From: Caldicellulosiruptor bescii DSM 6725
Lineage (GTDB): Bacteria > Bacillota > Thermoanaerobacteria > Caldicellulosiruptorales > Caldicellulosiruptoraceae
Length of the DNA stretch: 64,000 nucleotides
Reading direction: 5' to 3'
NCBI RefSeq assembly: GCF_000022325.1
Contig: NC_012034.1
Coordinates: 1,630,501 to 1,694,500 of the forward strand
Shown here: in pieces, positions 1 through 64,000 of the stretch
Layout of the letters: each line of letters begins with the position of its first letter
How positions within the stretch are numbered: the stretch's first letter is position 1
Notes under the pieces: generated by a model
The model's database searches: none
Told to the model about the DNA's origin: nothing
Seen by the model: only the letters and a program-made list of their open reading frames with translations
Translations under genes and position numbers: made by a program

Positions 1-1151
1 AAGATGCGGTAAAGGTTGCTCAGCAAATTGGCTATCCTGTTCTGGTAAGACCATCTTATGTTCTTGGCGGAAGGGCAATGGAGATTGTCTACAGCCGCGA
101 GGAGCTTGAAAAATATATCAAAGCTGCAATTGAGATATCAATAAAGCATCCTATTTTGATCGACAAATACATCCTTGGAAAAGAAGCGGAAGTTGATGGA
201 ATCTCGGATGGAGAAGATGTGTTAATACCTGGAATCATGGAACATATTGAAAGAGCTGGTGTTCATTCTGGCGACAGCATGGCAGTATTCCCACCCCATA
301 CACTCTCTGAGAGGGTTAAAGAAAAAATTGTTGATTATACTATAAAACTTGCCCGCGCCTTGAGAGTTGTAGGACTTTTCAATATTCAATTTGTAATTGA
401 TAAAGATGAAAATGTATATGTAATAGAAGTAAATCCTCGCGCAAGCAGAACTGTGCCAATTTTGAGCAAGGTTACGGGAATTCCTATGATAAAGATTGCA
501 ACTAAACTCATACTTGGCAAGAAGCTCAAAGATTTGGGATACCAAACTGGCCTTGTAAAAGAACCAGACTTTTTTGCAGTAAAAGCTCCTGTATTTTCGT
601 TTTCCAAATTATCAAAGGTTGATGCATATTTAGGTCCAGAGATGAAATCCACTGGCGAAGTTCTTGGTATCTCCAAAAACCTAAAAGTTGCTCTTTATAA
701 AGCTTTTATATCCTCCAATCATAAATTTACAAAAAACGGAAGCTGCTTGATTTTAGCACCTGAAAGCGAAAGGGATGCTATACAGCAGATCATAAGAAAA
801 CTATATGAAGTAAACTTCAAAGTGTTCCTCTTAGATAGCATGAAGGATTATATAAAAGGCTTAAATGTAGAGTTTATAAACAAAGAGACTGCTCAAAAGT
901 TGCTACTTGAAGACAAATTCTCGTTTGTAATAAATATTCCATCCAAAGACAAAATGCAAGAGTTTGGTTTTGTTTTGCGAAGGCTTTCTGTTGAGTTTGG
1001 AATCACAACATTGACATCGATTGACACAGCACTGTATTATGTGGACGTTTTATCTTCACTGGATGAGATTGAAAAAGATATCTATTGCTTGAATGATTTA
1101 TTTAAAGATGAAAGGATGAAGTGTTATGAGACATTTTCTTCATCTAAATGA
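1..1151 (+). CDS. carB: Carbamoyl-phosphate synthase large subunit, C-terminal part (5' end outside window)
   Basis: This is the C-terminal part of the ATP-grasp enzyme that makes carbamoyl phosphate from glutamine-derived ammonia, bicarbonate and 2 ATP for arginine and pyrimidine synthesis. The frame is open from base 3, before the first ATG at 78, and already reads YPVLVRPSYVLGGRAME, typical of the second ATP-grasp domain. The metal/ATP-binding stretch (IEVNPRASRTVP) follows near residue 115 counted from that ATG. The last 130 residues or so form the MGS-like allosteric domain. The 3' end overlaps the start of argF by 26 bp, which suggests translational coupling and an arginine-specific enzyme. 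The call is firm; only the missing 5' part limits it. Confidence 0.95.
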   Translation, partial: DAVKVAQQIGYPVLVRPSYVLGGRAMEIVYSREELEKYIKAAIEISIKHPILIDKYILGKEAEVDGISDGEDVLIPGIMEHIERAGVHSGDSMAVFPPHTLSERVKEKIVDYTIKLARALRVVGLFNIQFVIDKDENVYVIEVNPRASRTVPILSKVTGIPMIKIATKLILGKKLKDLGYQTGLVKEPDFFAVKAPVFSFSKLSKVDAYLGPEMKSTGEVLGISKNLKVALYKAFISSNHKFTKNGSCLILAPESERDAIQQIIRKLYEVNFKVFLLDSMKDYIKGLNVEFINKETAQKLLLEDKFSFVINIPSKDKMQEFGFVLRRLSVEFGITTLTSIDTALYYVDVLSSLDEIEKDIYCLNDLFKDERMKCYETFSSSK

Positions 1152-2052
1152 CCTTTCAAAAGAAGATATTCTGTATTTGATTGAACTTGCAAGTAAGTTA
1201 AAAAAAGAAGCTAAAAGAGGTTTTTATTTCCCTTACTTAAAGAACAAAGCGTTGGGACTTATATTTACAAAGGCTTCAACAAGGACACGTGTATCATTTG
1301 AAGTGGGAATCCATCAGCTTGGCGGATATTCACTCTATCTTGGAAAAAATGACCTTCAGCTTGGCAGAGGTGAAACAATAGAGGATACAGCAAAGGTTCT
1401 GTCTCGATACCTTGACCTAATTGTTATAAGAACATATGAACAAAAAGAGGTTGAAGCGTTTGCAAAATACTCTTCTATCCCAGTTATAAATGGGCTTACT
1501 GATGATTATCATCCAACCCAAATCATAGCTGATTTTCAGACAATTTTTGAGGAGAAAGGAAGGCTCAGTAATCTAAAAATTGCATATGTAGGAGACGGCA
1601 ACAACGTAGCAGCCACACTTTTGGTAGGCGCAGCAAAACTTGGTATCGACATTGCAGTTGCAACTCCACCCGGCTATGAAATAAAGAAGGAAGTTGTAGA
1701 TTTTGCACTTGATGAAGCAAAAAACAGCAAAAGCAACGTCATCTTTACTTATAGTCCAAAAGAGGCTGTAAAAGATGCTGATGTTGTCTATACAGACACA
1801 TGGGTTTCGATGGGGCAGGAAGAAGAAAAGGAAAAAAGAATAAGGGATTTTGAAGGATATCAGGTAGACAGCACCCTTATGAAATTAGCAAAAGATGATG
1901 CGATATTCTTGCATTGTCTTCCAGCATACAGAGGGTTCGAAGTAACCTCAGAGGTTATAGACGGTCCACAATCGAGGGTATTTGATGAGGCAGAAAATAG
2001 GCTTCACGCTCACAAGGCTATAATGATTTTTGTGTGTGTTGGGAAAATCTGA
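1126..2052 (+). CDS. argF: Ornithine carbamoyltransferase
   Basis: The enzyme transfers the carbamoyl group from carbamoyl phosphate to ornithine, giving citrulline; it is cytosolic. Family signatures are the carbamoyl-phosphate loop STRTRVSFE at residues 51-59 and HCLPAYRG near residue 263, whose Cys binds ornithine. The length of 308 residues is normal. The gene starts inside the end of carB, so substrate production and use are co-expressed. The extreme C-terminus (KAIMIFVCVGKI) departs from the usual small hydrophobic ending, which may be a harmless 3'-end variation. A hairpin terminator follows. Confidence 0.95.
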   Translation: MRHFLHLNDLSKEDILYLIELASKLKKEAKRGFYFPYLKNKALGLIFTKASTRTRVSFEVGIHQLGGYSLYLGKNDLQLGRGETIEDTAKVLSRYLDLIVIRTYEQKEVEAFAKYSSIPVINGLTDDYHPTQIIADFQTIFEEKGRLSNLKIAYVGDGNNVAATLLVGAAKLGIDIAVATPPGYEIKKEVVDFALDEAKNSKSNVIFTYSPKEAVKDADVVYTDTWVSMGQEEEKEKRIRDFEGYQVDSTLMKLAKDDAIFLHCLPAYRGFEVTSEVIDGPQSRVFDEAENRLHAHKAIMIFVCVGKI

Positions 2053-2075
2053 ACCAGTTTTTTGAAGGAATTAAT

Positions 2076-2140
2076 AAGGCTGCCCGCAAAGTAAAAGGAA
2101 CTAAATTCTAAATATGTTTGCTGGGCAGCCTTACCCATTT
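2076..2140 (+). terminator. Terminator after argF
   Basis: The arms AAGGCTGCCC (2076-2085) and GGGCAGCCTT (2123-2132) are perfectly complementary over 10 bp, with a 37-nt loop, and T-rich sequence follows (ATTTTTATTTTTT). The position right behind argF fits the end of the carB-argF transcript. The loop is longer than usual. Confidence 0.6.
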
Positions 2141-2428
2141 TTATTTTTTGGTGTTTCTGTATGTGTCTTTAAAAATCTCATAGTTTCCAAATGAAGTCAT
2201 GCAAATTAATATGGAATTGATAATAAGAAGGACAATATCCTTGAGTGTATTGTTATGAGGGATAAATATAAAAGAAAGAATAAGAGTTATAACAAAAGTG
2301 TAAATTCTTATTACATAATCTTTACATCGTTTTTTAAAAATGCTTTTGGTAAACTGGACAATTACATTCGTAGCGATAGCAATACCAGCAAATGTCCCAA
2401 GCTGCTGAGCAGAAAGATAATTTTCCAT
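2141..2428 (-). CDS. Small holin-like membrane protein
   Basis: This 95-residue protein has three probable membrane segments (about residues 12-30, 40-57 and 63-82) and a short charged tail. The N-terminus (MENYLSAQQLGTFAG) and the small multi-pass layout resemble holin-like proteins of clostridial phages, but no diagnostic motif is present and no other phage gene is nearby. It converges on argF and seems to be transcribed alone. The ribosome-binding site before the ATG is poor. It is probably a real gene; the holin label is tentative. Confidence 0.45.
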   Translation of the reverse strand: MENYLSAQQLGTFAGIAIATNVIVQFTKSIFKKRCKDYVIRIYTFVITLILSFIFIPHNNTLKDIVLLIINSILICMTSFGNYEIFKDTYRNTKK

Positions 2429-2515
2429 TTTTCATTCTCAATTAATATATTATGTCTACTTTTATGATATTCATAAAAGGCAAACACTGTGAAAAAATTT
2501 TTTCAAGTAAAGAGT

Positions 2516-3631
2516 CTATTTTAAGTTCTCTGGGTTTAAGCCTTCCAGATCTTTTATCACAAATCTTCCATCTTTTCTAATGAGCTTTCCATCAAAGTAA
2601 ATTTCCCCACCACCATATTCAGGTGTTTGAATGAGTACAATGTCCCAATGCACAGCTGATCTGTTGCCATTGTCAGCATCCTCATATGCGCTACCTGGGG
2701 TAAAATGGATGCTTCCAGCAATCTTCTCATCGAAAAGTGTGTCTTCCATGGGCTTTGTAATATATGGATTCAGACCAATTGAAAATTCACCAATATACCT
2801 TGCACCCTCGTCAGTATCCAGTATCTTGTTGAGCTTTTCTGTATTGTTAGCAATTGCCTTTACAATCTTTCCATCTTTAAATTCAAATCTTATATTTTCA
2901 AACTTGAACCCTGCATAGTTCGAAGGTGTATTGTATGTTATATAACCATTTACAGAATTCTTGACAGGTGCAGTGTATACCTCACCATCGGGAATGTTCA
3001 TGTGGCCATCGCATTTGACAGCTTTCATTCCTTTAATTGAAAATCTCAAATCTGTGTCTTTTGCTACTATCCGAACCTCATCTGTGTTTTGCATAAGCTC
3101 AACCAAAGCATCCATTGCTTTCGACATTTTGCTATAGTCAAGATTACAAACGTTAAAATAAAAATCTTCAAACTCTTCCAAACTCATCTTTGCCTGTTGT
3201 GCCATCGAATAGTTGGGGTATCTTAATATGCACCATTTCGTCTTTGGAACTCTGACTTCTCCGTGAACTTTGTGAAACCATATTCTTTGATACAGATTCA
3301 TCTTCTCGTCTGGAACATCTGAAAGTTCAAACGGATTTGGTGAAGATCTAATACCTATATATGCATCCATCTTTTCCATAAGATCTCTTTCATTTTGAGC
3401 GATCATTTCTATCTGCTCTTCTGTTGCACTCAAAAGAAGAGTTCTAAGTAGTGTTGGATGTTTTAGCCACAAAAATGGTTTTGCACCTTTTAAATATGAA
3501 AGTTTTACAAGTTGATTTGCAAGTTCAATCTCCTGTCCAATAAGCTCAATTAAAATGTTCTCGCCTTCTTTTAATTCAACCGAATACTCAATAAGGTTTT
3601 TTGCAAGAAGTTTCAACCTCTCATCAGTCAA
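2516..3631 (-). CDS. Aminopeptidase, M29 (thermophilic metallopeptidase) family
   Basis: This 371-residue protein belongs to the two-metal aminopeptidases typified by AmpS/AmpT/PepS, which remove N-terminal residues from peptides in the cytosol. The metal-ligand blocks appear in family order: IPDGEVYTAP, YIGEFSIGLNP, GSIHFTPGSAY and SAVHWDIV, which supply the Glu, Glu, His, His and Asp ligands. Translation appears to start at TTG, with AGGAGAG seven bases upstream. At 371 residues it is slightly shorter than the roughly 410 of classical members, but all ligand blocks are present. It is the last gene of the minus-strand block after the rluB-like gene. Confidence 0.9.
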   Translation of the reverse strand: MTDERLKLLAKNLIEYSVELKEGENILIELIGQEIELANQLVKLSYLKGAKPFLWLKHPTLLRTLLLSATEEQIEMIAQNERDLMEKMDAYIGIRSSPNPFELSDVPDEKMNLYQRIWFHKVHGEVRVPKTKWCILRYPNYSMAQQAKMSLEEFEDFYFNVCNLDYSKMSKAMDALVELMQNTDEVRIVAKDTDLRFSIKGMKAVKCDGHMNIPDGEVYTAPVKNSVNGYITYNTPSNYAGFKFENIRFEFKDGKIVKAIANNTEKLNKILDTDEGARYIGEFSIGLNPYITKPMEDTLFDEKIAGSIHFTPGSAYEDADNGNRSAVHWDIVLIQTPEYGGGEIYFDGKLIRKDGRFVIKDLEGLNPENLK

Positions 3632-3661
3632 TTTAGCACTCTCCTTTCAGTTTTTTAATTT

Positions 3662-4354
3662 TCATTTTTCAAACACCTTGTTTGCTGTTTCTCTATCTAA
3701 GAAAACAAATTCCCCTTCTTTTAGTTTTCCAAGCTGGAGTTTGCCAATTGCAACCCTTTTTAACTTCAAAACCTTATGACCAATTTGGTCACACATTTTT
3801 CTTATCTGCCTATTCCTTCCCTCATGGATTTTTATCTCAACCAGAGCATTACCATTTATAAGCTTTAAAATCTTAAATTTGGCAGGCGCAGTCATTTTCC
3901 CATCTATTAAAAGTCCTTTTTCAAACCTTTCTATCTCTTCCTTAGAAGGAATGCCTTTGATTAAGACTATATAAGTCTTTTCAATATCGTGTTTTGGGTG
4001 TGTGACTTTATATGCAAATTCACCATCATTTGTAAGAATAATCAAGCCAGTTGTATCAAAATCAAGCCTCCCCACAGGAAATACTCTTACATTTACTTTG
4101 TCCTTCACCAAATCAACCACTGTTTTTCTTCCCTTTTCATCCTTTGCAGAAGAAATAACACCAAAAGGTTTGTTAAGCATTATATATACCTTCTGCATCT
4201 GCAGGGATATCCTCTTTCCATCTACTTCAACCACATCTTTTTCTGGGTCAACCTTGAACCCAAGCTGGTTCACAGTCTTCCCATTTACTTTTACTCTTCC
4301 TTGCAGGATAATCTCTTCACACTTCCGCCGGGAAGCAACACCGCACTGTGCCAT
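3662..4354 (-). CDS. rluB: RsuA/RluB-family pseudouridine synthase
   Basis: The enzyme converts a uridine of rRNA (23S U2605 in the RluB subfamily) to pseudouridine. An N-terminal S4 RNA-binding domain (CGVASRRKCEE) precedes the catalytic domain, whose motif GRLDFDTTGLIILTNDGE holds the catalytic Asp. EGRNRQIRKM is the second family signature. The ATG at 4354 gives 230 residues. However, the frame is open upstream and encodes VRLQKF, the usual start of this family, with no ATG, GTG or TTG before the in-frame TAA at 4388-4390. The true start may therefore be an unusual codon. The gene lies 22 bp after thiI. Confidence 0.9.
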   Translation of the reverse strand: MAQCGVASRRKCEEIILQGRVKVNGKTVNQLGFKVDPEKDVVEVDGKRISLQMQKVYIMLNKPFGVISSAKDEKGRKTVVDLVKDKVNVRVFPVGRLDFDTTGLIILTNDGEFAYKVTHPKHDIEKTYIVLIKGIPSKEEIERFEKGLLIDGKMTAPAKFKILKLINGNALVEIKIHEGRNRQIRKMCDQIGHKVLKLKRVAIGKLQLGKLKEGEFVFLDRETANKVFEK

Positions 4355-4376
4355 AAATTTTTGAAGTCTAACAGGC

Positions 4377-5567
4377 TCACCTATCTCTTATCACCATCCA
4401 CTCGGTATTTGTTACTGCCTTTTCAATCAGTTCTTCTGCCTTGAGCTTGCTTTCCTCAGCCAAAACTTGTTCAAGTTTTGGTTTGGTTTTTGGATGCTTA
4501 GGAACAAACACAGTACAGCAGTCTTCATAAGGAAGTATAGAGATATCATATGTGCCAATCTTCTTTGCAAGTCTTATTATCTCTTCCTTGTCCATGCCAA
4601 TGAGCGGTCTGAAAACCGGCATTGAAACAGCTGCCTGCGTGCAAAACAGACTTTCCATTGTCTGGCTTGCAACCTGACCTATGCTCTCACCGGTAATCAA
4701 AGCAAGTCCACCGTTTTGCATAGCAATCTTTTGTGCAATCTTCATCATGAATCTTCTCATTATTATTGTCAAGAATCTCTCATCACAATTTTCATAAATA
4801 GAAAGCTGAATTTCAGTAAAAGGAACTATATAGAGCTTTATCTTATCTGTGTATTTTGCCAAAACCTTACACAAGTCTATTACCTTTTCCTTTGCTTTCT
4901 CGCCAGTGTAAGGAAAACTGTAAAAGTGAATTGCTTCTATCTCAACACCTCTTTTGGCAATCATAAAACCGGCAACAGGACTGTCTATACCACCGGACAA
5001 AAGAAGGTGTGCCCTGCCACCTGTGCCAAAGGGCATTCCTCCAATACCTTTCTCTTCTGATGAATAGATATATACTTTGTCTCTTATTTCTATGTTCAAA
5101 GTAAAATCAGGGTTGTGAACATCTACAGAAAGTCCATACATTTCAGCAAACTTCCTCAAGATATGCGCGCCTATTAACTTAGAGACCTCTGGAGACTTTA
5201 GCTCAAATTTTTTATCTGCTCGTTTAGTCTCCACCTTAAAAGTCTTCTTACCCTTTTCAAGCTCACTTTTGGTAACAACTTCAGCAGCCTGCTTTATCCC
5301 CTCTAAATTCTTTTCAGCAACCTCGCATATGGTAATTCCTACAATCCCAAAAACGCGTTTGAGCCTTTCAATTGCTTCATCAAAATATTCCTCACTCAAA
5401 TTTTCAACAAATATTCTGCCCTGCTCCTTTTTAACCATAACCGAGTCAATGTCAGAAAGTCTTTTTTTGATATTTCTGACCAGAGTATCCTCAAAAAAAG
5501 GACGATTTTGACCTTTTAACGCAAGCTCACCGTATCTTATCAGTAGTGCTTTCAATTTTGAACTCAT
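4377..5567 (-). CDS. thiI: tRNA sulfurtransferase ThiI
   Basis: ThiI adenylates uridine 8 of tRNA and inserts sulfur to make 4-thiouridine; in some bacteria it also feeds thiazole synthesis. Domain order is the N-terminal ferredoxin-like domain, THUMP (about residues 60-165), and the PP-loop ATPase with SGGIDSP at residues 191-197. The protein is 396 residues and ends without a rhodanese domain, the short form found in Bacillus, where a partner cysteine desulfurase supplies sulfur. That partner gene lies only 3 bp upstream. The pairing is known for nifZ-thiI of Bacillus subtilis. Confidence 0.95.
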   Translation of the reverse strand: MSSKLKALLIRYGELALKGQNRPFFEDTLVRNIKKRLSDIDSVMVKKEQGRIFVENLSEEYFDEAIERLKRVFGIVGITICEVAEKNLEGIKQAAEVVTKSELEKGKKTFKVETKRADKKFELKSPEVSKLIGAHILRKFAEMYGLSVDVHNPDFTLNIEIRDKVYIYSSEEKGIGGMPFGTGGRAHLLLSGGIDSPVAGFMIAKRGVEIEAIHFYSFPYTGEKAKEKVIDLCKVLAKYTDKIKLYIVPFTEIQLSIYENCDERFLTIIMRRFMMKIAQKIAMQNGGLALITGESIGQVASQTMESLFCTQAAVSMPVFRPLIGMDKEEIIRLAKKIGTYDISILPYEDCCTVFVPKHPKTKPKLEQVLAEESKLKAEELIEKAVTNTEWMVIRDR

Positions 5568-5570
5568 CCT

Positions 5571-6719
5571 TTACTTTTTTATTTTTCTTAAGAATCGCAG
5601 CGCTTTTTCAATGCACTCAAGTGCATAGTCAACCTCTCCAATTTGATTGAGGTAAGAAAACGAAAAACGTATACTGCTTTCTGCAACATCCAGCTTTTTT
5701 CCCATGCTGTGCAAAACCTTGTTGTAAGTCCTGCCTTTTGACGAGCAGGCAGAACCAGAAGATGCAAATATGCCATAACTTTCAAGCGTGTGAAGAAAAA
5801 CTTCAGATTTTATGCCCAAAAAAGATACGTTTAATATTGCATCGGATGTCTTATCTAAAGGAGAGTTTATCACAACGCTATCTATGGCTGAAAGTCCTTC
5901 AATAAATCTTCGTTTTATATTCCTTAGCTTATCAGGTTCAGAAGCTTTTAGCTTCTCAAATACCTCAATTGCTTTAGCAAACGAAAAAATGCCGGGCATA
6001 TTCTCTGTTCCAGGTCTTATACCTTTTTGCTGCTGTCCACCAAAGATTATCGGCTGGATGTTAATACCCTTTTTGATATACAAAGCTCCTATTCCTTTTA
6101 ATGCATGTATTTTATGACCACTTATCGACATAAGGTCCACGTTCAATTCTTTAACATTGGTCTTTTCTTTCATAAAAGCCTGAACAGCATCTGTGTGAAC
6201 AATAACATTTGGATTTTTCTTTTTCGCAATTTCAGCTAGCTTCTTTACATCAAATATATGCCCTGTCTCGTTGTTGACAAGCATGACACTTACCAGAATG
6301 GTATTTTGGTCCACAAGCTTCTCAAACTGATCAAAATCTACATTACCTTCAGCATCTACAGAGACATATTGTATCTCAAAGCCATTTCTCTCTAAATATT
6401 CAAGCGTAGAAATAACAGAAGGATGTTCAACAGGTGTTGATACAATTCTTTTTCCCCTTTTCTGATGTGCAACCGCACAGCCAATAAGTGCCAAATTGTT
6501 TGCTTCTGTTCCACCAGAAGTAAAATAAATTTCATCTGCACTGCCACCAAGTTTCTGAGCAAGTATTTCTTTTGCTTCTTTCAATTTTCTTTCTGCTTCA
6601 ACACCAAGTCTGTGAAGCGATGAAGGATTGCCGTAGGTATCTATCAAAAACTTTGAAAGCTGCTCAATTACCTCATCAAAAGGCCTTGTGGTTGCAGCGT
6701 TGTCAAAGTATACATTCAC
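5571..6719 (-). CDS. Cysteine desulfurase (NifS/IscS family), probably dedicated to ThiI
   Basis: This PLP enzyme takes sulfur from cysteine as a persulfide and hands it to acceptors. The PLP lysine is K203 in SISGHKIHALKG, the cofactor His is in VEHPSV (about residue 99), and the persulfide-carrying Cys is C325 in SSGSACSSKG. The protein is 382 residues. Translation starts at GTG behind GGGAAG. The tight junction with thiI, and the absence of an iscU-like scaffold nearby, suggest a role in tRNA thiolation rather than general Fe-S assembly; that part is inference. Confidence 0.93.
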   Translation of the reverse strand: MNVYFDNAATTRPFDEVIEQLSKFLIDTYGNPSSLHRLGVEAERKLKEAKEILAQKLGGSADEIYFTSGGTEANNLALIGCAVAHQKRGKRIVSTPVEHPSVISTLEYLERNGFEIQYVSVDAEGNVDFDQFEKLVDQNTILVSVMLVNNETGHIFDVKKLAEIAKKKNPNVIVHTDAVQAFMKEKTNVKELNVDLMSISGHKIHALKGIGALYIKKGINIQPIIFGGQQQKGIRPGTENMPGIFSFAKAIEVFEKLKASEPDKLRNIKRRFIEGLSAIDSVVINSPLDKTSDAILNVSFLGIKSEVFLHTLESYGIFASSGSACSSKGRTYNKVLHSMGKKLDVAESSIRFSFSYLNQIGEVDYALECIEKALRFLRKIKK

Positions 6720-6735
6720 AATTTGTCACTTCCCC

Positions 6736-7467
6736 TCACATTTCTCCAACTTCATGCATTAGGATGGAAAGCGCAGCAATTGAGGCTGTCTCACTTCTGA
6801 GTATTCTTTTGCCAAGCGAAATAACTTGCACATTTTTAAAGGTTTTTAACTCTTCTATCTCCTCTTCTTCAAAACCACCTTCAGGTCCAATTAAAATCCC
6901 AATGTTATTATAATCTGAAGATATACACCACTCTGAAGTCTCCGATTCCTTTTCATAAGGAATAAAAAGAATATCAAGCTTATCTAAATATTTCTCTTTA
7001 ATCTCAGAAATTCTAATTGGCATTTCGATTAAAGGTGGTATAGGGCGAAGACACTGTTTTTGGGCCTCTTGCGCAATTTTGCGCCACCTTTCAACCTTTT
7101 TTTCCTGTTTTTCTGAAATATCAATCACAACTCTTTTTGAAACCACAGGTACAATTGTTTTTACTCCAAGCTCTGTTGCCTTTTGCACAATAAAATCCAT
7201 TTTTTGGTTTTTGATAATACATTGAAATAAAAAAATGTTTTTGATACTTTCTCGGTCATTCAAAGTTTTGCTTTCTATCAAAAGTTTTATTCTGTCTTTT
7301 GAAATTTCAACTATACGCGATGAGTAATCATAATTTCCATCACATAGATTTATCTTATCTCCTTCTCTTTTCCTTAAAACCTTGACTATATGATTTATAT
7401 CTTCTTTATCTGTGATGTAGGCAATATTATTCTCAATGTTCTGCTTTTCAACAAAAAAGATTGGCAC
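6736..7467 (-). CDS. rsmE: 16S rRNA m3U1498 methyltransferase RsmE
   Basis: RsmE methylates N3 of U1498 in 16S rRNA using S-adenosylmethionine. The 243-residue protein has an N-terminal PUA-like RNA-binding part and a SPOUT-class knotted C-terminal domain. Visible motifs are QKATELGVKTIVPV, the SAM loop GILIGPEGGFEEEE and LGKRILRSETA, all family signatures. It follows prmA by 11 bp in the tail of the heat-shock operon, an arrangement common in Firmicutes. Confidence 0.93.
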   Translation of the reverse strand: MPIFFVEKQNIENNIAYITDKEDINHIVKVLRKREGDKINLCDGNYDYSSRIVEISKDRIKLLIESKTLNDRESIKNIFLFQCIIKNQKMDFIVQKATELGVKTIVPVVSKRVVIDISEKQEKKVERWRKIAQEAQKQCLRPIPPLIEMPIRISEIKEKYLDKLDILFIPYEKESETSEWCISSDYNNIGILIGPEGGFEEEEIEELKTFKNVQVISLGKRILRSETASIAALSILMHEVGEM

Positions 7468-7478
7468 TTAATATCACC

Positions 7479-8393
7479 CTACACAGTTTTTTTGCTAACA
7501 ACCAAGCACCATGTACCCAGTTTTTTCACTTCTACAATTTCAAGACTATTTTTCTCAAAGCTTTTCAAAACATCTTCAAGCCTGTCTTCAATAATGCCAG
7601 AAGAGATAAAAATTCGGTCGTCTTTCAAAACTTTCTTTACATCTCTTGAGAGCCTCATAATGATATCAGCAACAATGTTAGCAACAACCACATCAAACTT
7701 TTCTTCTATACCTTCAACAAGGTCATTCTTTTTTATCTCAATCTCAACTCCATTTAACCTTGCGTTCTCCTCTGCTACCTTTACAGCAACCTCATCAATA
7801 TCAACTGCCAAAACTCTTCTTGCCAAAAACTTCTTTGCAGCTATTGCTAATATTCCTGAACCTGTTCCAACATCAAGAACATCCATCCCTGGCTTTACAT
7901 ATTTCTGGATAGCTTCAAGACACAAAATTGTTGACTCATGAGTTCCTGTGCCAAATGCCATACCAGGGTCAAGTTTCACAATTGTTTTATTGCCTTCGGC
8001 TTTATAATCTTCCCATGAAGGAACAATCACAATATTCCCTATCTCAACAGGCTTATAATACTTTTTCCACTCTTCTGCCCAGTCCTTTTCATTAACTTCA
8101 GAAACGCTAATTTTTCCTTCTCCAATATCAATATATTTTGCAGTCTCTTTAAGCCTCTCCTCAATAGTATGGGTAAGCTCTAAAATATTGCTGCTTTCAG
8201 GAAAGTAAGCACAAACTCTTGCATAATCCTTTTTTGTAAACTGGTTTTCGTCAATATAATCCCATAAATTTGGTCTTGTCACAATCTCATTGTCTTCAAT
8301 GACAACACCGTTTGCCCCAAGTTCGTATAAAATATTTGAAATAGCGTCTTCTGCCTCTTCGGTAGTCTTAATTGATATCTCATACCATCTCAT
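7479..8393 (-). CDS. prmA: Ribosomal protein L11 methyltransferase
   Basis: PrmA trimethylates ribosomal protein L11 at several amino groups. The 304-residue protein has an N-terminal substrate-recognition domain and a class I methyltransferase domain with the SAM loop VLDVGTGSGILAIAA. DPGMAFGTGTHEST precedes it, and VVANIVADII matches the NPPY-like region of this family. The gene lies 38 bp downstream of dnaJ, a position conserved in many Gram-positive dnaK operons. Confidence 0.95.
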   Translation of the reverse strand: MRWYEISIKTTEEAEDAISNILYELGANGVVIEDNEIVTRPNLWDYIDENQFTKKDYARVCAYFPESSNILELTHTIEERLKETAKYIDIGEGKISVSEVNEKDWAEEWKKYYKPVEIGNIVIVPSWEDYKAEGNKTIVKLDPGMAFGTGTHESTILCLEAIQKYVKPGMDVLDVGTGSGILAIAAKKFLARRVLAVDIDEVAVKVAEENARLNGVEIEIKKNDLVEGIEEKFDVVVANIVADIIMRLSRDVKKVLKDDRIFISSGIIEDRLEDVLKSFEKNSLEIVEVKKLGTWCLVVSKKTV

Positions 8394-8431
8394 TTGTTCT
8401 TTCTTCTCCTTCTTTCAAACTCAAAAATGTC

Positions 8432-9598
8432 TTAAGAAAAAGCTTCTCTTATCCTATCCCAAAAATGTTTTCTCTTTTCATATCCCTCTTCTGATGAAAG
8501 TCTTTCAAACTCTCTCAAAAGCTCTTTCTGCTTTTCTGTAAGCTTTTTTGGAACCTCCACTATAAACTTCACAACAAGGTCGCCTCTTCCTCGCGAACGC
8601 AGGTTCGGAACGCCCTTGCCTTTGATTCTGACCTCATCACCATTTTGTGTCCCTGGCTCAATTCTTACTTTTGTCTTACCATCAAGTGTCGGAATTTCTA
8701 TCTCTCCACCCAAAGCTGCATTAACAAATGTTATTGGAACCTCAATATAAAGGTCCTGCCCGACTCTTTTGAACACAGGATGAGGTGCTATTTTTATTTT
8801 AATATGCAAATCACCGTTAGGACCGCCTTTGATGCCGCTCTCGCCCTCACCTCTTAACGTTATCACTTGGCCATCATCAATTCCTGCTGGAATATTAATC
8901 TTTACTCTTCGCTGTCTTCTTACATTTCCCGTTCCTCCACATTCTCTACATGGGTCTGTTATAATAGTTCCTGTTCCGCCGCATGCATCACAGGTTTTTA
9001 TGGTGGTGAACTCCCCAAAGAATGTTGCCTGTCTTGATCTTATCTGACCCGTGCCGCCGCACTTTTGACATCTCACAGGTGCAGAACCTGGTTTTACACC
9101 ACTTCCACCACAAACACTGCACTTTTCAGTTCTGTAAATTGGAATCTCTTTTTCACAGCCAAATACAGACTCTTTTAAAGTAAGTTCTAAATCGACATAT
9201 ATATCAGCACCTTTTCTTGGTGCTTCTTTTCTTCTTCTGGATGTTCCAAATATATCAAAGCCTTCAAATAGGTCTTCAAAAATATCACCAAAACTGCCAA
9301 AATCAAAGTCAGCAAATCCACCGCCAAATCCACCAGAAAAACCACCGCTACCTTGTGCACCATATTTCGGGTCAAACGCTGCATGACCAAACTGGTCATA
9401 AAGCTTTCTCTTTTCAGGATCGCTCAAGACTTCGTATGCCTCGTTTATCTCCTTAAATTTTTCTTCTGCCTCTTTATTACCTGGATTTGCATCAGGATGG
9501 TATTGTTTTGCAAGTCTTCTGTAGGCTCTTTTTATCTCTTCTTCTGTTGCATTCCTTGGAACACCTAAAATCTCATAGTAGTCTTTTTTTTGTGCCAT
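8432..9598 (-). CDS. dnaJ: Chaperone protein DnaJ (Hsp40)
   Basis: DnaJ delivers unfolded clients to DnaK and stimulates its ATPase. The J domain fills residues 1-70 with the essential HPD at 34-36. A Gly/Phe-rich linker follows (about 78-115), then four CxxCxGxG zinc-binding repeats (for example [32 protein letters not shown]), then the C-terminal client-binding and dimerisation domains. The length of 388 residues is standard. A terminator and a separate promoter lie between dnaK and dnaJ, so it can be made without the upstream operon. Confidence 0.97.
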
Positions 9599-9629
9599 TC
9601 TTTATCACCCGCTTACTTTACTGAATATT

Positions 9630-9658
9630 ATTATATACCAATAACATGAATTTAACAA
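9630..9658 (-). promoter_or_regulatory. Sigma-A-like promoter in front of dnaJ
   Basis: On the minus strand TTGTTA (9653-9658) and TATAAT (9630-9635) are separated by 17 bp, close to the sigma-A consensus. The element lies between the hairpin after dnaK and the dnaJ start, about 30 bp upstream of the ATG. No CIRCE sequence is seen here. Confidence 0.65.
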
Positions 9659-9666
9659 ATAATCAT

Positions 9667-9710
9667 AAAAAGGACCAAAGCCATTTTTAAACACTTCATG
9701 ACTTTGGTCC
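9667..9710 (-). terminator. Terminator after dnaK
   Basis: The arms GGACCAAAG (read at 9710-9702 on the minus strand) and CTTTGGTCC (9680-9672) form a perfect 9-bp stem with a 21-nt loop, and a T5 run follows. It separates hrcA-grpE-dnaK from dnaJ and may be only partly efficient. Confidence 0.75.
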
Positions 9711-9734
9711 CCTACCTTGTTTTTATCACAGTCT

Positions 9735-11603
<1,869 letters not shown>

Positions 11604-11609
11604 TTAAAT

Positions 11610-12293
11610 TTAATTAGCATTTGCAACCTTTACAAGGCTATATCTAATAACTCTATCTTTTATCTTGTAACCTTTTTGAAATTCTTCAATTACAACATTT
11701 TTACCGTACCTTTCATCTTCAACATGCATAATTGCATTGTGAAGGTACGGGTCAAATTCTTTATTCAAAGCCTCAATTGGCTCAACACCAAGTTTTGAAA
11801 AGATATCATCAATCTGTTTTTTTATCATTTCGAGTCCCTTTAAAAGTTCATCATTTGTGTCTTTTGAATTTTTTGCAGAGTCAATTGCTCTTTCAAAGTT
11901 GTCAACAATCGGAAGGAGTTTTCCAACAACATCAGCAACAACTTCATAATACATATTCTCTTTATCTTTTGCTATTCTCTTTTTATAGTTATCAAAATCA
12001 GCAGCTATTCTTTGACATAGACTTTTGTACTCTTCAACCTCCCTTTCTTTCTCTTCAAGCTGCTTTTTTAAAGTTTCCACAGTGTCCTCTTGGTGAGGCT
12101 CAACCTCAATATCTTCACTACTTTCATTTGACCCATCATTTTCCTGTGTTTTTGCTGCGTCCTCTTGAGGTTCTTGAAAATGTTGCATATTCTCATTTTT
12201 TCCCTCGGAATTAGTTTCTTCTAAAGTCTGAGCCTCAGAAGAGTTTACCTCCTCGCTCTTTAGATCTTTGTTTTCCATGTCAAGCATCTTCAC
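11610..12293 (-). CDS. grpE: Nucleotide exchange factor GrpE
   Basis: GrpE releases ADP from DnaK. The first 70 or so residues are acidic and low-complexity. A long coiled coil follows (VETLKKQLEEKEREVEEYKSL region), and then the conserved beta-domain with YDPYLHNAIMHVEDE-like sequence and a C-terminal YKIKDRVIRYSLVKVA. At 227 residues it is slightly long because of the acidic N-terminus. The start is GTG at 12293, six bases after GAGG; an ATG two codons later is possible. It sits between hrcA and dnaK. Confidence 0.95.
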   Translation of the reverse strand: MKMLDMENKDLKSEEVNSSEAQTLEETNSEGKNENMQHFQEPQEDAAKTQENDGSNESSEDIEVEPHQEDTVETLKKQLEEKEREVEEYKSLCQRIAADFDNYKKRIAKDKENMYYEVVADVVGKLLPIVDNFERAIDSAKNSKDTNDELLKGLEMIKKQIDDIFSKLGVEPIEALNKEFDPYLHNAIMHVEDERYGKNVVIEEFQKGYKIKDRVIRYSLVKVANAN

Positions 12294-12309
12294 AAATCAC
12301 CTCTTTAAT

Positions 12310-13341
12310 TTATTCTGTAAAAAGTCTTGTCAAAATATCAGATAAAGTGTCACAAATGTAATCAATCAGTGAAACTGTCTGAGAATATCTCAGTCTTTTT
12401 GGACCAATTATACCTATTGAACCGGCAATACTGTCACCTATTCTGTAAGTGGAAAGAACAACACTGCACTCTTTTAAATCCTCTATTGGATTTTCTGTAC
12501 CAATTCTGATGGTTATATGTTCATGCATTGCAGAGTTTATTATTTGTCTTAGCATCTCCTTTTGCTCAAATATATGCAGGAATATCTTTGCCTTCAAAAC
12601 ATCACTAAACTCAGGAAAATCAAACATGTTCTTAATTCCACTTAAAACAACTTCTGTGCTGTCAGCTGCACTGATTGTGCGCAGTACATTTTCAATTATT
12701 GGTGACAAGATTGTCTTGTTTTTGCCAAGTATGTTTTCAATCTCAAGCACAATTTTTTGGTCAATATCTTCAAGTCTAAGCCCACTTAGTTTCTCATTAA
12801 GGATATTTGATATATATATAAAATCTTTTATGTCTACATTTTCTGGTTTGTCCAAGAGAATATCTTTTACAAGACCTGTGTTTGTCACTAAAATTAGTAT
12901 ATATCTTTTGGTGTCAACTGGTACAAGCTGAAGATACTTTATAAAGCTCTTTTTAACATTTGGTGTTGAAATTACTGCTGTGTAGTTTGTAAGGTTAGAT
13001 ATTATCTTTGCAATGTTCTCCATATATTCGTTTATTTCATTGAATTTGATATCAAGTTGCGACCTTATAAATTCAACTTGCTGTGGCGAAAGCCTTGATA
13101 CCTTCATCAGCTCATCAACATAATACCTGTAGCCCTTATCTGAAGGAATTCTACCAGCTGACGTGTGGGGCTGCTCTAAGTATCCCATCTCCTCTAAGTC
13201 TGACATTTCGTTTCTGATTGTAGCAGAAGAAATACCAAAAATGTATTTCTTTGCAATTGTCCTTGAACCAACAGGTTCACCTGTATTTATATAATCATCT
13301 ATGATAGCTTCAAGTATTCTTCTTTTTCTTTCATCCAACAT
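12310..13341 (-). CDS. hrcA: Heat-inducible transcription repressor HrcA
   Basis: HrcA binds CIRCE and represses dnaK-type operons; GroEL keeps it active. The protein starts MLDERKRRILEAII, as family members do. A winged-helix DNA-binding region covers about residues 1-75 (SSATIRNEMSDLEEMGYLEQPHTSAGRIP), followed by the GAF-like dimerisation and inserted domains. I prefer the ATG at 13341, eight bases after AAGG, over the GTG at 13350 that overlaps the ribosome-binding site. A perfect CIRCE lies 17 bp upstream, so the operon is very probably autoregulated. Confidence 0.96.
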   Translation of the reverse strand: MLDERKRRILEAIIDDYINTGEPVGSRTIAKKYIFGISSATIRNEMSDLEEMGYLEQPHTSAGRIPSDKGYRYYVDELMKVSRLSPQQVEFIRSQLDIKFNEINEYMENIAKIISNLTNYTAVISTPNVKKSFIKYLQLVPVDTKRYILILVTNTGLVKDILLDKPENVDIKDFIYISNILNEKLSGLRLEDIDQKIVLEIENILGKNKTILSPIIENVLRTISAADSTEVVLSGIKNMFDFPEFSDVLKAKIFLHIFEQKEMLRQIINSAMHEHITIRIGTENPIEDLKECSVVLSTYRIGDSIAGSIGIIGPKRLRYSQTVSLIDYICDTLSDILTRLFTE

Positions 13342-13357
13342 TTTCCTCACCTTACTG

Positions 13358-13384
13358 TTAGCACTCTCTGTTGATGAGTGCTAA
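13358..13384 (-). promoter_or_regulatory. CIRCE operator (HrcA-binding site)
   Basis: TTAGCACTC (13358-13366), nine spacer bases and GAGTGCTAA (13376-13384) match the CIRCE consensus without a mismatch. It lies between the promoter and the start of hrcA. Confidence 0.97.
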
Positions 13385-13395
13385 TTCTAAGATAT

Positions 13396-13424
13396 AAGAT
13401 ATCACTTGAGTAGATTTTTGTCAA
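13396..13424 (-). promoter_or_regulatory. Sigma-A promoter of the hrcA-grpE-dnaK operon
   Basis: On the minus strand, a consensus -35 TTGACA (13419-13424) and a -10 TATCTT (13396-13401) are 17 bp apart. CIRCE begins 11 bp downstream of the -10, covering the likely transcription start, as expected for HrcA repression. Confidence 0.8.
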
Positions 13425-13451
13425 GTATATTTTTGACTTTCTTTGACCTTT

Positions 13452-14582
13452 TTAAACAAACTCCATCCACACTAAATTTGCAAGGTCAATTCCTCTCTCT
13501 GTAAGTCTCAAATAATTGTTACTTACCTCTATCAATCCATATTTTTTCAGTTTCTCAATTTGAGAGTTGTACTTTCTTTCAAACTCTACGCCAAATCTTT
13601 TTCTAAATTCCTCAAGGGATAATCCTTCTATCTTTCTCAGCCCTAATATAATAAATTCCTTTTCCCTTTCTTCACATGAAATAATTTCTTTTTCTTCAAT
13701 AGCTAAACCATTTTCTTTTATTTTCTTAACATATTCGTTTATATTAGAAGTATTATAATACCTGCAACCATTAAAAAATGAATGAGCTGCACAGCCAACT
13801 CCAATGTATTCCTCTACATTCCAGTATTTCAAGTTGTGTTTGCACTCAAAACCTTTCTTAGCGAAATTAGAGATCTCATAATGATAAATTCCAATCTCAG
13901 AAAGTATTCTTTTTGCCCACCAGAACATTCTTCTTTCTTCATCTTCGCTTGGCAACAAGCTCTTATACTCTTCATATCTTTCAAAAAGAAATGTCCCCTC
14001 TTCTATCTTCAGTGAATAAATTGACACATGAGGCGGTGAAAATTCCAAAAGTGTATTGAGTGTTTGCATAAAACTTTTAAAAGTCTGATATGGAAGACCT
14101 GTGATAACATCAACGCTAAAATTTTCAAAATATAAAGGTACTCTACTTAAAATCTTAAGCGCAACCTCAGAGTCATGGACTCTACCAATTGCTCTCAGTT
14201 CTACATCGTTTAGCGACTGTATCCCTATACTTAGCCTGTTTACTCCTGCCAAGCTGTAACTTTGAAGTTTCTTATGTGTGATACTCTCAGGATTTGCTTC
14301 GATGGTTATCTCGCAGTTGCTTTTAATCTTGAAATTTGAACATATAAATTCTAATAGTTTCAAGATATAATTTGCAGAAATAGAAGAAGGTGTACCACCC
14401 CCTAAATAAATTGTGTCTATCTCTATATCATAATTTTCTTTATAATAAATTAATTCATTTTCAAGCGCGCTAAAATATGCAAAAATCACATCATCATTGA
14501 CATTTTCATATGACACAAAATCACAGTAATAACACTTTCTTTTACAAAATGGAACGTGAATATATAGTCCTATATTTCTCAA
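13452..14582 (-). CDS. hemW: Radical SAM HemW (coproporphyrinogen oxidase-like; haem chaperone)
   Basis: The 376-residue protein has the HemN/HemW-type cluster motif CKRKCYYCDF (C13, C17, C20), which binds a [4Fe-4S] cluster. YLGGGTPSS and the later ANPESIT and RLSIGIQSLND stretches are hallmarks of the HemN/HemW family. The short N-terminus without the HemN extension favours HemW, a haem-binding protein, rather than a true oxygen-independent coproporphyrinogen oxidase. It lies between lepA and hrcA, an order common in Firmicutes. Transcription probably continues from lepA. Confidence 0.92.
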   Translation of the reverse strand: MRNIGLYIHVPFCKRKCYYCDFVSYENVNDDVIFAYFSALENELIYYKENYDIEIDTIYLGGGTPSSISANYILKLLEFICSNFKIKSNCEITIEANPESITHKKLQSYSLAGVNRLSIGIQSLNDVELRAIGRVHDSEVALKILSRVPLYFENFSVDVITGLPYQTFKSFMQTLNTLLEFSPPHVSIYSLKIEEGTFLFERYEEYKSLLPSEDEERRMFWWAKRILSEIGIYHYEISNFAKKGFECKHNLKYWNVEEYIGVGCAAHSFFNGCRYYNTSNINEYVKKIKENGLAIEEKEIISCEEREKEFIILGLRKIEGLSLEEFRKRFGVEFERKYNSQIEKLKKYGLIEVSNNYLRLTERGIDLANLVWMEFV

Positions 14583-14621
14583 TTGTGGCTTGCACTTCCT
14601 TTTTTATTTTAACCAAATGGT

Positions 14622-16430
14622 TTAGTCTTCAAGCTTTAAAACAGCCATAAATGCCTCCTGCGGTATCTCAACCTCTCCTACCTGTTTCATTCGCTTTTTA
14701 CCTTCTTTTTGCTTCTCTAAAAGCTTTTTCTTTCTTGTAACGTCACCGCCATAACACTTAGCAAGCACATCTTTTCGCAAAGCTTTTACTGTTTCTCTTG
14801 CTATAACCTTGCTGCCAATACAAGCCTGAATTGGTATTTCAAATAAGTGCCGCGGAATCTCCTCTTTTAACTTCTCAACAATTCTTCTTGCCCTTTGATA
14901 AGCTTTATCCTTATGAACAATAAACGAAAGCGCGTCAACAACCTCGCCTTTTATCATAATGTCAAGCTTTACAAGCTTTGACTCAGCATAACCTATAAAT
15001 TCATAATCAAATGAAGCATAACCTTTTGACCTTGACTTTAGAGCATCGAAAAAGTCATACACAATCTCCATAAGAGGCATCTCATAAGTGAGAATAACAC
15101 GTGTTGTCTCAATATATGACATGTCTTTAAAAATTCCTCTTCTTTCCTGGCACAGCTCCATCACGCTACCTACAAATTCGTTCGGTACCATGATAGTTGC
15201 CTTTACCATTGGTTCTTCCATCTTGGCAATCTCGTTCGGGGGTGGCAGTTTTGTTGGATTGTCAATGTACAAAACCTCACCATCTGTCTTTGTAACTTTA
15301 AATACAACAGAAGGTGCTGTTGTGATTATGTTCAAATCATATTCCCTCTCAAGCCTTTCTTGAACAATCTCCATATGCAAAAGTCCAAGAAATCCACATC
15401 TAAAACCAAAACCGAGCGCTGCTGAGCTTTCTGGTTCAAAAAACAACGCTGCATCGTTGAGCTGAAGCTTTTCTAAAGCTTCTTTTAGCTCCTCGTACTT
15501 TGTATCTCCTGTTGGATAAATTCCACAGAACACCATTGGGTTTAATCTTCTAAAGCCCGGCAGAGGCTCATCAGCTGGATTGTTCGCATCAGTTATGGTA
15601 TCACCAACCCTTGTATCTCTCACTGTCTTAATTGACGCTGCAATGTAACCAACATCCCCGGCTCTTAGCTCCTCGCACGGGATTAGCATTCCAGGTTTAA
15701 AATATCCTACCTCTGTCACAGTAAACTGAGCACCAGTTGACATCATCTTAATGGTCATATTAGGTTTCACAACCCCGTCAAACACCCTCACATATGCCAA
15801 AACACCTTTGTAGTTGTCATAAAGCGAATCAAAAATTAAAGCTTTTAGCGGTTTTGTATCGTCACCTTTCGGAGGTGGAATGTCTCTTACTATCCGTTCC
15901 AAAACCTCTTCAATGTTAATGCCCATTTTAGCTGAAATGAGCGGTGCATCTGATGCATCAAGTCCGATCACATCTTCTATTTCTTTTTTGACCTCTTCAG
16001 GTCTTGCACTTGGTAGGTCAATCTTGTTTATAACAGGTATTATCTCTAAGTTGTGCTCAAGTGCAAGATAGACATTTGCAAGCGTCTGTGCTTCAATACC
16101 TTGGGTTGCATCAACAACCAAAATTGCACCTTCACAGGCAGCAAGGCTTCGTGAAACTTCATAGGTAAAGTCTACATGACCAGGTGTATCTATAAGATGA
16201 AATGTATATTCTTTGCCATCCTTTGCTTTGTAGTTGAGCCTTACCGCCTGGGCTTTTATGGTAATTCCTCTTTCTCTTTCTATGTCCATGGTGTCAAGTA
16301 CCTGGTCCTGCATCTCTCTTTCTGTGAGTGCTCCTGTGAGCTCAATTATTCTGTCAGCCAAGGTTGACTTCCCATGGTCTATGTGAGCTATTATGCAAAA
16401 GTTACGAATTCTGTCCTGTCTTCTCTCCAC
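14622..16430 (-). CDS. lepA: Elongation factor 4 (back-translocating GTPase LepA)
   Basis: LepA is a translational GTPase that affects ribosome movement and assembly. G motifs are [14 protein letters not shown] (G1), RERGITIKA (G2), DTPGHVDF (G3) and NKIDLP (G4). EF-G-like domains II, III and V follow, with the LepA-specific C-terminal domain including [19 protein letters not shown]. The length of 602 residues is standard. Confidence 0.97.
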
Positions 16431-16465
16431 CTCAGTATAATCCCCCTACGCACAAAAAATTTTGT

Positions 16466-17713
16466 TTATTGCACATTTTTAAGCCATTTATCAACATCTT
16501 CAAGCAGTTTTTTGGCATAATTAATGTAGGATGTCTTTATATCAGTTCTATTTAAAATGTCTTTTGCTTTAAGAACAATAAAATCATAGTAACTTGCATT
16601 CCTTCTTGTCTTTCTAAAGATATATATTGGCTCAACTGATATCTTTTTAGTAAGCTTATTTTCTTTTTTAACAAGATCAAGTCTCACTGTCAAACCAAAT
16701 CTATTGTATGGAAAAATAACTGTCTGGTCGCACAGGAAATTACCAAGCGAATAAAATACTATCCCCTCTTTTATATTGCCTGACTCATCCTCAACCTTAA
16801 CCTTTTCAAACGGCTGAATTGTATGAGTATGAGTACCAATTACAATATCAACACCATTCTTTATAAGCTCTTTTGCAAACTCTTTCTGCTCAAAACTAAC
16901 TGAGTTTGAATTTTCAACTCCCCAGTTTGCACATGCTATTATAATGTCACAGTTGAGTCCTTTCAAGTACTCAATCTCATTTTGTATCTCATCCTTGTCA
17001 AGAAGACTAACAAAATCTTTATAAGTAGAGCTTCCTCCCAAATAGACTGATGAAAGCTCTTTTGTGAACGCAGCAACGCCAATTCTTATGTTGTTTATAT
17101 CAAAAAACTTTGAGGTATGATCTTCCTGAGAAAGCTTAACGCCTACTGTTTCAATCTTTGCCTCTTTCAAATTATTTATTGTTTTCTTCAAACTTTCCAC
17201 CTTTCCATCAAATATATGCGATGATGAAAGTACCGCAAGATTAAATCCAGCTGACTTGAGCACATCTAAAGCCTCTTTTGGAGCGTTGTATTTCCCATAT
17301 GTTGAAACAGGAATATTGTCAGTAATTGTGCTGTCAAACTTGAAAATACTAAGGTCTGCATAAGTGATATCTTTAACGTTTTCCAAGATGTCCCCGAATA
17401 CATAATTCTGAGATTGCCTGTCATAATAAGATTTTAAAAGATAGCCGTTGAAAAACACATCTCCTGCCATAAATAAACTTGCCTTGTATTCTTTTGGTTG
17501 GGACTTAAGCTTAACAGACAAAGAATTGTTTTTAGCAGAAGTATTCTTATTCTGCTGTGTCTTTGGCAAAGTCTTTTGCTGAGGTTTTCTGGAAACCTCT
17601 TCTGAGACAGGAATGTATTTTTTGATGTACATGTTTTCATAGTAAAAAAGAGCATTTATGCCTATCAAAAGTATTATGATAAACGACCCCAATGCATATA
17701 AAAGCTTTCTCAT
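16466..17713 (-). CDS. CapA/PGA_cap-family membrane-anchored metallophosphoesterase-like protein
   Basis: This 415-residue protein has one N-terminal membrane segment (about residues 5-24), a low-complexity Lys/Ser linker and a PGA_cap (CapA) domain of the calcineurin-like fold. Metal-site motifs are FMAGDVFFNG, CANWGVENS, IGTHTHTIQPFE and YSLGNFLCD. Members act in poly-gamma-glutamate capsule formation or similar envelope processes. No capsule partner (CapB or CapC) is present, so the substrate is unknown. The start overlaps the end of the rluA-like gene by 4 bp, so the two are coupled. Confidence 0.8.
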   Translation of the reverse strand: MRKLLYALGSFIIILLIGINALFYYENMYIKKYIPVSEEVSRKPQQKTLPKTQQNKNTSAKNNSLSVKLKSQPKEYKASLFMAGDVFFNGYLLKSYYDRQSQNYVFGDILENVKDITYADLSIFKFDSTITDNIPVSTYGKYNAPKEALDVLKSAGFNLAVLSSSHIFDGKVESLKKTINNLKEAKIETVGVKLSQEDHTSKFFDINNIRIGVAAFTKELSSVYLGGSSTYKDFVSLLDKDEIQNEIEYLKGLNCDIIIACANWGVENSNSVSFEQKEFAKELIKNGVDIVIGTHTHTIQPFEKVKVEDESGNIKEGIVFYSLGNFLCDQTVIFPYNRFGLTVRLDLVKKENKLTKKISVEPIYIFRKTRRNASYYDFIVLKAKDILNRTDIKTSYINYAKKLLEDVDKWLKNVQ

Positions 17714-18669
17714 ATCTCCAGCCCTCTTTCTTTATATACGTTTATTGAAGAAAAACCTTCGATATCAACCGGGAATTCTACTGTCTCTTTTACTATTTTT
17801 TGACCATCTAAATACCTTAAAATACCTTTCTTCCCAATCTCAAATTTAAGATAATAAGCACACAAGGCTTGCATATCTGCCTTGTACTTTTTATTTAGCT
17901 TCCAATCACCATACTTGCTGTCACCTAAGATGCAAAGCCCAATGTGCGCAAGCTGCGCTCTGATTTGATGGGTTTTACCAGTCTTGATTTCAACATCTAC
18001 AAGCTGCAAGTCATCTTTTTGTCTTACAATCTTATATGCTGTCACCACTTCTGAATAGCCATCTTGTGGAAAGTCAGAAATATATACTTTGCTCTTTTTT
18101 GAATCTTTTTTAAGATAGTGTACAAGTACACCACTTTCTGGCAAATCAGCTTTTTTAGTTATACATAAATACTTCTTTATAATTGCCCTTCTACTCATAT
18201 ATTTTAACATCTCGCTTAAAACTTGTCTATTTTTTGCAATGATCATAAGTCCTGCTGTATTCCTGTCAAGCCTGTGACAAAGCTGAGGAAGTTCATTTTT
18301 AGAGTAATTGTTTTCTATCCAGCTGACAACAGAATACTCATTGTTCGAATCTGGATGTGATGGAATTCCGTATGGTTTGTCAATTACAACAATGTTGTCA
18401 TCCTCGTACACTTTAAGAATCTCCACTTTTTTGTGCTCCAAAAATCTATCTTCTATTTCAAAACTTACAGTGTCTCCAAACCTCAAAACCTCTCCTTTTT
18501 GAGCAGGAAGAAAACTTACAATAATTTCTCCTCGCCTGAGCATTTTAAAAATTAAACTCATTGGAATTGTAGGATATTTCTTTTTTATGGCTTTTTCCAC
18601 TTTTAGCCCTGCCAGCTCTTTATCAACAACAAAATTCACCGTCACTTCTTGATCACTCCCTTTTAACAC
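17710..18669 (-). CDS. RluA-family pseudouridine synthase
   Basis: This 319-residue enzyme isomerises uridine in large-subunit rRNA or tRNA. An N-terminal S4-like region precedes the catalytic domain with CHRLDRNTAGLMIIAK, which contains the catalytic Asp of the RluA family; GKTHQIRAQLAHIG is the second signature. The exact target (RluC- or RluD-type) cannot be read from sequence alone. It opens the minus-strand block and is divergent from the glycosyltransferase gene. Confidence 0.88.
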   Translation of the reverse strand: MLKGSDQEVTVNFVVDKELAGLKVEKAIKKKYPTIPMSLIFKMLRRGEIIVSFLPAQKGEVLRFGDTVSFEIEDRFLEHKKVEILKVYEDDNIVVIDKPYGIPSHPDSNNEYSVVSWIENNYSKNELPQLCHRLDRNTAGLMIIAKNRQVLSEMLKYMSRRAIIKKYLCITKKADLPESGVLVHYLKKDSKKSKVYISDFPQDGYSEVVTAYKIVRQKDDLQLVDVEIKTGKTHQIRAQLAHIGLCILGDSKYGDWKLNKKYKADMQALCAYYLKFEIGKKGILRYLDGQKIVKETVEFPVDIEGFSSINVYKERGLEI

Positions 18670-18693
18670 ATGAGAATACTAATATCATATAAT
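18663..18693 (+). promoter_or_regulatory. Possible promoter of the glycosyltransferase gene
   Basis: TTAACA (18663-18668) and a perfect TATAAT (18688-18693) are 19 bp apart, a little wide. The -10 lies inside the long version of the downstream open frame, which supports the later start codon. Confidence 0.5.
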
Positions 18694-18723
18694 AAAATTG
18701 ACCTAATTGAAAATGAAAAAATC

Positions 18724-19848
18724 ATGAAAATTGGCATTGATGGTAGAGCTGCTAAATGGTATAGGGGTTCCGGTATTGGCACATACACCTATCAGCTTTT
18801 AAATTATATCAAAAAACTCGACAAAGAAAATGAATATTTAATAATCTGGCCTGATAGCTGCGAAACAGAATTTGTACTTGCACAGAATATAAACATCAAC
18901 CTTCTTCCTCAGCAGTTAGATAAGTTCTGGGAAGAAATTATGATAAAAGAGATTATACTTCAAAATGATATTGATATATATCATGTCCCTCAAAATGGTA
19001 TTGGGCTTCCTCTGTCTAAAAAGTGCAGTTACATTATTACTCTGCATGACATAATTCCTTTCAGGCTTCCTGAAACAGTTGGACCGGGCTATTTGAGAAT
19101 ATTTAGAGATGTCGTCCCAAAAATTATAAAAATAACCGACTGCATCATCACTGTATCTGAGTTTTCCAAAAAAGATATTTGCGAATACTTCGACATCCAT
19201 CCATCAAAAGTATTTGTAACATATTTAGCAGCAGAAGACATATATAAGCCCTTACCAGAAGATGAAGTCAAAACCTTTCTTTTGCAAAAATTTAACATTG
19301 ACTTCCCATACATCCTTTATGTAGGTGGTTTTTCGCCGAGGAAAAATCTTAAAAGATTGGTCAAAGCTTATTCCTTAATAAGAGAAAAAATCAAGCACAT
19401 CCATCTTGTTATACCGGGGAAGTTCAGCAGAAGTTATGAGGAAATAAAAAATCTGGTTGAAAATCTTAAGCTCACTTCCCACGTACATTTTCTTTCTTAT
19501 GTGGATGTAGAATTTATGCCATATATATACAACGGTGCTTTGCTTTTTGTATATCCATCGCTGTACGAAGGGTTTGGTCTTCCACCACTTGAGGCAATGG
19601 CTTGCAAAGTCCCGACTATAGTAAGCAACACAACTTGCCTGCCTGAAGTTTTAAAGGATGCTGCCCTGTATGTTGACCCTTATTCCGAAGAAGACATTGC
19701 TCAAAAAATACTGCTTGTATTAGAAAATGTAGAGCTGCGAAATCAGCTTGCTCAAAAGGGTTATTTTCTTTCAAAAAGTTATAGCTGGGAAAAAACAGTT
19801 ATGAATACTTTGAAAATTTACCAGCAAATTTTTTCCTTGAAATATTAA
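18724..19848 (+). CDS. GT4-type (GT-B fold) glycosyltransferase
   Basis: The protein has the layout of retaining glycosyltransferases that use nucleotide sugars: an N-terminal Rossmann-like domain with MKIGIDGRAAKWYRGSGIG and a C-terminal donor-binding domain with YVGGFSPRKNLKRLV and PSLYEGFGLPPLEAMAC, which holds the E-x7-E motif. Acceptor and donor cannot be assigned. I place the start at the ATG at 18724 because the sequence there matches typical family N-termini and because a TATAAT lies between the earlier ATG (18670) and this one. The protein is then 374 residues. A tRNA gene follows. Confidence 0.85.
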   Translation: MKIGIDGRAAKWYRGSGIGTYTYQLLNYIKKLDKENEYLIIWPDSCETEFVLAQNININLLPQQLDKFWEEIMIKEIILQNDIDIYHVPQNGIGLPLSKKCSYIITLHDIIPFRLPETVGPGYLRIFRDVVPKIIKITDCIITVSEFSKKDICEYFDIHPSKVFVTYLAAEDIYKPLPEDEVKTFLLQKFNIDFPYILYVGGFSPRKNLKRLVKAYSLIREKIKHIHLVIPGKFSRSYEEIKNLVENLKLTSHVHFLSYVDVEFMPYIYNGALLFVYPSLYEGFGLPPLEAMACKVPTIVSNTTCLPEVLKDAALYVDPYSEEDIAQKILLVLENVELRNQLAQKGYFLSKSYSWEKTVMNTLKIYQQIFSLKY

Positions 19849-19865
19849 AAAAATTAGAATATAAT
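19837..19865 (+). promoter_or_regulatory. Promoter of the tRNA-Pro gene
   Basis: TTGAAA (19837-19842) and TATAAT (19860-19865) have exact 17-bp spacing and end 23 bp before the tRNA. The -35 overlaps the end of the glycosyltransferase gene. Confidence 0.7.
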
Positions 19866-19888
19866 TGATGATGTAAATAACAAAAGGT

Positions 19889-19967
19889 CGGGGCGTAGCT
19901 CAGTTTGGTTAGAGCGCTAGCTTGGGGTGCTAGAGGTTCGCTGGTTCAAGTCCAGTCGCCCCGACCA
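19889..19967 (+). tRNA. tRNA-Pro (anticodon GGG)
   Basis: A full cloverleaf can be folded. Acceptor stem CGGGGCG pairs with CGCCCCG, the D stem is GCTC/GAGC, and the anticodon stem CTAGC/GCTAG has loop TTGGGGT, so the anticodon is GGG. The T arm is GCTGG-TTCAAGT-CCAGT. The terminal CCA is encoded (19965-19967). The D loop and variable loop each seem one base longer than in many proline tRNAs, giving 79 bases. Confidence 0.95.
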
Positions 19968-19983
19968 TTTTATTTTTTCAAGC

Positions 19984-21144
19984 TCAGCTTTCAAGCCTAA
20001 AAAGCATGCGGAAAATATCAAAAAGATTTCTCTTTTGGACATCCTTCTTTGCAATTAAGTCATACACGCCCAGCAATTTCCCTTCTTGCCATAGTTCTAA
20101 TTTTCCAATCTTCTGTCCAGTTTTAACAGGTGCTGATATTTGCTGAGGCAAGGTTACTTTTGATTCAACTGTACTTTCATCACCTTTTTTAACAATAAGC
20201 TTGACATCTGTGCTCAAAATTGCTTCTACTTCTTTCTCAATTCCATTTTTCACTTTTACCTTCCCAAAACAATATCCTTTAGAATAAGGACTGTACATTG
20301 AAAAATTTGCAAAACCCCAATCCAAAACCTTTGTGGCATCATTAAACCTTGTTTTGCTGTCTGGTGCTCCCATTATAACCGCAATTAAATGAAGACCATT
20401 TCTCAAAGCTGATGCTGAGACACAAAACTTTGCTTTGTCGGTAGAACCTGTTTTGACACCTGTACATCCTCTATAAAACCTCACAAGCTTGTTTGTATTT
20501 GTAAGACCAAATTTGCCTTCTCTTATGGTATCTACCCATGTAGTAAGGTATTTTCTGATGATCTTGTGTTTTAAAAGTTCTCTTGACATTATTGCAACAT
20601 CATATGCGCTGGTGTAATGATTCTCAGCATCAAGTCCATATGGATTTACAAAGTTTGTGTCAAACATTCCAAGTTCTTTTGCTTTTTTGTTCATCATATA
20701 AACAAATTCTTGGACACTTCCTGCAATGTGCTCAGCAAGTGCAACACACGCATCATTTGCTGAGGCAATTGCAATTGATTTTAAAAGCTCTTCAACTGTC
20801 ATCTCTTCATTTTCCTTAAGATAAACTTGAGACCCTCCAAGGCTTGATGCGTTTTGACTTGCAACAACTTTGTCAGAAAGTTTTATCTTACCTTTTTCTA
20901 TTGCTTCACATATCAAAATCATAGTCATTATCTTGGTGATCGACGCTGGAGGAAGTTTTTCATGTGAGTTCTTTTCGTAAAGAATCTTTCCTGTGTCAAA
21001 GTCAACAAGTATTGCTGATTTTGCTGAAATTTCTAAGGACGGTGTTTGGGTTTGAAGGGACTCGCCAAATACTTTCTTACAACCAATATGTGAATTTCCA
21101 AAGAGTAGGAAAATCAAAATTGAAATTGTTATTGCCTTTCTCAC
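19984..21144 (-). CDS. D-alanyl-D-alanine carboxypeptidase (DacF/PBP5-like, S11 family)
   Basis: This secreted, membrane-associated enzyme trims the terminal D-Ala from peptidoglycan stem peptides. Active-site motifs are complete: SITK (S68, K71), SAN (128-130) and KTG (231-233). The first 28 residues or so form a hydrophobic signal peptide. A C-terminal PBP5-like beta domain follows, and the extreme C-terminus (LFDIFRMLFRLES) looks like an amphipathic membrane anchor. The length of 386 residues fits DacA/DacF. Confidence 0.92.
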   Translation of the reverse strand: MRKAITISILIFLLFGNSHIGCKKVFGESLQTQTPSLEISAKSAILVDFDTGKILYEKNSHEKLPPASITKIMTMILICEAIEKGKIKLSDKVVASQNASSLGGSQVYLKENEEMTVEELLKSIAIASANDACVALAEHIAGSVQEFVYMMNKKAKELGMFDTNFVNPYGLDAENHYTSAYDVAIMSRELLKHKIIRKYLTTWVDTIREGKFGLTNTNKLVRFYRGCTGVKTGSTDKAKFCVSASALRNGLHLIAVIMGAPDSKTRFNDATKVLDWGFANFSMYSPYSKGYCFGKVKVKNGIEKEVEAILSTDVKLIVKKGDESTVESKVTLPQQISAPVKTGQKIGKLELWQEGKLLGVYDLIAKKDVQKRNLFDIFRMLFRLES

Positions 21145-21300
21145 CTTGCCATCACCCCAATTCTTTAATTCTCCTACTTTTAAATTATCTGCACATTCAG
21201 CTTAGGTTATTCATTATACATATTCTCAAAAATTTAGATGCATAATACTATTTGTAAAATCTTATTGCAGAGTGAATTAAACTGCATGGGGTGATGATAA

Positions 21301-21978
21301 ATGAGGTGTATAAAAGCATTAATACTACTAATACTTTTGAGTTTGAGCGTATATACTATAGCAAACTATCAACACCTTAAATTCAAATATGCTCTTTCTC
21401 CAATTATTCTTTCATACTATGGCTCTACAGGGCCAGAGGTTATTGAAATACAAAAAAGACTTAAGCAGTGGGGATATTACGATGGGCCAATTGACGGTAT
21501 TTATGGATATAAAACATATATGGCAGTAAGATACTTTCAGGCAAAAAACGGCCTTAAAGTAGATGGAATTGCAGGAAGCGAAACTCTCAGGGCACTTGGA
21601 ATTGTCACAACAACACGTTCATCGTACAGTTCAGACCTCAACCTTCTTGCTCATCTTATCAGCGCAGAAGCGCGGGGAGAACCTTATGTCGGACAAGTTG
21701 CAGTAGGAGCAGTGGTGCTAAATAGAGTAAGACATCCAAGCTTTCCAAATTCAATAGCAGGTGTGATCTACCAACCAGGTGCTTTTGAGTCTGTAGCAAA
21801 CGGCCAGATAAACCTTTCGCCGACAGTATCAGCAATAAACGCTGCAAGGGATGCACTAAATGGCTGGGACCCAACAGGTGGCGCAATTTACTTTTTCAAC
21901 CCTGCAAAAACTACAAATAAATGGATTTGGAGCAGACCAATTGTAGCTGTCATAGGCAATCATGTATTCGCAAGGTAA
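21301..21978 (+). CDS. sleB: SleB-type spore cortex-lytic enzyme
   Basis: The 225-residue protein has a hydrophobic N-terminal signal or anchor (about residues 1-20), a peptidoglycan-binding domain (about 40-98; EVIEIQKRLKQWGYYDGPID, then DGIAGSETLRALGI), and a C-terminal Hydrolase_2 domain of the SleB/CwlJ family with ISAEARGEPYVGQVAVGAVV, where the first Glu is the likely catalytic residue. Such lytic transglycosylases degrade spore cortex in germination. The usual partner ypeB is absent. The start has GGGGTGAT just upstream. Confidence 0.88.
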   Translation: MRCIKALILLILLSLSVYTIANYQHLKFKYALSPIILSYYGSTGPEVIEIQKRLKQWGYYDGPIDGIYGYKTYMAVRYFQAKNGLKVDGIAGSETLRALGIVTTTRSSYSSDLNLLAHLISAEARGEPYVGQVAVGAVVLNRVRHPSFPNSIAGVIYQPGAFESVANGQINLSPTVSAINAARDALNGWDPTGGAIYFFNPAKTTNKWIWSRPIVAVIGNHVFAR

Positions 21979-22000
21979 AGGAAGGTGAATCAATTACAAG

Positions 22001-22306
22001 ATGCAATTGCCTTTTAAATTTTACCCACAACAGCCCATTGCAGGTGATAAATTGATAGTAGCTTACAATAATGGTATTTTACTGGACGGTCTTGAGAAAG
22101 ATATTTATCTTAAATTTGGGTTTGGAAATGAATTTGTTGAAGGGAAAACTTACGAAATTAAAATGGTAAAAAAAAATGGCGAATATATAGCAGTATTACC
22201 TCTGCTTAAAAGTGGTTTTTTGTTTATTGCATTTAAAGACAAGTTTGAAAATTTCGATGATAATAATGGTAATTTTTATAAGATAAGTATAAAAACAAAG
22301 GAATGA
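22001..22306 (+). CDS. Small free-standing CBM25-like carbohydrate-binding protein
   Basis: This 101-residue protein consists almost only of one beta-sandwich module resembling family-25 carbohydrate-binding modules, which normally bind starch and are attached to amylases. The resemblance rests on IVAYNNGILL near the start, LKFGFGNEF in the middle, and FIAFKDKFENFDDNNGNFY near the end, matching the typical W/F-DNNNG pattern. No signal peptide and no catalytic domain are present. The ribosome-binding site (GGAAGG) lies about 15 bp upstream, farther than usual. It follows sleB by 22 bp and may be co-transcribed with it. Confidence 0.65.
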   Translation: MQLPFKFYPQQPIAGDKLIVAYNNGILLDGLEKDIYLKFGFGNEFVEGKTYEIKMVKKNGEYIAVLPLLKSGFLFIAFKDKFENFDDNNGNFYKISIKTKE

Positions 22307-22330
22307 GAAGAAGTATCTTCTCATTCCTTT
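22297..22330. terminator. Bidirectional terminator between the CBM25-like gene and fur
   Basis: A perfect 15-bp stem (22297-22311 with 22316-22330) and a 4-nt loop is flanked by A-rich sequence on one side and T-rich on the other, so it can end transcripts on both strands. Both convergent stop codons (22304-22306 and 22321-22323) lie in the stem. Confidence 0.9.
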
Positions 22331-22776
22331 TTGCAGTCTTTACATATACCATAGAACTTAACTATGTGATTAACAACTTTAAATCCTCTTTCTTTTTCTA
22401 TTTGTTCTTCTAAACTTTCAAGCAAATCATCTTCTGCTTCTTCCACTTTCCCACATTTTATACATATCAAGTGATGATGATTGTGAGAATCTTCGTTATT
22501 TGAAAGTTCAAAACGTGAACACCCATCGTCAAGGTCAATCTTGTTAAGAACTTTTAAATCATTCAAAAGCATTATTGTCCTGTATACTGTTGCAAGTCCA
22601 ATCTCTGGCATCTTCTCTTTTACTATCTTGTAAATCTCTTCAATACTCAAATGTTTGTCTTGATTGTCAAGAATTGAATCTAATATTATTCTTCTTTGGG
22701 TTGTGAGTTTATAACCTTTTTGCTTAAGCTGGTCTTTTATCTCTTCTAACTGATCTTTTTTCATTCTAAATATCAC
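22321..22776 (-). CDS. Fur-family metalloregulator
   Basis: This Fur/PerR/Zur-class repressor has 151 residues. The N-terminal winged helix contains KLTTQRRIILDSIL and GLATVYRTIMLLNDLKVL, the recognition region. The metal-sensing part has SHNHHHLICIKCGKV with the first CxxC, and GICKDCKKE with the second, forming the structural zinc site. Position at the head of a zinc ribbon-feoB-feoA cluster and a palindromic site before feoA favour iron sensing (true Fur), but PerR or Zur is not excluded. The start is uncertain: GTG at 22776 or ATG at 22764. Confidence 0.88.
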   Translation of the reverse strand: MIFRMKKDQLEEIKDQLKQKGYKLTTQRRIILDSILDNQDKHLSIEEIYKIVKEKMPEIGLATVYRTIMLLNDLKVLNKIDLDDGCSRFELSNNEDSHNHHHLICIKCGKVEEAEDDLLESLEEQIEKERGFKVVNHIVKFYGICKDCKKE

Positions 22777-22848
22777 TGCTCCGCAACATCAATTTATAAT
22801 TTGTAATTTATTTATGATATACATTTTATTCTCTCAAAAGCTTAGATG

Positions 22849-22992
22849 TCAAGACTTCATTGAACAGTTCTTTTTGCAGCTTCTGCAATTTCCTGAACAC
22901 TTAAACGCTTCAAACAAATATGCGTTACACCGCGGACATTTTCTATTTGAAATAGCCACCTCATAACCGCACACAGGACATTTTAATTTCAT
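22849..22992 (-). CDS. Tiny double zinc-ribbon/Cys-rich protein in the feo cluster
   Basis: This 47-residue open frame begins MKLKCPVCGYEV. CPVC and CPRC form a classic zinc ribbon, and a second Cys group (KCSGNCRSCKKNC) is close to the C-terminus, giving eight Cys in all. A good ribosome-binding site (AAGGGAGAG) lies about ten bases upstream. It is placed between feoB and the Fur-family gene on the same strand, 37 bp after feoB. A role in Fe(II) uptake, as a small FeoC-like or metal-binding accessory, is inference from position. Confidence 0.75.
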   Translation of the reverse strand: MKLKCPVCGYEVAISNRKCPRCNAYLFEAFKCSGNCRSCKKNCSMKS

Positions 22993-23029
22993 CACAAAAA
23001 CACTCTCCCTTTTGTTTTGGACTGAATCT

Positions 23030-24862
23030 TTAAAGTACTATATGTGCAAGAATCCCTCCCACTAAAATCGCAATCACAGCAGATGAAATCCATACAAAAA
23101 CTGAATATTTAAGCCCGTTTTCTTTTGTCATCATAGCAAAAGAAGTAATACAAGGGACAAACAATGTTGTTGTTACAAGCGCAACAAACATCTGACCTTT
23201 TGTAGTTGGAATTGTCACAAGTCCTGCAGCTCCATAGTCACGTCTAATTATGCTCAGGATAAACACCTCGGTTATCTCCTTTGGCAGCTTTAATAATCCT
23301 GTAACAACCGGCTGTGCAAAATTTTCTATAGCATGAAGAAGGTTTGTTGCATCCAAAAATCCAAGTACAAGCGTTGCTGCAACAAAGATCGGAAAAGCCT
23401 CTACCAAAAATCCTTTTGATTTATAATAGGTCTTTTTCAAAACATTAGAAGGCTGAGGAATTCTCAAAGTTGGAAGATCTATAAAAAGCGATGTTGATTC
23501 ACCCTTTATAATTTTGTTTAATATTCTGCCCACAAGTCCAAAAATAAATCCAATTATCAAAATATAAGCAACAAGATACCAAAAGCCAAGTCTTGAAATA
23601 AGCCCACTGATTATCCCAAGCTGAGCAGAGCATGGTATTGTGAGTCCCAGCAAAAACATAGTAATGAGCCTTTCTCTTTTTGACCCTAATATTCTTGTTG
23701 TCATTGTTGCCATTGTAACACAGCCAAATCCCAAAATTATAGGAATTATCGCCCTTCCATTTAAACCTATTTTATTGAACACTCTGTCAACAAGCGCTGC
23801 AATTCTGGGAAGATAACCGCTGTCTTCTAATATACTCATAAAAAGGTGGAAAGCTATAACAAGGGGAAATAGCAATCCCAAAAAGATGATTGGAAACATA
23901 GAAAGTATTCCATAATTGCCAACAATAATCTTTTCTAAAAATGTATTTGAAACAAACTTTTCTATAATACCTTTTACATAGCCAAGATAATATTCTCCCA
24001 TTACTGTATTCATAGTAAAGTCAACCAGTTTTTGTGCAACAAGCACTCCCATAAAATAATACATAATATACAAAGTGACAAATAAAATAGGAATTCCCGT
24101 GACTGGATTTATAAGAATTCGACTTAGTTTGTTTTTAAACTCAAGGTTTTTGGTATCAAACTTGACAGTTTTATTGAATATCTCATCCACATAGGTGCGC
24201 CTCAAAGCGTATATCTTTTCTTGAAGTTCAGATACTGATGAACTGAATACATTTTCAGCTTCGGCAAGGCTTTCCCAAGAAAATTTCTTTCCTTCAGATT
24301 CTAAAATCTTTTCTAAATTAGGTGTGATTTTGCCCTTTTTAAAAAGATTTTTGTTTATGGCTTCTCTCAACTTGTCAATACCAATTCCTTTGCTTGCAGA
24401 TGTTACTATCACTTCAACACCAAGGCTTTCTTTTAGTTTGTCTATGGCAATTGTGATATTGTTTTTCTCAACCTCATCAACCATGTTAAGCACAACTATG
24501 ACTTCTTTTTGATAATCAATAAGCTGCTGTGTTAAGAATAAGTCTCTGTCAAGATGGACACTGTCGACTACATTTATAATCTTCTGCGTATTCAGCACAA
24601 TATCACGCGTTACAATTTCTTCATCATTGAAAGAAGAAATTCCATAAACGCCTGGTGTGTCGACAATAACATAATCCTTGTAAAATCCATAATTAACATC
24701 TACAGTTGTACCAGGATAGTTTGAAACTTCTACATATCTTCCTGTCAGTTTATTGAAAATAACCGACTTCCCAACATTAGGATTTCCAACAAGTGCTATT
24801 ACCTCTTTGTCATCTGGAATATTTAGCATCTCTTGAACACAGTGACAGTTCAAATGTATCAA
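23030..24862 (-). CDS. feoB: Ferrous iron transporter FeoB
   Basis: FeoB imports Fe(II). The N-terminal G domain shows GNPNVGKSVIFNKLTG (G1), DTPGVYGI (G3) and NMVDE (G4), followed by the GDI-like helical part. About eight to ten membrane segments with the conserved gate regions follow, including GCVTMATMTTR and IIRRDYGAAGL. At 610 residues it is a compact FeoB. The N-terminus has a Cys/His-rich start (NCHCVQ). The initiation codon is uncertain (TTG at 24862, another TTG shortly after, or ATG at 24829). The feoA stop is 8 bp upstream. Confidence 0.95.
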   Translation of the reverse strand: MIHLNCHCVQEMLNIPDDKEVIALVGNPNVGKSVIFNKLTGRYVEVSNYPGTTVDVNYGFYKDYVIVDTPGVYGISSFNDEEIVTRDIVLNTQKIINVVDSVHLDRDLFLTQQLIDYQKEVIVVLNMVDEVEKNNITIAIDKLKESLGVEVIVTSASKGIGIDKLREAINKNLFKKGKITPNLEKILESEGKKFSWESLAEAENVFSSSVSELQEKIYALRRTYVDEIFNKTVKFDTKNLEFKNKLSRILINPVTGIPILFVTLYIMYYFMGVLVAQKLVDFTMNTVMGEYYLGYVKGIIEKFVSNTFLEKIIVGNYGILSMFPIIFLGLLFPLVIAFHLFMSILEDSGYLPRIAALVDRVFNKIGLNGRAIIPIILGFGCVTMATMTTRILGSKRERLITMFLLGLTIPCSAQLGIISGLISRLGFWYLVAYILIIGFIFGLVGRILNKIIKGESTSLFIDLPTLRIPQPSNVLKKTYYKSKGFLVEAFPIFVAATLVLGFLDATNLLHAIENFAQPVVTGLLKLPKEITEVFILSIIRRDYGAAGLVTIPTTKGQMFVALVTTTLFVPCITSFAMMTKENGLKYSVFVWISSAVIAILVGGILAHIVL

Positions 24863-24870
24863 GCCCCTTT

Positions 24871-25092
24871 CTACTTTTGAGTCTCAACTTCAATTTGCTT
24901 AGCAAGACCGTTTCCTATTGCAATCTCTTGGTGATTTTTCCTGAGAATAATAGGACCATTATTTATTTTAGCTACACATTTTACTTTGCTTCCTTCATTT
25001 ATACCAAATCTCAAAGCATACACACGTGCGGTTTTGCTTTTTATGCTCTTTATTATAACTTCCTGGTCTTTTGAAATCATATCCAGCGTCAA
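24871..25092 (-). CDS. feoA: Ferrous iron transport protein FeoA
   Basis: This 73-residue SH3-like protein helps FeoB function. The fold signature is visible in ALRFGINEGSKVKCVAKIN and GPIILRKNHQEIAIGNGLA. Initiation appears to be at TTG, with GAGG nine bases upstream. It is the first gene of the feoA-feoB-zinc ribbon unit. A palindromic candidate Fur box lies about 75-100 bp upstream. Confidence 0.92.
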   Translation of the reverse strand: MTLDMISKDQEVIIKSIKSKTARVYALRFGINEGSKVKCVAKINNGPIILRKNHQEIAIGNGLAKQIEVETQK

Positions 25093-25167
25093 AGCTGATC
25101 ACCTCTCATGATATTCAACATAATACTCTTTGTTTTTTGAAAACAATTTGTAATTGATATTTTGTGT

Positions 25168-25190
25168 TAATTGAAAATCATTTTCAATTA
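25168..25190 (-). promoter_or_regulatory. Candidate Fur box upstream of feoA
   Basis: Two perfectly complementary 11-bp arms, TAATTGAAAAT and ATTTTCAATTA, flank a single central C. The 23-bp palindrome resembles the AT-rich GATAAT-type Fur/PerR operators in symmetry and base composition. It overlaps a potential -35 (TTGAAA). Together with the Fur-family gene three genes away, this suggests iron-dependent repression of feoAB. Confidence 0.7.
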
Positions 25191-25450
25191 TATAATAACA
25201 GATTTTTCTTTCTGGGTCAAGAAGAATATTTGAAACTGCATCTCTTTCATTAATCACTATTGTACTTTTATTCTTTTATCATTACAAAATATTTAATACA
25301 TTTAATGAAGAAGATAGTTACAATTCATATATTTACCGAATTTTGAGGGCGATATGCTTTGAAAACTAAAATTCATTGTAGTATATTTAAGTTTTAGAGG
25401 ACAATCCAAAACTCCTAAGAATTTCGAAATTTCTATTGAGGTGATTTTTT

Positions 25451-25963
25451 ATGTTACACAAAATGACAAAAATTGAAGACCTCAACTTAAATCCCATTAC
25501 TCTAATTGGAAAAGAGTGGATGCTCATTACAGCAGGGAACATCAAATCATTTAACACAATGACTGCAAGCTGGGGAAGCCTCGGCTATATTTGGGAAAGG
25601 CCTGTTGCCTTTTGTGTAATAAGACCCCAGAGGTTTACAAGAAAGTTTGTTGAAGAAAATGAATTCTTTACACTTTCGTTTTTTGATAAGGAGTATAGGT
25701 CAGCTCTTGAAATTTGTGGGAAATATTCTGGCAAAGATGTTAATAAGGTTGAGATGGCAAAGCTCACCCCTAAAGAAGATGAAGAGTTCAAAACAGTGTT
25801 TTTTGACGAGGCTAACCTTGTTTTGGTTTGCAAAAAGATTTATTTTCAAGACATAATCCCTGAGAATTTCCTTGATAAAAGCATTGACAACTATTACCCT
25901 GCAAAAGATTATCATAGAATGTTTATTGGAGAGATTGTAAAAGTTCTAAAGAAGGAGAGATAG
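25451..25963 (+). CDS. Flavin reductase-like (flavoredoxin) FMN-binding protein
   Basis: This 170-residue protein matches the flavin reductase-like domain. MLITAGNIKSFNTMTASWGS, then WERPVAFCVIRPQRFTRKF and FTLSFFDKEYRSALEICG outline the FMN-binding split barrel. Members are flavoredoxins or NAD(P)H:FMN reductases of anaerobes. The ribosome-binding site GAGGTGA lies directly upstream of the ATG. It is followed after 3 bp by a Cys-rich Fe-S protein, a natural electron-transfer partner. Confidence 0.85.
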   Translation: MLHKMTKIEDLNLNPITLIGKEWMLITAGNIKSFNTMTASWGSLGYIWERPVAFCVIRPQRFTRKFVEENEFFTLSFFDKEYRSALEICGKYSGKDVNKVEMAKLTPKEDEEFKTVFFDEANLVLVCKKIYFQDIIPENFLDKSIDNYYPAKDYHRMFIGEIVKVLKKER

Positions 25964-25966
25964 AAA

Positions 25967-26467
25967 GTGAATTGCTGTACAAATTTAAGTTGCTCATGCT
26001 GCGAAAGCACCTCTATTGAACATTTTTCTCAAGTTTGTCCTATTTGTAAGCACCAGGGAATGCTTGTCAAGAACTTTACTGTAAAGCATATAGTTTTAGA
26101 TGAGTATTTGTCCCAAGTAGGAAACGAAGATTATTTTTTGTGCACAAACCCAGAGTGTGATGTAGGATATTATAAAGGCGAAAATGTTTTTTACAAATAT
26201 CAGTTAAAGGTACCAATCTGGCTTAAAAAAGATGCAAATCCCAAGTATGTATGCTATTGTGGCAAGGTTACAGAAGAAGATATTATGGATGCTGTTTTGA
26301 AAAAAGGTGCAAAAACTTTCAGTGAAGTATGTAAAATCACTGGTGCAATGAAAGATTGCAAATGTGAGATAAACAATCCAACTGGAAAGTGCTGTGCTGC
26401 TGTTGTCAAAGAAGCATTTGAAATGGCTACAAGGATTAAAGAAGAAAACAGGGACTGCCTGAACTGA
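25967..26467 (+). CDS. CopZ-like zinc/[2Fe-2S] protein
   Basis: The 166-residue protein starts with a Cys-rich segment (NCCTNLSCSCC) and a zinc-binding unit (CPICKHQG, then CTNPECDVGYY). It ends with a BFD-like [2Fe-2S] domain (YVCYCGKVTEEDIMDAV, GAMKDCKCEI, GKCC). This order matches the N-terminal part of Archaeoglobus CopZ. The copper-binding domain of CopZ is missing, so copper delivery is not implied; electron transfer with the adjacent flavin protein is at least as likely. GTG start with AAGGAGAG upstream. Confidence 0.8.
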   Translation: MNCCTNLSCSCCESTSIEHFSQVCPICKHQGMLVKNFTVKHIVLDEYLSQVGNEDYFLCTNPECDVGYYKGENVFYKYQLKVPIWLKKDANPKYVCYCGKVTEEDIMDAVLKKGAKTFSEVCKITGAMKDCKCEINNPTGKCCAAVVKEAFEMATRIKEENRDCLN

Positions 26468-26489
26468 TGCTATCGGCAGTCCTTTATTT
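26452..26489 (+). terminator. Terminator after the CopZ-like gene
   Basis: GGACTGCC (26452-26459) pairs with GGCAGTCC (26475-26482), followed by TTTATTT. The stem overlaps the last codons of the gene. Confidence 0.75.
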
Positions 26490-26646
26490 CTGTTTTGAAA
26501 AAAGTAATTTCTTGCCGCTTGTATATACCCTTTTGTCATCTATTCTGAGTTTTAGTCCCCTCCTCTTTTTGAAGCCTGATAGCCCACAAATTGTATCTTT
26601 TACATTTTTCCTCCAGTATGGGGCAAATAGGCAGTGATCAAAAAGG

Positions 26647-26674
26647 TTGTAATAAAAATTTTAAGTAGTATAAT
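26647..26674 (+). promoter_or_regulatory. Promoter-like sequence before the deleted gene
   Basis: TTGTAA (26647-26652) and TATAAT (26669-26674) are separated by 16 bp and lie about 50 bp upstream of the ATG at 26723. Confidence 0.55.
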
Positions 26675-26722
26675 ATTCCTTGTAATCGATTTACTCAAAT
26701 TCTGAAAGGAAGGTTATTGCAA

Positions 26723-27369
26723 ATGGCATACAAAAACTTTAAACTGGTAATATACTGCTCTGCTGGATTTTTAAAAAATGTAGAATTAGAGACGCTTGAA
26801 AAAGATTTGGAGTTCTTCCAAAGATATTTAGACATCTCAAAAGTATACCTTGAGACACACAGAGGCGCAGATACCGTCCCAAGAGAGAAGATGCTCAGAA
26901 TAAAGGAGTTTTTTGAAAGACAAAACATCAAAACATCCGGTGGAATCACTGCAACTGTGGTATTTGGAAATGAAGAACTTGATTATTATAGAATCTTTAA
27001 TACTTTCTGTTACACAAACCAAAAGCATTTAGAAAAGCTAAAAGAAATTGTTCAATATACAGCTTCTTTGTTTGATGAGATCATTTTAGATGATTTTTTC
27101 TTCACCGCCTGCACATGCCCATCTTGTATTAGAGCAAAAGGAAATCTTAGCTGGAGCGAATTTAGATTAAATTTAACGGCACTTTCATAATAGAGTCCTT
27201 TTTGCCTTATAGAACTAAGGTAAACTTACACATTAAGAACAAAAACAAAAAAGTTATTGATTCTCTAAGAGGTTTTGAACTTAAAGTCTCTATGATATCA
27301 GAAAATGAAAATATCTATGAAATCAACTTAGAACCAACAAGTTTTAGAGTCTTGAAATTAGAAAACTAA
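26723..27369 (+). pseudogene. Internally deleted gene, possibly glycoside hydrolase-like
   Basis: A 155-residue N-terminal part (ATG at 26723, GGAAGG nine bases upstream) reads through YLETHRGADTVPREKM and IILDDFFFTACTCPSC before hitting a stop at 27188-27190. Shortly after it, in another frame, an open stretch up to the TAA at 27367-27369 (FLPYRTKVNLHIKNKNKK to SFRVLKLEN) looks like the C-terminal beta domain of the same kind of protein. I read this as a longer gene that lost its centre. The N-terminal part has the feel of a TIM-barrel glycosidase-like family, but I cannot name it. Confidence 0.6.
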
Positions 27370-27408
27370 ATTTTTTTGGAACTCTTTTGAAGGGAGAGTG
27401 CTTGCAAA

Positions 27409-27984
27409 ATGAGCAGTGTTTTTGAAAATGAAGTAATAAATGCAATTAAAGAGCGTCGAAGTGTAAGAAGCTTTTTATCTACCCAAGTTGAAGAGGAAAA
27501 GATAAAACTTTTACTTGAAGCTGCAATCTTTGCTCCATCTGCCGTAAATGGTCAGCCATGGTTTTTTACAGTGGTTCAAAATCTTGATATTTTAAACAAA
27601 ATGAATCAAGAAATAAGAAATATTATGCTTCAGTCTTCTGATGAAAACTTAAAGAAATTCGCATCAAAAGAAGATTTTAACGTTTTCCACAATGCCCCAA
27701 TGGCTATAATTGTTTCAGGAAAAGAAAATAGTCAATCTGCCCAGATTGACTGTGCAGCTGCAACCCAAAACATCCTTCTTGCTGCAAAATCTCTCGGTTT
27801 GGCAACGTGCTGGATAGGATTTGTCGGGATACTTTTTTCAAGTCCAAAAGCACAAGATTATATAAAACTTCTCAAAATCCCTGATGGATACAAACCTTTG
27901 TGGGCTATTGCTTTAGGATACACTGAAAATTATCCTCAAACAGTACCTGAAAGAAACTGGAATGTAGTTGAGTGGATAAAGTAA
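27409..27984 (+). CDS. Nitroreductase-family flavoprotein
   Basis: This 191-residue FMN enzyme of the nitroreductase fold is NAD(P)H-dependent. Signatures are IKERRSVRSFL at the N-terminus (FMN phosphate contact), FAPSAVNGQPWFF, AAATQNILLAAKSLGLATCWIG in the central helix, and IALGYTENYPQ near the C-terminus. The physiological substrate is not predictable. GGGAGAG precedes the ATG. A terminator follows. Confidence 0.9.
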   Translation: MSSVFENEVINAIKERRSVRSFLSTQVEEEKIKLLLEAAIFAPSAVNGQPWFFTVVQNLDILNKMNQEIRNIMLQSSDENLKKFASKEDFNVFHNAPMAIIVSGKENSQSAQIDCAAATQNILLAAKSLGLATCWIGFVGILFSSPKAQDYIKLLKIPDGYKPLWAIALGYTENYPQTVPERNWNVVEWIK

Positions 27985-28013
27985 CTTTTTTTCTCAAATG
28001 CCATAGGGATTGT

Positions 28014-28040
28014 AAGGAGGGCTTTATGCCCTTCTTTTTC
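28014..28040 (+). terminator. Terminator after the nitroreductase gene
   Basis: AAGGAGGGC (28014-28022) pairs with GCCCTTCTT (28028-28036) with one G-T pair and a 5-nt loop, then a T run. Confidence 0.8.
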
Positions 28041-28176
28041 GTTTGTTACAATACATTTAATCACTGTTATTTATAACCATCAAAATCTAACATTTTCTCA
28101 AAATTATTGAGAGGATTTTAGTGATTTTTTAGGTTATTTTAAATGTATAAAACTTAAAGTAATAGGAGGTAAACTC

Positions 28177-29508
28177 GTGAGAATAATTGTAACTGACTTT
28201 GGAGCAAAAGGAGATGGAGTGAGTTTTTGTACAGAGGTAATACAAAAGGCTATTGACACCTGTTTTGAAAATGGTGGTGGAGTTGTAGTTATACCTGCTG
28301 GAATTTATTTGAGTCGCCCTATAAGGTTAAAATCTAATGTAACCCTATATTTGGAAGAAGGTGCTGTAATCAAAGCAACCAACAATATTGAAGATTACTA
28401 CCAAATTGGTTATTACCACAACGAATGGGGAGAGGTTACTTCATTTTTATATGCGATGAACGAAAAGAACATAGCAGTTGATGGAAAAGGTACAATTGAC
28501 CTTTCCGGAAGCAGTTTTATGGATTTTTCAAGAGCATTTAATCAGTTCGAAGAGCTATCTCAACTTGACAAAGACCAGTTTGAAGAGACAGAATGTAAGC
28601 CCATTTACCGACCAAATCAACCCATATTCTTCTATAACTGTGAAAATATTAGTCTGAGCGGTATCTCAATTATTGACTCACCTTGCTGGACAGTTTGCAT
28701 CCACTCATCAAAATACATCAAGGTGCACAACATAAGGATTATGAACAATCTCAGAGTTCCAAACAGCGACGGTATACATCTTTGCTCATGCGAAAATGTA
28801 ATAATATCAGATAGCTTCTTTACTTGCGGTGATGACTGTGTTGCTATATCTGGCATTACAAACTGGGACAAACCATGTGAAAATATAATTGTGTCAAACT
28901 GTATTATGCAAACACGCTCAGCAGCGTTGCGGATGGGACACCTCGATAGCAAAGTAAAGAATGTGGTTGCTTCTAATCTTATCATCCTTAATTCAAACAG
29001 AGGAATTGCAATATTCGCAAACGGGAAAAGCGGGTATGTCAAATCAGTTACAATCTCAAATGTCATTATGACAACAAAAATATTTGCTGGTACATGGTGG
29101 GGAAAAGGTGAACCAATTGTAATTGCCTCTCCTGAAGAAGGTAATTTTATTGAAGATATCTCTATTTCCAATATAAAAGCTTATTCGGAAAATGGGATTT
29201 TAATCTATGGCAAAGATAATAATATCCGCAATATTTCACTTAAAAGTATTGATATATACCTTAGATTTGGCAAAAACAGACCACTTTTTGGCAAAAGAAT
29301 TGACATTCTCCCAAGCAAATGTCCACCTTTCCCTGATTACATGAATAAAATTCCATGGATTTTTGCAAAAGATGTTTTGAATCTTAAACTTCAAGATATA
29401 AACTATGGATACAATTTACAAAACTTAAAAACTGATTTTGACATAGAAGGAATTTTTCAAAATGTAAATAACTCTTTCTTTTCTGGTATTAGAAAAGTAG
29501 CTACTTAA
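28177..29508 (+). CDS. Glycoside hydrolase family 28 (polygalacturonase-like)
   Basis: The 443-residue parallel beta-helix protein has the GH28 pattern: FGAKGDGV near the N-terminus, NSDGIHL (N196-D198), CGDDCVAIS (D219, D220) and LRMGHLDS (His near 255). The three catalytic Asp are therefore present. GHG is changed to MGH and the RxK motif is not canonical, which suggests a substrate other than plain polygalacturonate. There is no signal peptide, so it likely acts inside the cell on pectin-derived oligosaccharides. GTG start with AGGAGG seven bases upstream. Confidence 0.88.
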   Translation: MRIIVTDFGAKGDGVSFCTEVIQKAIDTCFENGGGVVVIPAGIYLSRPIRLKSNVTLYLEEGAVIKATNNIEDYYQIGYYHNEWGEVTSFLYAMNEKNIAVDGKGTIDLSGSSFMDFSRAFNQFEELSQLDKDQFEETECKPIYRPNQPIFFYNCENISLSGISIIDSPCWTVCIHSSKYIKVHNIRIMNNLRVPNSDGIHLCSCENVIISDSFFTCGDDCVAISGITNWDKPCENIIVSNCIMQTRSAALRMGHLDSKVKNVVASNLIILNSNRGIAIFANGKSGYVKSVTISNVIMTTKIFAGTWWGKGEPIVIASPEEGNFIEDISISNIKAYSENGILIYGKDNNIRNISLKSIDIYLRFGKNRPLFGKRIDILPSKCPPFPDYMNKIPWIFAKDVLNLKLQDINYGYNLQNLKTDFDIEGIFQNVNNSFFSGIRKVAT

Positions 29509-29542
29509 AGTCAAAAGTTTAAAATCCCAGTTATAACAAAAT

Positions 29543-29614
29543 TTCAAGGCTGTCCGTTCACTCCAGAACATATGAAATGACCTCTTTCAAATGGCAGCCT
29601 TGAACTTTTTTTTT
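29543..29614 (+). terminator. Terminator after the GH28 gene
   Basis: TTCAAGGCTG (29543-29552) pairs with CAGCCTTGAA (29595-29604) and a T9 run follows. The loop is long (42 nt), as with the terminator after argF. Confidence 0.65.
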
Positions 29615-29955
29615 CATCTTCTAAATAAGTCGAATTTATCAAGTGTTATTACATAAGGGTGGTTATAAACCTTTCTCAGGTGTTCAAACGAATTTATATT
29701 GCCATCAGTCGTAAATCGACCCCACCAAGGCATAAACCAAAGCCAATAAGTTTTTGTATTTTGCAAAACATCTGGGTCAGGGATTGGTCCATTTTCTGTC
29801 AAAGCTATAGGTTTTTTAGCTTCTGTCAGCTCATAGACATAATCATACCAAAATGAAAGAGGACCATAGTTTTGGGTCGGGGCATAAAAGTCAACCCCTA
29901 CAACATCATAGTAGTCTTTTTCTATTCTCCAATCAGGATGTGGTGCATTCCAAAC
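29614..29955 (-). pseudogene. C-terminal fragment of a GH26-type mannanase
   Basis: About 113 residues are open from the break at 29955 to the stop at 29614. They include YYDVVGVDFYAPTQNYGP, KKPIALTENGPIPDPDV, and WFMPWWGRF with HLRKVYNHPYVITLDKF at the end, typical of the last part of GH26 beta-mannanases; the Glu in ALTENG is the presumed nucleophile region. The N-terminal two thirds is gone, and upstream sequence reads into a transposase remnant, so the gene is dead. Confidence 0.75.
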
Positions 29956-30354
29956 TTAAAACCTTCTGTTGCACTATTTGTATACGGAACATCAAAAGAA
30001 TTTACTATCTCTGAAAACCAGTTCGTTCCTAAAAACCTTTATACATCTGCAAAATTCAGAAAGGCCACTTCTCTCTGCTGCCTCTATCCACTTTTTTAAT
30101 TCAACTCTCGCTTCTGCTGAATTACTGCTTTCCAAAACTTTCCTGAATTCTTCCTTGAGTCTATGCGCTTTCCTCAAATCCCGACTATACCAAAACATTA
30201 CTTCTAACTCTTCTCTCTGCTCTGCTGTAAGTTCTTCATAAGACTTTAACAACAATTTCCTGCTCCTCTTGAAATATTTTCTCAAATTATCTTCTAATTC
30301 TTTCTGCAATCTTTTCCTTACTCCTTCTGTCGCCCAATAAACATACCTTGTGGA
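29956..30354 (-). mobile_element. ISL3-type transposase remnant
   Basis: A minus-strand frame reads RYVYWATEGVRKRLQKEL, then LTAEQREELEVMFWYSRDL and FCRCIKVFRN, matching the middle of ISL3-family transposases. After a frameshift it continues as NWFSEIVNSFDVPYTNSATE, the region close to the catalytic end. The N-terminal part and both ends are missing. The lower end fuses to the GH26 fragment and the upper end abuts an IS256-like element. Confidence 0.7.
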
Positions 30355-31675
30355 AGTTAAAATAAAATTGTGTCCACTGTATAATTAGTATTGAAATAAT
30401 CACCAAAGGGGGTTCACGATTATGGAGAAAAATGAAATTTTTGAGACCGCTAAAAATATGGCTATCGAACAAGTGCTAAATATGTATTGCTTCCTGTGAT
30501 GATCCTACTCGCCCAGCTCTAAAACAGCTAAAAGTAAAACTTGCTCGATTGCTTTATGTTATCGGAAAGAAAAGTAGCCCTTGCTAAAAATGACAATGAC
30601 AAAGGCAATGGTTTTTATTGAAGTAAAACTTTCAACACCTGCTATGTAGTTTGAAATTTCTGTCCCTCGCACACGCCCTTAGAATTTCCGACCTTCTATC
30701 CTCTTCTTTCCGCTACAAAAGAGTTGATAGCTTATCTACTTCCCTTCTTATGTCGCAAGTACATCAATGGTTATTCTTGAGCGTTCCCTTGTCCAGACTT
30801 TGAAAGCTTTGAATCTTCCATATTCCGAAAATGAAATACTAAAAATCAAAGAAGACCTTAAAAATGAGCTTCAATTATTCAAACAAAGAGAATTGCTAAC
30901 ATCTGCTTTTGCTCTCATCATCGACGGTTATTCAGAAGTGAAGTTAAGGACAATTCTAAAGTTAAACAAGCTACTTGCAATGCCAGCCTCCGTATTGACT
31001 TAGAAGGTAAAAAAGATATCTTTGGTATTCTGCCCTTTCTTCGGCAAAGAAAATAAGGCTGATTGGATGAAAGTTTTTGACGATTTAATTACAAGAGGTC
31101 TTAAAGAAGTTTTAATTGTCATAAGTGATGACTTTCCTGGTATTATAGATGTTGCCAAACTTGCTTATCCTCTTGCTGACCTTGAGCTTGCTTTTGTCCA
31201 CCTCCAATGAAATAGCAGAAAACATATGACAAAGGATAAAGCTTTCAGCTTTTAACAAGAGTTTAGACAGAGTTAGAATTTCTTCCTTCGATTTTGACGA
31301 AGCTGTACTGAAATTTAAAGAACTTTGCGATGGATACCTTTCAAAATATCCTCAATTTTATTGCTGCAATATCAGAAAAAGCAGAGTTTTATTCTGTTCA
31401 TATGAAATACCCTGAGGAATTAAGGAAGCAGATTCTTTGCTACAGACGCCGCCTTGCGTGTAAACAGCATGATTGAAAAGTAAAGAAGTAAATTCAGGTG
31501 GATACTTTTAAGGCTGTCAAAGTCTTAGAAATTAATATTTACTTAACAAGAAGAGAACTTACGCCGTACAAAATGGAAAAATGGAGCTTTTCAGTATTAG
31601 AAAATGCATCAATAACATAACATAACTTTACAACTTACGTTATAAATTGGTAACACAAAATTCTTGACAAGTCTC
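30355..31675 (+). mobile_element. Degenerate IS256/mutator-like element, copy 1
   Basis: This roughly 1.32-kb unit is repeated almost base for base at 55912-57228. Frames on the plus strand read MEKNEIFETAKNMAIEQ near the left end and FGKENKADWMKVFDDLI then VISDDFPGI further on, the latter typical of IS256-family transposases. Stops and frameshifts break the gene many times, so no functional transposase is encoded. The ends (AAAATTGTGTCCA on the left, and the complement of TTGTGTTACCA on the right) look like diverged inverted repeats. No target duplication was found. Confidence 0.75.
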
Positions 31676-31955
31676 GCTGCACAATCTGTTATATCATGCT
31701 GCTTTACACAATAGTATCTTTTCCTCATCTCTTCATCACACTTGATTTTTGATATATTTGCTTCTTTATTTTCTTATTTAGGCTGTTTTGTACTCAAGCT
31801 ATTTTTTCTGTAAACATCTTCTTGGAATTTCTATGCAAATTTTATCTTATTCATTTTCACTCTGTCAATCCCGTTTTTTTTAGCCCATTTTCAACTAAAT
31901 TTTGAGCTCAGAATATACTTTTCTTTAAATAGCTTAAATTTTCTTAAATTTTCTT
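31675..31955. repeat. Direct repeat copy A (C39 peptidase 5' stump plus upstream region)
   Basis: About 280 bp match 43999-44304 at most positions in the same orientation. On the minus strand it contains an ATG (31728) followed by RKRYYCVKQHDITDCAA, the beginning of a C39 peptidase domain. The frame runs into the end of the IS256-like element. A T8 run here corresponds to a T29 run in copy B. Confidence 0.8.
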
Positions 31956-32594
31956 GAGTTTTTAAAATGATAAGTTTGAAAATAGGAAAAATATATCGTT
32001 TGTTTAATAAAAGAAATAACCACATAGAGTAAATGTAGTAACAAAAGAAAAAGCCCTCTGTGTTACAATTTTGATTTTAGAGAAAACCTGCAACAAAACG
32101 TAAGAGAAGATAAAGAATAGAGAATAGAATAACCAAGGAAATGTAATCTATTTCAAATTTTCACCATGTGCTTAAAGACAAAAAGGATTTACTACCTTTA
32201 TTTTCCCAAAGTACTGACCAGAATTTAAATCTTCACTCCACACTATTGAACATCCTAAGTTCTTGTAAATCTTTCCCTTTAACCACCCCAACAATTTATT
32301 TTTTAGCCAAAAAACTGAAGGGTGAGCATTCAGAAAACTCACCCTCACTCCTGACAGATAAATATTATTACATTTTTCTGGTTTAAAATATTTGTACAAA
32401 AGCCCTCTCCTCGCATCAATTTTTATTTCCTTTTCCGTTAATTTTATTAAACTATTTTTCCCCTACTCTCTGCCCCATTTCAATAACTGCCGCTTTTTGT
32501 GTTCAGTTCATAATAACTAATAAATTCAACTTTTTAATAAATATTTATCTCCAATCTTTCACCTTAGCTTTAAGTTAATAGAAATCTGCTTTTT
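31956..32594. other. AT-rich non-coding stretch
   Basis: I see no convincing gene. The only structured element is the candidate terminator at 32314-32344. Short open frames here lack ribosome-binding sites and recognisable motifs. Confidence 0.5.
32314..32344 (-). terminator. Candidate terminator of the SLH protein/RiPP transcript
   Basis: On the minus strand GGGTGAG (32344-32338) and CTCACCC (32326-32320) enclose an 11-nt loop, and TTCAGTTTTTT follows. It lies 250 bp beyond the SLH gene stop. Confidence 0.55.
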
Positions 32595-35500
32595 TTATGG
32601 TTTCACCATACTCACAACCTTGCCATCGTACCCTAAAATGAGGTACACTCTCTGACCAACTTTGAAGGTGTCAGAAAGAAGCACAGATGGGTCAAAATCT
32701 TCGCTCACCTCATATGTTCTGTCCACAAGCTTTCCTGTTGTCAGGTCTACTGCACTTACAACAATTGACTTTGGTGTGAACCTTGTTGGCTGGTAGCTTT
32801 TGATGTAACATTCAACCCTGTCATCTACAACAAGTATGAACTTATTACCACCCCAGATGTCTGACACAGCATAGACAACATCGTTTTTCTGAATATAGCT
32901 GTAATCCACAACATCCCCATCTTTTATAACTTTGCTACTACCACTTATATCCAAATCACCTGCTTTTAAGGTCAGATATGTCTGCTCATTTGCAAGGTAT
33001 GGTTTGCTGTATACCGGGTCAAATATTACACAGTAGTCATACCCGCTCTTTTGTGTTGATATTCCAAACACAAGCGATGTTGCCCTTTGCATCTTCTGAA
33101 GCACCTGTGAGTAGTCAATCTTTGTGCCGCTGTAGTAGTAGATTATGTTTTGTGGCAAGGTCATCTCAACCTGTGTTCCGCCTTTGTCAACTGTTACTTT
33201 GCTTCCAAGAGCATACACAACTGTCATGCTATCTGTTGAGTTGAATTTTTTGTAGACAAGAGTTATTTGATTATCTGAATCAACATAAAGCCCATATTTT
33301 GCGCCAAGCTCCAAGTTTATATTCTGGTTTGACGGCAGGGTCAAAATGCCTTTGTCTGTTAGAACTTCATTGTCTGCAAGACCTTTTGTTACCTTGCTTG
33401 TTCCCATTACAATAACTTCCATGTATGTCCCATACTCATCATAATATGGGTCCTGGATGATTGCATACTCATACGAATTTCCTGCCTGGTTGTAGCCAAA
33501 ATAGATTTTCTGACCTGTTTTGAGAATACTCTTTAGCTGGTCATAGCTGAGCTTATTTCCATTGTAATAGTACGTAGGTTTTTGAGGAAGAGGCAGCGCA
33601 TTCTCAGTGCTGCTTTTTTTGAGCTTCACGGATGTAGCGCTCACAACTGCTGTAATCTCTGCTGACTCCACGTTGTTGAGCTTTTTCACAACCTTGGTGA
33701 TTGTATCATTTTTGATGTACACACCATACTTTGCACCAACAGAAAGCTTTCCTGCAGATCTTCCCACAACATATATGCCCTTGTCTGTTAGAACCTCGTT
33801 TGTTGCAAGCTTGCTTGACGAAATGCTATCTGCCATCACTATGACCTCTGTGTATGTGCCATACTCAAAAGAGTATGGGTCCTGAATTACAACATATTCG
33901 TATGTCTTGCCGTCCTTTGCAAAACCAAAATAGATTTTCTGACCCACTTTTAGCACATTCTTGAGCTCAAGGTAGTTTGTTTTTGCACCATTGTAATAAT
34001 AAACCGGCTTTTGAGGTAGAATAATGTTCTCCTGCCCCTGAGTACCTTTTAGCTTGACGTTAGTATCACCTACAACATCTGTTACCTCATATTGCTGAGT
34101 ATTATTCAACTTCCTTACAACAAGCGTTATCTTATCGTCTTTAACATAAAGTCCGTACTTTGCACCTATTTCAAGTTTTGTCTCGGCAGATGGAAGGTAA
34201 AAAATACCTTTGTCAGTCACAACCTGGTTGTTCTCAAGGCTTGAGTTTAAAAGTGCATCCTGCAAAACTATTGCCTCAATATAGTTTCCATACTGTGTAC
34301 CATATGGGTCTTGTATAACATATGCCATAACCTTGCCTGTGTCAGGGTCTTTTGATACATAGAGTATCTGGTCTTCTTTTAAAATGTTCGGTAAATTTTC
34401 ATAGCTCTGTTTTGTTCCCTGATAGTAATATAAAGGTTTGCTTGTCAGCTGAATCCTTTGTGTTTTGCCGTTTTGAGCAGCATCAAGTGTGTAATCATCT
34501 ATATTTGTAATTGTAAACTTTTCTGATACCCACACTTTTTGCAAAGCTGCAGTGATTGTATCATCTTTTATATACACTCCATACTTTGCTCCAATTTCAA
34601 GGTTTTCAGGTTTTATTGAAGATGCAACAAAGTATATTCCCTTGTCTGTCTGAACCTGGTTTGCATCCAGTGCTGATGATGTTTTTGGAGTTGCCAAAAT
34701 CAAAACCTCATCGTAGTTTCCATAAATCTCTTGTGCATATATGTCGGAAATTACAACAAAGTCCATTTTGCTCCTATCTTCAGAATATATAAAGCTTATT
34801 TTCTGGTTCGGTTTTAGCACATTTTCTACTGCATCATAGCTCTGCTTTGAGCCGTTGTAATAGTATGTTGCCGAAGATGGCAAAGTTATTGATTTTGTCT
34901 TTCCACTTTCCTTGTAATATACAGTCCTGCTGCTTACCTTTGTGCTGACAATCTGGAAAGAATCAGCTTCAGTGCCAAACACTTTCGTGATTTTATTGGT
35001 ATCAACCTGAAGCATGTACTTTTTCCCAACTTCAAGTTGCGTCTTTGTTGCATTCACAAGCACTCTGCTGTCTGTCAAAACCTCATTTGGAAGAAGCTTT
35101 GATGATGTCTTGCCAGTATCAAGCACAACGTATGATTTGTAAAGCCCAACATATTCAGAAAATTTTGTATTTGTATTTTTTACATTTGTTTCAAGCAGCC
35201 TATATAGCATAATGGCCAAATCATATTTTGTAACTTTTTTCTTAGCCGACACATTTAAGCCTTTCAACAGTCCAAGTTCAGAAGCCTTTCTGATATAGTT
35301 ATAAGGCCAGATACCCTCTATATCTGAATCAGTATAATTTAGCATTTTTACCATTGCAGTTACTGCATGAGAAAATGTAATTTCTTCAAATGGTCTAAAT
35401 TTCCCATCTATTGAAATATTCAAATACTTATTTTTAACGGCCCAATTCACATAACCACAAAGTTCTGTATTAGATTTTACATCAATACAGTATGAAAATG

Positions 35501-35762
35501 GTTGTTGAACTAAAGTTTTTTCATCAACATTTGAAATTTTTGCAATAGCCCTAACAAACTCCTGACGAGTCACGTAACTGTTTGGCTTGAGATAATCTTT
35601 TGATGATACAACACCTATCTTAGACAACTTTTCCACTGCAAGCTTGTACATATCAATCGATAAATATTCTTTTGTTTGTGCACTCACAGTTTTCATTATT
35701 AAAAGTTGAGTAATAACACAGATAACCAAAAATAAAAATCTGTGTCTATTTTTATATTTCAT
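32595..35762 (-). CDS. SLH-domain surface protein with about five internal repeats
   Basis: This 1055-residue exported protein has a signal peptide (about residues 8-28; FLFLVICVITQLLIM), an SLH region (about 35-195) containing YVTRQEFVRAIAK and PYNYIRKASELGLLKG, and then a long array of units of about 130 residues. Each unit carries NEVLTDKGIY-, LEIGAKYGLYVKDD-, LPQKPVYYYNGAK- and YVVIQDPYSFEYGTY-like blocks; the YYYxG block occurs five times. SLH domains attach proteins to cell-wall polymers. The gene is 40 bp downstream of the LolD-like ATPase and last in the peptide operon. No enzymatic domain is recognised. Confidence 0.85.
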   Translation of the reverse strand: MKYKNRHRFLFLVICVITQLLIMKTVSAQTKEYLSIDMYKLAVEKLSKIGVVSSKDYLKPNSYVTRQEFVRAIAKISNVDEKTLVQQPFSYCIDVKSNTELCGYVNWAVKNKYLNISIDGKFRPFEEITFSHAVTAMVKMLNYTDSDIEGIWPYNYIRKASELGLLKGLNVSAKKKVTKYDLAIMLYRLLETNVKNTNTKFSEYVGLYKSYVVLDTGKTSSKLLPNEVLTDSRVLVNATKTQLEVGKKYMLQVDTNKITKVFGTEADSFQIVSTKVSSRTVYYKESGKTKSITLPSSATYYYNGSKQSYDAVENVLKPNQKISFIYSEDRSKMDFVVISDIYAQEIYGNYDEVLILATPKTSSALDANQVQTDKGIYFVASSIKPENLEIGAKYGVYIKDDTITAALQKVWVSEKFTITNIDDYTLDAAQNGKTQRIQLTSKPLYYYQGTKQSYENLPNILKEDQILYVSKDPDTGKVMAYVIQDPYGTQYGNYIEAIVLQDALLNSSLENNQVVTDKGIFYLPSAETKLEIGAKYGLYVKDDKITLVVRKLNNTQQYEVTDVVGDTNVKLKGTQGQENIILPQKPVYYYNGAKTNYLELKNVLKVGQKIYFGFAKDGKTYEYVVIQDPYSFEYGTYTEVIVMADSISSSKLATNEVLTDKGIYVVGRSAGKLSVGAKYGVYIKNDTITKVVKKLNNVESAEITAVVSATSVKLKKSSTENALPLPQKPTYYYNGNKLSYDQLKSILKTGQKIYFGYNQAGNSYEYAIIQDPYYDEYGTYMEVIVMGTSKVTKGLADNEVLTDKGILTLPSNQNINLELGAKYGLYVDSDNQITLVYKKFNSTDSMTVVYALGSKVTVDKGGTQVEMTLPQNIIYYYSGTKIDYSQVLQKMQRATSLVFGISTQKSGYDYCVIFDPVYSKPYLANEQTYLTLKAGDLDISGSSKVIKDGDVVDYSYIQKNDVVYAVSDIWGGNKFILVVDDRVECYIKSYQPTRFTPKSIVVSAVDLTTGKLVDRTYEVSEDFDPSVLLSDTFKVGQRVYLILGYDGKVVSMVKP

Positions 35763-35802
35763 TTTCTTATATCACCCCTTGCAAACAATAAATCTAAAAA
35801 AT

Positions 35803-36480
35803 TTAAGCAATTTTTCTATCTTCTATTATTTTCCCATCATGAATTCTTACAATCCTTTTTGCCTGAGAGGCAATGTGATTGTCATGTGTAATTAACACCA
35901 CAGTACATCCTTGGTTATGAAGTTGTTTGAAAATTTGCATAATTTCTTCGCCAGATTTTGAATCTAAGTTTCCCGTCGGTTCATCAGCTAAAATTATTGA
36001 AGGATTTGTCACAATTGCTCTTGCAATGGCAACCCTCTGTTGCTGCCCACCAGATAGCTGTCGAGGTCTGTGATTTATCCTGTCAGAAAGCCCTACGCGT
36101 TCAAGTGCTTCTTTTGCAATCTTGTGTCTTTTTGATGCCGACATCCCTTTGTATATTAAAGGCAGTTCAACATTCTCAAGAGCAGTTAACTGTGGAATTA
36201 AATTGAACTGCTGAAATACAAAGCCTATCTTGCTGTTTCGAATCTCTGCAAGCTGATTGTCTGAAAGGCAACTAACTTCTTTTCCATCTAAGATGTATTT
36301 TCCTGATGTTGGTACGTCAAGGCATCCCATTATATTCATCAATGTTGACTTTCCTGAACCAGAAGGTCCAATAATCGCAACAAACTCATGTGCATCAATT
36401 TTAAGATTTACTCCATTTAAAGCATAAACATCTATTTCGCCCACTTTGTATATTTTAAAGATATCATTAAGTTCTATCAT
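35803..36480 (-). CDS. ABC transporter ATPase, MacB/LolD type
   Basis: This 225-residue nucleotide-binding protein has Walker [10 protein letters not shown], signature [14 protein letters not shown], Walker [14 protein letters not shown] and H-loop THDN. The subfamily pairs with FtsX-like permeases, and such a permease is encoded 28 bp upstream, followed by a HlyD-type adaptor. The set resembles YknYZX of Bacillus subtilis, which protects against the SDP toxin. I prefer the ATG at 36480 (MIELNDIF); earlier ATG and GTG codons at 36489 and 36492 crowd the AAAAGG ribosome-binding site. Confidence 0.92.
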
Positions 36481-36508
36481 ATATATCATCACCTTTTGTC
36501 AAAAGTTA

Positions 36509-37717
36509 CTATTCATATCGTAATGCAATACTTGGTTCAAGGCGTGCTGCCCTTTCGGCTGGAGCCCAGCCAGAAAATACACCAACAAAGCCCGATACAC
36601 CCAGAGCAAGTAAGATCCAAAATGTTGAAATTGTGGGTTGAACATCGTTCATTAGATTAGGAATAACAGCATATACAACTACTATTCCTAACACTATGCC
36701 CATTATACCACCTAAAATAGAAATTATGGAAGATTCAACTAAAAATTGAAAACGAATATCTCTTATTTTAGCTCCAACAGCTTTTCGTATACCTATCTCT
36801 TTTGTCCTCTCAGTAACAGATACTAAGATGATATTTGTAATTCCTATTCCACTGACAATAAGAGATACCGTAGCAACTCCTCCAAGTAGCGCACTGAGTA
36901 AGTACGAAACTGAAATAACACCTTGCAAAATTTCTCCTCCGTCTATAAAAGAGTAATCATCTTTTTCAAATCCTTTTTGAGTCAAAAATTCTTCTATAAT
37001 TTTTTGAACCTCCTTATTTTTTTCTGAACTTACACATTTTATAAAAAATTGTTGTGATGATATCTCTGAACTAAATAAACTTTCGCCCACGTTGAAAGGT
37101 ACTAAAATACTAATATCAGAAGCACTTCCAATAGATATATTTGCCAATCTCTGTTTCTTTTTTACTACGCCTACAACTTCAAATTCATTTCCTTTAATCC
37201 ATAACTTCTTACCTAAAACCTGCTGCCCCTTCCCAAAAAGTTTATCCTTTTGATCATCAAACACTACTGCAACTTTGTTATTTCTATCTTCGTCTAAATA
37301 ACTTAAAAACCTTCCCTCAACAAGTTGAAGACTTTCTGTGATATAATAATTAGGTTTTACCAACAGAATTTCGCATCTTTTTTTGTTGTTATCCGAACTC
37401 AAGACCTCAAACGAGAGACTTTTCTTAGGTGTAATTGTCAATACTAAATCTTTGTGTTTCCACAAATACTCTGACAATTCATAATAATCGTTTTGATGTT
37501 CTGGCAGATAAGAGAGAAAAAGAACCAGACTATCTACACCGCTCTCTTTAACTTGTTTTGCAAAACTACTGCTAACTGTTTGGACAAGCCCAACAGCTGC
37601 AATTATAGAACTTGTCCCTATAACCACTCCAAGTACACTTAGAAAGGTTCGAACCCTGTTTTCATAAAGTGATTTTATTGCCATCTTTAAAATTTCATAA
37701 ACTTTAATAAACTGCAT
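36509..37717 (-). CDS. MacB-like ABC transporter permease (FtsX family)
   Basis: The 402-residue protein has one N-terminal membrane segment (VRTFLSVLGVVIGTSSII at about 21-38), a large extracytoplasmic MacB_PCD-like domain (about 45-275) and three C-terminal segments with VTERTKEIGIRKAVGAK, the FtsX/MacB coupling motif. This mechanotransmission type does not pump across the membrane by itself but acts on periplasmic or extracellular substrates. It works with the ATPase and adaptor next to it. A role in exporting or resisting the peptide encoded upstream is inference. Confidence 0.9.
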   Translation of the reverse strand: MQFIKVYEILKMAIKSLYENRVRTFLSVLGVVIGTSSIIAAVGLVQTVSSSFAKQVKESGVDSLVLFLSYLPEHQNDYYELSEYLWKHKDLVLTITPKKSLSFEVLSSDNNKKRCEILLVKPNYYITESLQLVEGRFLSYLDEDRNNKVAVVFDDQKDKLFGKGQQVLGKKLWIKGNEFEVVGVVKKKQRLANISIGSASDISILVPFNVGESLFSSEISSQQFFIKCVSSEKNKEVQKIIEEFLTQKGFEKDDYSFIDGGEILQGVISVSYLLSALLGGVATVSLIVSGIGITNIILVSVTERTKEIGIRKAVGAKIRDIRFQFLVESSIISILGGIMGIVLGIVVVYAVIPNLMNDVQPTISTFWILLALGVSGFVGVFSGWAPAERAARLEPSIALRYE

Positions 37718-37736
37718 ATATATTCCCTCTCTGTTT

Positions 37737-39365
37737 TTAAGGTGTAGTTTTGTAGGTCTGAGGAAGTACTACTTCCTCACCTTCTTTTAAACCTTCTAAA
37801 ATTTCTACGTGATGCTCATCACTAATACCAAGTTTAACTTCTCTTTTTTCACAGCCTGCATAGTAACTTTCTTTTGTGCCAAGTTCATCAGAGATTTTAT
37901 CGTCTTCTTTAATTTTTTTCAAGCTCTCATTATTAAATTTTTTTACATATACAAAGTACTTATCTCCTTCTTTCCTTACAGCTTCAATGGGTACACAAAT
38001 TGCATTCTTTTTTCTTATAACTTCTATTTCTGCTGTGGCATGTGTCCCTCTCTTGATATTTTCATTGTAAAATCTTATTTTTATGTTAAACCATGAAACA
38101 TTCTGAGATAACTCTTCATCTAATGGTCTTGGATTAATTGATTCCACAATCCCGTCTATCTCACTTTCAGGTATATAGCTACTATGAGGTGCAAAATTTA
38201 TCTTCACTCTATCACCTTTTTTTACTTTGTAAACATCATACTCCGATATCTTAGATTCAAATATTAAGTCATTTGTGCTCCATACAGAACAAATACTATC
38301 ACCCATATTAATTAGCTTACCTTCAGAAATATTGAGATTGCTAATCACTCCATTTATGGGTGACATTACCTTACAATTATTTATCTCTTTTTTCAAGGTC
38401 TCTATTGCCTCTTTAGTTTCGTCAATCTGATCTTTTAGTCCATCTATCTGCTCTTTAATATCTTGGTCAAAGAATTCAATTAAAATATCCCCTTTTTTTA
38501 TCCTGTCATATTGTTTTACAAATATTTTCTTTATCCTTCCTTCAACCTCGGATTTTATAACTATCTCGTCCATTTTTAAAATACCTTCATTAACACTTCT
38601 TATTTCTTGATAAGGATTTTTTGATGTTATAACACAAAAGGCCTTTGCTCCAGATGGCAAACTTCTTCCTTCATTGTCAACACAAATTTTAACATCAAAT
38701 ACCGATTGCCCATTGTCGTTTACGTAAAATAAAGAACTCTTTGCATCAACAAATCCTTCTGTCTCTATATCATATTCAGTAAGAACAACTTTTAATCTTT
38801 GGCCAACACGAATACTATTAAATAGCCACGAAGGAAACGCTACTGTTAAAAATAAAGATTTATTATTTACAATTTTGAAAAGATTAGCTCCCAAAGAAAC
38901 ACTCTCTCCCTCGGTCACATATATTTCTTGCACCTGTCCATCAAAAGTAGAGCTAAATTTGTATTTTTCTAATTTATCTTGAAACTTTTTAATTTCATTT
39001 GAGAGTTTTTCCAATTCCTTTTCTTTCTTTTTGAGTTCAGATACCTTATTAGAAGCATCTATATAAGCTAACAGCTTTCCCTTTTTGACGTAATCTCCTT
39101 CACGAACATACACCTTACGAACCATCCCAGAAACTAAACTATAAATTGCTTTTTCCTCTGCTCTGACAATACCTCTTAGTACAATCTTCTCTTTAATTGG
39201 CATTCTAATAACTTTTACTGTCTTTTGATTCGAAACTGTACTTTTTTCAGCAAATTTACTAAGATATCTAGTAAATAAATACACACTGCTCAGAATGAGA
39301 ATTATAATTACAAAATATCCAACTATGAAAAAACTCCTTTTGTTTTTCTTCACTTTTTTATTCAC
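37737..39365 (-). CDS. HlyD/MacA-type adaptor with duplicated lipoyl-like domains
   Basis: This 542-residue membrane-fusion protein has one N-terminal membrane anchor (about residues 13-32). Instead of one pair it shows two sets of lipoyl-like half motifs: SGMVRKVYVREGDYVKKGKL and FDGQVQEIYVTEGESVSLG in the first half, then VEGRIKKIFVKQYDRIKKGD and INGVISNLNISEGKLINMG in the second, each pair separated by a short coiled coil. The C-terminal barrel follows. It is long compared with YknX or MacA (about 370-380). In a Gram-positive cell such adaptors extend the exporter through the wall. Confidence 0.88.
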   Translation of the reverse strand: MNKKVKKNKRSFFIVGYFVIIILILSSVYLFTRYLSKFAEKSTVSNQKTVKVIRMPIKEKIVLRGIVRAEEKAIYSLVSGMVRKVYVREGDYVKKGKLLAYIDASNKVSELKKKEKELEKLSNEIKKFQDKLEKYKFSSTFDGQVQEIYVTEGESVSLGANLFKIVNNKSLFLTVAFPSWLFNSIRVGQRLKVVLTEYDIETEGFVDAKSSLFYVNDNGQSVFDVKICVDNEGRSLPSGAKAFCVITSKNPYQEIRSVNEGILKMDEIVIKSEVEGRIKKIFVKQYDRIKKGDILIEFFDQDIKEQIDGLKDQIDETKEAIETLKKEINNCKVMSPINGVISNLNISEGKLINMGDSICSVWSTNDLIFESKISEYDVYKVKKGDRVKINFAPHSSYIPESEIDGIVESINPRPLDEELSQNVSWFNIKIRFYNENIKRGTHATAEIEVIRKKNAICVPIEAVRKEGDKYFVYVKKFNNESLKKIKEDDKISDELGTKESYYAGCEKREVKLGISDEHHVEILEGLKEGEEVVLPQTYKTTP

Positions 39366-39387
39366 CTACTTCCATAAATAACAAGTT

Positions 39388-39852
39388 TTATTTGCTCTTT
39401 TTATCTCTCCTTATTAACTTTCCTACATTATATCCAATAAATGTCATCAAGGCAATTATCAATGATAATATCATAAGTGTGGATATAATACTACCAACAT
39501 CACCATTATCCAGTGAAATTTCTATTCCTTTCTTTTTAGCTTCTAAAAGTAACCTTTCTTTGACATCATCTGTTAATATAAGAGGTTTATAAAAGTAGCT
39601 AATAATATCCATTATAAGTTCTGTGGTAAGACTGATAAAGATATTAAACGCCAAAATATTGGTAAATTTACCTCTACTGAATATACTATTTAGTAAACTC
39701 ATAAATGCTAAAATTCCAAATGCGGAAAGTTCAGCAATAAGAATTCCTCCAACCGATATTGATTTTTTATTAAATACACACCACGTTAGAATAATAACTT
39801 GATATAGAATTACTAACCCAGCAAAGATGTAGATTATTATTTTTCTCATCAC
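39388..39852 (-). CDS. Small membrane protein of the peptide operon, possible immunity or transport accessory
   Basis: The 154-residue protein has four probable membrane segments (about residues 5-25, 33-55, 65-88 and 124-145), with a charged stretch between the last two (DDVKERLLLEAKKKG). No family signature is recognised. It stands between the exporter ABC gene and the adaptor gene, 22 bp from the latter. By position it could be an immunity protein or play the part of YknW in the Bacillus YknWXYZ complex. I cannot decide from sequence alone. Confidence 0.6.
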   Translation of the reverse strand: MMRKIIIYIFAGLVILYQVIILTWCVFNKKSISVGGILIAELSAFGILAFMSLLNSIFSRGKFTNILAFNIFISLTTELIMDIISYFYKPLILTDDVKERLLLEAKKKGIEISLDNGDVGSIISTLMILSLIIALMTFIGYNVGKLIRRDKKSK

Positions 39853-39889
39853 ATTCTCTCCTCTCCGTATTCAAATGAGTAAAAATACA

Positions 39890-41581
39890 TTAAAACGTAA
39901 AATTCATTTCAAACAGTCTGCCATTGTTTAAAGTAAAAATCTTATCTGCATATTCTAATATCTTTTTTCTATGACTTACAATAATTATAATTCTATTCTC
40001 TTTGAGCTCTTTCAATATCTCACATAAAATTCTCTCATTTTCCTCATCAAGCGAAGAAGTTGGTTCATCAAAAAGCAAAATTTTTGCCTCTTTTAATAAC
40101 TCCCTTGCAAGGAGTATTCTTTGCTTCTCACCTCCAGAAAAATTAATTTTTTCATCATACATAGTGTCATAACCATAAGGAAGCTTAATAATTTTTTTAT
40201 TTATTTTTAAAATTTCACAAATATTTTCTATATCATTGTCCACTTTATTCAGATTTGATAATTTTATATTCTCTCTTATAGATAAGTTGTAAATCAATTC
40301 TGCTTCTTGAGGTATATAACTTACATATCTCCAAAATTCTCTAAAATCAATTTTGGAAATATTCTTCCCGCAAATTGTAATACTTCCTCTCTCAGGTTTA
40401 TACAAGCCACACAGTAACTTCAGAAAAGTTGATTTGCCGCACCCAGACTCACCGATTATTCCAATTATTGAATTTGGTTCTATTATCAAGTTTATTCCTT
40501 GAAGTACATAAGAGTCAGAATTTTCATATTTAAACCACAAATCCTCTATAACAATTTTAAAATCCAATTCTCCAAAATGCAACATTTCAGAAGTATTTTC
40601 TATTTTAATATTGTTGGTATTATTTAATAAAAATTCATTTAGCCTTTCAATTAAAGGAAATAATCTTCTAAATTCAATTCCACTATCAAACAGCTCACTA
40701 CTTGCAGCAATAAGATTCTGAAAATACATACTTAAAGCTACGATCATTCCCACAGTTGAATGCCCATTTATAATTACTATTGAGCCCCCAACATATATAA
40801 TGATAATAGCCACTATAGCAAACAGAGCAGTATAGGTAGATAACAACATTATTTTAGCAAAAATCTGAACTGATAAATCTCTCAATTTACTGTTTATTTC
40901 ATTAAATTTGTTAAATATAAAATTCTGGGCATTGTTTAAATTAATCGAAACTATATTTCTAATTACACTTGGTACAAAAGTATTCATTCTATCTATCAAA
41001 AGCTGAGACTCTTTTTGCAATATTCCTATTTGATGTCCTTTCTTAAGTATGAAAACAGCAAATAAAAACAAAATCATCGCTAAAACAACGGTCAAAAATG
41101 GTGATAACCAAAGCATTATAGAAAAGGAAAATATAATTATAATTATATTTTTCGTAAAATTGTTGATTAAATCTTGAATAAATTCTCCAATCTCTTCTGT
41201 CTCATTCAAAATACGTGTTAATATAGTTCCCGGAGGACTTTTTTCGAAAACAGTGATAGGAGAATAAAGAACTTTTTTAAAAAATTCATTTCTTAACTCC
41301 TGCACTATTCTTTCCTTAAATCGTATTATCATCAAGGAACTTAAGTATGAGGTCACTGGTTGCAAAAGCCACACCAAAGAAAACATGATTAACTGTTTCA
41401 TTAATTTTTGTAAAGATATTCTTGTTATCAAATCTTCAACTAATTGTTTTGAAATAATCGGAGCAACATTTATTAATATTGTATAAATTTGTAGAATGAG
41501 AAATCCAATTAAACCTATCCTAACATGCGGTTTAACAAAAGGCATTAATGATTTTATTGACTTTAACTTCTCCATTCCCAA
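39890..41581 (-). CDS. ABC exporter with fused membrane and ATPase domains
   Basis: This 563-residue half-transporter has six membrane helices (about residues 15-310) followed by the ATPase domain, with GESGCGKST (Walker A), FSGGEKQRILLARELL (signature) and ILLFDEPTSSLDEENE (Walker B). It is of the type that exports peptides or lipids. It carries no N-terminal C39 peptidase, unlike many bacteriocin exporters, so a leader peptide would need another protease; a CPBP protease is encoded immediately upstream. It most likely exports the modified peptide of this operon, which is inference from context. Confidence 0.9.
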   Translation of the reverse strand: MGMEKLKSIKSLMPFVKPHVRIGLIGFLILQIYTILINVAPIISKQLVEDLITRISLQKLMKQLIMFSLVWLLQPVTSYLSSLMIIRFKERIVQELRNEFFKKVLYSPITVFEKSPPGTILTRILNETEEIGEFIQDLINNFTKNIIIIIFSFSIMLWLSPFLTVVLAMILFLFAVFILKKGHQIGILQKESQLLIDRMNTFVPSVIRNIVSINLNNAQNFIFNKFNEINSKLRDLSVQIFAKIMLLSTYTALFAIVAIIIIYVGGSIVIINGHSTVGMIVALSMYFQNLIAASSELFDSGIEFRRLFPLIERLNEFLLNNTNNIKIENTSEMLHFGELDFKIVIEDLWFKYENSDSYVLQGINLIIEPNSIIGIIGESGCGKSTFLKLLCGLYKPERGSITICGKNISKIDFREFWRYVSYIPQEAELIYNLSIRENIKLSNLNKVDNDIENICEILKINKKIIKLPYGYDTMYDEKINFSGGEKQRILLARELLKEAKILLFDEPTSSLDEENERILCEILKELKENRIIIIVSHRKKILEYADKIFTLNNGRLFEMNFTF

Positions 41582-41622
41582 AAAATACCCCCGTTTGATA
41601 TCACTATAGATTAGAGCAACTT

Positions 41623-42333
41623 TTATAATCCTAGTAATTCTACTCCCACATTATAAGTCCAATGCAAAATAATACATGAATGAATGCTTTTTGTTTTATA
41701 TGATATAAAAGACAAAATCAAACCAATGGGAAAACGTACTAAAGTATTAATCGTCATATCTCCACCACAGTGGAGAATAAATCCAAATACTAACCCATCA
41801 AGGACAATGCTTGTAAAAGGATTAAACACACCTAACAATTCATTCAATATAATACCCCTTGTTAACAATTCTTCGGTTAAACTTACAAAAAAATTGTGTG
41901 TAATTACTTCTCTAAATGTATTCATGTCTGTGTTTTTACTCGCTAAGAAAAACACAAAGCTGGCCACTAATAGAGATACAATCAATGTAAAATAGTACCA
42001 TTTATTATTTTTAATTGTTAAATTCAGTTCATTTATCTTTTTCTTTTTTATCAACACCATAAATAATAAGGGAAATAATCCAAAGCAAATTGTGAATGGT
42101 ATTGAGTATTGCAATAATAGCTCCTTTAAAGAAGAATATTCTACATAAGACACATAAGATTTGTCCATTATTGCGCAATAAAGCAAAAGCCAAGCCAAAT
42201 ACACTATAGTAGGTACAAAAATTAGTGCGCTTATTTCTAAATATAAATATAAGATTTTTTCCTTTTTATTTTTAAGATTACAAACCATGTTCGTTATTAT
42301 ATTTTTTACAATATTATTTTTAACTTTTTTCAT
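41623..42333 (-). CDS. CPBP-family intramembrane metalloprotease
   Basis: This 236-residue membrane protein belongs to the CPBP/Abi (Rce1-like) group. Motif 1 is EELLTRGIILNEL (EExxxR), motif 2 is FGFILHCGGD (FxxxH), and motif 3 is the HWTYNVGVELL region near the C-terminus, with His and Asn. At least six hydrophobic helices are visible. Such proteases occur in bacteriocin operons (SkkI/Abi), giving maturation or self-immunity. It abuts the radical SAM gene with no gap, so translation is probably coupled. Confidence 0.88.
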   Translation of the reverse strand: MKKVKNNIVKNIITNMVCNLKNKKEKILYLYLEISALIFVPTIVYLAWLLLYCAIMDKSYVSYVEYSSLKELLLQYSIPFTICFGLFPLLFMVLIKKKKINELNLTIKNNKWYYFTLIVSLLVASFVFFLASKNTDMNTFREVITHNFFVSLTEELLTRGIILNELLGVFNPFTSIVLDGLVFGFILHCGGDMTINTLVRFPIGLILSFISYKTKSIHSCIILHWTYNVGVELLGL

Positions 42334-43623
42334 TTACTCCTCTCTTTCCTTTCGATTATATTCTCTTATCAAATTAATGATTGTTTCATAAAAATTATAA
42401 TAAAGAGGGCAGTATGGGTCTTTCTTTTTCAGAGTAGCGTTTAAATAATAAGCGTTTGCTCTACATGCACCACCACACAAATACTTGAATTTACAGATAT
42501 TACATCCATCAATCATATCAACGCTTATATTTTTCCAAATTAGTCTTTTTGAACTGCAAAGAATTTCACCCACTGTCATATCTTTTATATTTCCTAATTT
42601 AAATTCCTCAACGTGAAGCATGTGACACGGATAAACATCCCCATTAGCTGCTATACTTAGCATTTTCCTTCCAGCTTCACAACTTAATCGAGTTTCAAAG
42701 CTAAAGTTTTTTATATTTGTATTATCTATGTTTTCATTCCATTTTATACTTGATAGAATGTCTTCCCACTTTATACTTGACAGAATATCTTCACTAAACA
42801 TAAAATCCTTACATTCTTCTCTATTTTGATTATTGCAAGTCAAAATACTATAGCTTAAGGGTATACCCATTTCTTCACTTAGTTTTTGATATTTGTCCAT
42901 TAAATTTACATTCTTTCTATGTAAAGTTGCTATCATGCTTACATTAATACCTGCTTCCTTTAACAAAGCTATGTTGTTCATAACAATTTTATGTATCCCA
43001 GTGGGTCTTATAAAAGTTATTCCTTCCTCATACCCATCAATCGAGACAGCAACATCATCTACATATTCTCGGATAGTATGTAACAAATTATGCGGTAAAT
43101 TTGTCCCATTGGTTATTAATACTATATAATTTATATCCAGTATTTCTTTCAAATATTTAATAAACTCATCCAAATCATTCCTTAATGTTGGCTCGCCTCC
43201 CGAAATAATAATTTTATCCAAACCGTATGTCTTTAGTTGTTTTACAGCTTCTAAAAAATATTCCATTGATAAGTCTTGACTTTCATCATTTCTATTTTGA
43301 TCATATGAATAACAGCCCTTACAGTATAAATTGCATTTGTTAGTATAATGTAAATATATACTTTCTATTTCTATGTCATTCATACAAATTGACTCCTTGA
43401 TGTCACAAATTATATCACATTCTTTCAAAATACTAAGCCACTCTTTCTTTTTGTCATCTAATTCATCTTCATTATTTAGCTTACCAGCCAAAATGCTCTT
43501 AACAAAACTTAATTCTTTTTCATTTAAAGCAATTATAGAACCAGTTCTATAGTTTCCAATAAAAGGTATTTCGTCTATAGCGAACATAATAACATCTTTA
43601 TTGATTTTGTAAGATTTAATCAT
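42334..43623 (-). CDS. Radical SAM/SPASM peptide maturase
   Basis: The 429-residue enzyme has the radical SAM motif CNLYCKGC (C97, C101, C104), SGGEPTLRND, and a C-terminal SPASM domain with CEAGRKMLSIAANGDVYPCH, LGNIKDM, and the Cys group CNICKFKYLCGGAC then CPLY, which hold two extra Fe-S clusters. The N-terminal 95 or so residues could carry the peptide-recognition element. I place the start at ATG 43623, with AGGAGG eight bases upstream; the longer frame to 43701 runs through the attenuator hairpin. EDILSSIKW occurs twice in tandem (27-bp duplication). It probably modifies the small peptide encoded just upstream. Confidence 0.92.
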   Translation of the reverse strand: MIKSYKINKDVIMFAIDEIPFIGNYRTGSIIALNEKELSFVKSILAGKLNNEDELDDKKKEWLSILKECDIICDIKESICMNDIEIESIYLHYTNKCNLYCKGCYSYDQNRNDESQDLSMEYFLEAVKQLKTYGLDKIIISGGEPTLRNDLDEFIKYLKEILDINYIVLITNGTNLPHNLLHTIREYVDDVAVSIDGYEEGITFIRPTGIHKIVMNNIALLKEAGINVSMIATLHRKNVNLMDKYQKLSEEMGIPLSYSILTCNNQNREECKDFMFSEDILSSIKWEDILSSIKWNENIDNTNIKNFSFETRLSCEAGRKMLSIAANGDVYPCHMLHVEEFKLGNIKDMTVGEILCSSKRLIWKNISVDMIDGCNICKFKYLCGGACRANAYYLNATLKKKDPYCPLYYNFYETIINLIREYNRKEREE

Positions 43624-43655
43624 ATAGATATCCTCCTCTTTCAAAAGTCTTAAAT

Positions 43656-43683
43656 AAGCCCCTCTCACTGTAGAGAGGGGCTT
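43656..43683 (-). terminator. Attenuator-like hairpin between peptide gene and radical SAM gene
   Basis: AAGCCCCTCTC (43656-43666) and GAGAGGGGCTT (43673-43683) form a perfect 11-bp stem with a 6-nt loop; the downstream tract on the minus strand is only moderately T-rich. A partial terminator here would give much more peptide mRNA than enzyme mRNA, as is common in RiPP operons. Confidence 0.8.
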
Positions 43684-43704
43684 GTCCTTGGAAAGTATCA
43701 ATTC

Positions 43705-43839
43705 TTAGATCTTAATAGTAGTAGTAATGGTCTTGTTGCCTCTTTTTTCAGTCTCTGTCCTTGTATATCCTATGTCGAATTTAAAAATCTTAATATTAAT
43801 ACTTGAACAACCCACCTTTGTGTTCTTTTTTGCCAACAT
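43705..43839 (-). CDS. Putative RiPP precursor peptide (44 residues)
   Basis: The peptide starts MLAKKNTKVGCSSINIKIF and ends GNKTITTTIKI. It has one Cys (C11), many Thr, Lys and Ile, and alternating polar/hydrophobic residues. Support is strong for so short a gene: AAAGGAGGTGA sits an optimal distance before the ATG, a promoter with a palindrome is in front, a hairpin is behind, and a radical SAM/SPASM gene follows on the same strand. It is not a Cys-rich ranthipeptide or SCIFF precursor, having only one Cys. I do not recognise its class. The likely core is the Thr/Ile-rich C-terminus, but the cleavage site cannot be read. Confidence 0.75.
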   Translation of the reverse strand: MLAKKNTKVGCSSINIKIFKFDIGYTRTETEKRGNKTITTTIKI

Positions 43840-43879
43840 CTTTCTTCACCTCCTTTCTACTCGAATCTATATAGTCTTT

Positions 43880-43908
43880 TGCATAAACGCTCATATGAGC
43901 GTTATCAA
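43880..43908 (-). promoter_or_regulatory. Predicted promoter with palindromic operator before the precursor gene
   Basis: On the minus strand TTGATA (43903-43908) and TATGCA (43880-43885) are 17 bp apart. A perfect 18-bp palindrome, AACGCTCATATGAGCGTT (43886-43903), fills that spacer. A dyad between -35 and -10 is a classic place for a regulator. The -10 is weak, consistent with regulated transcription. No regulator gene is adjacent. Confidence 0.6.
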
Positions 43909-43998
43909 ACTTTTTAAAACTTTCAAAAAGATCTCACTTCCTCCTCATACATAGTGTAAAATTTATCTATATTGTAAGCAAATTGTTGCCAAACTTGC

Positions 43999-44304
<306 letters not shown>

Positions 44305-44598
44305 TTATAACAAAGGTAAATTTGCAAATTGTGGCTATTAAATATAGTTAAAATTCATTTTAAGGTATACAGTAGAAAAACCTATTTTTAATTACTTCTT
44401 CTCTACCATTTTTTCTTTCGCCTATATATATAGCAAATAGATTTTAAATCTAAATAAAAATCATGTAAAATATTTGTTAAATTTAAATTTGGAACAGGAT
44501 GTTAAAATAAAATTGTTCTGGTAAAAGGTTTGACAAAAAGGACTTGACATAACAAAAAGGGCTGAGCTTTTTTCTCTTGCAAGCCAGCCCTTTTGACA
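44305..44598. other. AT-rich intergenic stretch with a possible solo IS end
   Basis: No gene is seen. GTTAAAATAAAATTGT at 44501-44516 is identical to the left end of the two IS256-like copies, but nothing else of the element follows. The terminator of the neighbouring operon lies at 44555-44594. Confidence 0.4.
44555..44594 (-). terminator. Terminator of the FtsX-like permease operon
   Basis: AAAAGGGCTG and CAGCCCTTTT (44585-44594 and 44555-44564, given for the minus strand) form a 10-bp stem ending in a T-rich tract just behind the permease stop codon. Confidence 0.8.
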
Positions 44599-46836
44599 TC
44601 AATCAAGCTGCCCTTTTAATATCTCAACCGGCATTACCCTTGCTATTTTCTGTCTTGCTAAAAACCTTGAAATTAGAAAGACTAAAAGAAGTATTACAAA
44701 TGTAGACAATACACTCTGCACGCTCAAATCAAGGCTCATTGCAAAATCTATATCTTTTGTCACTGTGCTCATAAGCCCATCCATTGTAATTTTAGATAGT
44801 GGAATTCCTGCAACAAATCCTATAAAAAACGAAATGTAGTTAAAACCGAGAATCATTTTAAAAATACTTCTTTCACTGTGCCCCAGCATTTTTAAAATTC
44901 CTATATTTTTCTTGTTTTCATTTAAAGTCAAAGTAGACAGAACATACACAATCAAAAGAGCAAGCACAGCAGCAATTAGCGCCATAACACCTATAGTCTT
45001 TGATAAATCGCCAGCAGATGCCTTTATTGTATTTACAAGTTCAGATTTTGTGTAACTTTCAAAAATTAAGCTCTGTGGAATTTCCAACTTTTCTTTTGAG
45101 AATATTCCAATATACTCTCCACTGCTATATCCAAAAAGCTTATTAAAACTTTCAAGTTCCATATACCCATTGTTCCCAACAAGAAGGTCGGCAACTTTTT
45201 TCACTTTTAAAGTATATTCTTTGCCTGTAAATTTGTTTTTTAGTTTGACCTTATCTCCTTCGCCAATACCAAGTTTGCTTGCAAGAGGTTTGGTTATGAT
45301 AAGTTCACTTGACACAGAGATTTCTTTTCCATTTTCATCATACAGCTTTATCATATCTGAGTTACTTTTAATACCGTAAATTGTAATACTCAGTTTTGTC
45401 CCTTCAATGTCAAAAGATAAAAGGTTGTATGGCTCAGATGTAGCTTTTAACTTAATCTCAGGATGGGCAGAAGAAGAATTCAAAGAATAAAGATAATTGT
45501 ACTTAAAATTTTTTTCATATGTTCTTTCTATTGCAGTTATGATCGAATCTTTTGCAGTCATACCATACATCATAAGGATTGTTGAAAAGATTATCCCAAC
45601 TGCCAAAATTAGTTCCCTGCCAATATGACGCCAGCCATATTTTAGCATAATCCTTGTTCCAAACTCAAATCTGTCAAAAAACTTTATTGAAGGAAGCTTG
45701 CCAAATTTTAATTCATCAACGCCGTGAAGCATCTGAACAATTGTGAGGTTGAAAAAGTTCTTGATTGCAAGGTAACCTGAAAGAAATATAAATATGGCTG
45801 GGAGAAGCATCGCAACAAATATGTGCTGCCATGGCAAAATTGACTTTATCTTTGGTAATGTAAAATATGACCTGTAAAACTGTGCAAAAGGAGATGCTTC
45901 AATAGCCCCAAGTACAACACCGAAGATGGAACCAAAAAGCCAAATATAAAGTGGAAACCTCATGAAGACTTTTAGTACATCTTTTTGTGTATATCCCATT
46001 GAATAGATTGTACCAATTTCAGCATGTATAGTATTTATTACCCTTCGCATGACAATAAAGAGTATAAAAGATGATACAAGAATTATAAAAAGACTGAGTG
46101 GCAGAGTTAAGTTCTTTGCATTTTTAACTTTTATCTCTGTATACATTATTCGCGGATTCTGGTCTCTTTGTACAAATTTCAAAAGCACCCAGTTGCTATT
46201 TAAAAACTCTTTAAACTTGTCAATGTTTTCAACTTTGCCTTTGAAACAATAATAATGAACAGGAAAAATGTTGAAAAGTCTTCTCATCTCATCTTCATTC
46301 ATAAGAGCAAAACCAAAATGCTCAGGATCAGGAAGTAAGTCTTGGTCATTTTTAATGATGTAAATATAATCTGGAAGATAAGCAATGCCTGAAACCTTGA
46401 AATTTTCTCTACCGACAGTCAACACTGACCCTATTTTGAGCTTGTGTTTTTTGTAAAAAGCAGGGTCTATGAGTATTTCGCCTTTTGATGGCATTCTGCC
46501 TTTTTCGATATATGGTTTGTTTATTTCTTTTGGCACTGAAAAAACTCTCAGCGTAAAATGGTCATTTTGGACATCAGTAAATAGCCTTTGTTCTACATTA
46601 ATTTTAAATTTTTCTTGTAGAAGTTTTATATCAACCTCTTTTGTAGTAATAAAATTCCCATCTTCCTGATTGTATTTGTTTTTGAACATTTCATAGTTAT
46701 AATCTATATCCTGCATTGACACAGCAAAAAGTGTATATGTCATTGTGGCAATAGCAACAAGCAGCATTATAGAAAAGAACTGTAAAAACTCTCTCTTGAT
46801 TACTCGCAGGGGAATTTTTTTGATGACCATCACCAT
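44599..46836 (-). CDS. FtsX-like ABC transporter permease (large, two FtsX units)
   Basis: This 745-residue permease has an N-terminal membrane helix (about residues 17-38), an extracytoplasmic domain, an FtsX block with IGTIYSMGYTQKDVLKVFMR, a second extracytoplasmic domain and a C-terminal FtsX block with NENKKNIGILKMLGHSERSIF. The layout resembles eight- or ten-helix permeases of peptide-sensing, resistance or lipoprotein-handling systems. It overlaps its ATPase gene by 7 bp. A TetR-family repressor with matching operators stands upstream. The substrate is unknown. Confidence 0.88.
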   Translation of the reverse strand: MVMVIKKIPLRVIKREFLQFFSIMLLVAIATMTYTLFAVSMQDIDYNYEMFKNKYNQEDGNFITTKEVDIKLLQEKFKINVEQRLFTDVQNDHFTLRVFSVPKEINKPYIEKGRMPSKGEILIDPAFYKKHKLKIGSVLTVGRENFKVSGIAYLPDYIYIIKNDQDLLPDPEHFGFALMNEDEMRRLFNIFPVHYYCFKGKVENIDKFKEFLNSNWVLLKFVQRDQNPRIMYTEIKVKNAKNLTLPLSLFIILVSSFILFIVMRRVINTIHAEIGTIYSMGYTQKDVLKVFMRFPLYIWLFGSIFGVVLGAIEASPFAQFYRSYFTLPKIKSILPWQHIFVAMLLPAIFIFLSGYLAIKNFFNLTIVQMLHGVDELKFGKLPSIKFFDRFEFGTRIMLKYGWRHIGRELILAVGIIFSTILMMYGMTAKDSIITAIERTYEKNFKYNYLYSLNSSSAHPEIKLKATSEPYNLLSFDIEGTKLSITIYGIKSNSDMIKLYDENGKEISVSSELIITKPLASKLGIGEGDKVKLKNKFTGKEYTLKVKKVADLLVGNNGYMELESFNKLFGYSSGEYIGIFSKEKLEIPQSLIFESYTKSELVNTIKASAGDLSKTIGVMALIAAVLALLIVYVLSTLTLNENKKNIGILKMLGHSERSIFKMILGFNYISFFIGFVAGIPLSKITMDGLMSTVTKDIDFAMSLDLSVQSVLSTFVILLLVFLISRFLARQKIARVMPVEILKGQLD

Positions 46837-47528
46837 GTCACCTCTTGAGCAGAAATCTTTTGAGAATTTTCCGAAAATTCTACAAGCCTACCTGACCTCA
46901 GCCTCAACGTAGCATCTGCCATTTTAGAAATTGCAAGATTGTGTGTAATTATCAAAATGGTTGTGCCAAACTTTTTATTTACATCTTCTAAAAGTTTTAA
47001 CACAAGTTTGCTGCTGTCATAGTCAAGAGCACCTGTTGGCTCATCGCACAAAATCAATGCAGGGTTTTTGACAACAGCTCTTGCAATTGCCACCCTTTGC
47101 TGTTGTCCGCCAGACAGTTCAAAAGGAAATTTGTCCTTTTCAGAATAGACATCCATCATTTTTAATACCATATCAATATCCAAGGGATTTTTGCTAAGAT
47201 GTGCACTTGAGAGCACATTTTCATATACCGTAAGACCATTTATGAGGTTAAAAAACTGAAATACAAAACCCACATAGTCGCGCCTATACTCAGAAAGCCT
47301 TTTTTGGTCCATTGCAGTTATCTCTTTGCTATCTACAAAAACTCTGCCTTCATCTGCCCTGTCAAGCCCACCAAGGATGTTAAAAAGCGTGCTTTTACCT
47401 GACCCAGATGGACCTATCACAGTGTAGATTTTTCCTTTTTCGAGCTCAAAACTTACTCTATCGAGCGCCTTGATTGTATTTTGGCCCATCCTGTAGACCT
47501 TTGAAAGATTCTCAACCTTTACAAACAC
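46830..47528 (-). CDS. ABC transporter ATPase partner of the FtsX-like permease
   Basis: The 232-residue protein has [16 protein letters not shown] (Walker A), [16 protein letters not shown] (signature), [12 protein letters not shown] (Walker B) and ITHN (H-loop). The sequence places it in the MacB/LolD/BceA-like group. It is the first gene of the two-gene operon and lies 82 bp from the TetR-family gene, with a dyad operator in the gap. Confidence 0.93.
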
Positions 47529-47563
47529 ACCAAATCATCCCCTTTATTTTTCACCTGTACAAT

Positions 47564-47605
47564 ATATTATGACTCACTGGTCATATGACTGTCAAGTCAT
47601 AATAT
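47564..47605 (-). promoter_or_regulatory. TetR operator region before the ABC operon
   Basis: Outer arms ATATTATGACT (47564-47574) and AGTCATAATAT (47595-47605) are perfect inverted repeats of 11 bp. Inside lies ATGAC-TCACTG-GTCAT (47569-47584), the same 5-6-5 dyad as found before the tetR gene. The site is between the TetR-family gene and the ABC ATPase start. Confidence 0.75.
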
Positions 47606-47610
47606 GAAAT

Positions 47611-48246
47611 TTATTTTTTCCCTATTCCTTCTTTCAAAAGTTTTATAAATTGAGACAGTGCATCTTTAAAATAACTTATGTCAAGATCAAGTGTTGTTGA
47701 TGTTCTGCTTAGTGCTTCTTCGATTACAAATTTTTTCATATAAAAACTTGCACCTTCTAAGAAAATAGAAATTATAACAGGATCAATATCGTCCCTTATA
47801 TATCCTTTCTGCTGATTGTACTTTATAATTTTTACTAAAAATTCTCTCGACTGCTTCAAAAATTTCTCATTTATCTCATCTTTAAAAGGTGAGTCCTGTG
47901 AAAAAAACGCTCTTTCCAAAAGCAGGTACTCACTCTTGAGCTCTTTCATTGCAATCCAAATAGTTTCTAATGAATTCTCATAATAATCAAAGAGATTTAC
48001 ATGCATCATATCAAGTTTTTCAAGAAGTTCTAAAAACCTCTGGTAAGAAACTTCTAGTGCATAAAAGTACATATCTTTCTTGTTTTCAAAATACTGATAC
48101 ATGCTCCCTTTTGCAACGTTGCACTCTTTTGCAATATCTGATATATCAACCTCATGATAAGGTTTTTGTGAAAAGTACTTTATTAACGTATCTGTTATAA
48201 GATTCCTCTTTTCTTCTGGAAGGTTTAAGAATGTTTGCTTAGGCAT
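47611..48246 (-). CDS. TetR/AcrR-family transcriptional regulator
   Basis: The protein has 211 residues from the preferred ATG at 48246 (GAGG eight bases upstream); a GTG at 48255 is also in frame. The N-terminal helix-turn-helix is visible in VDISDIAKECNVAKGSMYQYFENKKDMY. The C-terminal ligand domain is variable, with aromatic and hydrophobic helices. It probably represses both itself and the following ABC operon, since the same dyad sits upstream of both. The inducer is not predictable, but peptide or drug stress is plausible. Confidence 0.9.
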   Translation of the reverse strand: MPKQTFLNLPEEKRNLITDTLIKYFSQKPYHEVDISDIAKECNVAKGSMYQYFENKKDMYFYALEVSYQRFLELLEKLDMMHVNLFDYYENSLETIWIAMKELKSEYLLLERAFFSQDSPFKDEINEKFLKQSREFLVKIIKYNQQKGYIRDDIDPVIISIFLEGASFYMKKFVIEEALSRTSTTLDLDISYFKDALSQFIKLLKEGIGKK

Positions 48247-48267
48247 AAATCTCACCTCAAGATTATT

Positions 48268-48283
48268 ATGACTTTTTGGTCAT
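48268..48283 (-). promoter_or_regulatory. TetR operator before the tetR gene
   Basis: ATGAC-TTTTTG-GTCAT, the same dyad as at 47569-47584, 21 bp upstream of the start codon. Flanking bases TT and TGA are also shared. Confidence 0.75.
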
Positions 48284-48370
48284 GTGATGTAAAGAAAATT
48301 TTATTTTGATTGAGCTCTATGATGTAACATAGCAAAAATAACAAGAAGTAAGTTAGCTATATAAAACAAA

Positions 48371-48404
48371 TGGAGCTGCCAATTCATCTGCTTGGACAGC
48401 TCCA
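48371..48404 (-). terminator. Terminator of the small membrane protein gene
   Basis: TGGAGCTG and CAGCTCCA form an 8-bp stem with an 18-nt loop; TTTGTTTTAT follows on the minus strand. Confidence 0.7.
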
Positions 48405-48431
48405 GCAATCTTGTCATTGTTATTAGTTTCT

Positions 48432-48797
48432 TTATCTTTTGCACTTTTCTTGAACTATATTTTCATTCTTCAATTTTTCTAAAACTTCACTTGGATTTAC
48501 ACCAAATCTCTCCAACGAGGCAAGTATTCCCAAACACACTGTCACATGGCAAAATACTCTCTCAGCAAGTTTTTTTCCTTTTTCAATTGTGGAAAACTCT
48601 AAATAGCTGTTTAGCTCATTTTCTACATCTTCTTTTGTAGAGCTGAACATCTCTTTTAATTCATCAAATGACCTTACAGTCGGTCCAAGTTTGATAGAAG
48701 ATTTTTTTGACACTTTTGGAAAATGAAATTTCAGATACAAAAGTAAACTTGCTACTCCCCCTACGAACCCTATAAAAAACAAAAAAACATTTGCCAA
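48432..48797 (-). CDS. Small membrane-anchored protein of unknown function
   Basis: This 121-residue protein has one N-terminal membrane segment (about residues 3-22, with the glycine-rich GFVGGVASLLLYL) and a soluble, partly helical remainder. Two Cys stand in RVFCHVTVCLGILASLERFG, a second hydrophobic stretch. No family is recognised. It is a single gene with its own terminator. Confidence 0.55.
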   Translation of the reverse strand: MANVFLFFIGFVGGVASLLLYLKFHFPKVSKKSSIKLGPTVRSFDELKEMFSSTKEDVENELNSYLEFSTIEKGKKLAERVFCHVTVCLGILASLERFGVNPSEVLEKLKNENIVQEKCKR

Positions 48798-49243
48798 ACT
48801 ATCACACTCCTTCGAAATTTTATTATACCATAGATATTCATGTTGTTGTTTTGAATTTTACTTCAACTTTTTCAAGAAACATTTAAACTTACATTTTATT
48901 AAATCTACCTCCTTTCTTTTATTTTATTTTCAATTTTTGGAGGGATTTTAATTTGCTCCGATAGGAACTGTACTACGTCGGTTTAAGACAAACCTGTCAT
49001 GCTGCCAAATGACTTGAACAAGAAAGGGAAAATTGCAGCTAATTTTTTATTATATTCAAACCGCTTTTCTGAAAAAGTTCAAATTTTATGCGAAGTTAAA
49101 AAAAACATAAATACTTATTTTGAATAAAAAGCTTTTCAAGAGATATCTGTTGTCCTAAAATAAAATTAAAAGACAATAAATCATAACTGACTTAAAAACT
49201 TTACAAAAGATTTAATTTATAGACAAAAGGAGATATACCAACG
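48798..49243. other. Intergenic stretch of about 445 bp
   Basis: The only notable signal is a minus-strand frame ending at 48948-48950 whose last residues read WQHDRFVLNRRSTVPIGAN. It looks like the tail of a protein but has no start or upstream body, so it may be a remnant of a mobile element. No tRNA or riboswitch pattern is recognised. Confidence 0.35.
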
Positions 49244-50566
49244 ATGAATGAGAAAATAAAGATCTACAGACTGTGTTTTGAAAACCTAAAAGTCTATCGA
49301 AACCTTATGCATGATAATGTTCTTGAAAATCTGTACAATCTTATCTGCTTCATCGACGATGGAAATCACGATTTTGCAAGAATTGCAAATCTTTATAGCA
49401 CAGTTTATTACAATCTTTTAGAAACTGGGAAAGGCTGTAGTTTAAAGGAATACATTATTGAGAAAATTCTCTTTAGCGAAAATACTTTTACGAAATTAGC
49501 AGCAAAAAGTATTAACAACATAGCAATAGACGAAAGTCTTAAAAAAGCTGCAGCTTATGATTTAGACTGCCTTGAGTTTATATCAAACTTTTCTGCAAAA
49601 GAGATAAAAGATTATTTAAAAGAATCTGCTGCCTTGCCAAACTTTTTAGCTGAAAGTTTTTTAGAGCTCAAAGACACAAATACCATGTTGCACAACACCA
49701 TTGACAATTCTACAAAAACCATCATTGAAAAATTTTTGAAAGAAACTTGCTGGAGCAGTTTAATTGAAGAGCTTGTAGAATTCCACAGGCAAAATGGCTT
49801 TGGAATCTTTGCAAAATACAAAGGTTTTTCATGGGATGGCGAGAAGCTAATTGGCATTGAGAACTTAGACCCAATAAGATTAGATAGCCTTGTAAATATT
49901 GACAGGCAGAAGAAGATTGTTGTTGAAAACACTTTAGCGTTTTTAAATGGTCAAAGAGTCAACAACATCCTGCTTTATGGCAGCAGAGGAACTGGAAAGT
50001 CATCAACTGTAAAGGCACTTTTGAACGAGTTTTCTCACAAGGGTTTGAGAGTTGTTGAAGTGTTTAAAGACCAGCTTTACACTTTTCCGAGGCTAATTAG
50101 AATCTTAAGAGATGTCCCGCTTAAATTCATAATTTTTGTAGACGATTTATCTTTTGAAGACATTGAGGAAAATTATACCAAACTAAAAGCCATTTTAGAA
50201 GGGTCTTTAGAGGCAATGCCTCAAAACGTTGTGATATATGCAACTTCAAACAGAAGACACTTGGTAAAAGAAAGGTTCAGCGACAGAAGCAGTCTTTCTG
50301 ATGATGAAGTACACTTTAGAGATACTTTAGAAGAAAAACTTTCTCTTGTCGACAGATTCGGAATAATAGTCACATACCCATCCCCAACCCAGCAAGAATA
50401 CCTTGCAATTGTTAATGAAATTGCAAAGAAAAGAGGAATTGAGATTACAGAAAAGCTTCACAGGCTTGCTCTGCAGTGGGAGATGAATTACAACGGTCGC
50501 TCAGCAAGAACAGCTAAGCAGTTTGTTGACTGGTATGAGGCACAGGTTAAAATAGAAAAGGGCTAA
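49244..50566 (+). CDS. DUF815-family P-loop ATPase
   Basis: This 440-residue cytosolic ATPase has Walker A GSRGTGKSS at about residue 245 and Walker B with FIIFVDDLSFED near 300, followed by VIYATSNRRHLV (sensor 1 region) and SARTAKQFVDWYE at the C-terminus. These are the signatures of the DUF815 AAA+-like family, whose role is unknown. The N-terminal 200 residues are helical and variable. A ribosome-binding site (AAAGGAG) precedes the ATG. It is monocistronic and ends in a terminator. Confidence 0.88.
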   Translation: MNEKIKIYRLCFENLKVYRNLMHDNVLENLYNLICFIDDGNHDFARIANLYSTVYYNLLETGKGCSLKEYIIEKILFSENTFTKLAAKSINNIAIDESLKKAAAYDLDCLEFISNFSAKEIKDYLKESAALPNFLAESFLELKDTNTMLHNTIDNSTKTIIEKFLKETCWSSLIEELVEFHRQNGFGIFAKYKGFSWDGEKLIGIENLDPIRLDSLVNIDRQKKIVVENTLAFLNGQRVNNILLYGSRGTGKSSTVKALLNEFSHKGLRVVEVFKDQLYTFPRLIRILRDVPLKFIIFVDDLSFEDIEENYTKLKAILEGSLEAMPQNVVIYATSNRRHLVKERFSDRSSLSDDEVHFRDTLEEKLSLVDRFGIIVTYPSPTQQEYLAIVNEIAKKRGIEITEKLHRLALQWEMNYNGRSARTAKQFVDWYEAQVKIEKG

Positions 50567-50596
50567 GACACTGACAGATTCGCACTTAGCCCTTTT
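50556..50596. terminator. Terminator after the DUF815 gene
   Basis: AAAAGGGCTAAG (50556-50567) and CTTAGCCCTTTT (50585-50596) make a perfect 12-bp stem with a 17-nt loop. The DUF815 stop codon is in the left arm. It may also serve the nuclease gene on the other strand. Confidence 0.85.
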
Positions 50597-50620
50597 GAGC
50601 TTTTTAATATCTCTCTACTT

Positions 50621-51046
50621 TTACAGTAATTTCAAATTCGATCTTTTGACAAAATCTTCAAAAGATATTATTTCTACCAAGTTCCCCTCTTTTATATAGT
50701 CAACATGTTTTTGATTTAAATAAAAATCTTTTGCTTTCTTAGTATATCCTGTTCAACTAATTATAATATAAGCTTTTTTATACTTTGGATTTTCCTTTAA
50801 AATTTTAACCAAGGTGATTATCTCATAATCTACTTTTTGCTCTGCTGTTCCACGTGTTTGCTGCCATTTAGCACTCATAATTATCTCGTCATTTAAAACA
50901 AAATCAGCTTTATATTTATTCCCAAAGAGATCATTGCCAACCACAACTTGTTCCTTAAATGCATCAGGGTAATTTTCTAACAATGCTTGTTGAATCAATT
51001 TTTCATGAACCTTCCCTGTCCGAGTACCTCTTCCACCAGGTAACAC
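50621..51046 (-). pseudogene. PD-(D/E)XK-type restriction nuclease gene interrupted by an in-frame TGA
   Basis: From a GTG at 51046 (AAGGTG upstream) the frame encodes 97 residues, including GRGTRTGKVHEKLIQQALL and KADFVLNDEIIMSAKWQQ, a likely nuclease core with Asp and Lys. It stops at a TGA at 50753-50755. The same frame then stays open to 50621 (TGYTKKAKDFYLNQKH, then FEDFVKRSNLKLL), which looks like the natural C-terminus. One base change probably created the stop. The gene is 15 bp downstream of a Dam-type methylase, so I read it as the cognate restriction enzyme, now truncated. Confidence 0.65.
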
Positions 51047-51061
51047 AATAACACCTTCTTT

Positions 51062-51898
51062 TCAATAATTAGTTATAATAACTTCTTTATGACCAGTCTT
51101 TTTCTCTGTACTTGAATTAATGAGTCTTTTTGCCTCTATTACCTCAATGTTGTAACTTCTATAAAGATCTCTTATAAACTCTGAATCTGAGTTGCTTACC
51201 ATAACAAAACAACCCTTTTTGCTCAGGTTATCACAAACATTTTTCAGTCTTACTTGTTCCTCTTTTGAAAAACCTGCAACTGTGTAATCAGTAAAATTAG
51301 CTGTTTTGGACACAGGCATGTATGGAGGGTCAAAATACACAAAATCAAACCTTGATGCTTTTTTTACTGCTTCTTCAAAGTCTGCATGTAAAATTTCAAC
51401 AGATTGTAGCATTTCTGAAAAGGCAAATATTTCTTCGCTGGTTGGCATTTTAGGATTTTTATATCTTCCAAAAGGAACATTGAATTCGCCTTTTGAATTC
51501 ACCCTGTAAAGCCCATTGTAACAATGTCTGTTCAAATAGAGCAATAACACTGCTTTGAGTAAGTTTTCATTTTCAATTGTACCCATATTTTTTATTTTAA
51601 TAGAATTGTAAAGTTCTCTTGCCTTGTAATAATCGTCTTTAGCATTTTTAAAATCTAAATTTTTAATATAGTAAACTACCTCATCTGGACAATCTTTAAT
51701 TGCAGTGTAAAGGTTTATGAGTTCAAGATTAATATCTGAAACAACAGCATTCTTTAAAATTCCTCTATTATAAAGCTCTATCAAAAGTGCTCCGCCACCT
51801 AAAAAAGGTTCATAATATGTGGAAAAATGGCTTGGCAGTTTTTCAAGCAAACTCTTTATTATCTGCCTTTTGCCACCCGCCCATTTCACTATGGGCAC
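51062..51898 (-). CDS. DNA adenine methylase, Dam/D12 class, with displaced start
   Basis: The enzyme methylates adenine in a short site. The SAM motif appears at the N-terminus (PIVKWAGGKRQ, then YYEPFLGGGALLIELY), and FDFVYFDPPYMPVS carries the catalytic DPPY. From GTG 51898 it has 278 residues but no ribosome-binding site. Upstream, an ATG at 51935 begins a frame (MRTQITFF) that would join this one if the T8 run at 51911-51918 had seven T. The gene is probably switched by, or damaged in, that run. A companion nuclease follows. Confidence 0.85.
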   Translation of the reverse strand: MPIVKWAGGKRQIIKSLLEKLPSHFSTYYEPFLGGGALLIELYNRGILKNAVVSDINLELINLYTAIKDCPDEVVYYIKNLDFKNAKDDYYKARELYNSIKIKNMGTIENENLLKAVLLLYLNRHCYNGLYRVNSKGEFNVPFGRYKNPKMPTSEEIFAFSEMLQSVEILHADFEEAVKKASRFDFVYFDPPYMPVSKTANFTDYTVAGFSKEEQVRLKNVCDNLSKKGCFVMVSNSDSEFIRDLYRSYNIEVIEAKRLINSSTEKKTGHKEVIITNY

Positions 51899-52073
51899 AA
51901 CTTTTTGGCGAAAAAAAAGTTATTTGAGTCCTCATTGCAAAACCATACTCCAGATTTAAAATTAACTATTGATTTGATTATACCATACATTTGTTTGGTG
52001 TGCAAGGATTAATATCTTATTTGATATCAAACAAAATTTTAATCTATGAGTTGCTCTCATACTCAAATTGCCA

Positions 52074-52265
52074 TTAAAATCCTTTTAAGTAATCAATAAC
52101 TATCTGATTTAGCTTAGAATATTCACTTATATTTTCTGTTCTGACCAGAATTTCTCTTTCTATAAGTCTATTTTTCCTCTTTACTTTCAAATTAGCAGAT
52201 GAAGTACCGATTTGTTGTTTTTGTTTTACTTCATCGATTGAATTACAGTATATAAAATCTTCCAT
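52074..52265 (-). CDS. Short open frame of unknown nature
   Basis: The 63-residue frame is highly charged (VKRKNRLIEREILVRTENIS) and has no ribosome-binding site or recognised motif. A neighbouring frame upstream (FEFEEYATSIAIIKAW) could be its earlier part, so this may be a frameshifted remnant. Confidence 0.25.
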   Translation of the reverse strand: MEDFIYCNSIDEVKQKQQIGTSSANLKVKRKNRLIEREILVRTENISEYSKLNQIVIDYLKGF

Positions 52266-52507
52266 GCTTTAATTATAGCAATGCTTGTAGCATACTCTTC
52301 AAACTCAAAAATCTCTCTCAAAACACCTCATGTAAAGAGATTATAACCTGGAACATTTTTAAGTTGCGAATATCACTCAAGTCAAAATTTTGTGTTTGAG
52401 CATCCAAAAAAATCTTTGCACCTGTGTCGAAAGTGCTAATATGACAAGAAAATGTCTCTGGGATGTTCATTTAGTTAGTCATATGTAAAGTAAATATGGC
52501 AATAATA

Positions 52508-53392
52508 TTAATATTTCCTTTTACAAAATAATCCTATAAAAGCTTTTTTAACAAATCTGCTAAATTTATATACAATCGGCATTACAAATATCATCATATA
52601 AACAAAGCCAAATATAGTAACCCAAACAGCAGCCAGTATATACATTTTTATTAGACTTAATAACAAAAAGCCACCCAAAAATAAGATATAAAATAATTCA
52701 TGTGGTAATTTCAAAAAGAGGCGGTTAAAATAAAGCAAAGGTGAGTTTAGCATTTTCAAATACTCCAAAACCATAAGCATATCTTGGTCATTTGGATATT
52801 CTTGCCAAGCAAGCTTAGCATAATTATACGCCTTTTTGAAGTTTCCTCTATTGACTTCATACAAAACTAATAACTTATATATACTACCAATTTTACTTGA
52901 AGATGTAAACAATTTTTTAATTGTCTTGTTAGCCTTTTCAAAATTTCTATTGTAAAGATTTACAAAGAATTCATTTTCTAAAATTAAATCATTTGTGGGT
53001 TCCAAAGACTTGGCATATTTTAAAATTTCTAAGCCCTTTTCAATAAAACCTGTTTCAATTAAAAGTTCGCTGTAACAAGCTAAGACTTCTACATAAACAT
53101 TATCTATCTTTAAAGCCTGCAAATAACATCTCTCAGCCTGAGAATAATCTTTTTGATGGTGATAAATCTGCCCTAAAACAGCCCATGCAACTTTATTATT
53201 AGAATCAATTTTCAGAGCTTCTTTAGCATAATCTTCTGCTTTTTTCAGATTACCAGATTCCAATTCTATAGCTGAAAGTTGAATATATGCTTCTGCATTT
53301 AAAGGGTCTTCTTGTAAAATGTTTTGAATAACTTCACGTGCTTTTTTATAATTTCCACTTTCTAAATAATGCAAGACAAGGTCTCTCCGCAT
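52508..53392 (-). CDS. TPR protein with C-terminal membrane segments
   Basis: This 294-residue protein has about six tetratricopeptide-like repeats (residues 1-205), with typical blocks such as NAEAYIQLSAIELESGNLKKA and KVAWAVLGQIYHHQKDYSQAE. Two strongly hydrophobic segments follow (about 225-270), then a basic tail. TPR modules bind partner proteins, so it probably presents a docking surface at the membrane. It is the last gene of a three-gene unit, 3 bp after a small membrane protein and close behind an AAA ATPase that also has a TPR-like start. Confidence 0.8.
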   Translation of the reverse strand: MRRDLVLHYLESGNYKKAREVIQNILQEDPLNAEAYIQLSAIELESGNLKKAEDYAKEALKIDSNNKVAWAVLGQIYHHQKDYSQAERCYLQALKIDNVYVEVLACYSELLIETGFIEKGLEILKYAKSLEPTNDLILENEFFVNLYNRNFEKANKTIKKLFTSSSKIGSIYKLLVLYEVNRGNFKKAYNYAKLAWQEYPNDQDMLMVLEYLKMLNSPLLYFNRLFLKLPHELFYILFLGGFLLLSLIKMYILAAVWVTIFGFVYMMIFVMPIVYKFSRFVKKAFIGLFCKRKY

Positions 53393-53395
53393 ATC

Positions 53396-53944
53396 TCATG
53401 ACCCCCATACTAATTCAGCAACTACCGCTCCTATAGCTAATCCTATGCCTACTTGTATTATAATTCCTACAAACACAACAGCTGCCATTGATTTGTAAAA
53501 ACCATTTTTTACAGCATTATAATATACAATCTGTCTCTTTTCTAAGATTCTATAAAGGAGTAAATATAGTACATTAAATAATCTTACAATAATTTTCCTG
53601 TAAGATTTAATATCATTTCTTTTTTCATTCGCAATCTCATTTGATTTCTTTAACCGTTCTCTGATGTCAACAATTTGCTCTTTAGTCTTTCTCTCTCTTA
53701 TTGCTGTAATTGTTTCATAAGTAATAACACAAGCTTCAGCGGCATATAATAGAATAGCTAATAATACAAACAAATTAATTATTTTCTTGCTGACACCCAT
53801 TGTCTTTAAATTTCCAATACAAACAGCTGCTAAAGGTATAATGCCCGCAAGAATAGCTACCCACCAAAAGTTTTGAGATTTATAAATTCTTTTACTCTCA
53901 TAATTTCCTAATACGGGTTCAAAAAGTTTCTGGTTCCTCTCCAT
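53396..53944 (-). CDS. Membrane protein of the AAA/TPR cassette
   Basis: This 182-residue protein has two membrane helices near the N-terminus (about residues 27-46 and 56-75), a charged cytoplasmic helix-rich part (RERKTKEQIVDIRERLKK) and a C-terminal hydrophobic stretch rich in Gly/Val/Ala (about 150-175). No family is recognised. It is between the ATPase and the TPR gene with gaps of only 19 and 3 bp, so the three probably form one complex. Confidence 0.65.
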   Translation of the reverse strand: MERNQKLFEPVLGNYESKRIYKSQNFWWVAILAGIIPLAAVCIGNLKTMGVSKKIINLFVLLAILLYAAEACVITYETITAIRERKTKEQIVDIRERLKKSNEIANEKRNDIKSYRKIIVRLFNVLYLLLYRILEKRQIVYYNAVKNGFYKSMAAVVFVGIIIQVGIGLAIGAVVAELVWGS

Positions 53945-53963
53945 CTCTTCTCACCACCCATAT

Positions 53964-55358
53964 TTATAAATGTTTGCAGTATTTGTTAATAAACTTTGCA
54001 ACATCATCAAACCTTCCATCTTCATTTGCGAAAGTAATATAGTTTTTCATGATGCGCAGCCATTCAATAGTTGAAGGTTTAACCATTTCAATTGCTTTAA
54101 GCAAATCTTCAGTAGTTATTCCTCTTTCTTTCCCTCCACTCAATATGTCATCTATAATCGCTTCTGCAGCAGTTTCTACTACATTTTCAATATCTGCTCC
54201 TGAGAAAAAAGAAGTCCTTTGCGCTAATAAATCGTAATTTATCTCACCATCCACAGGTCTTCCCATCAACTTTACTCTGAAAATTTCTTTTCGAGCTTCT
54301 AAATCAGGAGGTGGAACAAATATCAGCCTGTCAAATCTTCCTTGTCTTAATAAAGCCATGTCTAAATCCCATGGAGTATTGGTAGCACCAATAATAAGTA
54401 TTCCTTCATTTTCAGATTTAAATCCGTCCATCTGCAACAGTAATTCATCTGTGAGCACTCGTAAGGACTCCTGTCTTTGTTTTACTCTGCTATAGCCAAA
54501 TGTATCAACTTCATCAAAGAAAAGTACACACGGTTTGTGAAAGCGAGCATACTCAAAAACTTCTTTCAAGTTTTTTTCGCTTTGCCCAAGATATGGATCA
54601 AGTATATCAGAAATGTTAACAGCTAAAAAAGGCAAATTACACTCACCTGCTAAAGCCCGTGCAAAAAATGTCTTGCCACAGCCTGGTGGCCCATAAAAGA
54701 GAATACCCCCACCTATCCTTTTCCTAAATTTCTGGAAAATAGATGGATTAAAAAGAGGTTTTATAATCCTTATAGTTAGTATGTTTTTTAGCTCCTCATA
54801 GCCGCCGATATCACTAAAAGTAACTTTTTCTTCCCTTTCTTTAATAAATTTGTACATTTCTCTTTTAGTTCTAAAAACTTGAAAATCAATAACATTTTCT
54901 AAATATTTATCATTATCGCTTGCTTCTTCGACTTCTTCAAATTCCTCTTCTAATTCTTCCCTTTCAGCTTCTTCATATTTCTCTTCTTTCACAATTTCTT
55001 CATCCTTATCAAATTCATCATTTGCCTCAAATTCATGGTCTACTTCCAAGCACTCTTTTTGGGAATTTGAATACTCTTCAATTTTCACCACCTTTTCGTC
55101 CTCTTGTATATCTGAAATTTTAGAATTCTCTTTTAAATCCATTTTTGTAGCCTTCTCTTCTTTAACAACACTACTCATAGCCTCTACAATTAAAAGCTTA
55201 AGATCTTTCTCATTGCAATTCTTCAACGCTGCTATAAAATAATTCATAGCAGCAGTACTATCACCATTTTCCGCATATTCAAGCCCAAGCAAATAAAGTA
55301 CTTCACTTTTTTCAGGCATTTCTTGAAGTAATTTTTGAAGCACTTCTATCTTACTCAT
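53964..55358 (-). CDS. AAA ATPase (Cdc48/FtsH-like) with TPR-like N-terminus
   Basis: This 464-residue protein has an N-terminal TPR-like helical pair (about 1-65), a strongly acidic Glu-rich linker (about 100-150) and a classic AAA domain: GPPGCGKT (223-230), LFFDEVD (279-285), second region of homology with TNTPWDLDMALLRQGRFDR (arginine finger) and the AAA lid. There is no protease domain. Single-ring AAA ATPases of this type unfold or remodel proteins. Together with the following membrane and TPR genes it suggests a membrane-linked remodelling machine. Confidence 0.85.
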   Translation of the reverse strand: MSKIEVLQKLLQEMPEKSEVLYLLGLEYAENGDSTAAMNYFIAALKNCNEKDLKLLIVEAMSSVVKEEKATKMDLKENSKISDIQEDEKVVKIEEYSNSQKECLEVDHEFEANDEFDKDEEIVKEEKYEEAEREELEEEFEEVEEASDNDKYLENVIDFQVFRTKREMYKFIKEREEKVTFSDIGGYEELKNILTIRIIKPLFNPSIFQKFRKRIGGGILFYGPPGCGKTFFARALAGECNLPFLAVNISDILDPYLGQSEKNLKEVFEYARFHKPCVLFFDEVDTFGYSRVKQRQESLRVLTDELLLQMDGFKSENEGILIIGATNTPWDLDMALLRQGRFDRLIFVPPPDLEARKEIFRVKLMGRPVDGEINYDLLAQRTSFFSGADIENVVETAAEAIIDDILSGGKERGITTEDLLKAIEMVKPSTIEWLRIMKNYITFANEDGRFDDVAKFINKYCKHL

Positions 55359-55538
55359 TTTATTTTTATATTTTGTATGTAAAATTTGCTTTAATTATAT
55401 ACTATACTTGGACAACATGTCAATATGAGGATTAAAAGCGATAGTGTTAAGAAGTTTGTAGGAAAATCTTTTTATTAAAATACTATTGCATTTAAAAAAT
55501 CTCCAGTACCTAAGGTTTTCAATACCCTAAACAATAAA

Positions 55539-55911
55539 TCAACTTTTCCTCTCCAGAATTAGTATATTATTCCTCATTTCCTCAACCTGCTTCTTTATCC
55601 TCTTAATATTTTTTCTCATGATCTCTTTCACTACTTGTTCACTTCCGTCTCTCTTTTCTGCCTTCCGACAAATCTCATTTAAATACGCCTCTCTTAAGTT
55701 TACACCATTATACTTCAAGCTCAATAACTTTACCATAACCTCTGCTCCTTCTTCGCTCCATCCTCTTAGTCTTGAACTCATCCTATCTGCTAATACATGG
55801 CTTACATGCCCTTCTGCACTACATCCTTTTATAATCCTATTATCTAACTCTAATACTATATTATCCCAATAATTAGCTATATATCTCCTACTTTCACTTA
55901 TCCTCTTCGGG
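55539..55911 (-). pseudogene. C-terminal fragment of an ISLre2-type (UPF0236) transposase
   Basis: The minus-strand frame reads ISESRRYIANYWDNI, KGCSAEGHVSHVLADRM and SSRLRGWSEEGAEVMVKL, the conserved end of ISLre2/UPF0236 transposases. The matching N-terminal fragment is on the other side of the IS256-like element at 57229-57504. The central part is missing. Confidence 0.8.
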
Positions 55912-57228
55912 AGTTAAAATAAAATTGTGTCCACTGTATAATTAGTATTGAAATAATCACCAAAGGGGGTTCACGATTATGGAGAAAAATGAAATTTTTG
56001 AGACCGCTAAAAATATGGCTATCGAACAAGTGCTAAATATGTATTGCTTCCTGTGATGATCCTACTCGCCCAGCTCTAAAACAGCTAAAAGTAAAACTTG
56101 CTCGATTGCTTTATGTTATCAGAAAGAACTGTTTACCTTGCTAAAAACGAAAACGACAAAGGCAATGGTTTTTACGATAGAAAACTTGCAACACCTGCCT
56201 TGTGTCTTGAAATCTCTGTCCCTCGTACACGCCCTTAGAATTTCCGACCTTCTATTCTCTTCTTTCCGCTACAAAAGAGTTGATAGCTTATCTACTTCCC
56301 TTCTTATGTCGCAAGTACATCAATGGTTATTCTTGAGCGTTCCCTTATTCAAACTTTGAAAGCTTTGAATCTTCCATATTCCGAAAATGAAATACTAAAA
56401 ATCAAAGAAGACCTTAAAAATGAGCTTCAGTTATTCAAACAAAGAGAACTACCAACAAGTGCTTTTGCTCTCATCATCGATGGTTATTCAGAAGTGAAGT
56501 TAAGGACAATTCTAAAGTTAAACAAGCTACTTGCAATGCCAGCCTCGGTATCGACTTAGAAGGTAAAAAAGACATTTTCGGTGTCTACACTTTCTTCGGC
56601 AAAGAAAATAAGGCTGATTGGATGAAAGTATTTGAAGACTTAATTACAAGAGGGCTAAAAGAGATTCTAATTGTCATAAGTGATGACTTCCCTGGTATTA
56701 TAGATGCTGTCAAACTTGCTTATCCTCTTGCTGACCTTGAGCTTGCTTTTGTCCACCTCCAATGAAATAGCTGAAAACATATGACAAAGGATAAAGCTTT
56801 CAGCTTTTAACAAGAGTTTAGACAGAGTTAGAATTTCTTCCTTCGATTTTGACGAAGCTGTACTGAAATTTAAAGAACTTTGTAATGGATACCTTTCAAA
56901 ATATCCTCAATTTTATTGCTGCAATATCAGAAAAAGCAGAGTTTTATTCTGTTCATATGAAATACCCTGAGGAATTAAGAAAGCAGATTCTTTGCTACAG
57001 ACGCCGCCTTGCGTGTAAACAGCATGATTGAAAAGGCAAGAAGTAAATTCAGGTGGATACTTTTAAGGCTGCCAAAGTCTTAGAAATTAATATTTACTTA
57101 CAGCGGGAGAACTTACGCCGTACAAAATAGAAAAATGGAGTTCCCAGCATTAGAAAATGCGTTAACAACATAACCCAACTCTACAATTTGCGTTATAAAT
57201 TGGAAACACAAAATTCTTGACAAGTCTC
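55912..57228 (+). mobile_element. Degenerate IS256/mutator-like element, copy 2
   Basis: It is a near-identical, same-orientation copy of 30355-31675, with the same stops and frameshifts at most places. Readable transposase stretches are FGKENKADWMKVFEDLI and VISDDFPGI. That both copies share the same lesions means the broken form was copied or moved, probably by a transposase supplied in trans or by recombination. It sits between two parts of an ISLre2-type transposase. Confidence 0.75.
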
Positions 57229-57504
57229 CGTCCTTATATATTCCACATCTCCAAATATTGTCTTTACGCTCCTCTTATCTTTCCTTACAACCTCATACCT
57301 TGCCTTCCTCTTCTTTTCATTCCTTACAATCTCATCTACAAGTCCGCATGCCTCTTTTATCATCTCCTTCCCTATCTCATCCATCTTCTCCTTCAATTCC
57401 ATTGAATACATCGCTATATCTTTCTCACCTCTTAATATCTCCACTATCCCTTCTCCAAATCTATTTAAAAGTTCCTCTATTTTTGCTATAATATTATCAA
57501 ACAT
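57229..57504 (-). pseudogene. N-terminal fragment of an ISLre2-type transposase
   Basis: About 90 residues starting MFDNIIAKIEELLNRFGEGI and reaching SVKTIFGDVEYIRTE are typical of the ISLre2/UPF0236 N-terminus. The frame then runs into the end of the IS256-like copy. Confidence 0.75.
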
Positions 57505-57848
57505 TTTGCTCCTTCCTTTGGTTTGTTTTTCCTTTCAGTTTTCTTCTTCTTTTTTTTACTCATTATTTTATATCATTCTCTCATTTTTCCCAAGAGGAGG
57601 AAGCATTTTTTCCATCTCAAGTCCTATAAATATTTTACACTAAGTATCTTTCCTTACTCTTCTATTAAGTGTATGATAAAAACATTTCATTTCTCATCTT
57701 TTAAAGTGCCAGAAAAAACTTTAAGTAATTTGCTAATCCTTTCAGGTATTCTGACACTCAAATATATTGTCTAACCGTAAGATATTTATAAAAGGTAATT
57801 AAAAGCATATTAGTTACTTTTCTTATAATTAGCAGTGATAACTACAAA
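57505..57848. other. AT-rich intergenic stretch without a recognised gene
   Basis: It lies between the ISLre2 fragment and the OLD-family gene. The plus strand is pyrimidine-rich at its start. No gene, tRNA or clear hairpin was found. Confidence 0.4.
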
Positions 57849-59807
57849 CTAACTTTTGTTATTATTCTTGATTAATGTATTAACAAAATTCTTAAGTATC
57901 TGAATTACTTCGTTAAGTTCCGTCATTTCTAATTCCTGCAAATGATGTTTCCTTAAAACATCAGTATAAAAGGTTGACTTTTCACCTTTTCTTTTAATCG
58001 ATATGTTCTGGATAATATTATCTCTCACTTTGAAGAAATTATTTTTTCTTTCGTCAACATCCTCACAAGCACAACTATCAAACAATTTTTCCCATTTTTC
58101 TTTAAAATACATCTCATATCTTTCTCTTTCATTAGTATTTTTATCCAGAAACCCTTTTAAAAATCTTTTTGGTTGATATAATTTAGCAAATTCTTCTTTA
58201 CTCATTTGATTTTTACGGACTTTATCTATTAATAGATTGTACTTACACTTATAACAGGTAATTGCTATTTCTAAGCTTTTCGGGTTATCATGATAATAAT
58301 CATAATAATCTTTTAAAAAAAGCTCATTAAGAAAATAATATTCTATCGAATAATGCTGAAGAATATTTGTATTTTGCACTAATTTTTTCTTTTTCTCAAC
58401 AATTTCCGAATCAGCAAATTCATATTGCTTAATAAATTCAAACATTTCCTTTAAAAAATCACTTTTAAGCTTTTCAGGATCATTTGTATCAGCATCTCTT
58501 ATTATAACAACAGGTATTTCAAAATATTTATTGAGAAACAATTCTGCATTTGCAAAGAATTTTAGATTACAACATGAATTTACAGGAATTACGTTAATCA
58601 TGTTTAATAAGTTATCGTCAAGCTTACAAATTAATTCTCGCACAACTTCAAAATCATCTTTACCTTCAACAAAGATGATCCCTTTGCTACCGAGAAAATC
58701 ATCAGCTTTAATTCCTAATTCATTTATAACCTCTTTGGGATTTATCTCTTTAACAATTGATTTCTCTCTTTCTCTTAAGACAAGTTTTACATTCTTCTTT
58801 GGTAGATTACTGATTGTTATAGGCGAGTGTGAGGTAAAAATTACCTGATTTCTTTCTGAAATATTTATTAATGTTTCAATCATTTTTCTCTGAAGATTTG
58901 GGTGTAAATAAATTTCTGGTTCTTCAATTACAAATATATACTTTCCTACGCTACGGGCTATTTCCACATACGTCTGTAGTATAGAAAGAATAAGTACACT
59001 TTGATAACCCGTTCCGAAATTTAAGATGTCATTTTCTATTTTTTCATTCCCTATTATCTCCACTATGCTAGTGTTATATTTTGTTGCGCTATATATATCC
59101 ACTGTTGGTTCTAAATTTATTCTAAAATTGTTGTTTCCTAATGTACTGTTATAATATTCCGTTATTTTTTGTGACAAACTTTCACACCTTTTCCTTGCTT
59201 CTTTGGTAAGAATATCATTCAATTGACTGTAATTAACTCTTTTTTCTACCCCTTCATCTTTTATTAAAATATCAGTTTTATATTCACTATCTAAGATATC
59301 AATTAAACTCCTCAAATATGATTTGCGGTCAGCTGTACTTTCTTTTTCTGGATCTCGTATGGCAGGTATTACTACTAACTCAGGAAGTAATTTTTTTAAA
59401 GTAGCTTCTTTTATCTCTTCTCCGTCTTTGTCAAAATATTTTCTAATATTTTTGTTGGTACCGTCTTCAATATTTAATACTAACTTTATATATAGAGAAT
59501 TGTCATCAGCTTTACTTAACAATTTCTCTACCTGTCTATCAACTTCATCTGTACGGGTATTTTCAAAAAAAGACTCTACTCCGCCTAACCACATTTCAAT
59601 AATAATGCTATCATTAATACCTCTATGAATATCCTTCTTGTCAACTTGTTTCTTATAGTTGGGAAAAAATACTTTTACAGCATCTAATATAGTGGATTTT
59701 CCAGTATTATTTTGTCCAATAAATGCAAAAATTTTTTCGTCCAACATTATCTCCCCTGAATCTAAAAATGATTTATAATTCCTTATTCTCATCTTACTAA
59801 TATACAC
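57849..59807 (-). CDS. OLD-family ATP-dependent nuclease (AAA + TOPRIM)
   Basis: This 652-residue protein has an ABC/SMC-like ATPase with Walker A GQNNTGKST at residues 31-39, the signature/Walker B region YIFVIEEPEIYLHPNLQRKM and FTSHSPI, followed by a TOPRIM domain at about residue 375 onward (GIIFVEGKDDFEVV, then VVIIRDADTND). This is the OLD nuclease layout, as in P2 Old and GajA of the Gabija system. No UvrD-like GajB helicase is next to it, so it is a stand-alone OLD or part of the neighbouring helicase cluster. GTG start with AGAGGAG upstream. Confidence 0.88.
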   Translation of the reverse strand: MYISKMRIRNYKSFLDSGEIMLDEKIFAFIGQNNTGKSTILDAVKVFFPNYKKQVDKKDIHRGINDSIIIEMWLGGVESFFENTRTDEVDRQVEKLLSKADDNSLYIKLVLNIEDGTNKNIRKYFDKDGEEIKEATLKKLLPELVVIPAIRDPEKESTADRKSYLRSLIDILDSEYKTDILIKDEGVEKRVNYSQLNDILTKEARKRCESLSQKITEYYNSTLGNNNFRINLEPTVDIYSATKYNTSIVEIIGNEKIENDILNFGTGYQSVLILSILQTYVEIARSVGKYIFVIEEPEIYLHPNLQRKMIETLINISERNQVIFTSHSPITISNLPKKNVKLVLREREKSIVKEINPKEVINELGIKADDFLGSKGIIFVEGKDDFEVVRELICKLDDNLLNMINVIPVNSCCNLKFFANAELFLNKYFEIPVVIIRDADTNDPEKLKSDFLKEMFEFIKQYEFADSEIVEKKKKLVQNTNILQHYSIEYYFLNELFLKDYYDYYHDNPKSLEIAITCYKCKYNLLIDKVRKNQMSKEEFAKLYQPKRFLKGFLDKNTNERERYEMYFKEKWEKLFDSCACEDVDERKNNFFKVRDNIIQNISIKRKGEKSTFYTDVLRKHHLQELEMTELNEVIQILKNFVNTLIKNNNKS

Positions 59808-59913
59808 TTGAATACTTCTCCTCTCTAAGTATTAGATTTGTTATATTTGGCTTTTATTATAACGTATTACTTAAATTAAAATTTGTCGAATCCTGTCGAA
59901 AATCACTATATTT

Positions 59914-60062
59914 TCACCTCTCCTCACTCCCCCCACTCATCAGCCATTCTTTTCTTTGTTCATTGTTCAAAACTTTCTTGCAGCTTTCCCAGTCGACTTT
60001 TTTGATATGTTCCCTATACTTTCCATATTTCATCACGTTCAGGCTTCTCTTAAAAGTTTTTT
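59914..60062 (-). pseudogene. Duplicated tail of the SNF2 helicase gene
   Basis: Right behind the DUF262 stop codon a frame reads KYREHIKKVDWESCKKVL and NNEQRKEWL before a TGA at 59914. The C-terminus of the helicase at 61816-61930 reads KYREHVEKVDWESCKKVL and DNEQRKEWL. The two are plainly homologous in DNA and protein. No start and ATPase part are present, so this is a leftover of a second helicase copy or of a tandem duplication. A tiny gene from GTG or ATG near 60030 is possible but less likely. Confidence 0.65.
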
Positions 60063-60065
60063 GGC

Positions 60066-61814
60066 TTACCATATCAGCCTTTTTATCTCATTCAAAATTA
60101 ACTTTTCTCGTTTACTTATAAATCTTTCAAAATTCTCTTTAATCTCAGAAGGTGTCAGATTATCAGTAGTGTTTTTCAATAATATATACATTTCTTCATC
60201 AATGAAATGGCCCCTTAATATCTCTTTTACCTTGTGTTCTGCTTCTTGCTCTGAGAGCCCTTTTGATTTTTGAATTTCAATCATCTTTCTTATGTAATCA
60301 CCGGGACTGCGACGAGATATGCTTCTGTTAGTATTTTCAAAAATCAATGTCCTGTTCATAATTGAGTCAACATCAACCTCCACACCTTTGACTTTCAAAA
60401 AGCTCACTGGAAAAATATGATGGTCATCAAGCTGGTTAAAAGCAATGTTCTCAGGATAATAAAAATCCTTTGCTCCGTTTTTAAATAAAAGATTGAAAAT
60501 TCCGATATATTTTGAACTTCCCTTTCTCCTTACCTCTTTCAAGGTATATACATTACTCTCTAATTGATTTCTTAATTTTTCCACAACCTCAGGTAAAAAG
60601 TTATTATTATTAAACCAGACACATACTTCTTTGAAGTCTTTTGCCATAGCAGTTTCAGTAGAACCTGAATATCGTTCAGAAAAAACTGCACTCCAGTACC
60701 ATTTTTCAATTTTATCTGTGTCAGGATGCTCAAATTTCAAAAAGAGTGCAATCATCATCGTGACAATGGGATAGTAAGGTAGCCACTTTTCAAAATCCAC
60801 AATGCCAAAGTTATTTATCTGAAGCAAATAAGGCAATACCTTGTTTTCTGCAATATCAACCACTTTGGCCCAGCTCTGGTCTGAAAGAATGTTATTATCT
60901 ATCTTTAGCATTTCTCGTGAACTGATATTTTTGTCCGCCGCTAAAGCAAGAGCTTGAATAAATGAATAGGGAACTGTGGTGTTATCTATTCTTCCTGCAA
61001 GTTTTTTAATATTAACACTATTTTCAAATACTTCTTCCCACTTTTCACGAAGTCTTATGAACTTGTAAAATCTTGCTACAAGAAGATCATAAATAGAAAG
61101 TTTTACACCACTTCTATTGATTTTTTCAAATAGAGCAGCAATTTCATCGGGTTTGTCATTATACGAAAGACCAAGCGATAGAGTAAAAATGTTATATTTT
61201 ATCATGTTATCAATATAAGCAAATATTTTATTTGCTTCCTGGTCTTTAAATAACAATTTATACTCCCCAAACCATAATCTATAGAACTCAGGGATATCTT
61301 TAAACACTGTCAATGGCAATACTTTCTTCGCCTTTAAAACCTCAAGATTGTAATCTCCGTTTTCATCAATAATCTCCTTGAACTCTCTCCATTTTTTTGA
61401 CCAGCTGAATACCGCGTCCTCAATGTTATCTTCAGCAAGTTTTTCTAAATCAATAAAGAATGCATAAGGATTCTCAGAATTGCGTAGAGGAATATCAGGA
61501 CTATATATAGCGTAAAATAAAGATGTAAGTCTTTGTTGTCCATCTAAAATTAATATCTTGGGTTGCTCACATATTTGGGGATTTACTTTCTCTGCCCCTT
61601 CTACAAAAATCACCTTAAAAGGAACACTTTGTGGATTTGTTTCTAAAATCAAAAAAGTTCCTATAAACATACCTTGAAGAAGTGATTTTATAAGCTCTTC
61701 AATGTCATATCTTGTCCAAACAAAATTTCTTTGAAAATCGGGAAGCATACATTCACCATTATAAGCCTTTCTAACTAAGTCCAATAAGTTCATCTGTCCT
61801 TGCTGGAGATTCAT
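60066..61814 (-). CDS. DUF262/DUF1524 (GmrSD-like) protein
   Basis: The 582-residue protein has the N-terminal DUF262 domain with MLPDFQRNFVWTRYDIEEL and the nucleotide-binding motif DGQQRLTSL (about residues 91-99), and a C-terminal DUF1524 HNH-like nuclease with DDHHIFPVSFLK near residue 480. The same pair of domains makes up GmrSD-type enzymes that cut modified DNA. The ATG (61814) overlaps the helicase TGA in TGATG, so the two are translationally coupled. Probable function: defence nuclease guided or assisted by the helicase; this is inference. Confidence 0.88.
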   Translation of the reverse strand: MNLQQGQMNLLDLVRKAYNGECMLPDFQRNFVWTRYDIEELIKSLLQGMFIGTFLILETNPQSVPFKVIFVEGAEKVNPQICEQPKILILDGQQRLTSLFYAIYSPDIPLRNSENPYAFFIDLEKLAEDNIEDAVFSWSKKWREFKEIIDENGDYNLEVLKAKKVLPLTVFKDIPEFYRLWFGEYKLLFKDQEANKIFAYIDNMIKYNIFTLSLGLSYNDKPDEIAALFEKINRSGVKLSIYDLLVARFYKFIRLREKWEEVFENSVNIKKLAGRIDNTTVPYSFIQALALAADKNISSREMLKIDNNILSDQSWAKVVDIAENKVLPYLLQINNFGIVDFEKWLPYYPIVTMMIALFLKFEHPDTDKIEKWYWSAVFSERYSGSTETAMAKDFKEVCVWFNNNNFLPEVVEKLRNQLESNVYTLKEVRRKGSSKYIGIFNLLFKNGAKDFYYPENIAFNQLDDHHIFPVSFLKVKGVEVDVDSIMNRTLIFENTNRSISRRSPGDYIRKMIEIQKSKGLSEQEAEHKVKEILRGHFIDEEMYILLKNTTDNLTPSEIKENFERFISKREKLILNEIKRLIW

Positions 61815-64000
61815 CAATTACTCCACCCCCTATACAGCCACTCCTTTCTTTGCTCATTGTCCAAAACCTTTTTGCAGCTTTCCCAGTCGACTTTTTCGAC
61901 ATGCTCTCTATATTTTATATCAAATGGATGCTCGGAATTTAAAACTTCAACTGTTTTGACAATTTCCATCCACTCATCTTTTATAATCTCTGGAAGTGAG
62001 CCAATCATATCATAGGTGAGTTTTATTCTGCCAGACAGAACTGCATGAATTCTATCTTCAATAGAATCTTTGTATCTTAAGTTATACACATAAACCTTGT
62101 CAAATTGCTGACCTATTCTTCTTATTCTTCCCTGGCGCTGCTCAAGTCTTATTGGGTTCCATGGAAGGTCAACGTTTATAAGAGCACCAAGCGTTTGCAA
62201 GTTCAAACCTTCTGCCGCAGCATCTGTTCCTATCATAAGTTTAATTTTACCGTCTAACACAAGCTCTTTTATCTCATCCCGTTCTACCTTTGAATAAACT
62301 CCATTCTTGATTATGCCAGATTTATCACCACCCGCATAAATTGCTATGTTCTTGTCTGGCATAGCTGAAGACAACTTTTGTGCAATGGTCCATGCTGTGT
62401 CAAAGTACTCAGAAAAGATTATGCAGCCTCTTTTAAGCCACCCCATGTCGTTTAAGATATGCAAAATTTTGTTTAGCTTTGGATCTTTGTCTTTGTTATA
62501 TTCAAGAAGATCTATTATTTCTTCCAAACAGAAAAGTTCATCCCTGCCTGTGATACTAATTCTATCAGGCATTTCATCGTCTTCATCCTCTTCAGAAAAG
62601 TCGTCTTTAACAATTGCTCTCTTTTCATAAATTGCTTTCGCAGTGTTCAAGCCTGCTTGCATAGAAGAGCCCATCCTTCGCAAAAGTAGTGTCTTGTAAA
62701 ACCCTTTCGCGCCTGTTTTCTGCCTTAGTAAATTTGTAAATTCTTCAGCATATTCATAAGCTTTTTTGAGTGGTGCAGAAAGTACAAGACCTTCATCATC
62801 ACCTTCACCAAAAAGGACAACATCAATCTTCTTAAGATACGGCTCACCTGTTTCTGGATCAACTGTATTTTCAAGTGTACTTCTTTTCCTCTTGACAATA
62901 TGTCTGATAAAAGGATTATACTTTTCCATGAAGTTTTCTTCTATAAGCTCATCTACGATATCCTGCTGGGATGGCAAAAGTGCATCATAATCATCATATG
63001 AAACATACTCATTGTCACCCATACCAAGTGATCTTCTGAGTTTCCCAATTGTAAATGGATTTTCACTTGAGGGAGGCAGAGGATTTCTTATCCAGCTCCA
63101 GTAATAAGCCTTACTTGAAATTTCTTTTTCTCCCCTCACATAATCAATTCCTTCTAAAGGTCTCAGTTGCCACAGGCTAAATGCATCGCCTAAAACCTTT
63201 TGAGAGCCCTGTGCAAGTATATACAGAAGGTCCCAACCCTCAATGGGATGTAGCTGAATTGGAGTTGCAGTTGCTAAAATCATTGCCTTTGTCTTTTGTG
63301 ATAGCTCAAGTAAAAACTTCATAAGGTTGTTAGGCTCTGGCTTTTCAGCGGGCTTATTTAAATTTTGGCGCCTTGCCCTGTGCGCCTCATCAACAATTAC
63401 ACATTCATACTCAAGGTCCAAAAGAGGCTCTACAATATCCGAATTAGAGGTAATCAAGCCTTGTGAAATTATTCCTATTCGCCTTGGACACTGTAAGATT
63501 GGGGGTATGCCATTTGCCTGTGGCCTGTACTCTTGCCCTGTTTCAACTATCCATCTTTTCCCATCCCACACAGCAGAAGGTATATCAAGCATTGTTTTGA
63601 GCTCATCCTGCCACTGCCATAAAAGTGTCTTTGGAACAATTATTAAAACAGGTTTGTCTCCATAGAGCGCTGTTATCTGAGCAATCATACCAAGCTGGGC
63701 GGTTTTGCCAAGTCCAACCTCATCTGCAAGAATGTATCTTGCTCTATCTTTGCAGTGCTCTTCAAACACCATTTTTACAAAATACTTTTGGTGATTCCAA
63801 AGCCCAAAACCTTCCCGGTAAACAGGTGCTTCTATTACAGGGGATGCAGGATCAGGCTCTTTTTTCCATTCCTCAATGCTAACTATATTTCTTTCTGCCA
63901 ATCTTCCTATATTTTCAATTATCAAATCACAAAGCTCACAAGCATAAGGATTATTCCAGAAAAAGTCAAACTCATTTTGCACCCATTCCACGCTCTCAAT
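61814..64000 (-). CDS. SNF2-family helicase (5' end outside window)
   Basis: The frame is open to the window edge. SF2 motifs are present: ADEVGLGKTAQLGM (motif I), VIVDEAHRARR (motif II), ILATATPIQLH (motif III) and, in the second RecA lobe, IGTDAAAEGLNLQ and RLEQRQGRIRRIGQ (motifs V and VI). The layout is that of SNF2-like translocases found in defence operons (for example with DISARM-like or restriction genes). At least 728 residues are visible. What precedes it cannot be seen, for example a PLD nuclease domain. Confidence 0.9.
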   Translation of the reverse strand: MESVEWVQNEFDFFWNNPYACELCDLIIENIGRLAERNIVSIEEWKKEPDPASPVIEAPVYREGFGLWNHQKYFVKMVFEEHCKDRARYILADEVGLGKTAQLGMIAQITALYGDKPVLIIVPKTLLWQWQDELKTMLDIPSAVWDGKRWIVETGQEYRPQANGIPPILQCPRRIGIISQGLITSNSDIVEPLLDLEYECVIVDEAHRARRQNLNKPAEKPEPNNLMKFLLELSQKTKAMILATATPIQLHPIEGWDLLYILAQGSQKVLGDAFSLWQLRPLEGIDYVRGEKEISSKAYYWSWIRNPLPPSSENPFTIGKLRRSLGMGDNEYVSYDDYDALLPSQQDIVDELIEENFMEKYNPFIRHIVKRKRSTLENTVDPETGEPYLKKIDVVLFGEGDDEGLVLSAPLKKAYEYAEEFTNLLRQKTGAKGFYKTLLLRRMGSSMQAGLNTAKAIYEKRAIVKDDFSEEDEDDEMPDRISITGRDELFCLEEIIDLLEYNKDKDPKLNKILHILNDMGWLKRGCIIFSEYFDTAWTIAQKLSSAMPDKNIAIYAGGDKSGIIKNGVYSKVERDEIKELVLDGKIKLMIGTDAAAEGLNLQTLGALINVDLPWNPIRLEQRQGRIRRIGQQFDKVYVYNLRYKDSIEDRIHAVLSGRIKLTYDMIGSLPEIIKDEWMEIVKTVEVLNSEHPFDIKYREHVEKVDWESCKKVLDNEQRKEWLYRGWSN

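Follow-up and report, generated by a model that had tools for sequence, protein, structure and literature searches.

A candidate RiPP cassette with a short Cys-Ile/Val peptide and a radical SAM/SPASM maturase in Caldicellulosiruptor bescii

Closest described systems and layout of the locus

SCIFF precursors are recognised by six Cys in forty-five residues and by a maturase of the TIGR03974 family. In the epipeptide locus of Bacillus subtilis (epeXEPAB / yydFGHIJ), a precursor gene is followed by genes for a radical SAM enzyme, a membrane protease and an ABC transporter (PMC7026026); the epimerised residues of the epipeptide are Val36 and Ile44, 8 positions apart, and epimerases of this type rely on a critical enzyme Cys (PMC8326336), while a review places the protease EpeP in M50 (PMC10885120). 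A thuricin-CD-like cluster of Caldicellulosiruptor kristjanssonii (Calkr_0220-0226) also combines small peptides, radical SAM enzymes, a peptidase and an ABC transporter (PMC3132745), and streptococcal RaS-RiPPs appear in the available text of PMC13361665 under 16 subfamily names.

The window analysed here is a stretch of 64,000 nucleotides from C. bescii DSM 6725, in which nine consecutive minus-strand ORFs run from 43839 down to 32595 with gaps of 0-81 nt (radical SAM start taken at 43623), as the first-pass annotation of this DNA had reported. Its domain calls were reproduced as well, with matches to PF04055 plus SPASM, PF02517, ABC_membrane plus ABC_tran, HlyD, MacB_PCD/FtsX and SLH. Comparative evidence makes it likely that the head of this gene row is a RiPP biosynthetic cassette whose precursor is the 44-residue peptide encoded first, of a family outside NCBIfam and Pfam. 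The order of precursor, radical SAM enzyme, membrane protease and ABC transporter is that of epeXEPAB, and both systems have two conserved Ile/Val sites (8-10 residues apart in the cassette peptides), but the window cassette differs in its CPBP protease, conserved precursor Cys and fused exporter. The likeness to yydFGHIJ claimed earlier therefore stands for the gene layout and not for the protease, which is PF02517 here and M50 in EpeP (PMC10885120). Calkr_0220-0226 differs in having two radical SAM genes, and its peptides carry GG and repeated Cys motifs (PMC3132745).

A probable precursor family and its maturase

The precursor gene (43705..43839, minus strand) encodes 44 residues with one Cys (C11); the near-consensus Shine-Dalgarno sequence AAAGGAGGTGA precedes its ATG, which bears out the strong ribosome-binding site proposed for it, and an 86% identical orthologue occupies the same site in genome G011. 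Orthologues of the radical SAM gene were found in 5/37 genomes of the class, window genome included (E<=1e-30), and each of the five has between one and four short Shine-Dalgarno-led ORFs upstream; the co-occurrence check set beforehand as a refuting test thus did not refute the RiPP reading. The five class loci (10 peptides) and one peptide from a plasmid of Streptococcus salivarius give a set of 11, with 34-44 residues and a short, Lys-rich N-terminal part. Read by eye, the motif K-x-[GS]-C-x-x-[IV]-[GN] ... [IV]-G fits 11/11; the Cys is retained in each, as are [IV] at Cys+3 and the later [IV]-G, including the three peptides that have no second Cys. These three are the window 44-mer, its G011 copy and the S. 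salivarius peptide, so that the single Cys emphasised at first pass is correct for them and not for the other 8/10 class peptides, which carry two.

As the peptide profile was built from these same class peptides, co-occurrence within the class is in part circular. The S. salivarius peptide, which came to light only after profile construction and is absent from the profile, is an independent test: it scored 30.7 bits (best of 2000 shuffles, 9.8 bits) and adjoins a CPBP gene, a radical SAM fragment and an ABC exporter, so that the pairing of a short precursor gene with a peptide-modifying enzyme recurs in different lineages, in 5/5 class orthologues and on this plasmid. When subfamilies were held out singly, 5/6 were recovered at 21-36 bits, with 0/5000 shuffles as good. 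The 10,382 ORFs of 20-80 aa searched with the profile came from overlapping loci of the fetched DNA, with five duplicate loci removed; every match among them at E<=1e-6 was a family peptide or a relic in G015, the next-best ORF having E 0.006. No Pfam or NCBIfam family scored above its cut-off with any of the peptides scanned; the best NCBIfam match (16.4 bits, cut-off 176) was rejected as chance, and a literature search for the motif strings found nothing. The family is thus in neither NCBIfam nor Pfam, and this, with the orthologue co-occurrence, supports the first-pass view of a RiPP-type precursor/maturase system absent from curated families.

The maturase gene (42334..43623, minus strand; 429 aa) matches PF04055 (84.3 bits) and PF13186 (40.9 bits). 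Its CX3CX2C motif is C97/C101/C104, seven further Cys follow in the spacing characteristic of SPASM domains, and two extra Cys, C263 and C271, lie outside the SPASM set; all are conserved without exception across four orthologues, two of which are nearly identical to each other. Translation probably starts at ATG 43623, behind AGAGGAGG, and not at TTG 43701, because the orthologues start there. The 25 NCBIfam matches listed, out of 87, are all below their cut-offs, and the chemistry is consequently not readable from homology. The best neighbours among these 25 belong to streptococcal RaS-RiPPs (WgkB 113.9 bits, StsB 104.2), far under the cut-offs of 650 and 625, and the SCIFF maturase model (TIGR03974) gave 62.5 bits against 425, which together with one or two Cys per peptide in place of six sets the cassette apart from SCIFF. 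A cassette-family member on a Streptococcus plasmid is a further likeness to RaS-RiPPs; none of the 16 subfamily names obviously spells the motif, and names alone are no exclusion (PMC13361665). A PADLOC pVip match (60.8 bits) was limited to the shared core, and a viperin was rejected. In an RRE test with hhalign, one set of maturase N-termini scored 19.9 against 17.6 for the best of 60 column shuffles, and a second set 14.5 against a shuffle best of 17.3; Pfam gave no PqqD match in the enzyme. Single-sequence structure prediction reached a mean pLDDT of 36.

Beyond the class the family is sparse. Among 398 genomes of the phylum, no maturase was found at 1e-40 besides G000 and G006; at 1e-26, 21/398 matched, these two included, the other 19 at 25-31% identity, and for seven of the 19 the maturase N-termini were inspected. 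The peptide profile added two weak matches there, with internal stops (G239 and G268), and the S. salivarius radical SAM fragment matched only G000 and G006 at 1e-36. Of 165 plasmid records with a radical SAM match, five were examined: besides that of S. salivarius, those of Clostridioides difficile, Treponema, Agathobacter and Paraclostridium sordellii carry other sets of genes; two peptides were read on these four, and both are different and richer in Cys. A genome-contig scan gave a single distant match (28%), and viral spread was dismissed after searches gave none beyond two distant radical SAM proteins at 22-23%. Three cassettes are damaged (the radical SAM gene is split in G011, the G015 locus decayed and that of S. 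salivarius interrupted), and in G024 the ORFs matching the ABC genes and 96-aa ORF of G020 are shorter, suggesting that the system is often lost.

Proposed maturation chemistry, export and product

We infer that the 34-44-residue peptide would be produced in excess over the enzymes, by way of the strong ribosome-binding site and the hairpin after its gene. This 11-bp hairpin (43656..43683, minus strand), noted at first pass, was confirmed by folding (centroid -21.4 kcal/mol; the whole 73-nt stretch equalled by 2/200 shuffles) and, with the maturase start at 43623, falls in an 81-nt intergenic stretch. The T-run 3' of it is weak. Strong hairpins also lie 3' of the precursor in G006, G020 and G015, with three distinct sequences over the four loci, and that of S. 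salivarius is weak (z -1.9; 6/200 shuffles as good). Seven Rfam matches in 31000-45500 were discarded, each being below the gathering score.

The radical SAM/SPASM enzyme would then modify the core in the region of the conserved Cys and both conserved Ile/Val sites. The most likely modification, to which we give slightly less than even confidence, would be a thioether between the sulphur of this Cys and a carbon close by: the Cys in 11/11 peptides is compatible with a sactipeptide/ranthipeptide Cys-to-carbon thioether, no more than that, and the solved structure nearest in sequence (5wgg, E 2.7e-24), which we take to be the ranthipeptide synthase CteB, a thioether-type enzyme, shares the radical SAM plus SPASM architecture. 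The Cys-rich thioether families were rejected, as the peptides carry one or two Cys. Alternatively, the enzyme could be an epimerase that converts the two conserved Ile/Val to D-forms, giving a membrane-active product and leaving the Cys another role. The Ile/Val sites persist in the three peptides without a second Cys, their spacing of 8-10 compares with 8 in the epipeptide, the gene layouts are alike, and the invariant C263 and C271 (four sequences) lie outside the SPASM set. We nevertheless regard epimerisation as rather unlikely, since the precursor Cys present in 11/11 would be unneeded by an epimerase, the protease is CPBP and not M50, no epipeptide-named model appears among the 25 of 87 NCBIfam matches listed, and the nearest solved relative is presumably thioether-type.

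Next to the favoured thioether, a more far-reaching and doubtful proposal is a RiPP class defined by a repeated [C/x]-x-x-[IV]-G unit, in which a single SPASM enzyme would join the Cys to the branched aliphatic residue at Cys+3 in a four-residue Cys-Ile/Val thioether loop and change the second Ile/Val-Gly site, often lacking a Cys, by a different radical reaction, for example epimerisation, with a CPBP protein as leader peptidase; if true, the RiPP repertoire would be widened by chemistry centred on Ile/Val and by a leader protease of the CPBP type. CPBP and CAAX have 0 occurrences in the available text of the leader-protease review PMC10885120. The cassette offers a testable thermophile precursor/maturase set with a clear motif, a streptococcal relative and natural variants that differ in Cys number (one or two) and in spacing (8-10). 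Enzymes from thermophiles are often robust in vitro.

Leader removal may fall to the membrane CPBP (Rce1-like) protease (41623..42333, minus strand; PF02517 at 53.8 bits, cut-off 22.4), in which the CPBP motifs EExxxR, FxxxH and HxxxN read TEELLTRG, FGFILH and HWTYN. Export would be through the MsbA-type fused ABC exporter (39890..41581, minus strand), a putative peptide exporter whose 19 Pfam matches include no C39 peptidase; outside the genus it has similarity only at the superfamily level (23-27%), and it was not seen in the G024 locus. The producer may be shielded by the TM4 protein (39388..39852, minus strand) and perhaps by HlyD-MacB-LolD. TM4, a four-helix membrane protein with no Pfam or NCBIfam family match and a weak single-sequence model (mean pLDDT 59, five helices), is a candidate immunity or accessory protein, kept without the maker genes in three genomes (G003, G007 and G008).

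The end product would be expected to be a secreted antibacterial or signalling peptide. LytTR and GHKL-kinase genes adjoin the S. salivarius locus (no gene in the stretch is named Rgg, a difference from RaS-RiPPs, though one HTH protein lies at its edge), which could speak for a signal rather than an antibacterial; we hold this to be improbable, as no two-component pair was noticed by eye among the ORFs listed near the window cassette, and TM4 in three genomes without the maker genes is what retained immunity would look like.

Cassette borders and the window peptide

From the comparison of loci, the core of the cassette appears to comprise precursor, radical SAM/SPASM enzyme, CPBP protease and, usually, the fused ABC exporter, with TM4 added in the class. 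The four genes that follow on the minus strand, encoding a HlyD/MacA-type adaptor (37737..39365), a MacB/FtsX-type permease (36509..37717), a LolD/MacB-type ATPase (35803..36492) and a 1055-aa SLH surface protein (32595..35762), are, by the same comparison, part of genus-wide modules that also occur without the radical SAM gene. The first-pass annotation had instead read all nine genes as one dedicated system, in which HlyD-MacB-LolD would serve self-protection. Strand, small gaps and the hairpin, which alone among the terminator-like sites listed for 31500-44700 lies on the minus strand (six on both strands against 4.1 expected, no excess), agree with that reading, as does TM4-HlyD-MacB-LolD-SLH adjoining the cassette in G006 and G011 too. 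HlyD (~41%) and MacB (~56%) moreover diverge from the G011 type along with the cassette, LolD and SLH being at 92-93%, and in G024, ~3 kb downstream of the CPBP gene, one ORF resembles LolD (48%) and another, weakly, MacB (19%). SLH relatives, not RiPP-specific, are however present in 12/12 genus genomes, 7/9 SLH loci with fetched surroundings have HlyD/MacB/LolD/SLH units without a radical SAM gene of the cassette family, no HlyD or SLH match occurs at two loci (L028 and L029; the contig of G020 stops shortly past the exporter gene), and neither gene is annotated in the S. salivarius stretch, where the gene table is incomplete. A nine-gene system is thus quite unlikely, and we keep to a core with an adjoining module. 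Upstream of the cassette, a promoter-like site TTGACA-18-TAAAAT (44163..44192, minus strand) lies in a stretch that also occurs in the upstream portion of C39 ABC exporter genes.

By profile, the window 44-mer is the weakest member of the family: held out, it scored 5.5 bits, with 62/5000 shuffles as good, and was not recovered by the profile of the others. Its position, leader and synteny with G011 support its membership. The two copies differ by six amino-acid and two silent codon changes, a ratio that gives no sign of purifying selection acting on the core. The G011 copy precedes a G006-type maturase together with three other precursors, and the two genomes share 95% identity as far as 43674, beyond which it falls, indicating a past break and rejoining at this site. 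That the 44-mer is a leftover of such a cassette exchange, for which its failed recovery by the profile would also speak, and that the present maturase has another substrate or no true precursor, is distinctly unlikely, since the Shine-Dalgarno sequence, start and first 11 codons are identical in the two genomes, a profile search of the window genome gave no further family peptide at E<=1, and the hairpin 3' of the 44-mer is intact in the window but broken at the junction in G011, so that the combination of the 44-mer and the window maturase seems to be the older one.

Gene content and the putative precursor peptide family

The first-pass annotation had described a candidate nine-gene minus-strand RiPP unit at 32595-43908, and an ORF check recovered all nine frames in place with intergenic gaps of 0-81 nt. 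The unit comprises a 44-residue putative precursor, a radical SAM/SPASM maturase (rSAM), a putative leader protease (CPBP), a fused ABC exporter, a helical membrane protein (TM4), and HlyD, MacB, LolD and SLH proteins, and the domains found are consistent with this. The strong Shine-Dalgarno (SD) sequence ahead of the precursor and the 11-bp hairpin 3' of its gene were also confirmed. For the rSAM, the most probable start codon is ATG 43623, the position used by its orthologues.

Alignment of ten peptides revealed four invariant residues (M1, K8, C11 and G24, window numbering) that remain invariant when a Streptococcus salivarius peptide (see below) is added. Read by eye, the pattern K-x-[GS]-C-x-x-[IV]-[GN] with a later [IV]-G fits all 11 peptides, which represent six subfamilies and not 11 independent events, and a second Cys is found in 8 of the 11. 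When one subfamily at a time was held out of the profile, five of the six were recovered (21-36 bits; 0 of 5000 shuffles as good), but the window subfamily, at 5.5 bits, was missed, a score that 62 of 5000 shuffles matched or exceeded. Membership of the window peptide therefore rests on its position, on a shared N-terminus (MLAKKNTK/MLLAKKKTK), on an 85% DNA match of its SD and start over 41 bases to one precursor of G006, another genome of the genus (E 1.5e-4), and on synteny with its counterpart in a third, G011. Neither Pfam nor NCBIfam holds a family scoring above cut-off for the window peptide, five other peptides or the S. salivarius peptide.

Distribution of the cassette

A true rSAM orthologue is present in three of the 12 genus genomes (G006, G011 and the window's own, G000) and, at E<=1e-30, in five of 37 class genomes, the additional two (G020 and G024) lying outside the genus. 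Short SD-led ORFs lie upstream of the rSAM in all five (a single one in the window, in G020 and in G024; three and four, respectively, in G006 and G011). The G011 rSAM is interrupted by two insertion-sequence copies: a 317-aa ORF, probably a transposase, splits it as a tandem pair (locus L027, 7465-9573). Between peptide and rSAM, both G020 and G024 carry a TM4 gene, and G020 also a 96-aa ORF whose G024 counterpart is cut short. Each of the four other loci has a CPBP relative (36-45% to the window protein) and a TM4 relative (25-43%). Compared with the fused exporter of the window, those of G006 and G011 are 48-50% alike and that of G020 23%; none was seen within the fetched stretch of G024.

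Beyond its five source genomes, the peptide profile gave one match at 2.9e-7 among the 37 class genomes, in G015, with a disrupted peptide frame, a shortened CPBP ORF and no rSAM ORF found in the fetched stretch; nine further class genomes matched at E 0.1-0.9 only. This G015 locus is a decayed cassette (L065, 4110-9520). Across 398 phylum genomes the profile matched G000, G006 and, weakly, two sequences containing stops, and when 10,382 small ORFs from the fetched DNA were scanned (a set that counts overlapping loci but omits five duplicate ones), nothing besides family peptides and the G015 relic passed E 1e-6.

A plasmid search with the window rSAM unearthed a relative in S. salivarius (NZ_CP018188.1; 34.3%, 3e-40). 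At this locus (L077), a short ORF (4583-4693) that is out-of-sample for the profile is a family peptide (30.7 bits), followed by CPBP, an ISSag10 element carrying lnu(C), a C-terminal rSAM fragment, a fused ABC exporter, another ABC gene, a hypothetical gene of membrane type, and LytTR and GHKL genes. ISSag10 and lnu(C) break up the cassette at 6366-7918 and only the C-terminal part of the rSAM is found; the S. salivarius cluster is therefore damaged. Among the 398 phylum genomes, at 1e-36 the rSAM fragment matches only G000 and G006. Plasmid RiPP-like operons were also seen in Clostridioides (L130, 5929-11287) and Paraclostridium (L133, 3252-9979); these combine two or three rSAM genes with a peptide of 52-59 residues, an S8 protease and an ABC exporter.

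Module borders and locus history

SLH relatives are present in all 12 genus genomes, and LolD-like, MacB-like and HlyD-like genes adjoin them in the nine surroundings fetched, seven of which (G000 itself contributes one of these, as a second copy) are without a family rSAM in the fetched stretch. TM4 was detected at E<=1e-5 in nine of the 37 class genomes and at 4e-4 in one more. Three genomes (G003, G007 and G008) possess TM4 and HlyD-MacB-LolD-SLH without an rSAM orthologue, a pattern that could reflect retained immunity.

Window and G011 DNA share 95% identity between 48338 and 43674, after which similarity falls to ~66%; the junction lies inside the hairpin 3' of the 44-mer, a hairpin intact in the window and disrupted in G011. 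At the protein level, LolD and SLH return to 92-93% (HlyD ~41%, MacB ~56%). The block from rSAM to MacB is therefore a cassette that varies between two strains at a single site. The 44-mers themselves differ at 12 bases in eight codons, giving six residue changes, and codons 1-11 are identical.

Proposed mechanism and genomic surroundings

In the proposed pathway, the rSAM would modify the precursor at Cys and Ile/Val sites, CPBP would remove the leader, the C39-less ABC protein would export the product and TM4, perhaps along with the efflux genes, would protect the producer. Alternatively, the rSAM might instead epimerise its substrate, as in epipeptides. The window rSAM has seven Cys in SPASM spacing plus two extra invariant Cys (C263 and C271), and its closest solved structure is 5wgg (CteB). 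A review describes the CteB auxiliary cluster as having an open site for the substrate Cys (PMC8326336).

One paper reports loci of the lanthipeptide and circularin-like types in Caldicellulosiruptor bescii, and one of thuricin-like type in C. kristjanssonii (PMC4289311). Neither a description of the window cluster nor a match to the peptide motif strings was found in the searches of open-licence papers.

The genome comprises 2,931,662 bases in three contigs, the one with the window having 2,919,718. On either side of the region (44313-44105 and 31983-31658, minus strand) lies a truncated copy of a C39-peptidase ABC exporter gene, comprising its upstream sequence and initial codons; one such truncated start lies upstream of the window precursor, and whole or partial copies of the gene occur at many genus sites. 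Just upstream of the precursor SD lies a dispersed stretch (43972-43871, minus strand) with the palindrome AACGCTCATATGAGCGTT, elsewhere sometimes beside a transposase gene, which is probably an IS end. Further along the window, PADLOC identified an OLD/Gabija-like nuclease, a HEC-05-like protein and an SNF2/PLD helicase (57849-63991, minus strand), likely a defence cluster, as well as a DNA methyltransferase of the type II or orphan kind (51062-51898, minus strand).

Follow-up and report, generated by a model that had tools for sequence, protein, structure and literature searches.

The window analysed here, the whole 64,000-nucleotide stretch of Caldicellulosiruptor bescii DSM 6725 DNA, carries on its minus strand a short gene, pepA, followed on the same strand by a hairpin and then by genes for a radical SAM/SPASM enzyme, a CPBP protease, an ABC exporter, a 154-aa membrane protein, an HlyD-type adaptor, a MacB-type permease and an ATPase. 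The features are listed from upstream to downstream, each with its evidence.

43963..44052, minus strand: 29-codon remnant of a C39-peptidase ABC transporter gene, covering its start, MRKRYYCVKQHDITDCAAASLATICLQYR* (multi-copy upstream module)
43847..43856, minus strand: ribosome-binding site of pepA, AAAGGAGGTG (read from sequence)
43705..43839, minus strand: pepA, precursor peptide gene (open reading frame with ATG start; homologues keep the frame)
43656..43683, minus strand: hairpin separating pepA from the radical SAM gene, with a stem of 11 bp (fold z=-2.7 over 43625-43710)
42334..43623, minus strand: radical SAM/SPASM peptide maturase of 429 aa, counted from the ATG at 43623 (Pfam Radical_SAM and SPASM, motifs, homologues)
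41623..42333, minus strand: CPBP (Rce1-like) intramembrane protease (Pfam PF02517, E=2.5e-14)
39890..41581, minus strand: ABC exporter of MsbA/HlyB type, permease and ATPase in one chain (family searches)
39388..39852, minus strand: 154-aa membrane protein, candidate immunity protein (homologues)
37737..39365, minus strand: HlyD/RND-type adaptor protein (family searches, homologues)
36509..37717, minus strand: MacB-type permease (family searches; homologues 54-57% identical)
35803..36492, minus strand: MacB/LolD-type ATPase (family search, homologues)

The pepA product is a 44-aa peptide, MLAKKNTKVGCSSINIKIFKFDIGYTRTETEKRGNKTITTTIKI, with a single Cys at position 11, and its ATG lies seven bases downstream of a near-ideal ribosome-binding site. 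It is laid out as a Lys-rich leader of ~10 residues ending in VG (MLAKKNTKVG), followed by a core that begins with Cys11 and reads CSSIN-IKIF-KFDIG-YTRTETEKRGNKTITTTIKI. A preliminary description had proposed that this frame encodes a radical SAM peptide precursor with one Cys, in a gene below the usual annotation length; homologues paired with homologous radical SAM genes bear this out, the one Cys is indeed residue 11, and the length of the gene puts it below what routine annotation would pick up. The product had no family match in Pfam or NCBIfam, and a scan of six family peptides against NCBIfam models gave 0 matches. A chance open reading frame was ruled out because homologues keep the frame intact, and pepA is therefore a real gene. 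A profile made from ten family peptides recovered pepA in its own genome at E=2e-13, pepA itself being one of the ten profile rows. We also rejected a lipoprotein (VGC resembles the end of a lipobox, but no hydrophobic stretch precedes the Cys, and Lys occupies position -3) and C39-type cleavage (the peptide has no GG, GA or GS site, and the neighbouring C39 gene survives only as the 29-codon remnant).

The enzyme gene downstream of the hairpin encodes a protein with the motif CNLYCKGC at residue 97 and a complete 7-Cys SPASM motif (C315-X12-G-X4-C333 ... C374-X2-C-X5-C-X3-C387 ... C405), and its homologues are 43-58% identical. Its best NCBIfam score was 114 bits against a cut-off of 650, and it fell far under the cut-off of every named family, so homology leaves its chemistry unfixed. 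Ahead of the radical SAM core lie ~90 residues, which a low-confidence AlphaFold2 model (pLDDT 50) folds as strands and then two helices; Pfam returned no PqqD match or RRE domain. The CPBP protease keeps its EExxxR, FxxxH and HxxxN motifs intact in alignment, and no C39 peptidase domain was found in the ABC exporter. The 154-aa membrane protein matched nothing in Pfam or NCBIfam and is conserved in each chromosomal cluster, also in non-producers. The hairpin itself is likely a partial terminator or attenuator; hairpins also follow the last precursor in two of the relatives described below (G006, z=-4.1; G020, z=-5.5) and the hairpin was lost in a third (G011). An S-layer-homology (SLH-domain) protein (window 32595-35762) adjoins the MacB and ATPase genes, as it does in G003, G006, G007 and G008.

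Between pepA and the flanking ABC permease gene, the C39 transporter remnant and its upstream region reach to about 44349 (window 43962-44349). Many copies of the same ~350-bp module occur across several members of the genus, and at two loci (L077 and L078) it precedes intact 734-aa C39 transporters, followed in L077 by an HlyD gene and small GG-type peptides. Because such copies precede intact transporters elsewhere, the arrangement suggests that pepA sits behind a borrowed, copied bacteriocin-transporter promoter. A second, diverged transporter-start remnant lies at window 31651-31728, in the gap from 29508 to 32595. Nearer to pepA, a ~100-bp repeat (window 43871-43972) that recurs dozens of times in the genus contains the palindrome AACGCTCATATGAGCGTT at 43886-43903; it belongs to no Rfam family, and nothing in the upstream region scored above Rfam's own cut-offs. 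A run of 27 T on the plus strand (window 44200-44226), also upstream of pepA, is ~12 bases shorter in G011.

Relatives, losses and selection

We found the closest relative of pepA in a second species of the genus (G011, locus L028), where a precursor of the same type, 86-88% identical and free of stops and frameshifts, is accompanied by three paralogues. The maturase gene of this species is interrupted by two insertion sequence copies, which lie adjacent to each other and encode identical 317-aa transposases (L028 7465-9573). A third species (G006, L029) has three short precursors and a hairpin, with maturase, CPBP, ABC exporter, membrane protein, HlyD, MacB and ATPase genes following as in the window. 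Paralogous frames in G006 and G011 share the leader and Cys context and stand ahead of homologous radical SAM genes; such a precursor was not found in the other nine of the 11 congeners searched. The DNA upstream of pepA and of the G011 precursor is nearly identical, this similarity stops within the hairpin, and the two maturase lineages are 55-58% identical, which together points to recombination at the hairpin, with the precursor common to the window and G011 and the enzyme lineage not.

Outside the genus, two genomes from another family of the class (G020 and G024, Thermoanaerobacter-like) carry a precursor (MLFVFAGGNKKAGCISVGVVFCVNIGYNYNNWSI in G020), a membrane protein, a 43-44% identical maturase and a CPBP gene. 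A Streptococcus salivarius plasmid (NZ_CP018188; L037 4583-8822) encodes a precursor, MLKFSTKKTKKAGCVSVGALVSVSIGHYIKEVKSTV, at a place where no feature is annotated, with a CPBP gene, a membrane protein and a maturase whose gene is broken by an lnu(C)/ISSag10 insertion. Precursor and homologous enzyme were thereby seen side by side in five genomes and one plasmid, the enzyme gene being interrupted in G011 and the plasmid. A maturase profile run against 398 genomes of the phylum, with up to four candidates per genome scored, recovered the genus itself only, and the ten-peptide profile gave the genus plus weak matches in the same sample. These weak matches, in other classes (G268, G449, G188, G239, G381 and G051), were rejected as members at E 0.0015 or worse; the best of them, G268, was read directly and contained stops and lacked the motif. 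Scanned IMG/VR viral contigs held no relatives, a search of genome contigs gave one weak, unrelated match, and tblastn of phage records gave weak partial matches only. The precursor family is rare and so far unnamed; its members come from two thermophile groups and from a single plasmid of an oral Streptococcus.

Losses were seen as well. A profile of the membrane protein detected it in 10/37 genomes of the class, and three species of the genus (G003, G007 and G008) have the membrane protein, HlyD, MacB and ATPase genes but lack precursor, maturase and CPBP. The HlyD gene of G003 is apparently frameshifted, and in G008 the module lies beside the same flanking genes as in the window and G011. 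This is the pattern that an immunity remnant would leave in non-producers. Precursor frame and enzyme were lost together in G015: this genome no longer has the maturase, its cluster contains an insertion sequence, a frameshift disrupts the CPBP gene, and a one-base shift in a T run throws the precursor (MLFAFAKGNKKTGCVSIGAVF...) out of frame. A broken precursor beside an intact radical SAM gene, which the preliminary description had named as the finding that would speak against it, was not seen; G015, the sole frameshifted relative, has no radical SAM gene.

We compared pepA with the pepA-type precursor of G011 (G011 A), its only close homologue. The two genes differ at 12 nucleotides, all of them within codons 12-44 and none in codons 1-11 (core 12/99 sites, leader 0/33), while the 500 bases upstream differ at 10/488 (core versus upstream, p=4e-5). 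Eight codons are changed, six of them non-synonymously, with a dN of 0.098 and a dS of 0.094 (dN/dS ~1). The neighbouring ATPase gene gave dN 0.020 and dS 0.145. Between G006 and G011, paralogue D (dN 0.022, dS 0.287) shows purifying selection and paralogue B gave dN 0.140 and dS 0.276, and these paralogue values indicate that the precursor family is under protein-level selection. The fixed leader and fast-changing core of the window type are as expected of either a competitive peptide or relaxed selection.

Alternatively, pepA would be a decaying, pseudogene-like copy free of selection, and the dN/dS of ~1 was obtained against a species whose radical SAM gene carries two insertion sequences. 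We regard such decay as improbable, since the frame, leader and ribosome-binding site are fully kept, the window operon is intact, and twelve nucleotide changes have produced no stop and left the leader untouched. A signalling peptide, sensed or exported by the MacB-type system, has a somewhat better but still small chance of being the product: the peptides are very short, and several streptococcal radical SAM peptides are linked to quorum sensing (PMC13361665). Against signalling, precursor-less species retain the membrane protein/MacB module in the manner of orphan immunity, and the core evolves faster than its flanks, both of which fit competition better without proving it.

Conserved residues and the proposed product

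Over the ten family peptides, four columns are invariant (M1, K8, C11 and G24 in window numbering), the first Cys thus being kept in 10/10. In seven of the ten, CxxPhiG (Cys, two residues, Ile or Val, Gly; C..[IV]G) occurs twice, a pattern that shuffled cores yield with a probability of 0.0002 to 0.003 per peptide. Single-Cys peptides retain a Cys-less version of the second motif (KFDIG in the window, ALDIG in G011 A, SVSIG in S. salivarius), and the first motif of the window peptide, CSSIN (C11-SSI-N15), is not an exact CxxPhiG.

The preliminary description had instead placed the conserved, modified part of the peptide in its alternating C-terminus, GNKTITTTIKI, and in an internal FKF, and had named residue-level conservation of the C-terminal motif (low dN/dS) as the point to check. 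The alternating tail is literally present in the window peptide, but it is not conserved across the family: the GNKTITTTI stretch is confined to the A type and absent from six Caldicellulosiruptor-like paralogues, and in G011, where dN/dS was about 1, the last Ile has become Ala and FKF has become FAL. A hydrophobic-basic-hydrophobic end (IKI, IRI, IKL, VRV, MRL) recurs in paralogues but is missing from the Thermoanaerobacter-like and Streptococcus members. The same description reasoned that with one Cys, epimerisation or C-C/C-O crosslinks were likelier than a thioether array. Such a maturase would act on the alternating Thr/Ile/Lys stretch and need Cys11 for recognition or structure only; alternating hydrophobic and polar residues do exist in the peptide, the window lineage has no second Cys, and for streptococcal peptides the formation of Lys-Trp and ether links by SPASM enzymes is documented (PMC13361665). 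We nonetheless hold this to be unlikely, because the stretch is missing in other members and altered in the closest one, whereas the Cys is invariant. Given the invariance of C11, the complete 7-Cys SPASM and the existence of sactipeptides with just one thioether, such as the sporulation killing factor (PMC8172795), one bridge formed from the Cys makes a good hypothesis.

Our best guess, because C11 is invariant, is one local thioether at this residue. The N-terminal domain of the maturase would recognise the short Lys-rich leader, and the enzyme would join the Cys11 sulfur to the backbone of Ile14 or Asn15 (a CxxPhi-G/N motif), giving one small local ring; most relatives would form two thioether rings in tandem. 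A ring could alternatively be of the nested, hairpin type known from subtilosin and thurincin, with Cys11 linked to a distant residue in the C-terminal half. Classic sactipeptide acceptors are C-terminal, and a Cys near the core N-terminus with a Thr-rich C-terminus matches a hairpin layout. In the paralogues, however, a spacing of 9-10 residues separates two Cys that each have a PhiG of their own, the C-terminal halves are unrelated and differ in length, and we give a nested ring only a small likelihood.

After formation of the local ring, the CPBP protease may cut off the leader around Gly10/Cys11 and the ABC exporter would secrete the product, probably a bacteriocin directed against close relatives, with the ~150-aa membrane protein and the HlyD/MacB/ATPase system putatively shielding the producer. 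For this whole reading, that pepA encodes the precursor of a secreted bacteriocin modified by the adjacent maturase through a C11 thioether, cut by CPBP and exported, we estimate a probability of roughly 60%. More tentatively, and at less than even odds, the family may be a new RiPP family defined by tandem CxxPhiG motifs, one radical SAM/SPASM enzyme, small in-line thioether rings (to Gly/Asn at +4 or Ile/Val at +3), a CPBP leader peptidase and immunity through a ~150-aa membrane protein and MacB, of which the window lineage would be a reduced form with one ring lost.

What is surprising about the family is its use of CxxPhiG motifs in tandem, an arrangement that is reduced in the window lineage. 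From two CxxPhiG motifs down to one Cys, its members form a small natural series suited to tests of ring chemistry and of each Cys, and proteins from the thermophiles may be stable. Species with the membrane protein and MacB genes alone offer a ready immunity test. Genes this short are easily overlooked, as the unannotated S. salivarius homologue illustrates.

Comparison with known systems

A short precursor beside a SPASM-type enzyme, the general arrangement of radical SAM/SPASM RiPPs, was found in the window and again in relatives, and a core Cys donor conserved family-wide, as in sactipeptides, is provided by C11 (10/10). Ranthipeptides (PapB, CX3D; SCIFF/CteB) likewise combine a SPASM maturase with repeated C-X3-residue motifs, but have an Asp/Glu acceptor at +4 or six Cys, neither of which applies to CSSIN with its one Cys; the maturase scored 99 and 63 bits against the PapB and SCIFF models, below their cut-offs of 340 and 425. 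Sactipeptide clusters resembling that of thuricin CD have been predicted for two species from the bacterial groups around the window, Caldicellulosiruptor kristjanssonii (Calkr_0220-0226) and also Thermoanaerobacter mathranii (PMC3132745, PMC4289311). The former is described with CxxxCxxxC-like precursor motifs, GG leaders and two radical SAM enzymes, whereas the window has one Cys and one enzyme, and we ruled it out as the same locus on the published motifs.

The sporulation killing factor system (SkfA/SkfB/SkfC/SkfEF) also has genes for a precursor, a radical SAM enzyme, a putative protease and a transporter, and its product carries exactly one thioether (PMC8172795), as proposed here. SkfB, however, has a Twitch domain and not a full SPASM (PMC6231123), unlike the complete 7-Cys SPASM of our maturase, to which it aligns at only 45 bits. 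The factor further carries a disulfide and a head-to-tail ring, and the window peptide has no further Cys for a disulfide.

Streptosactin (GggA/GggB), a type II sactipeptide with tandem unnested 4-residue rings (PMC8172795; PMC13361665), pairs one radical SAM/SPASM enzyme with a short precursor and a protease gene, as here, and its small Cys-centred motifs (Cys25-Ser28, Cys31-Gly34) resemble the tandem motifs of this family. The StsB profile (NF045574) was among the best matches and spans the maturase N-terminus, core and SPASM, nearly the whole protein. Scores of 102-131 bits (window 104, L036 131) stand far under its cut-off of 625, so we do not claim membership of the streptosactin family and take the resemblance as a possible mode of action. 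Streptosactin differs in that its acceptor lies three residues on from each Cys, where CxxPhiG has Gly at +4, and in its two Cys against one in the window peptide; an exporter and MacB module are present here, and no Rgg/SHP regulator of the kind found with streptosactin was recognised at the locus. Judged by analogy, streptosactin is the closest in layout, and we conclude that pepA and its maturase represent a new precursor/maturase family within a general kind of system that is already known.
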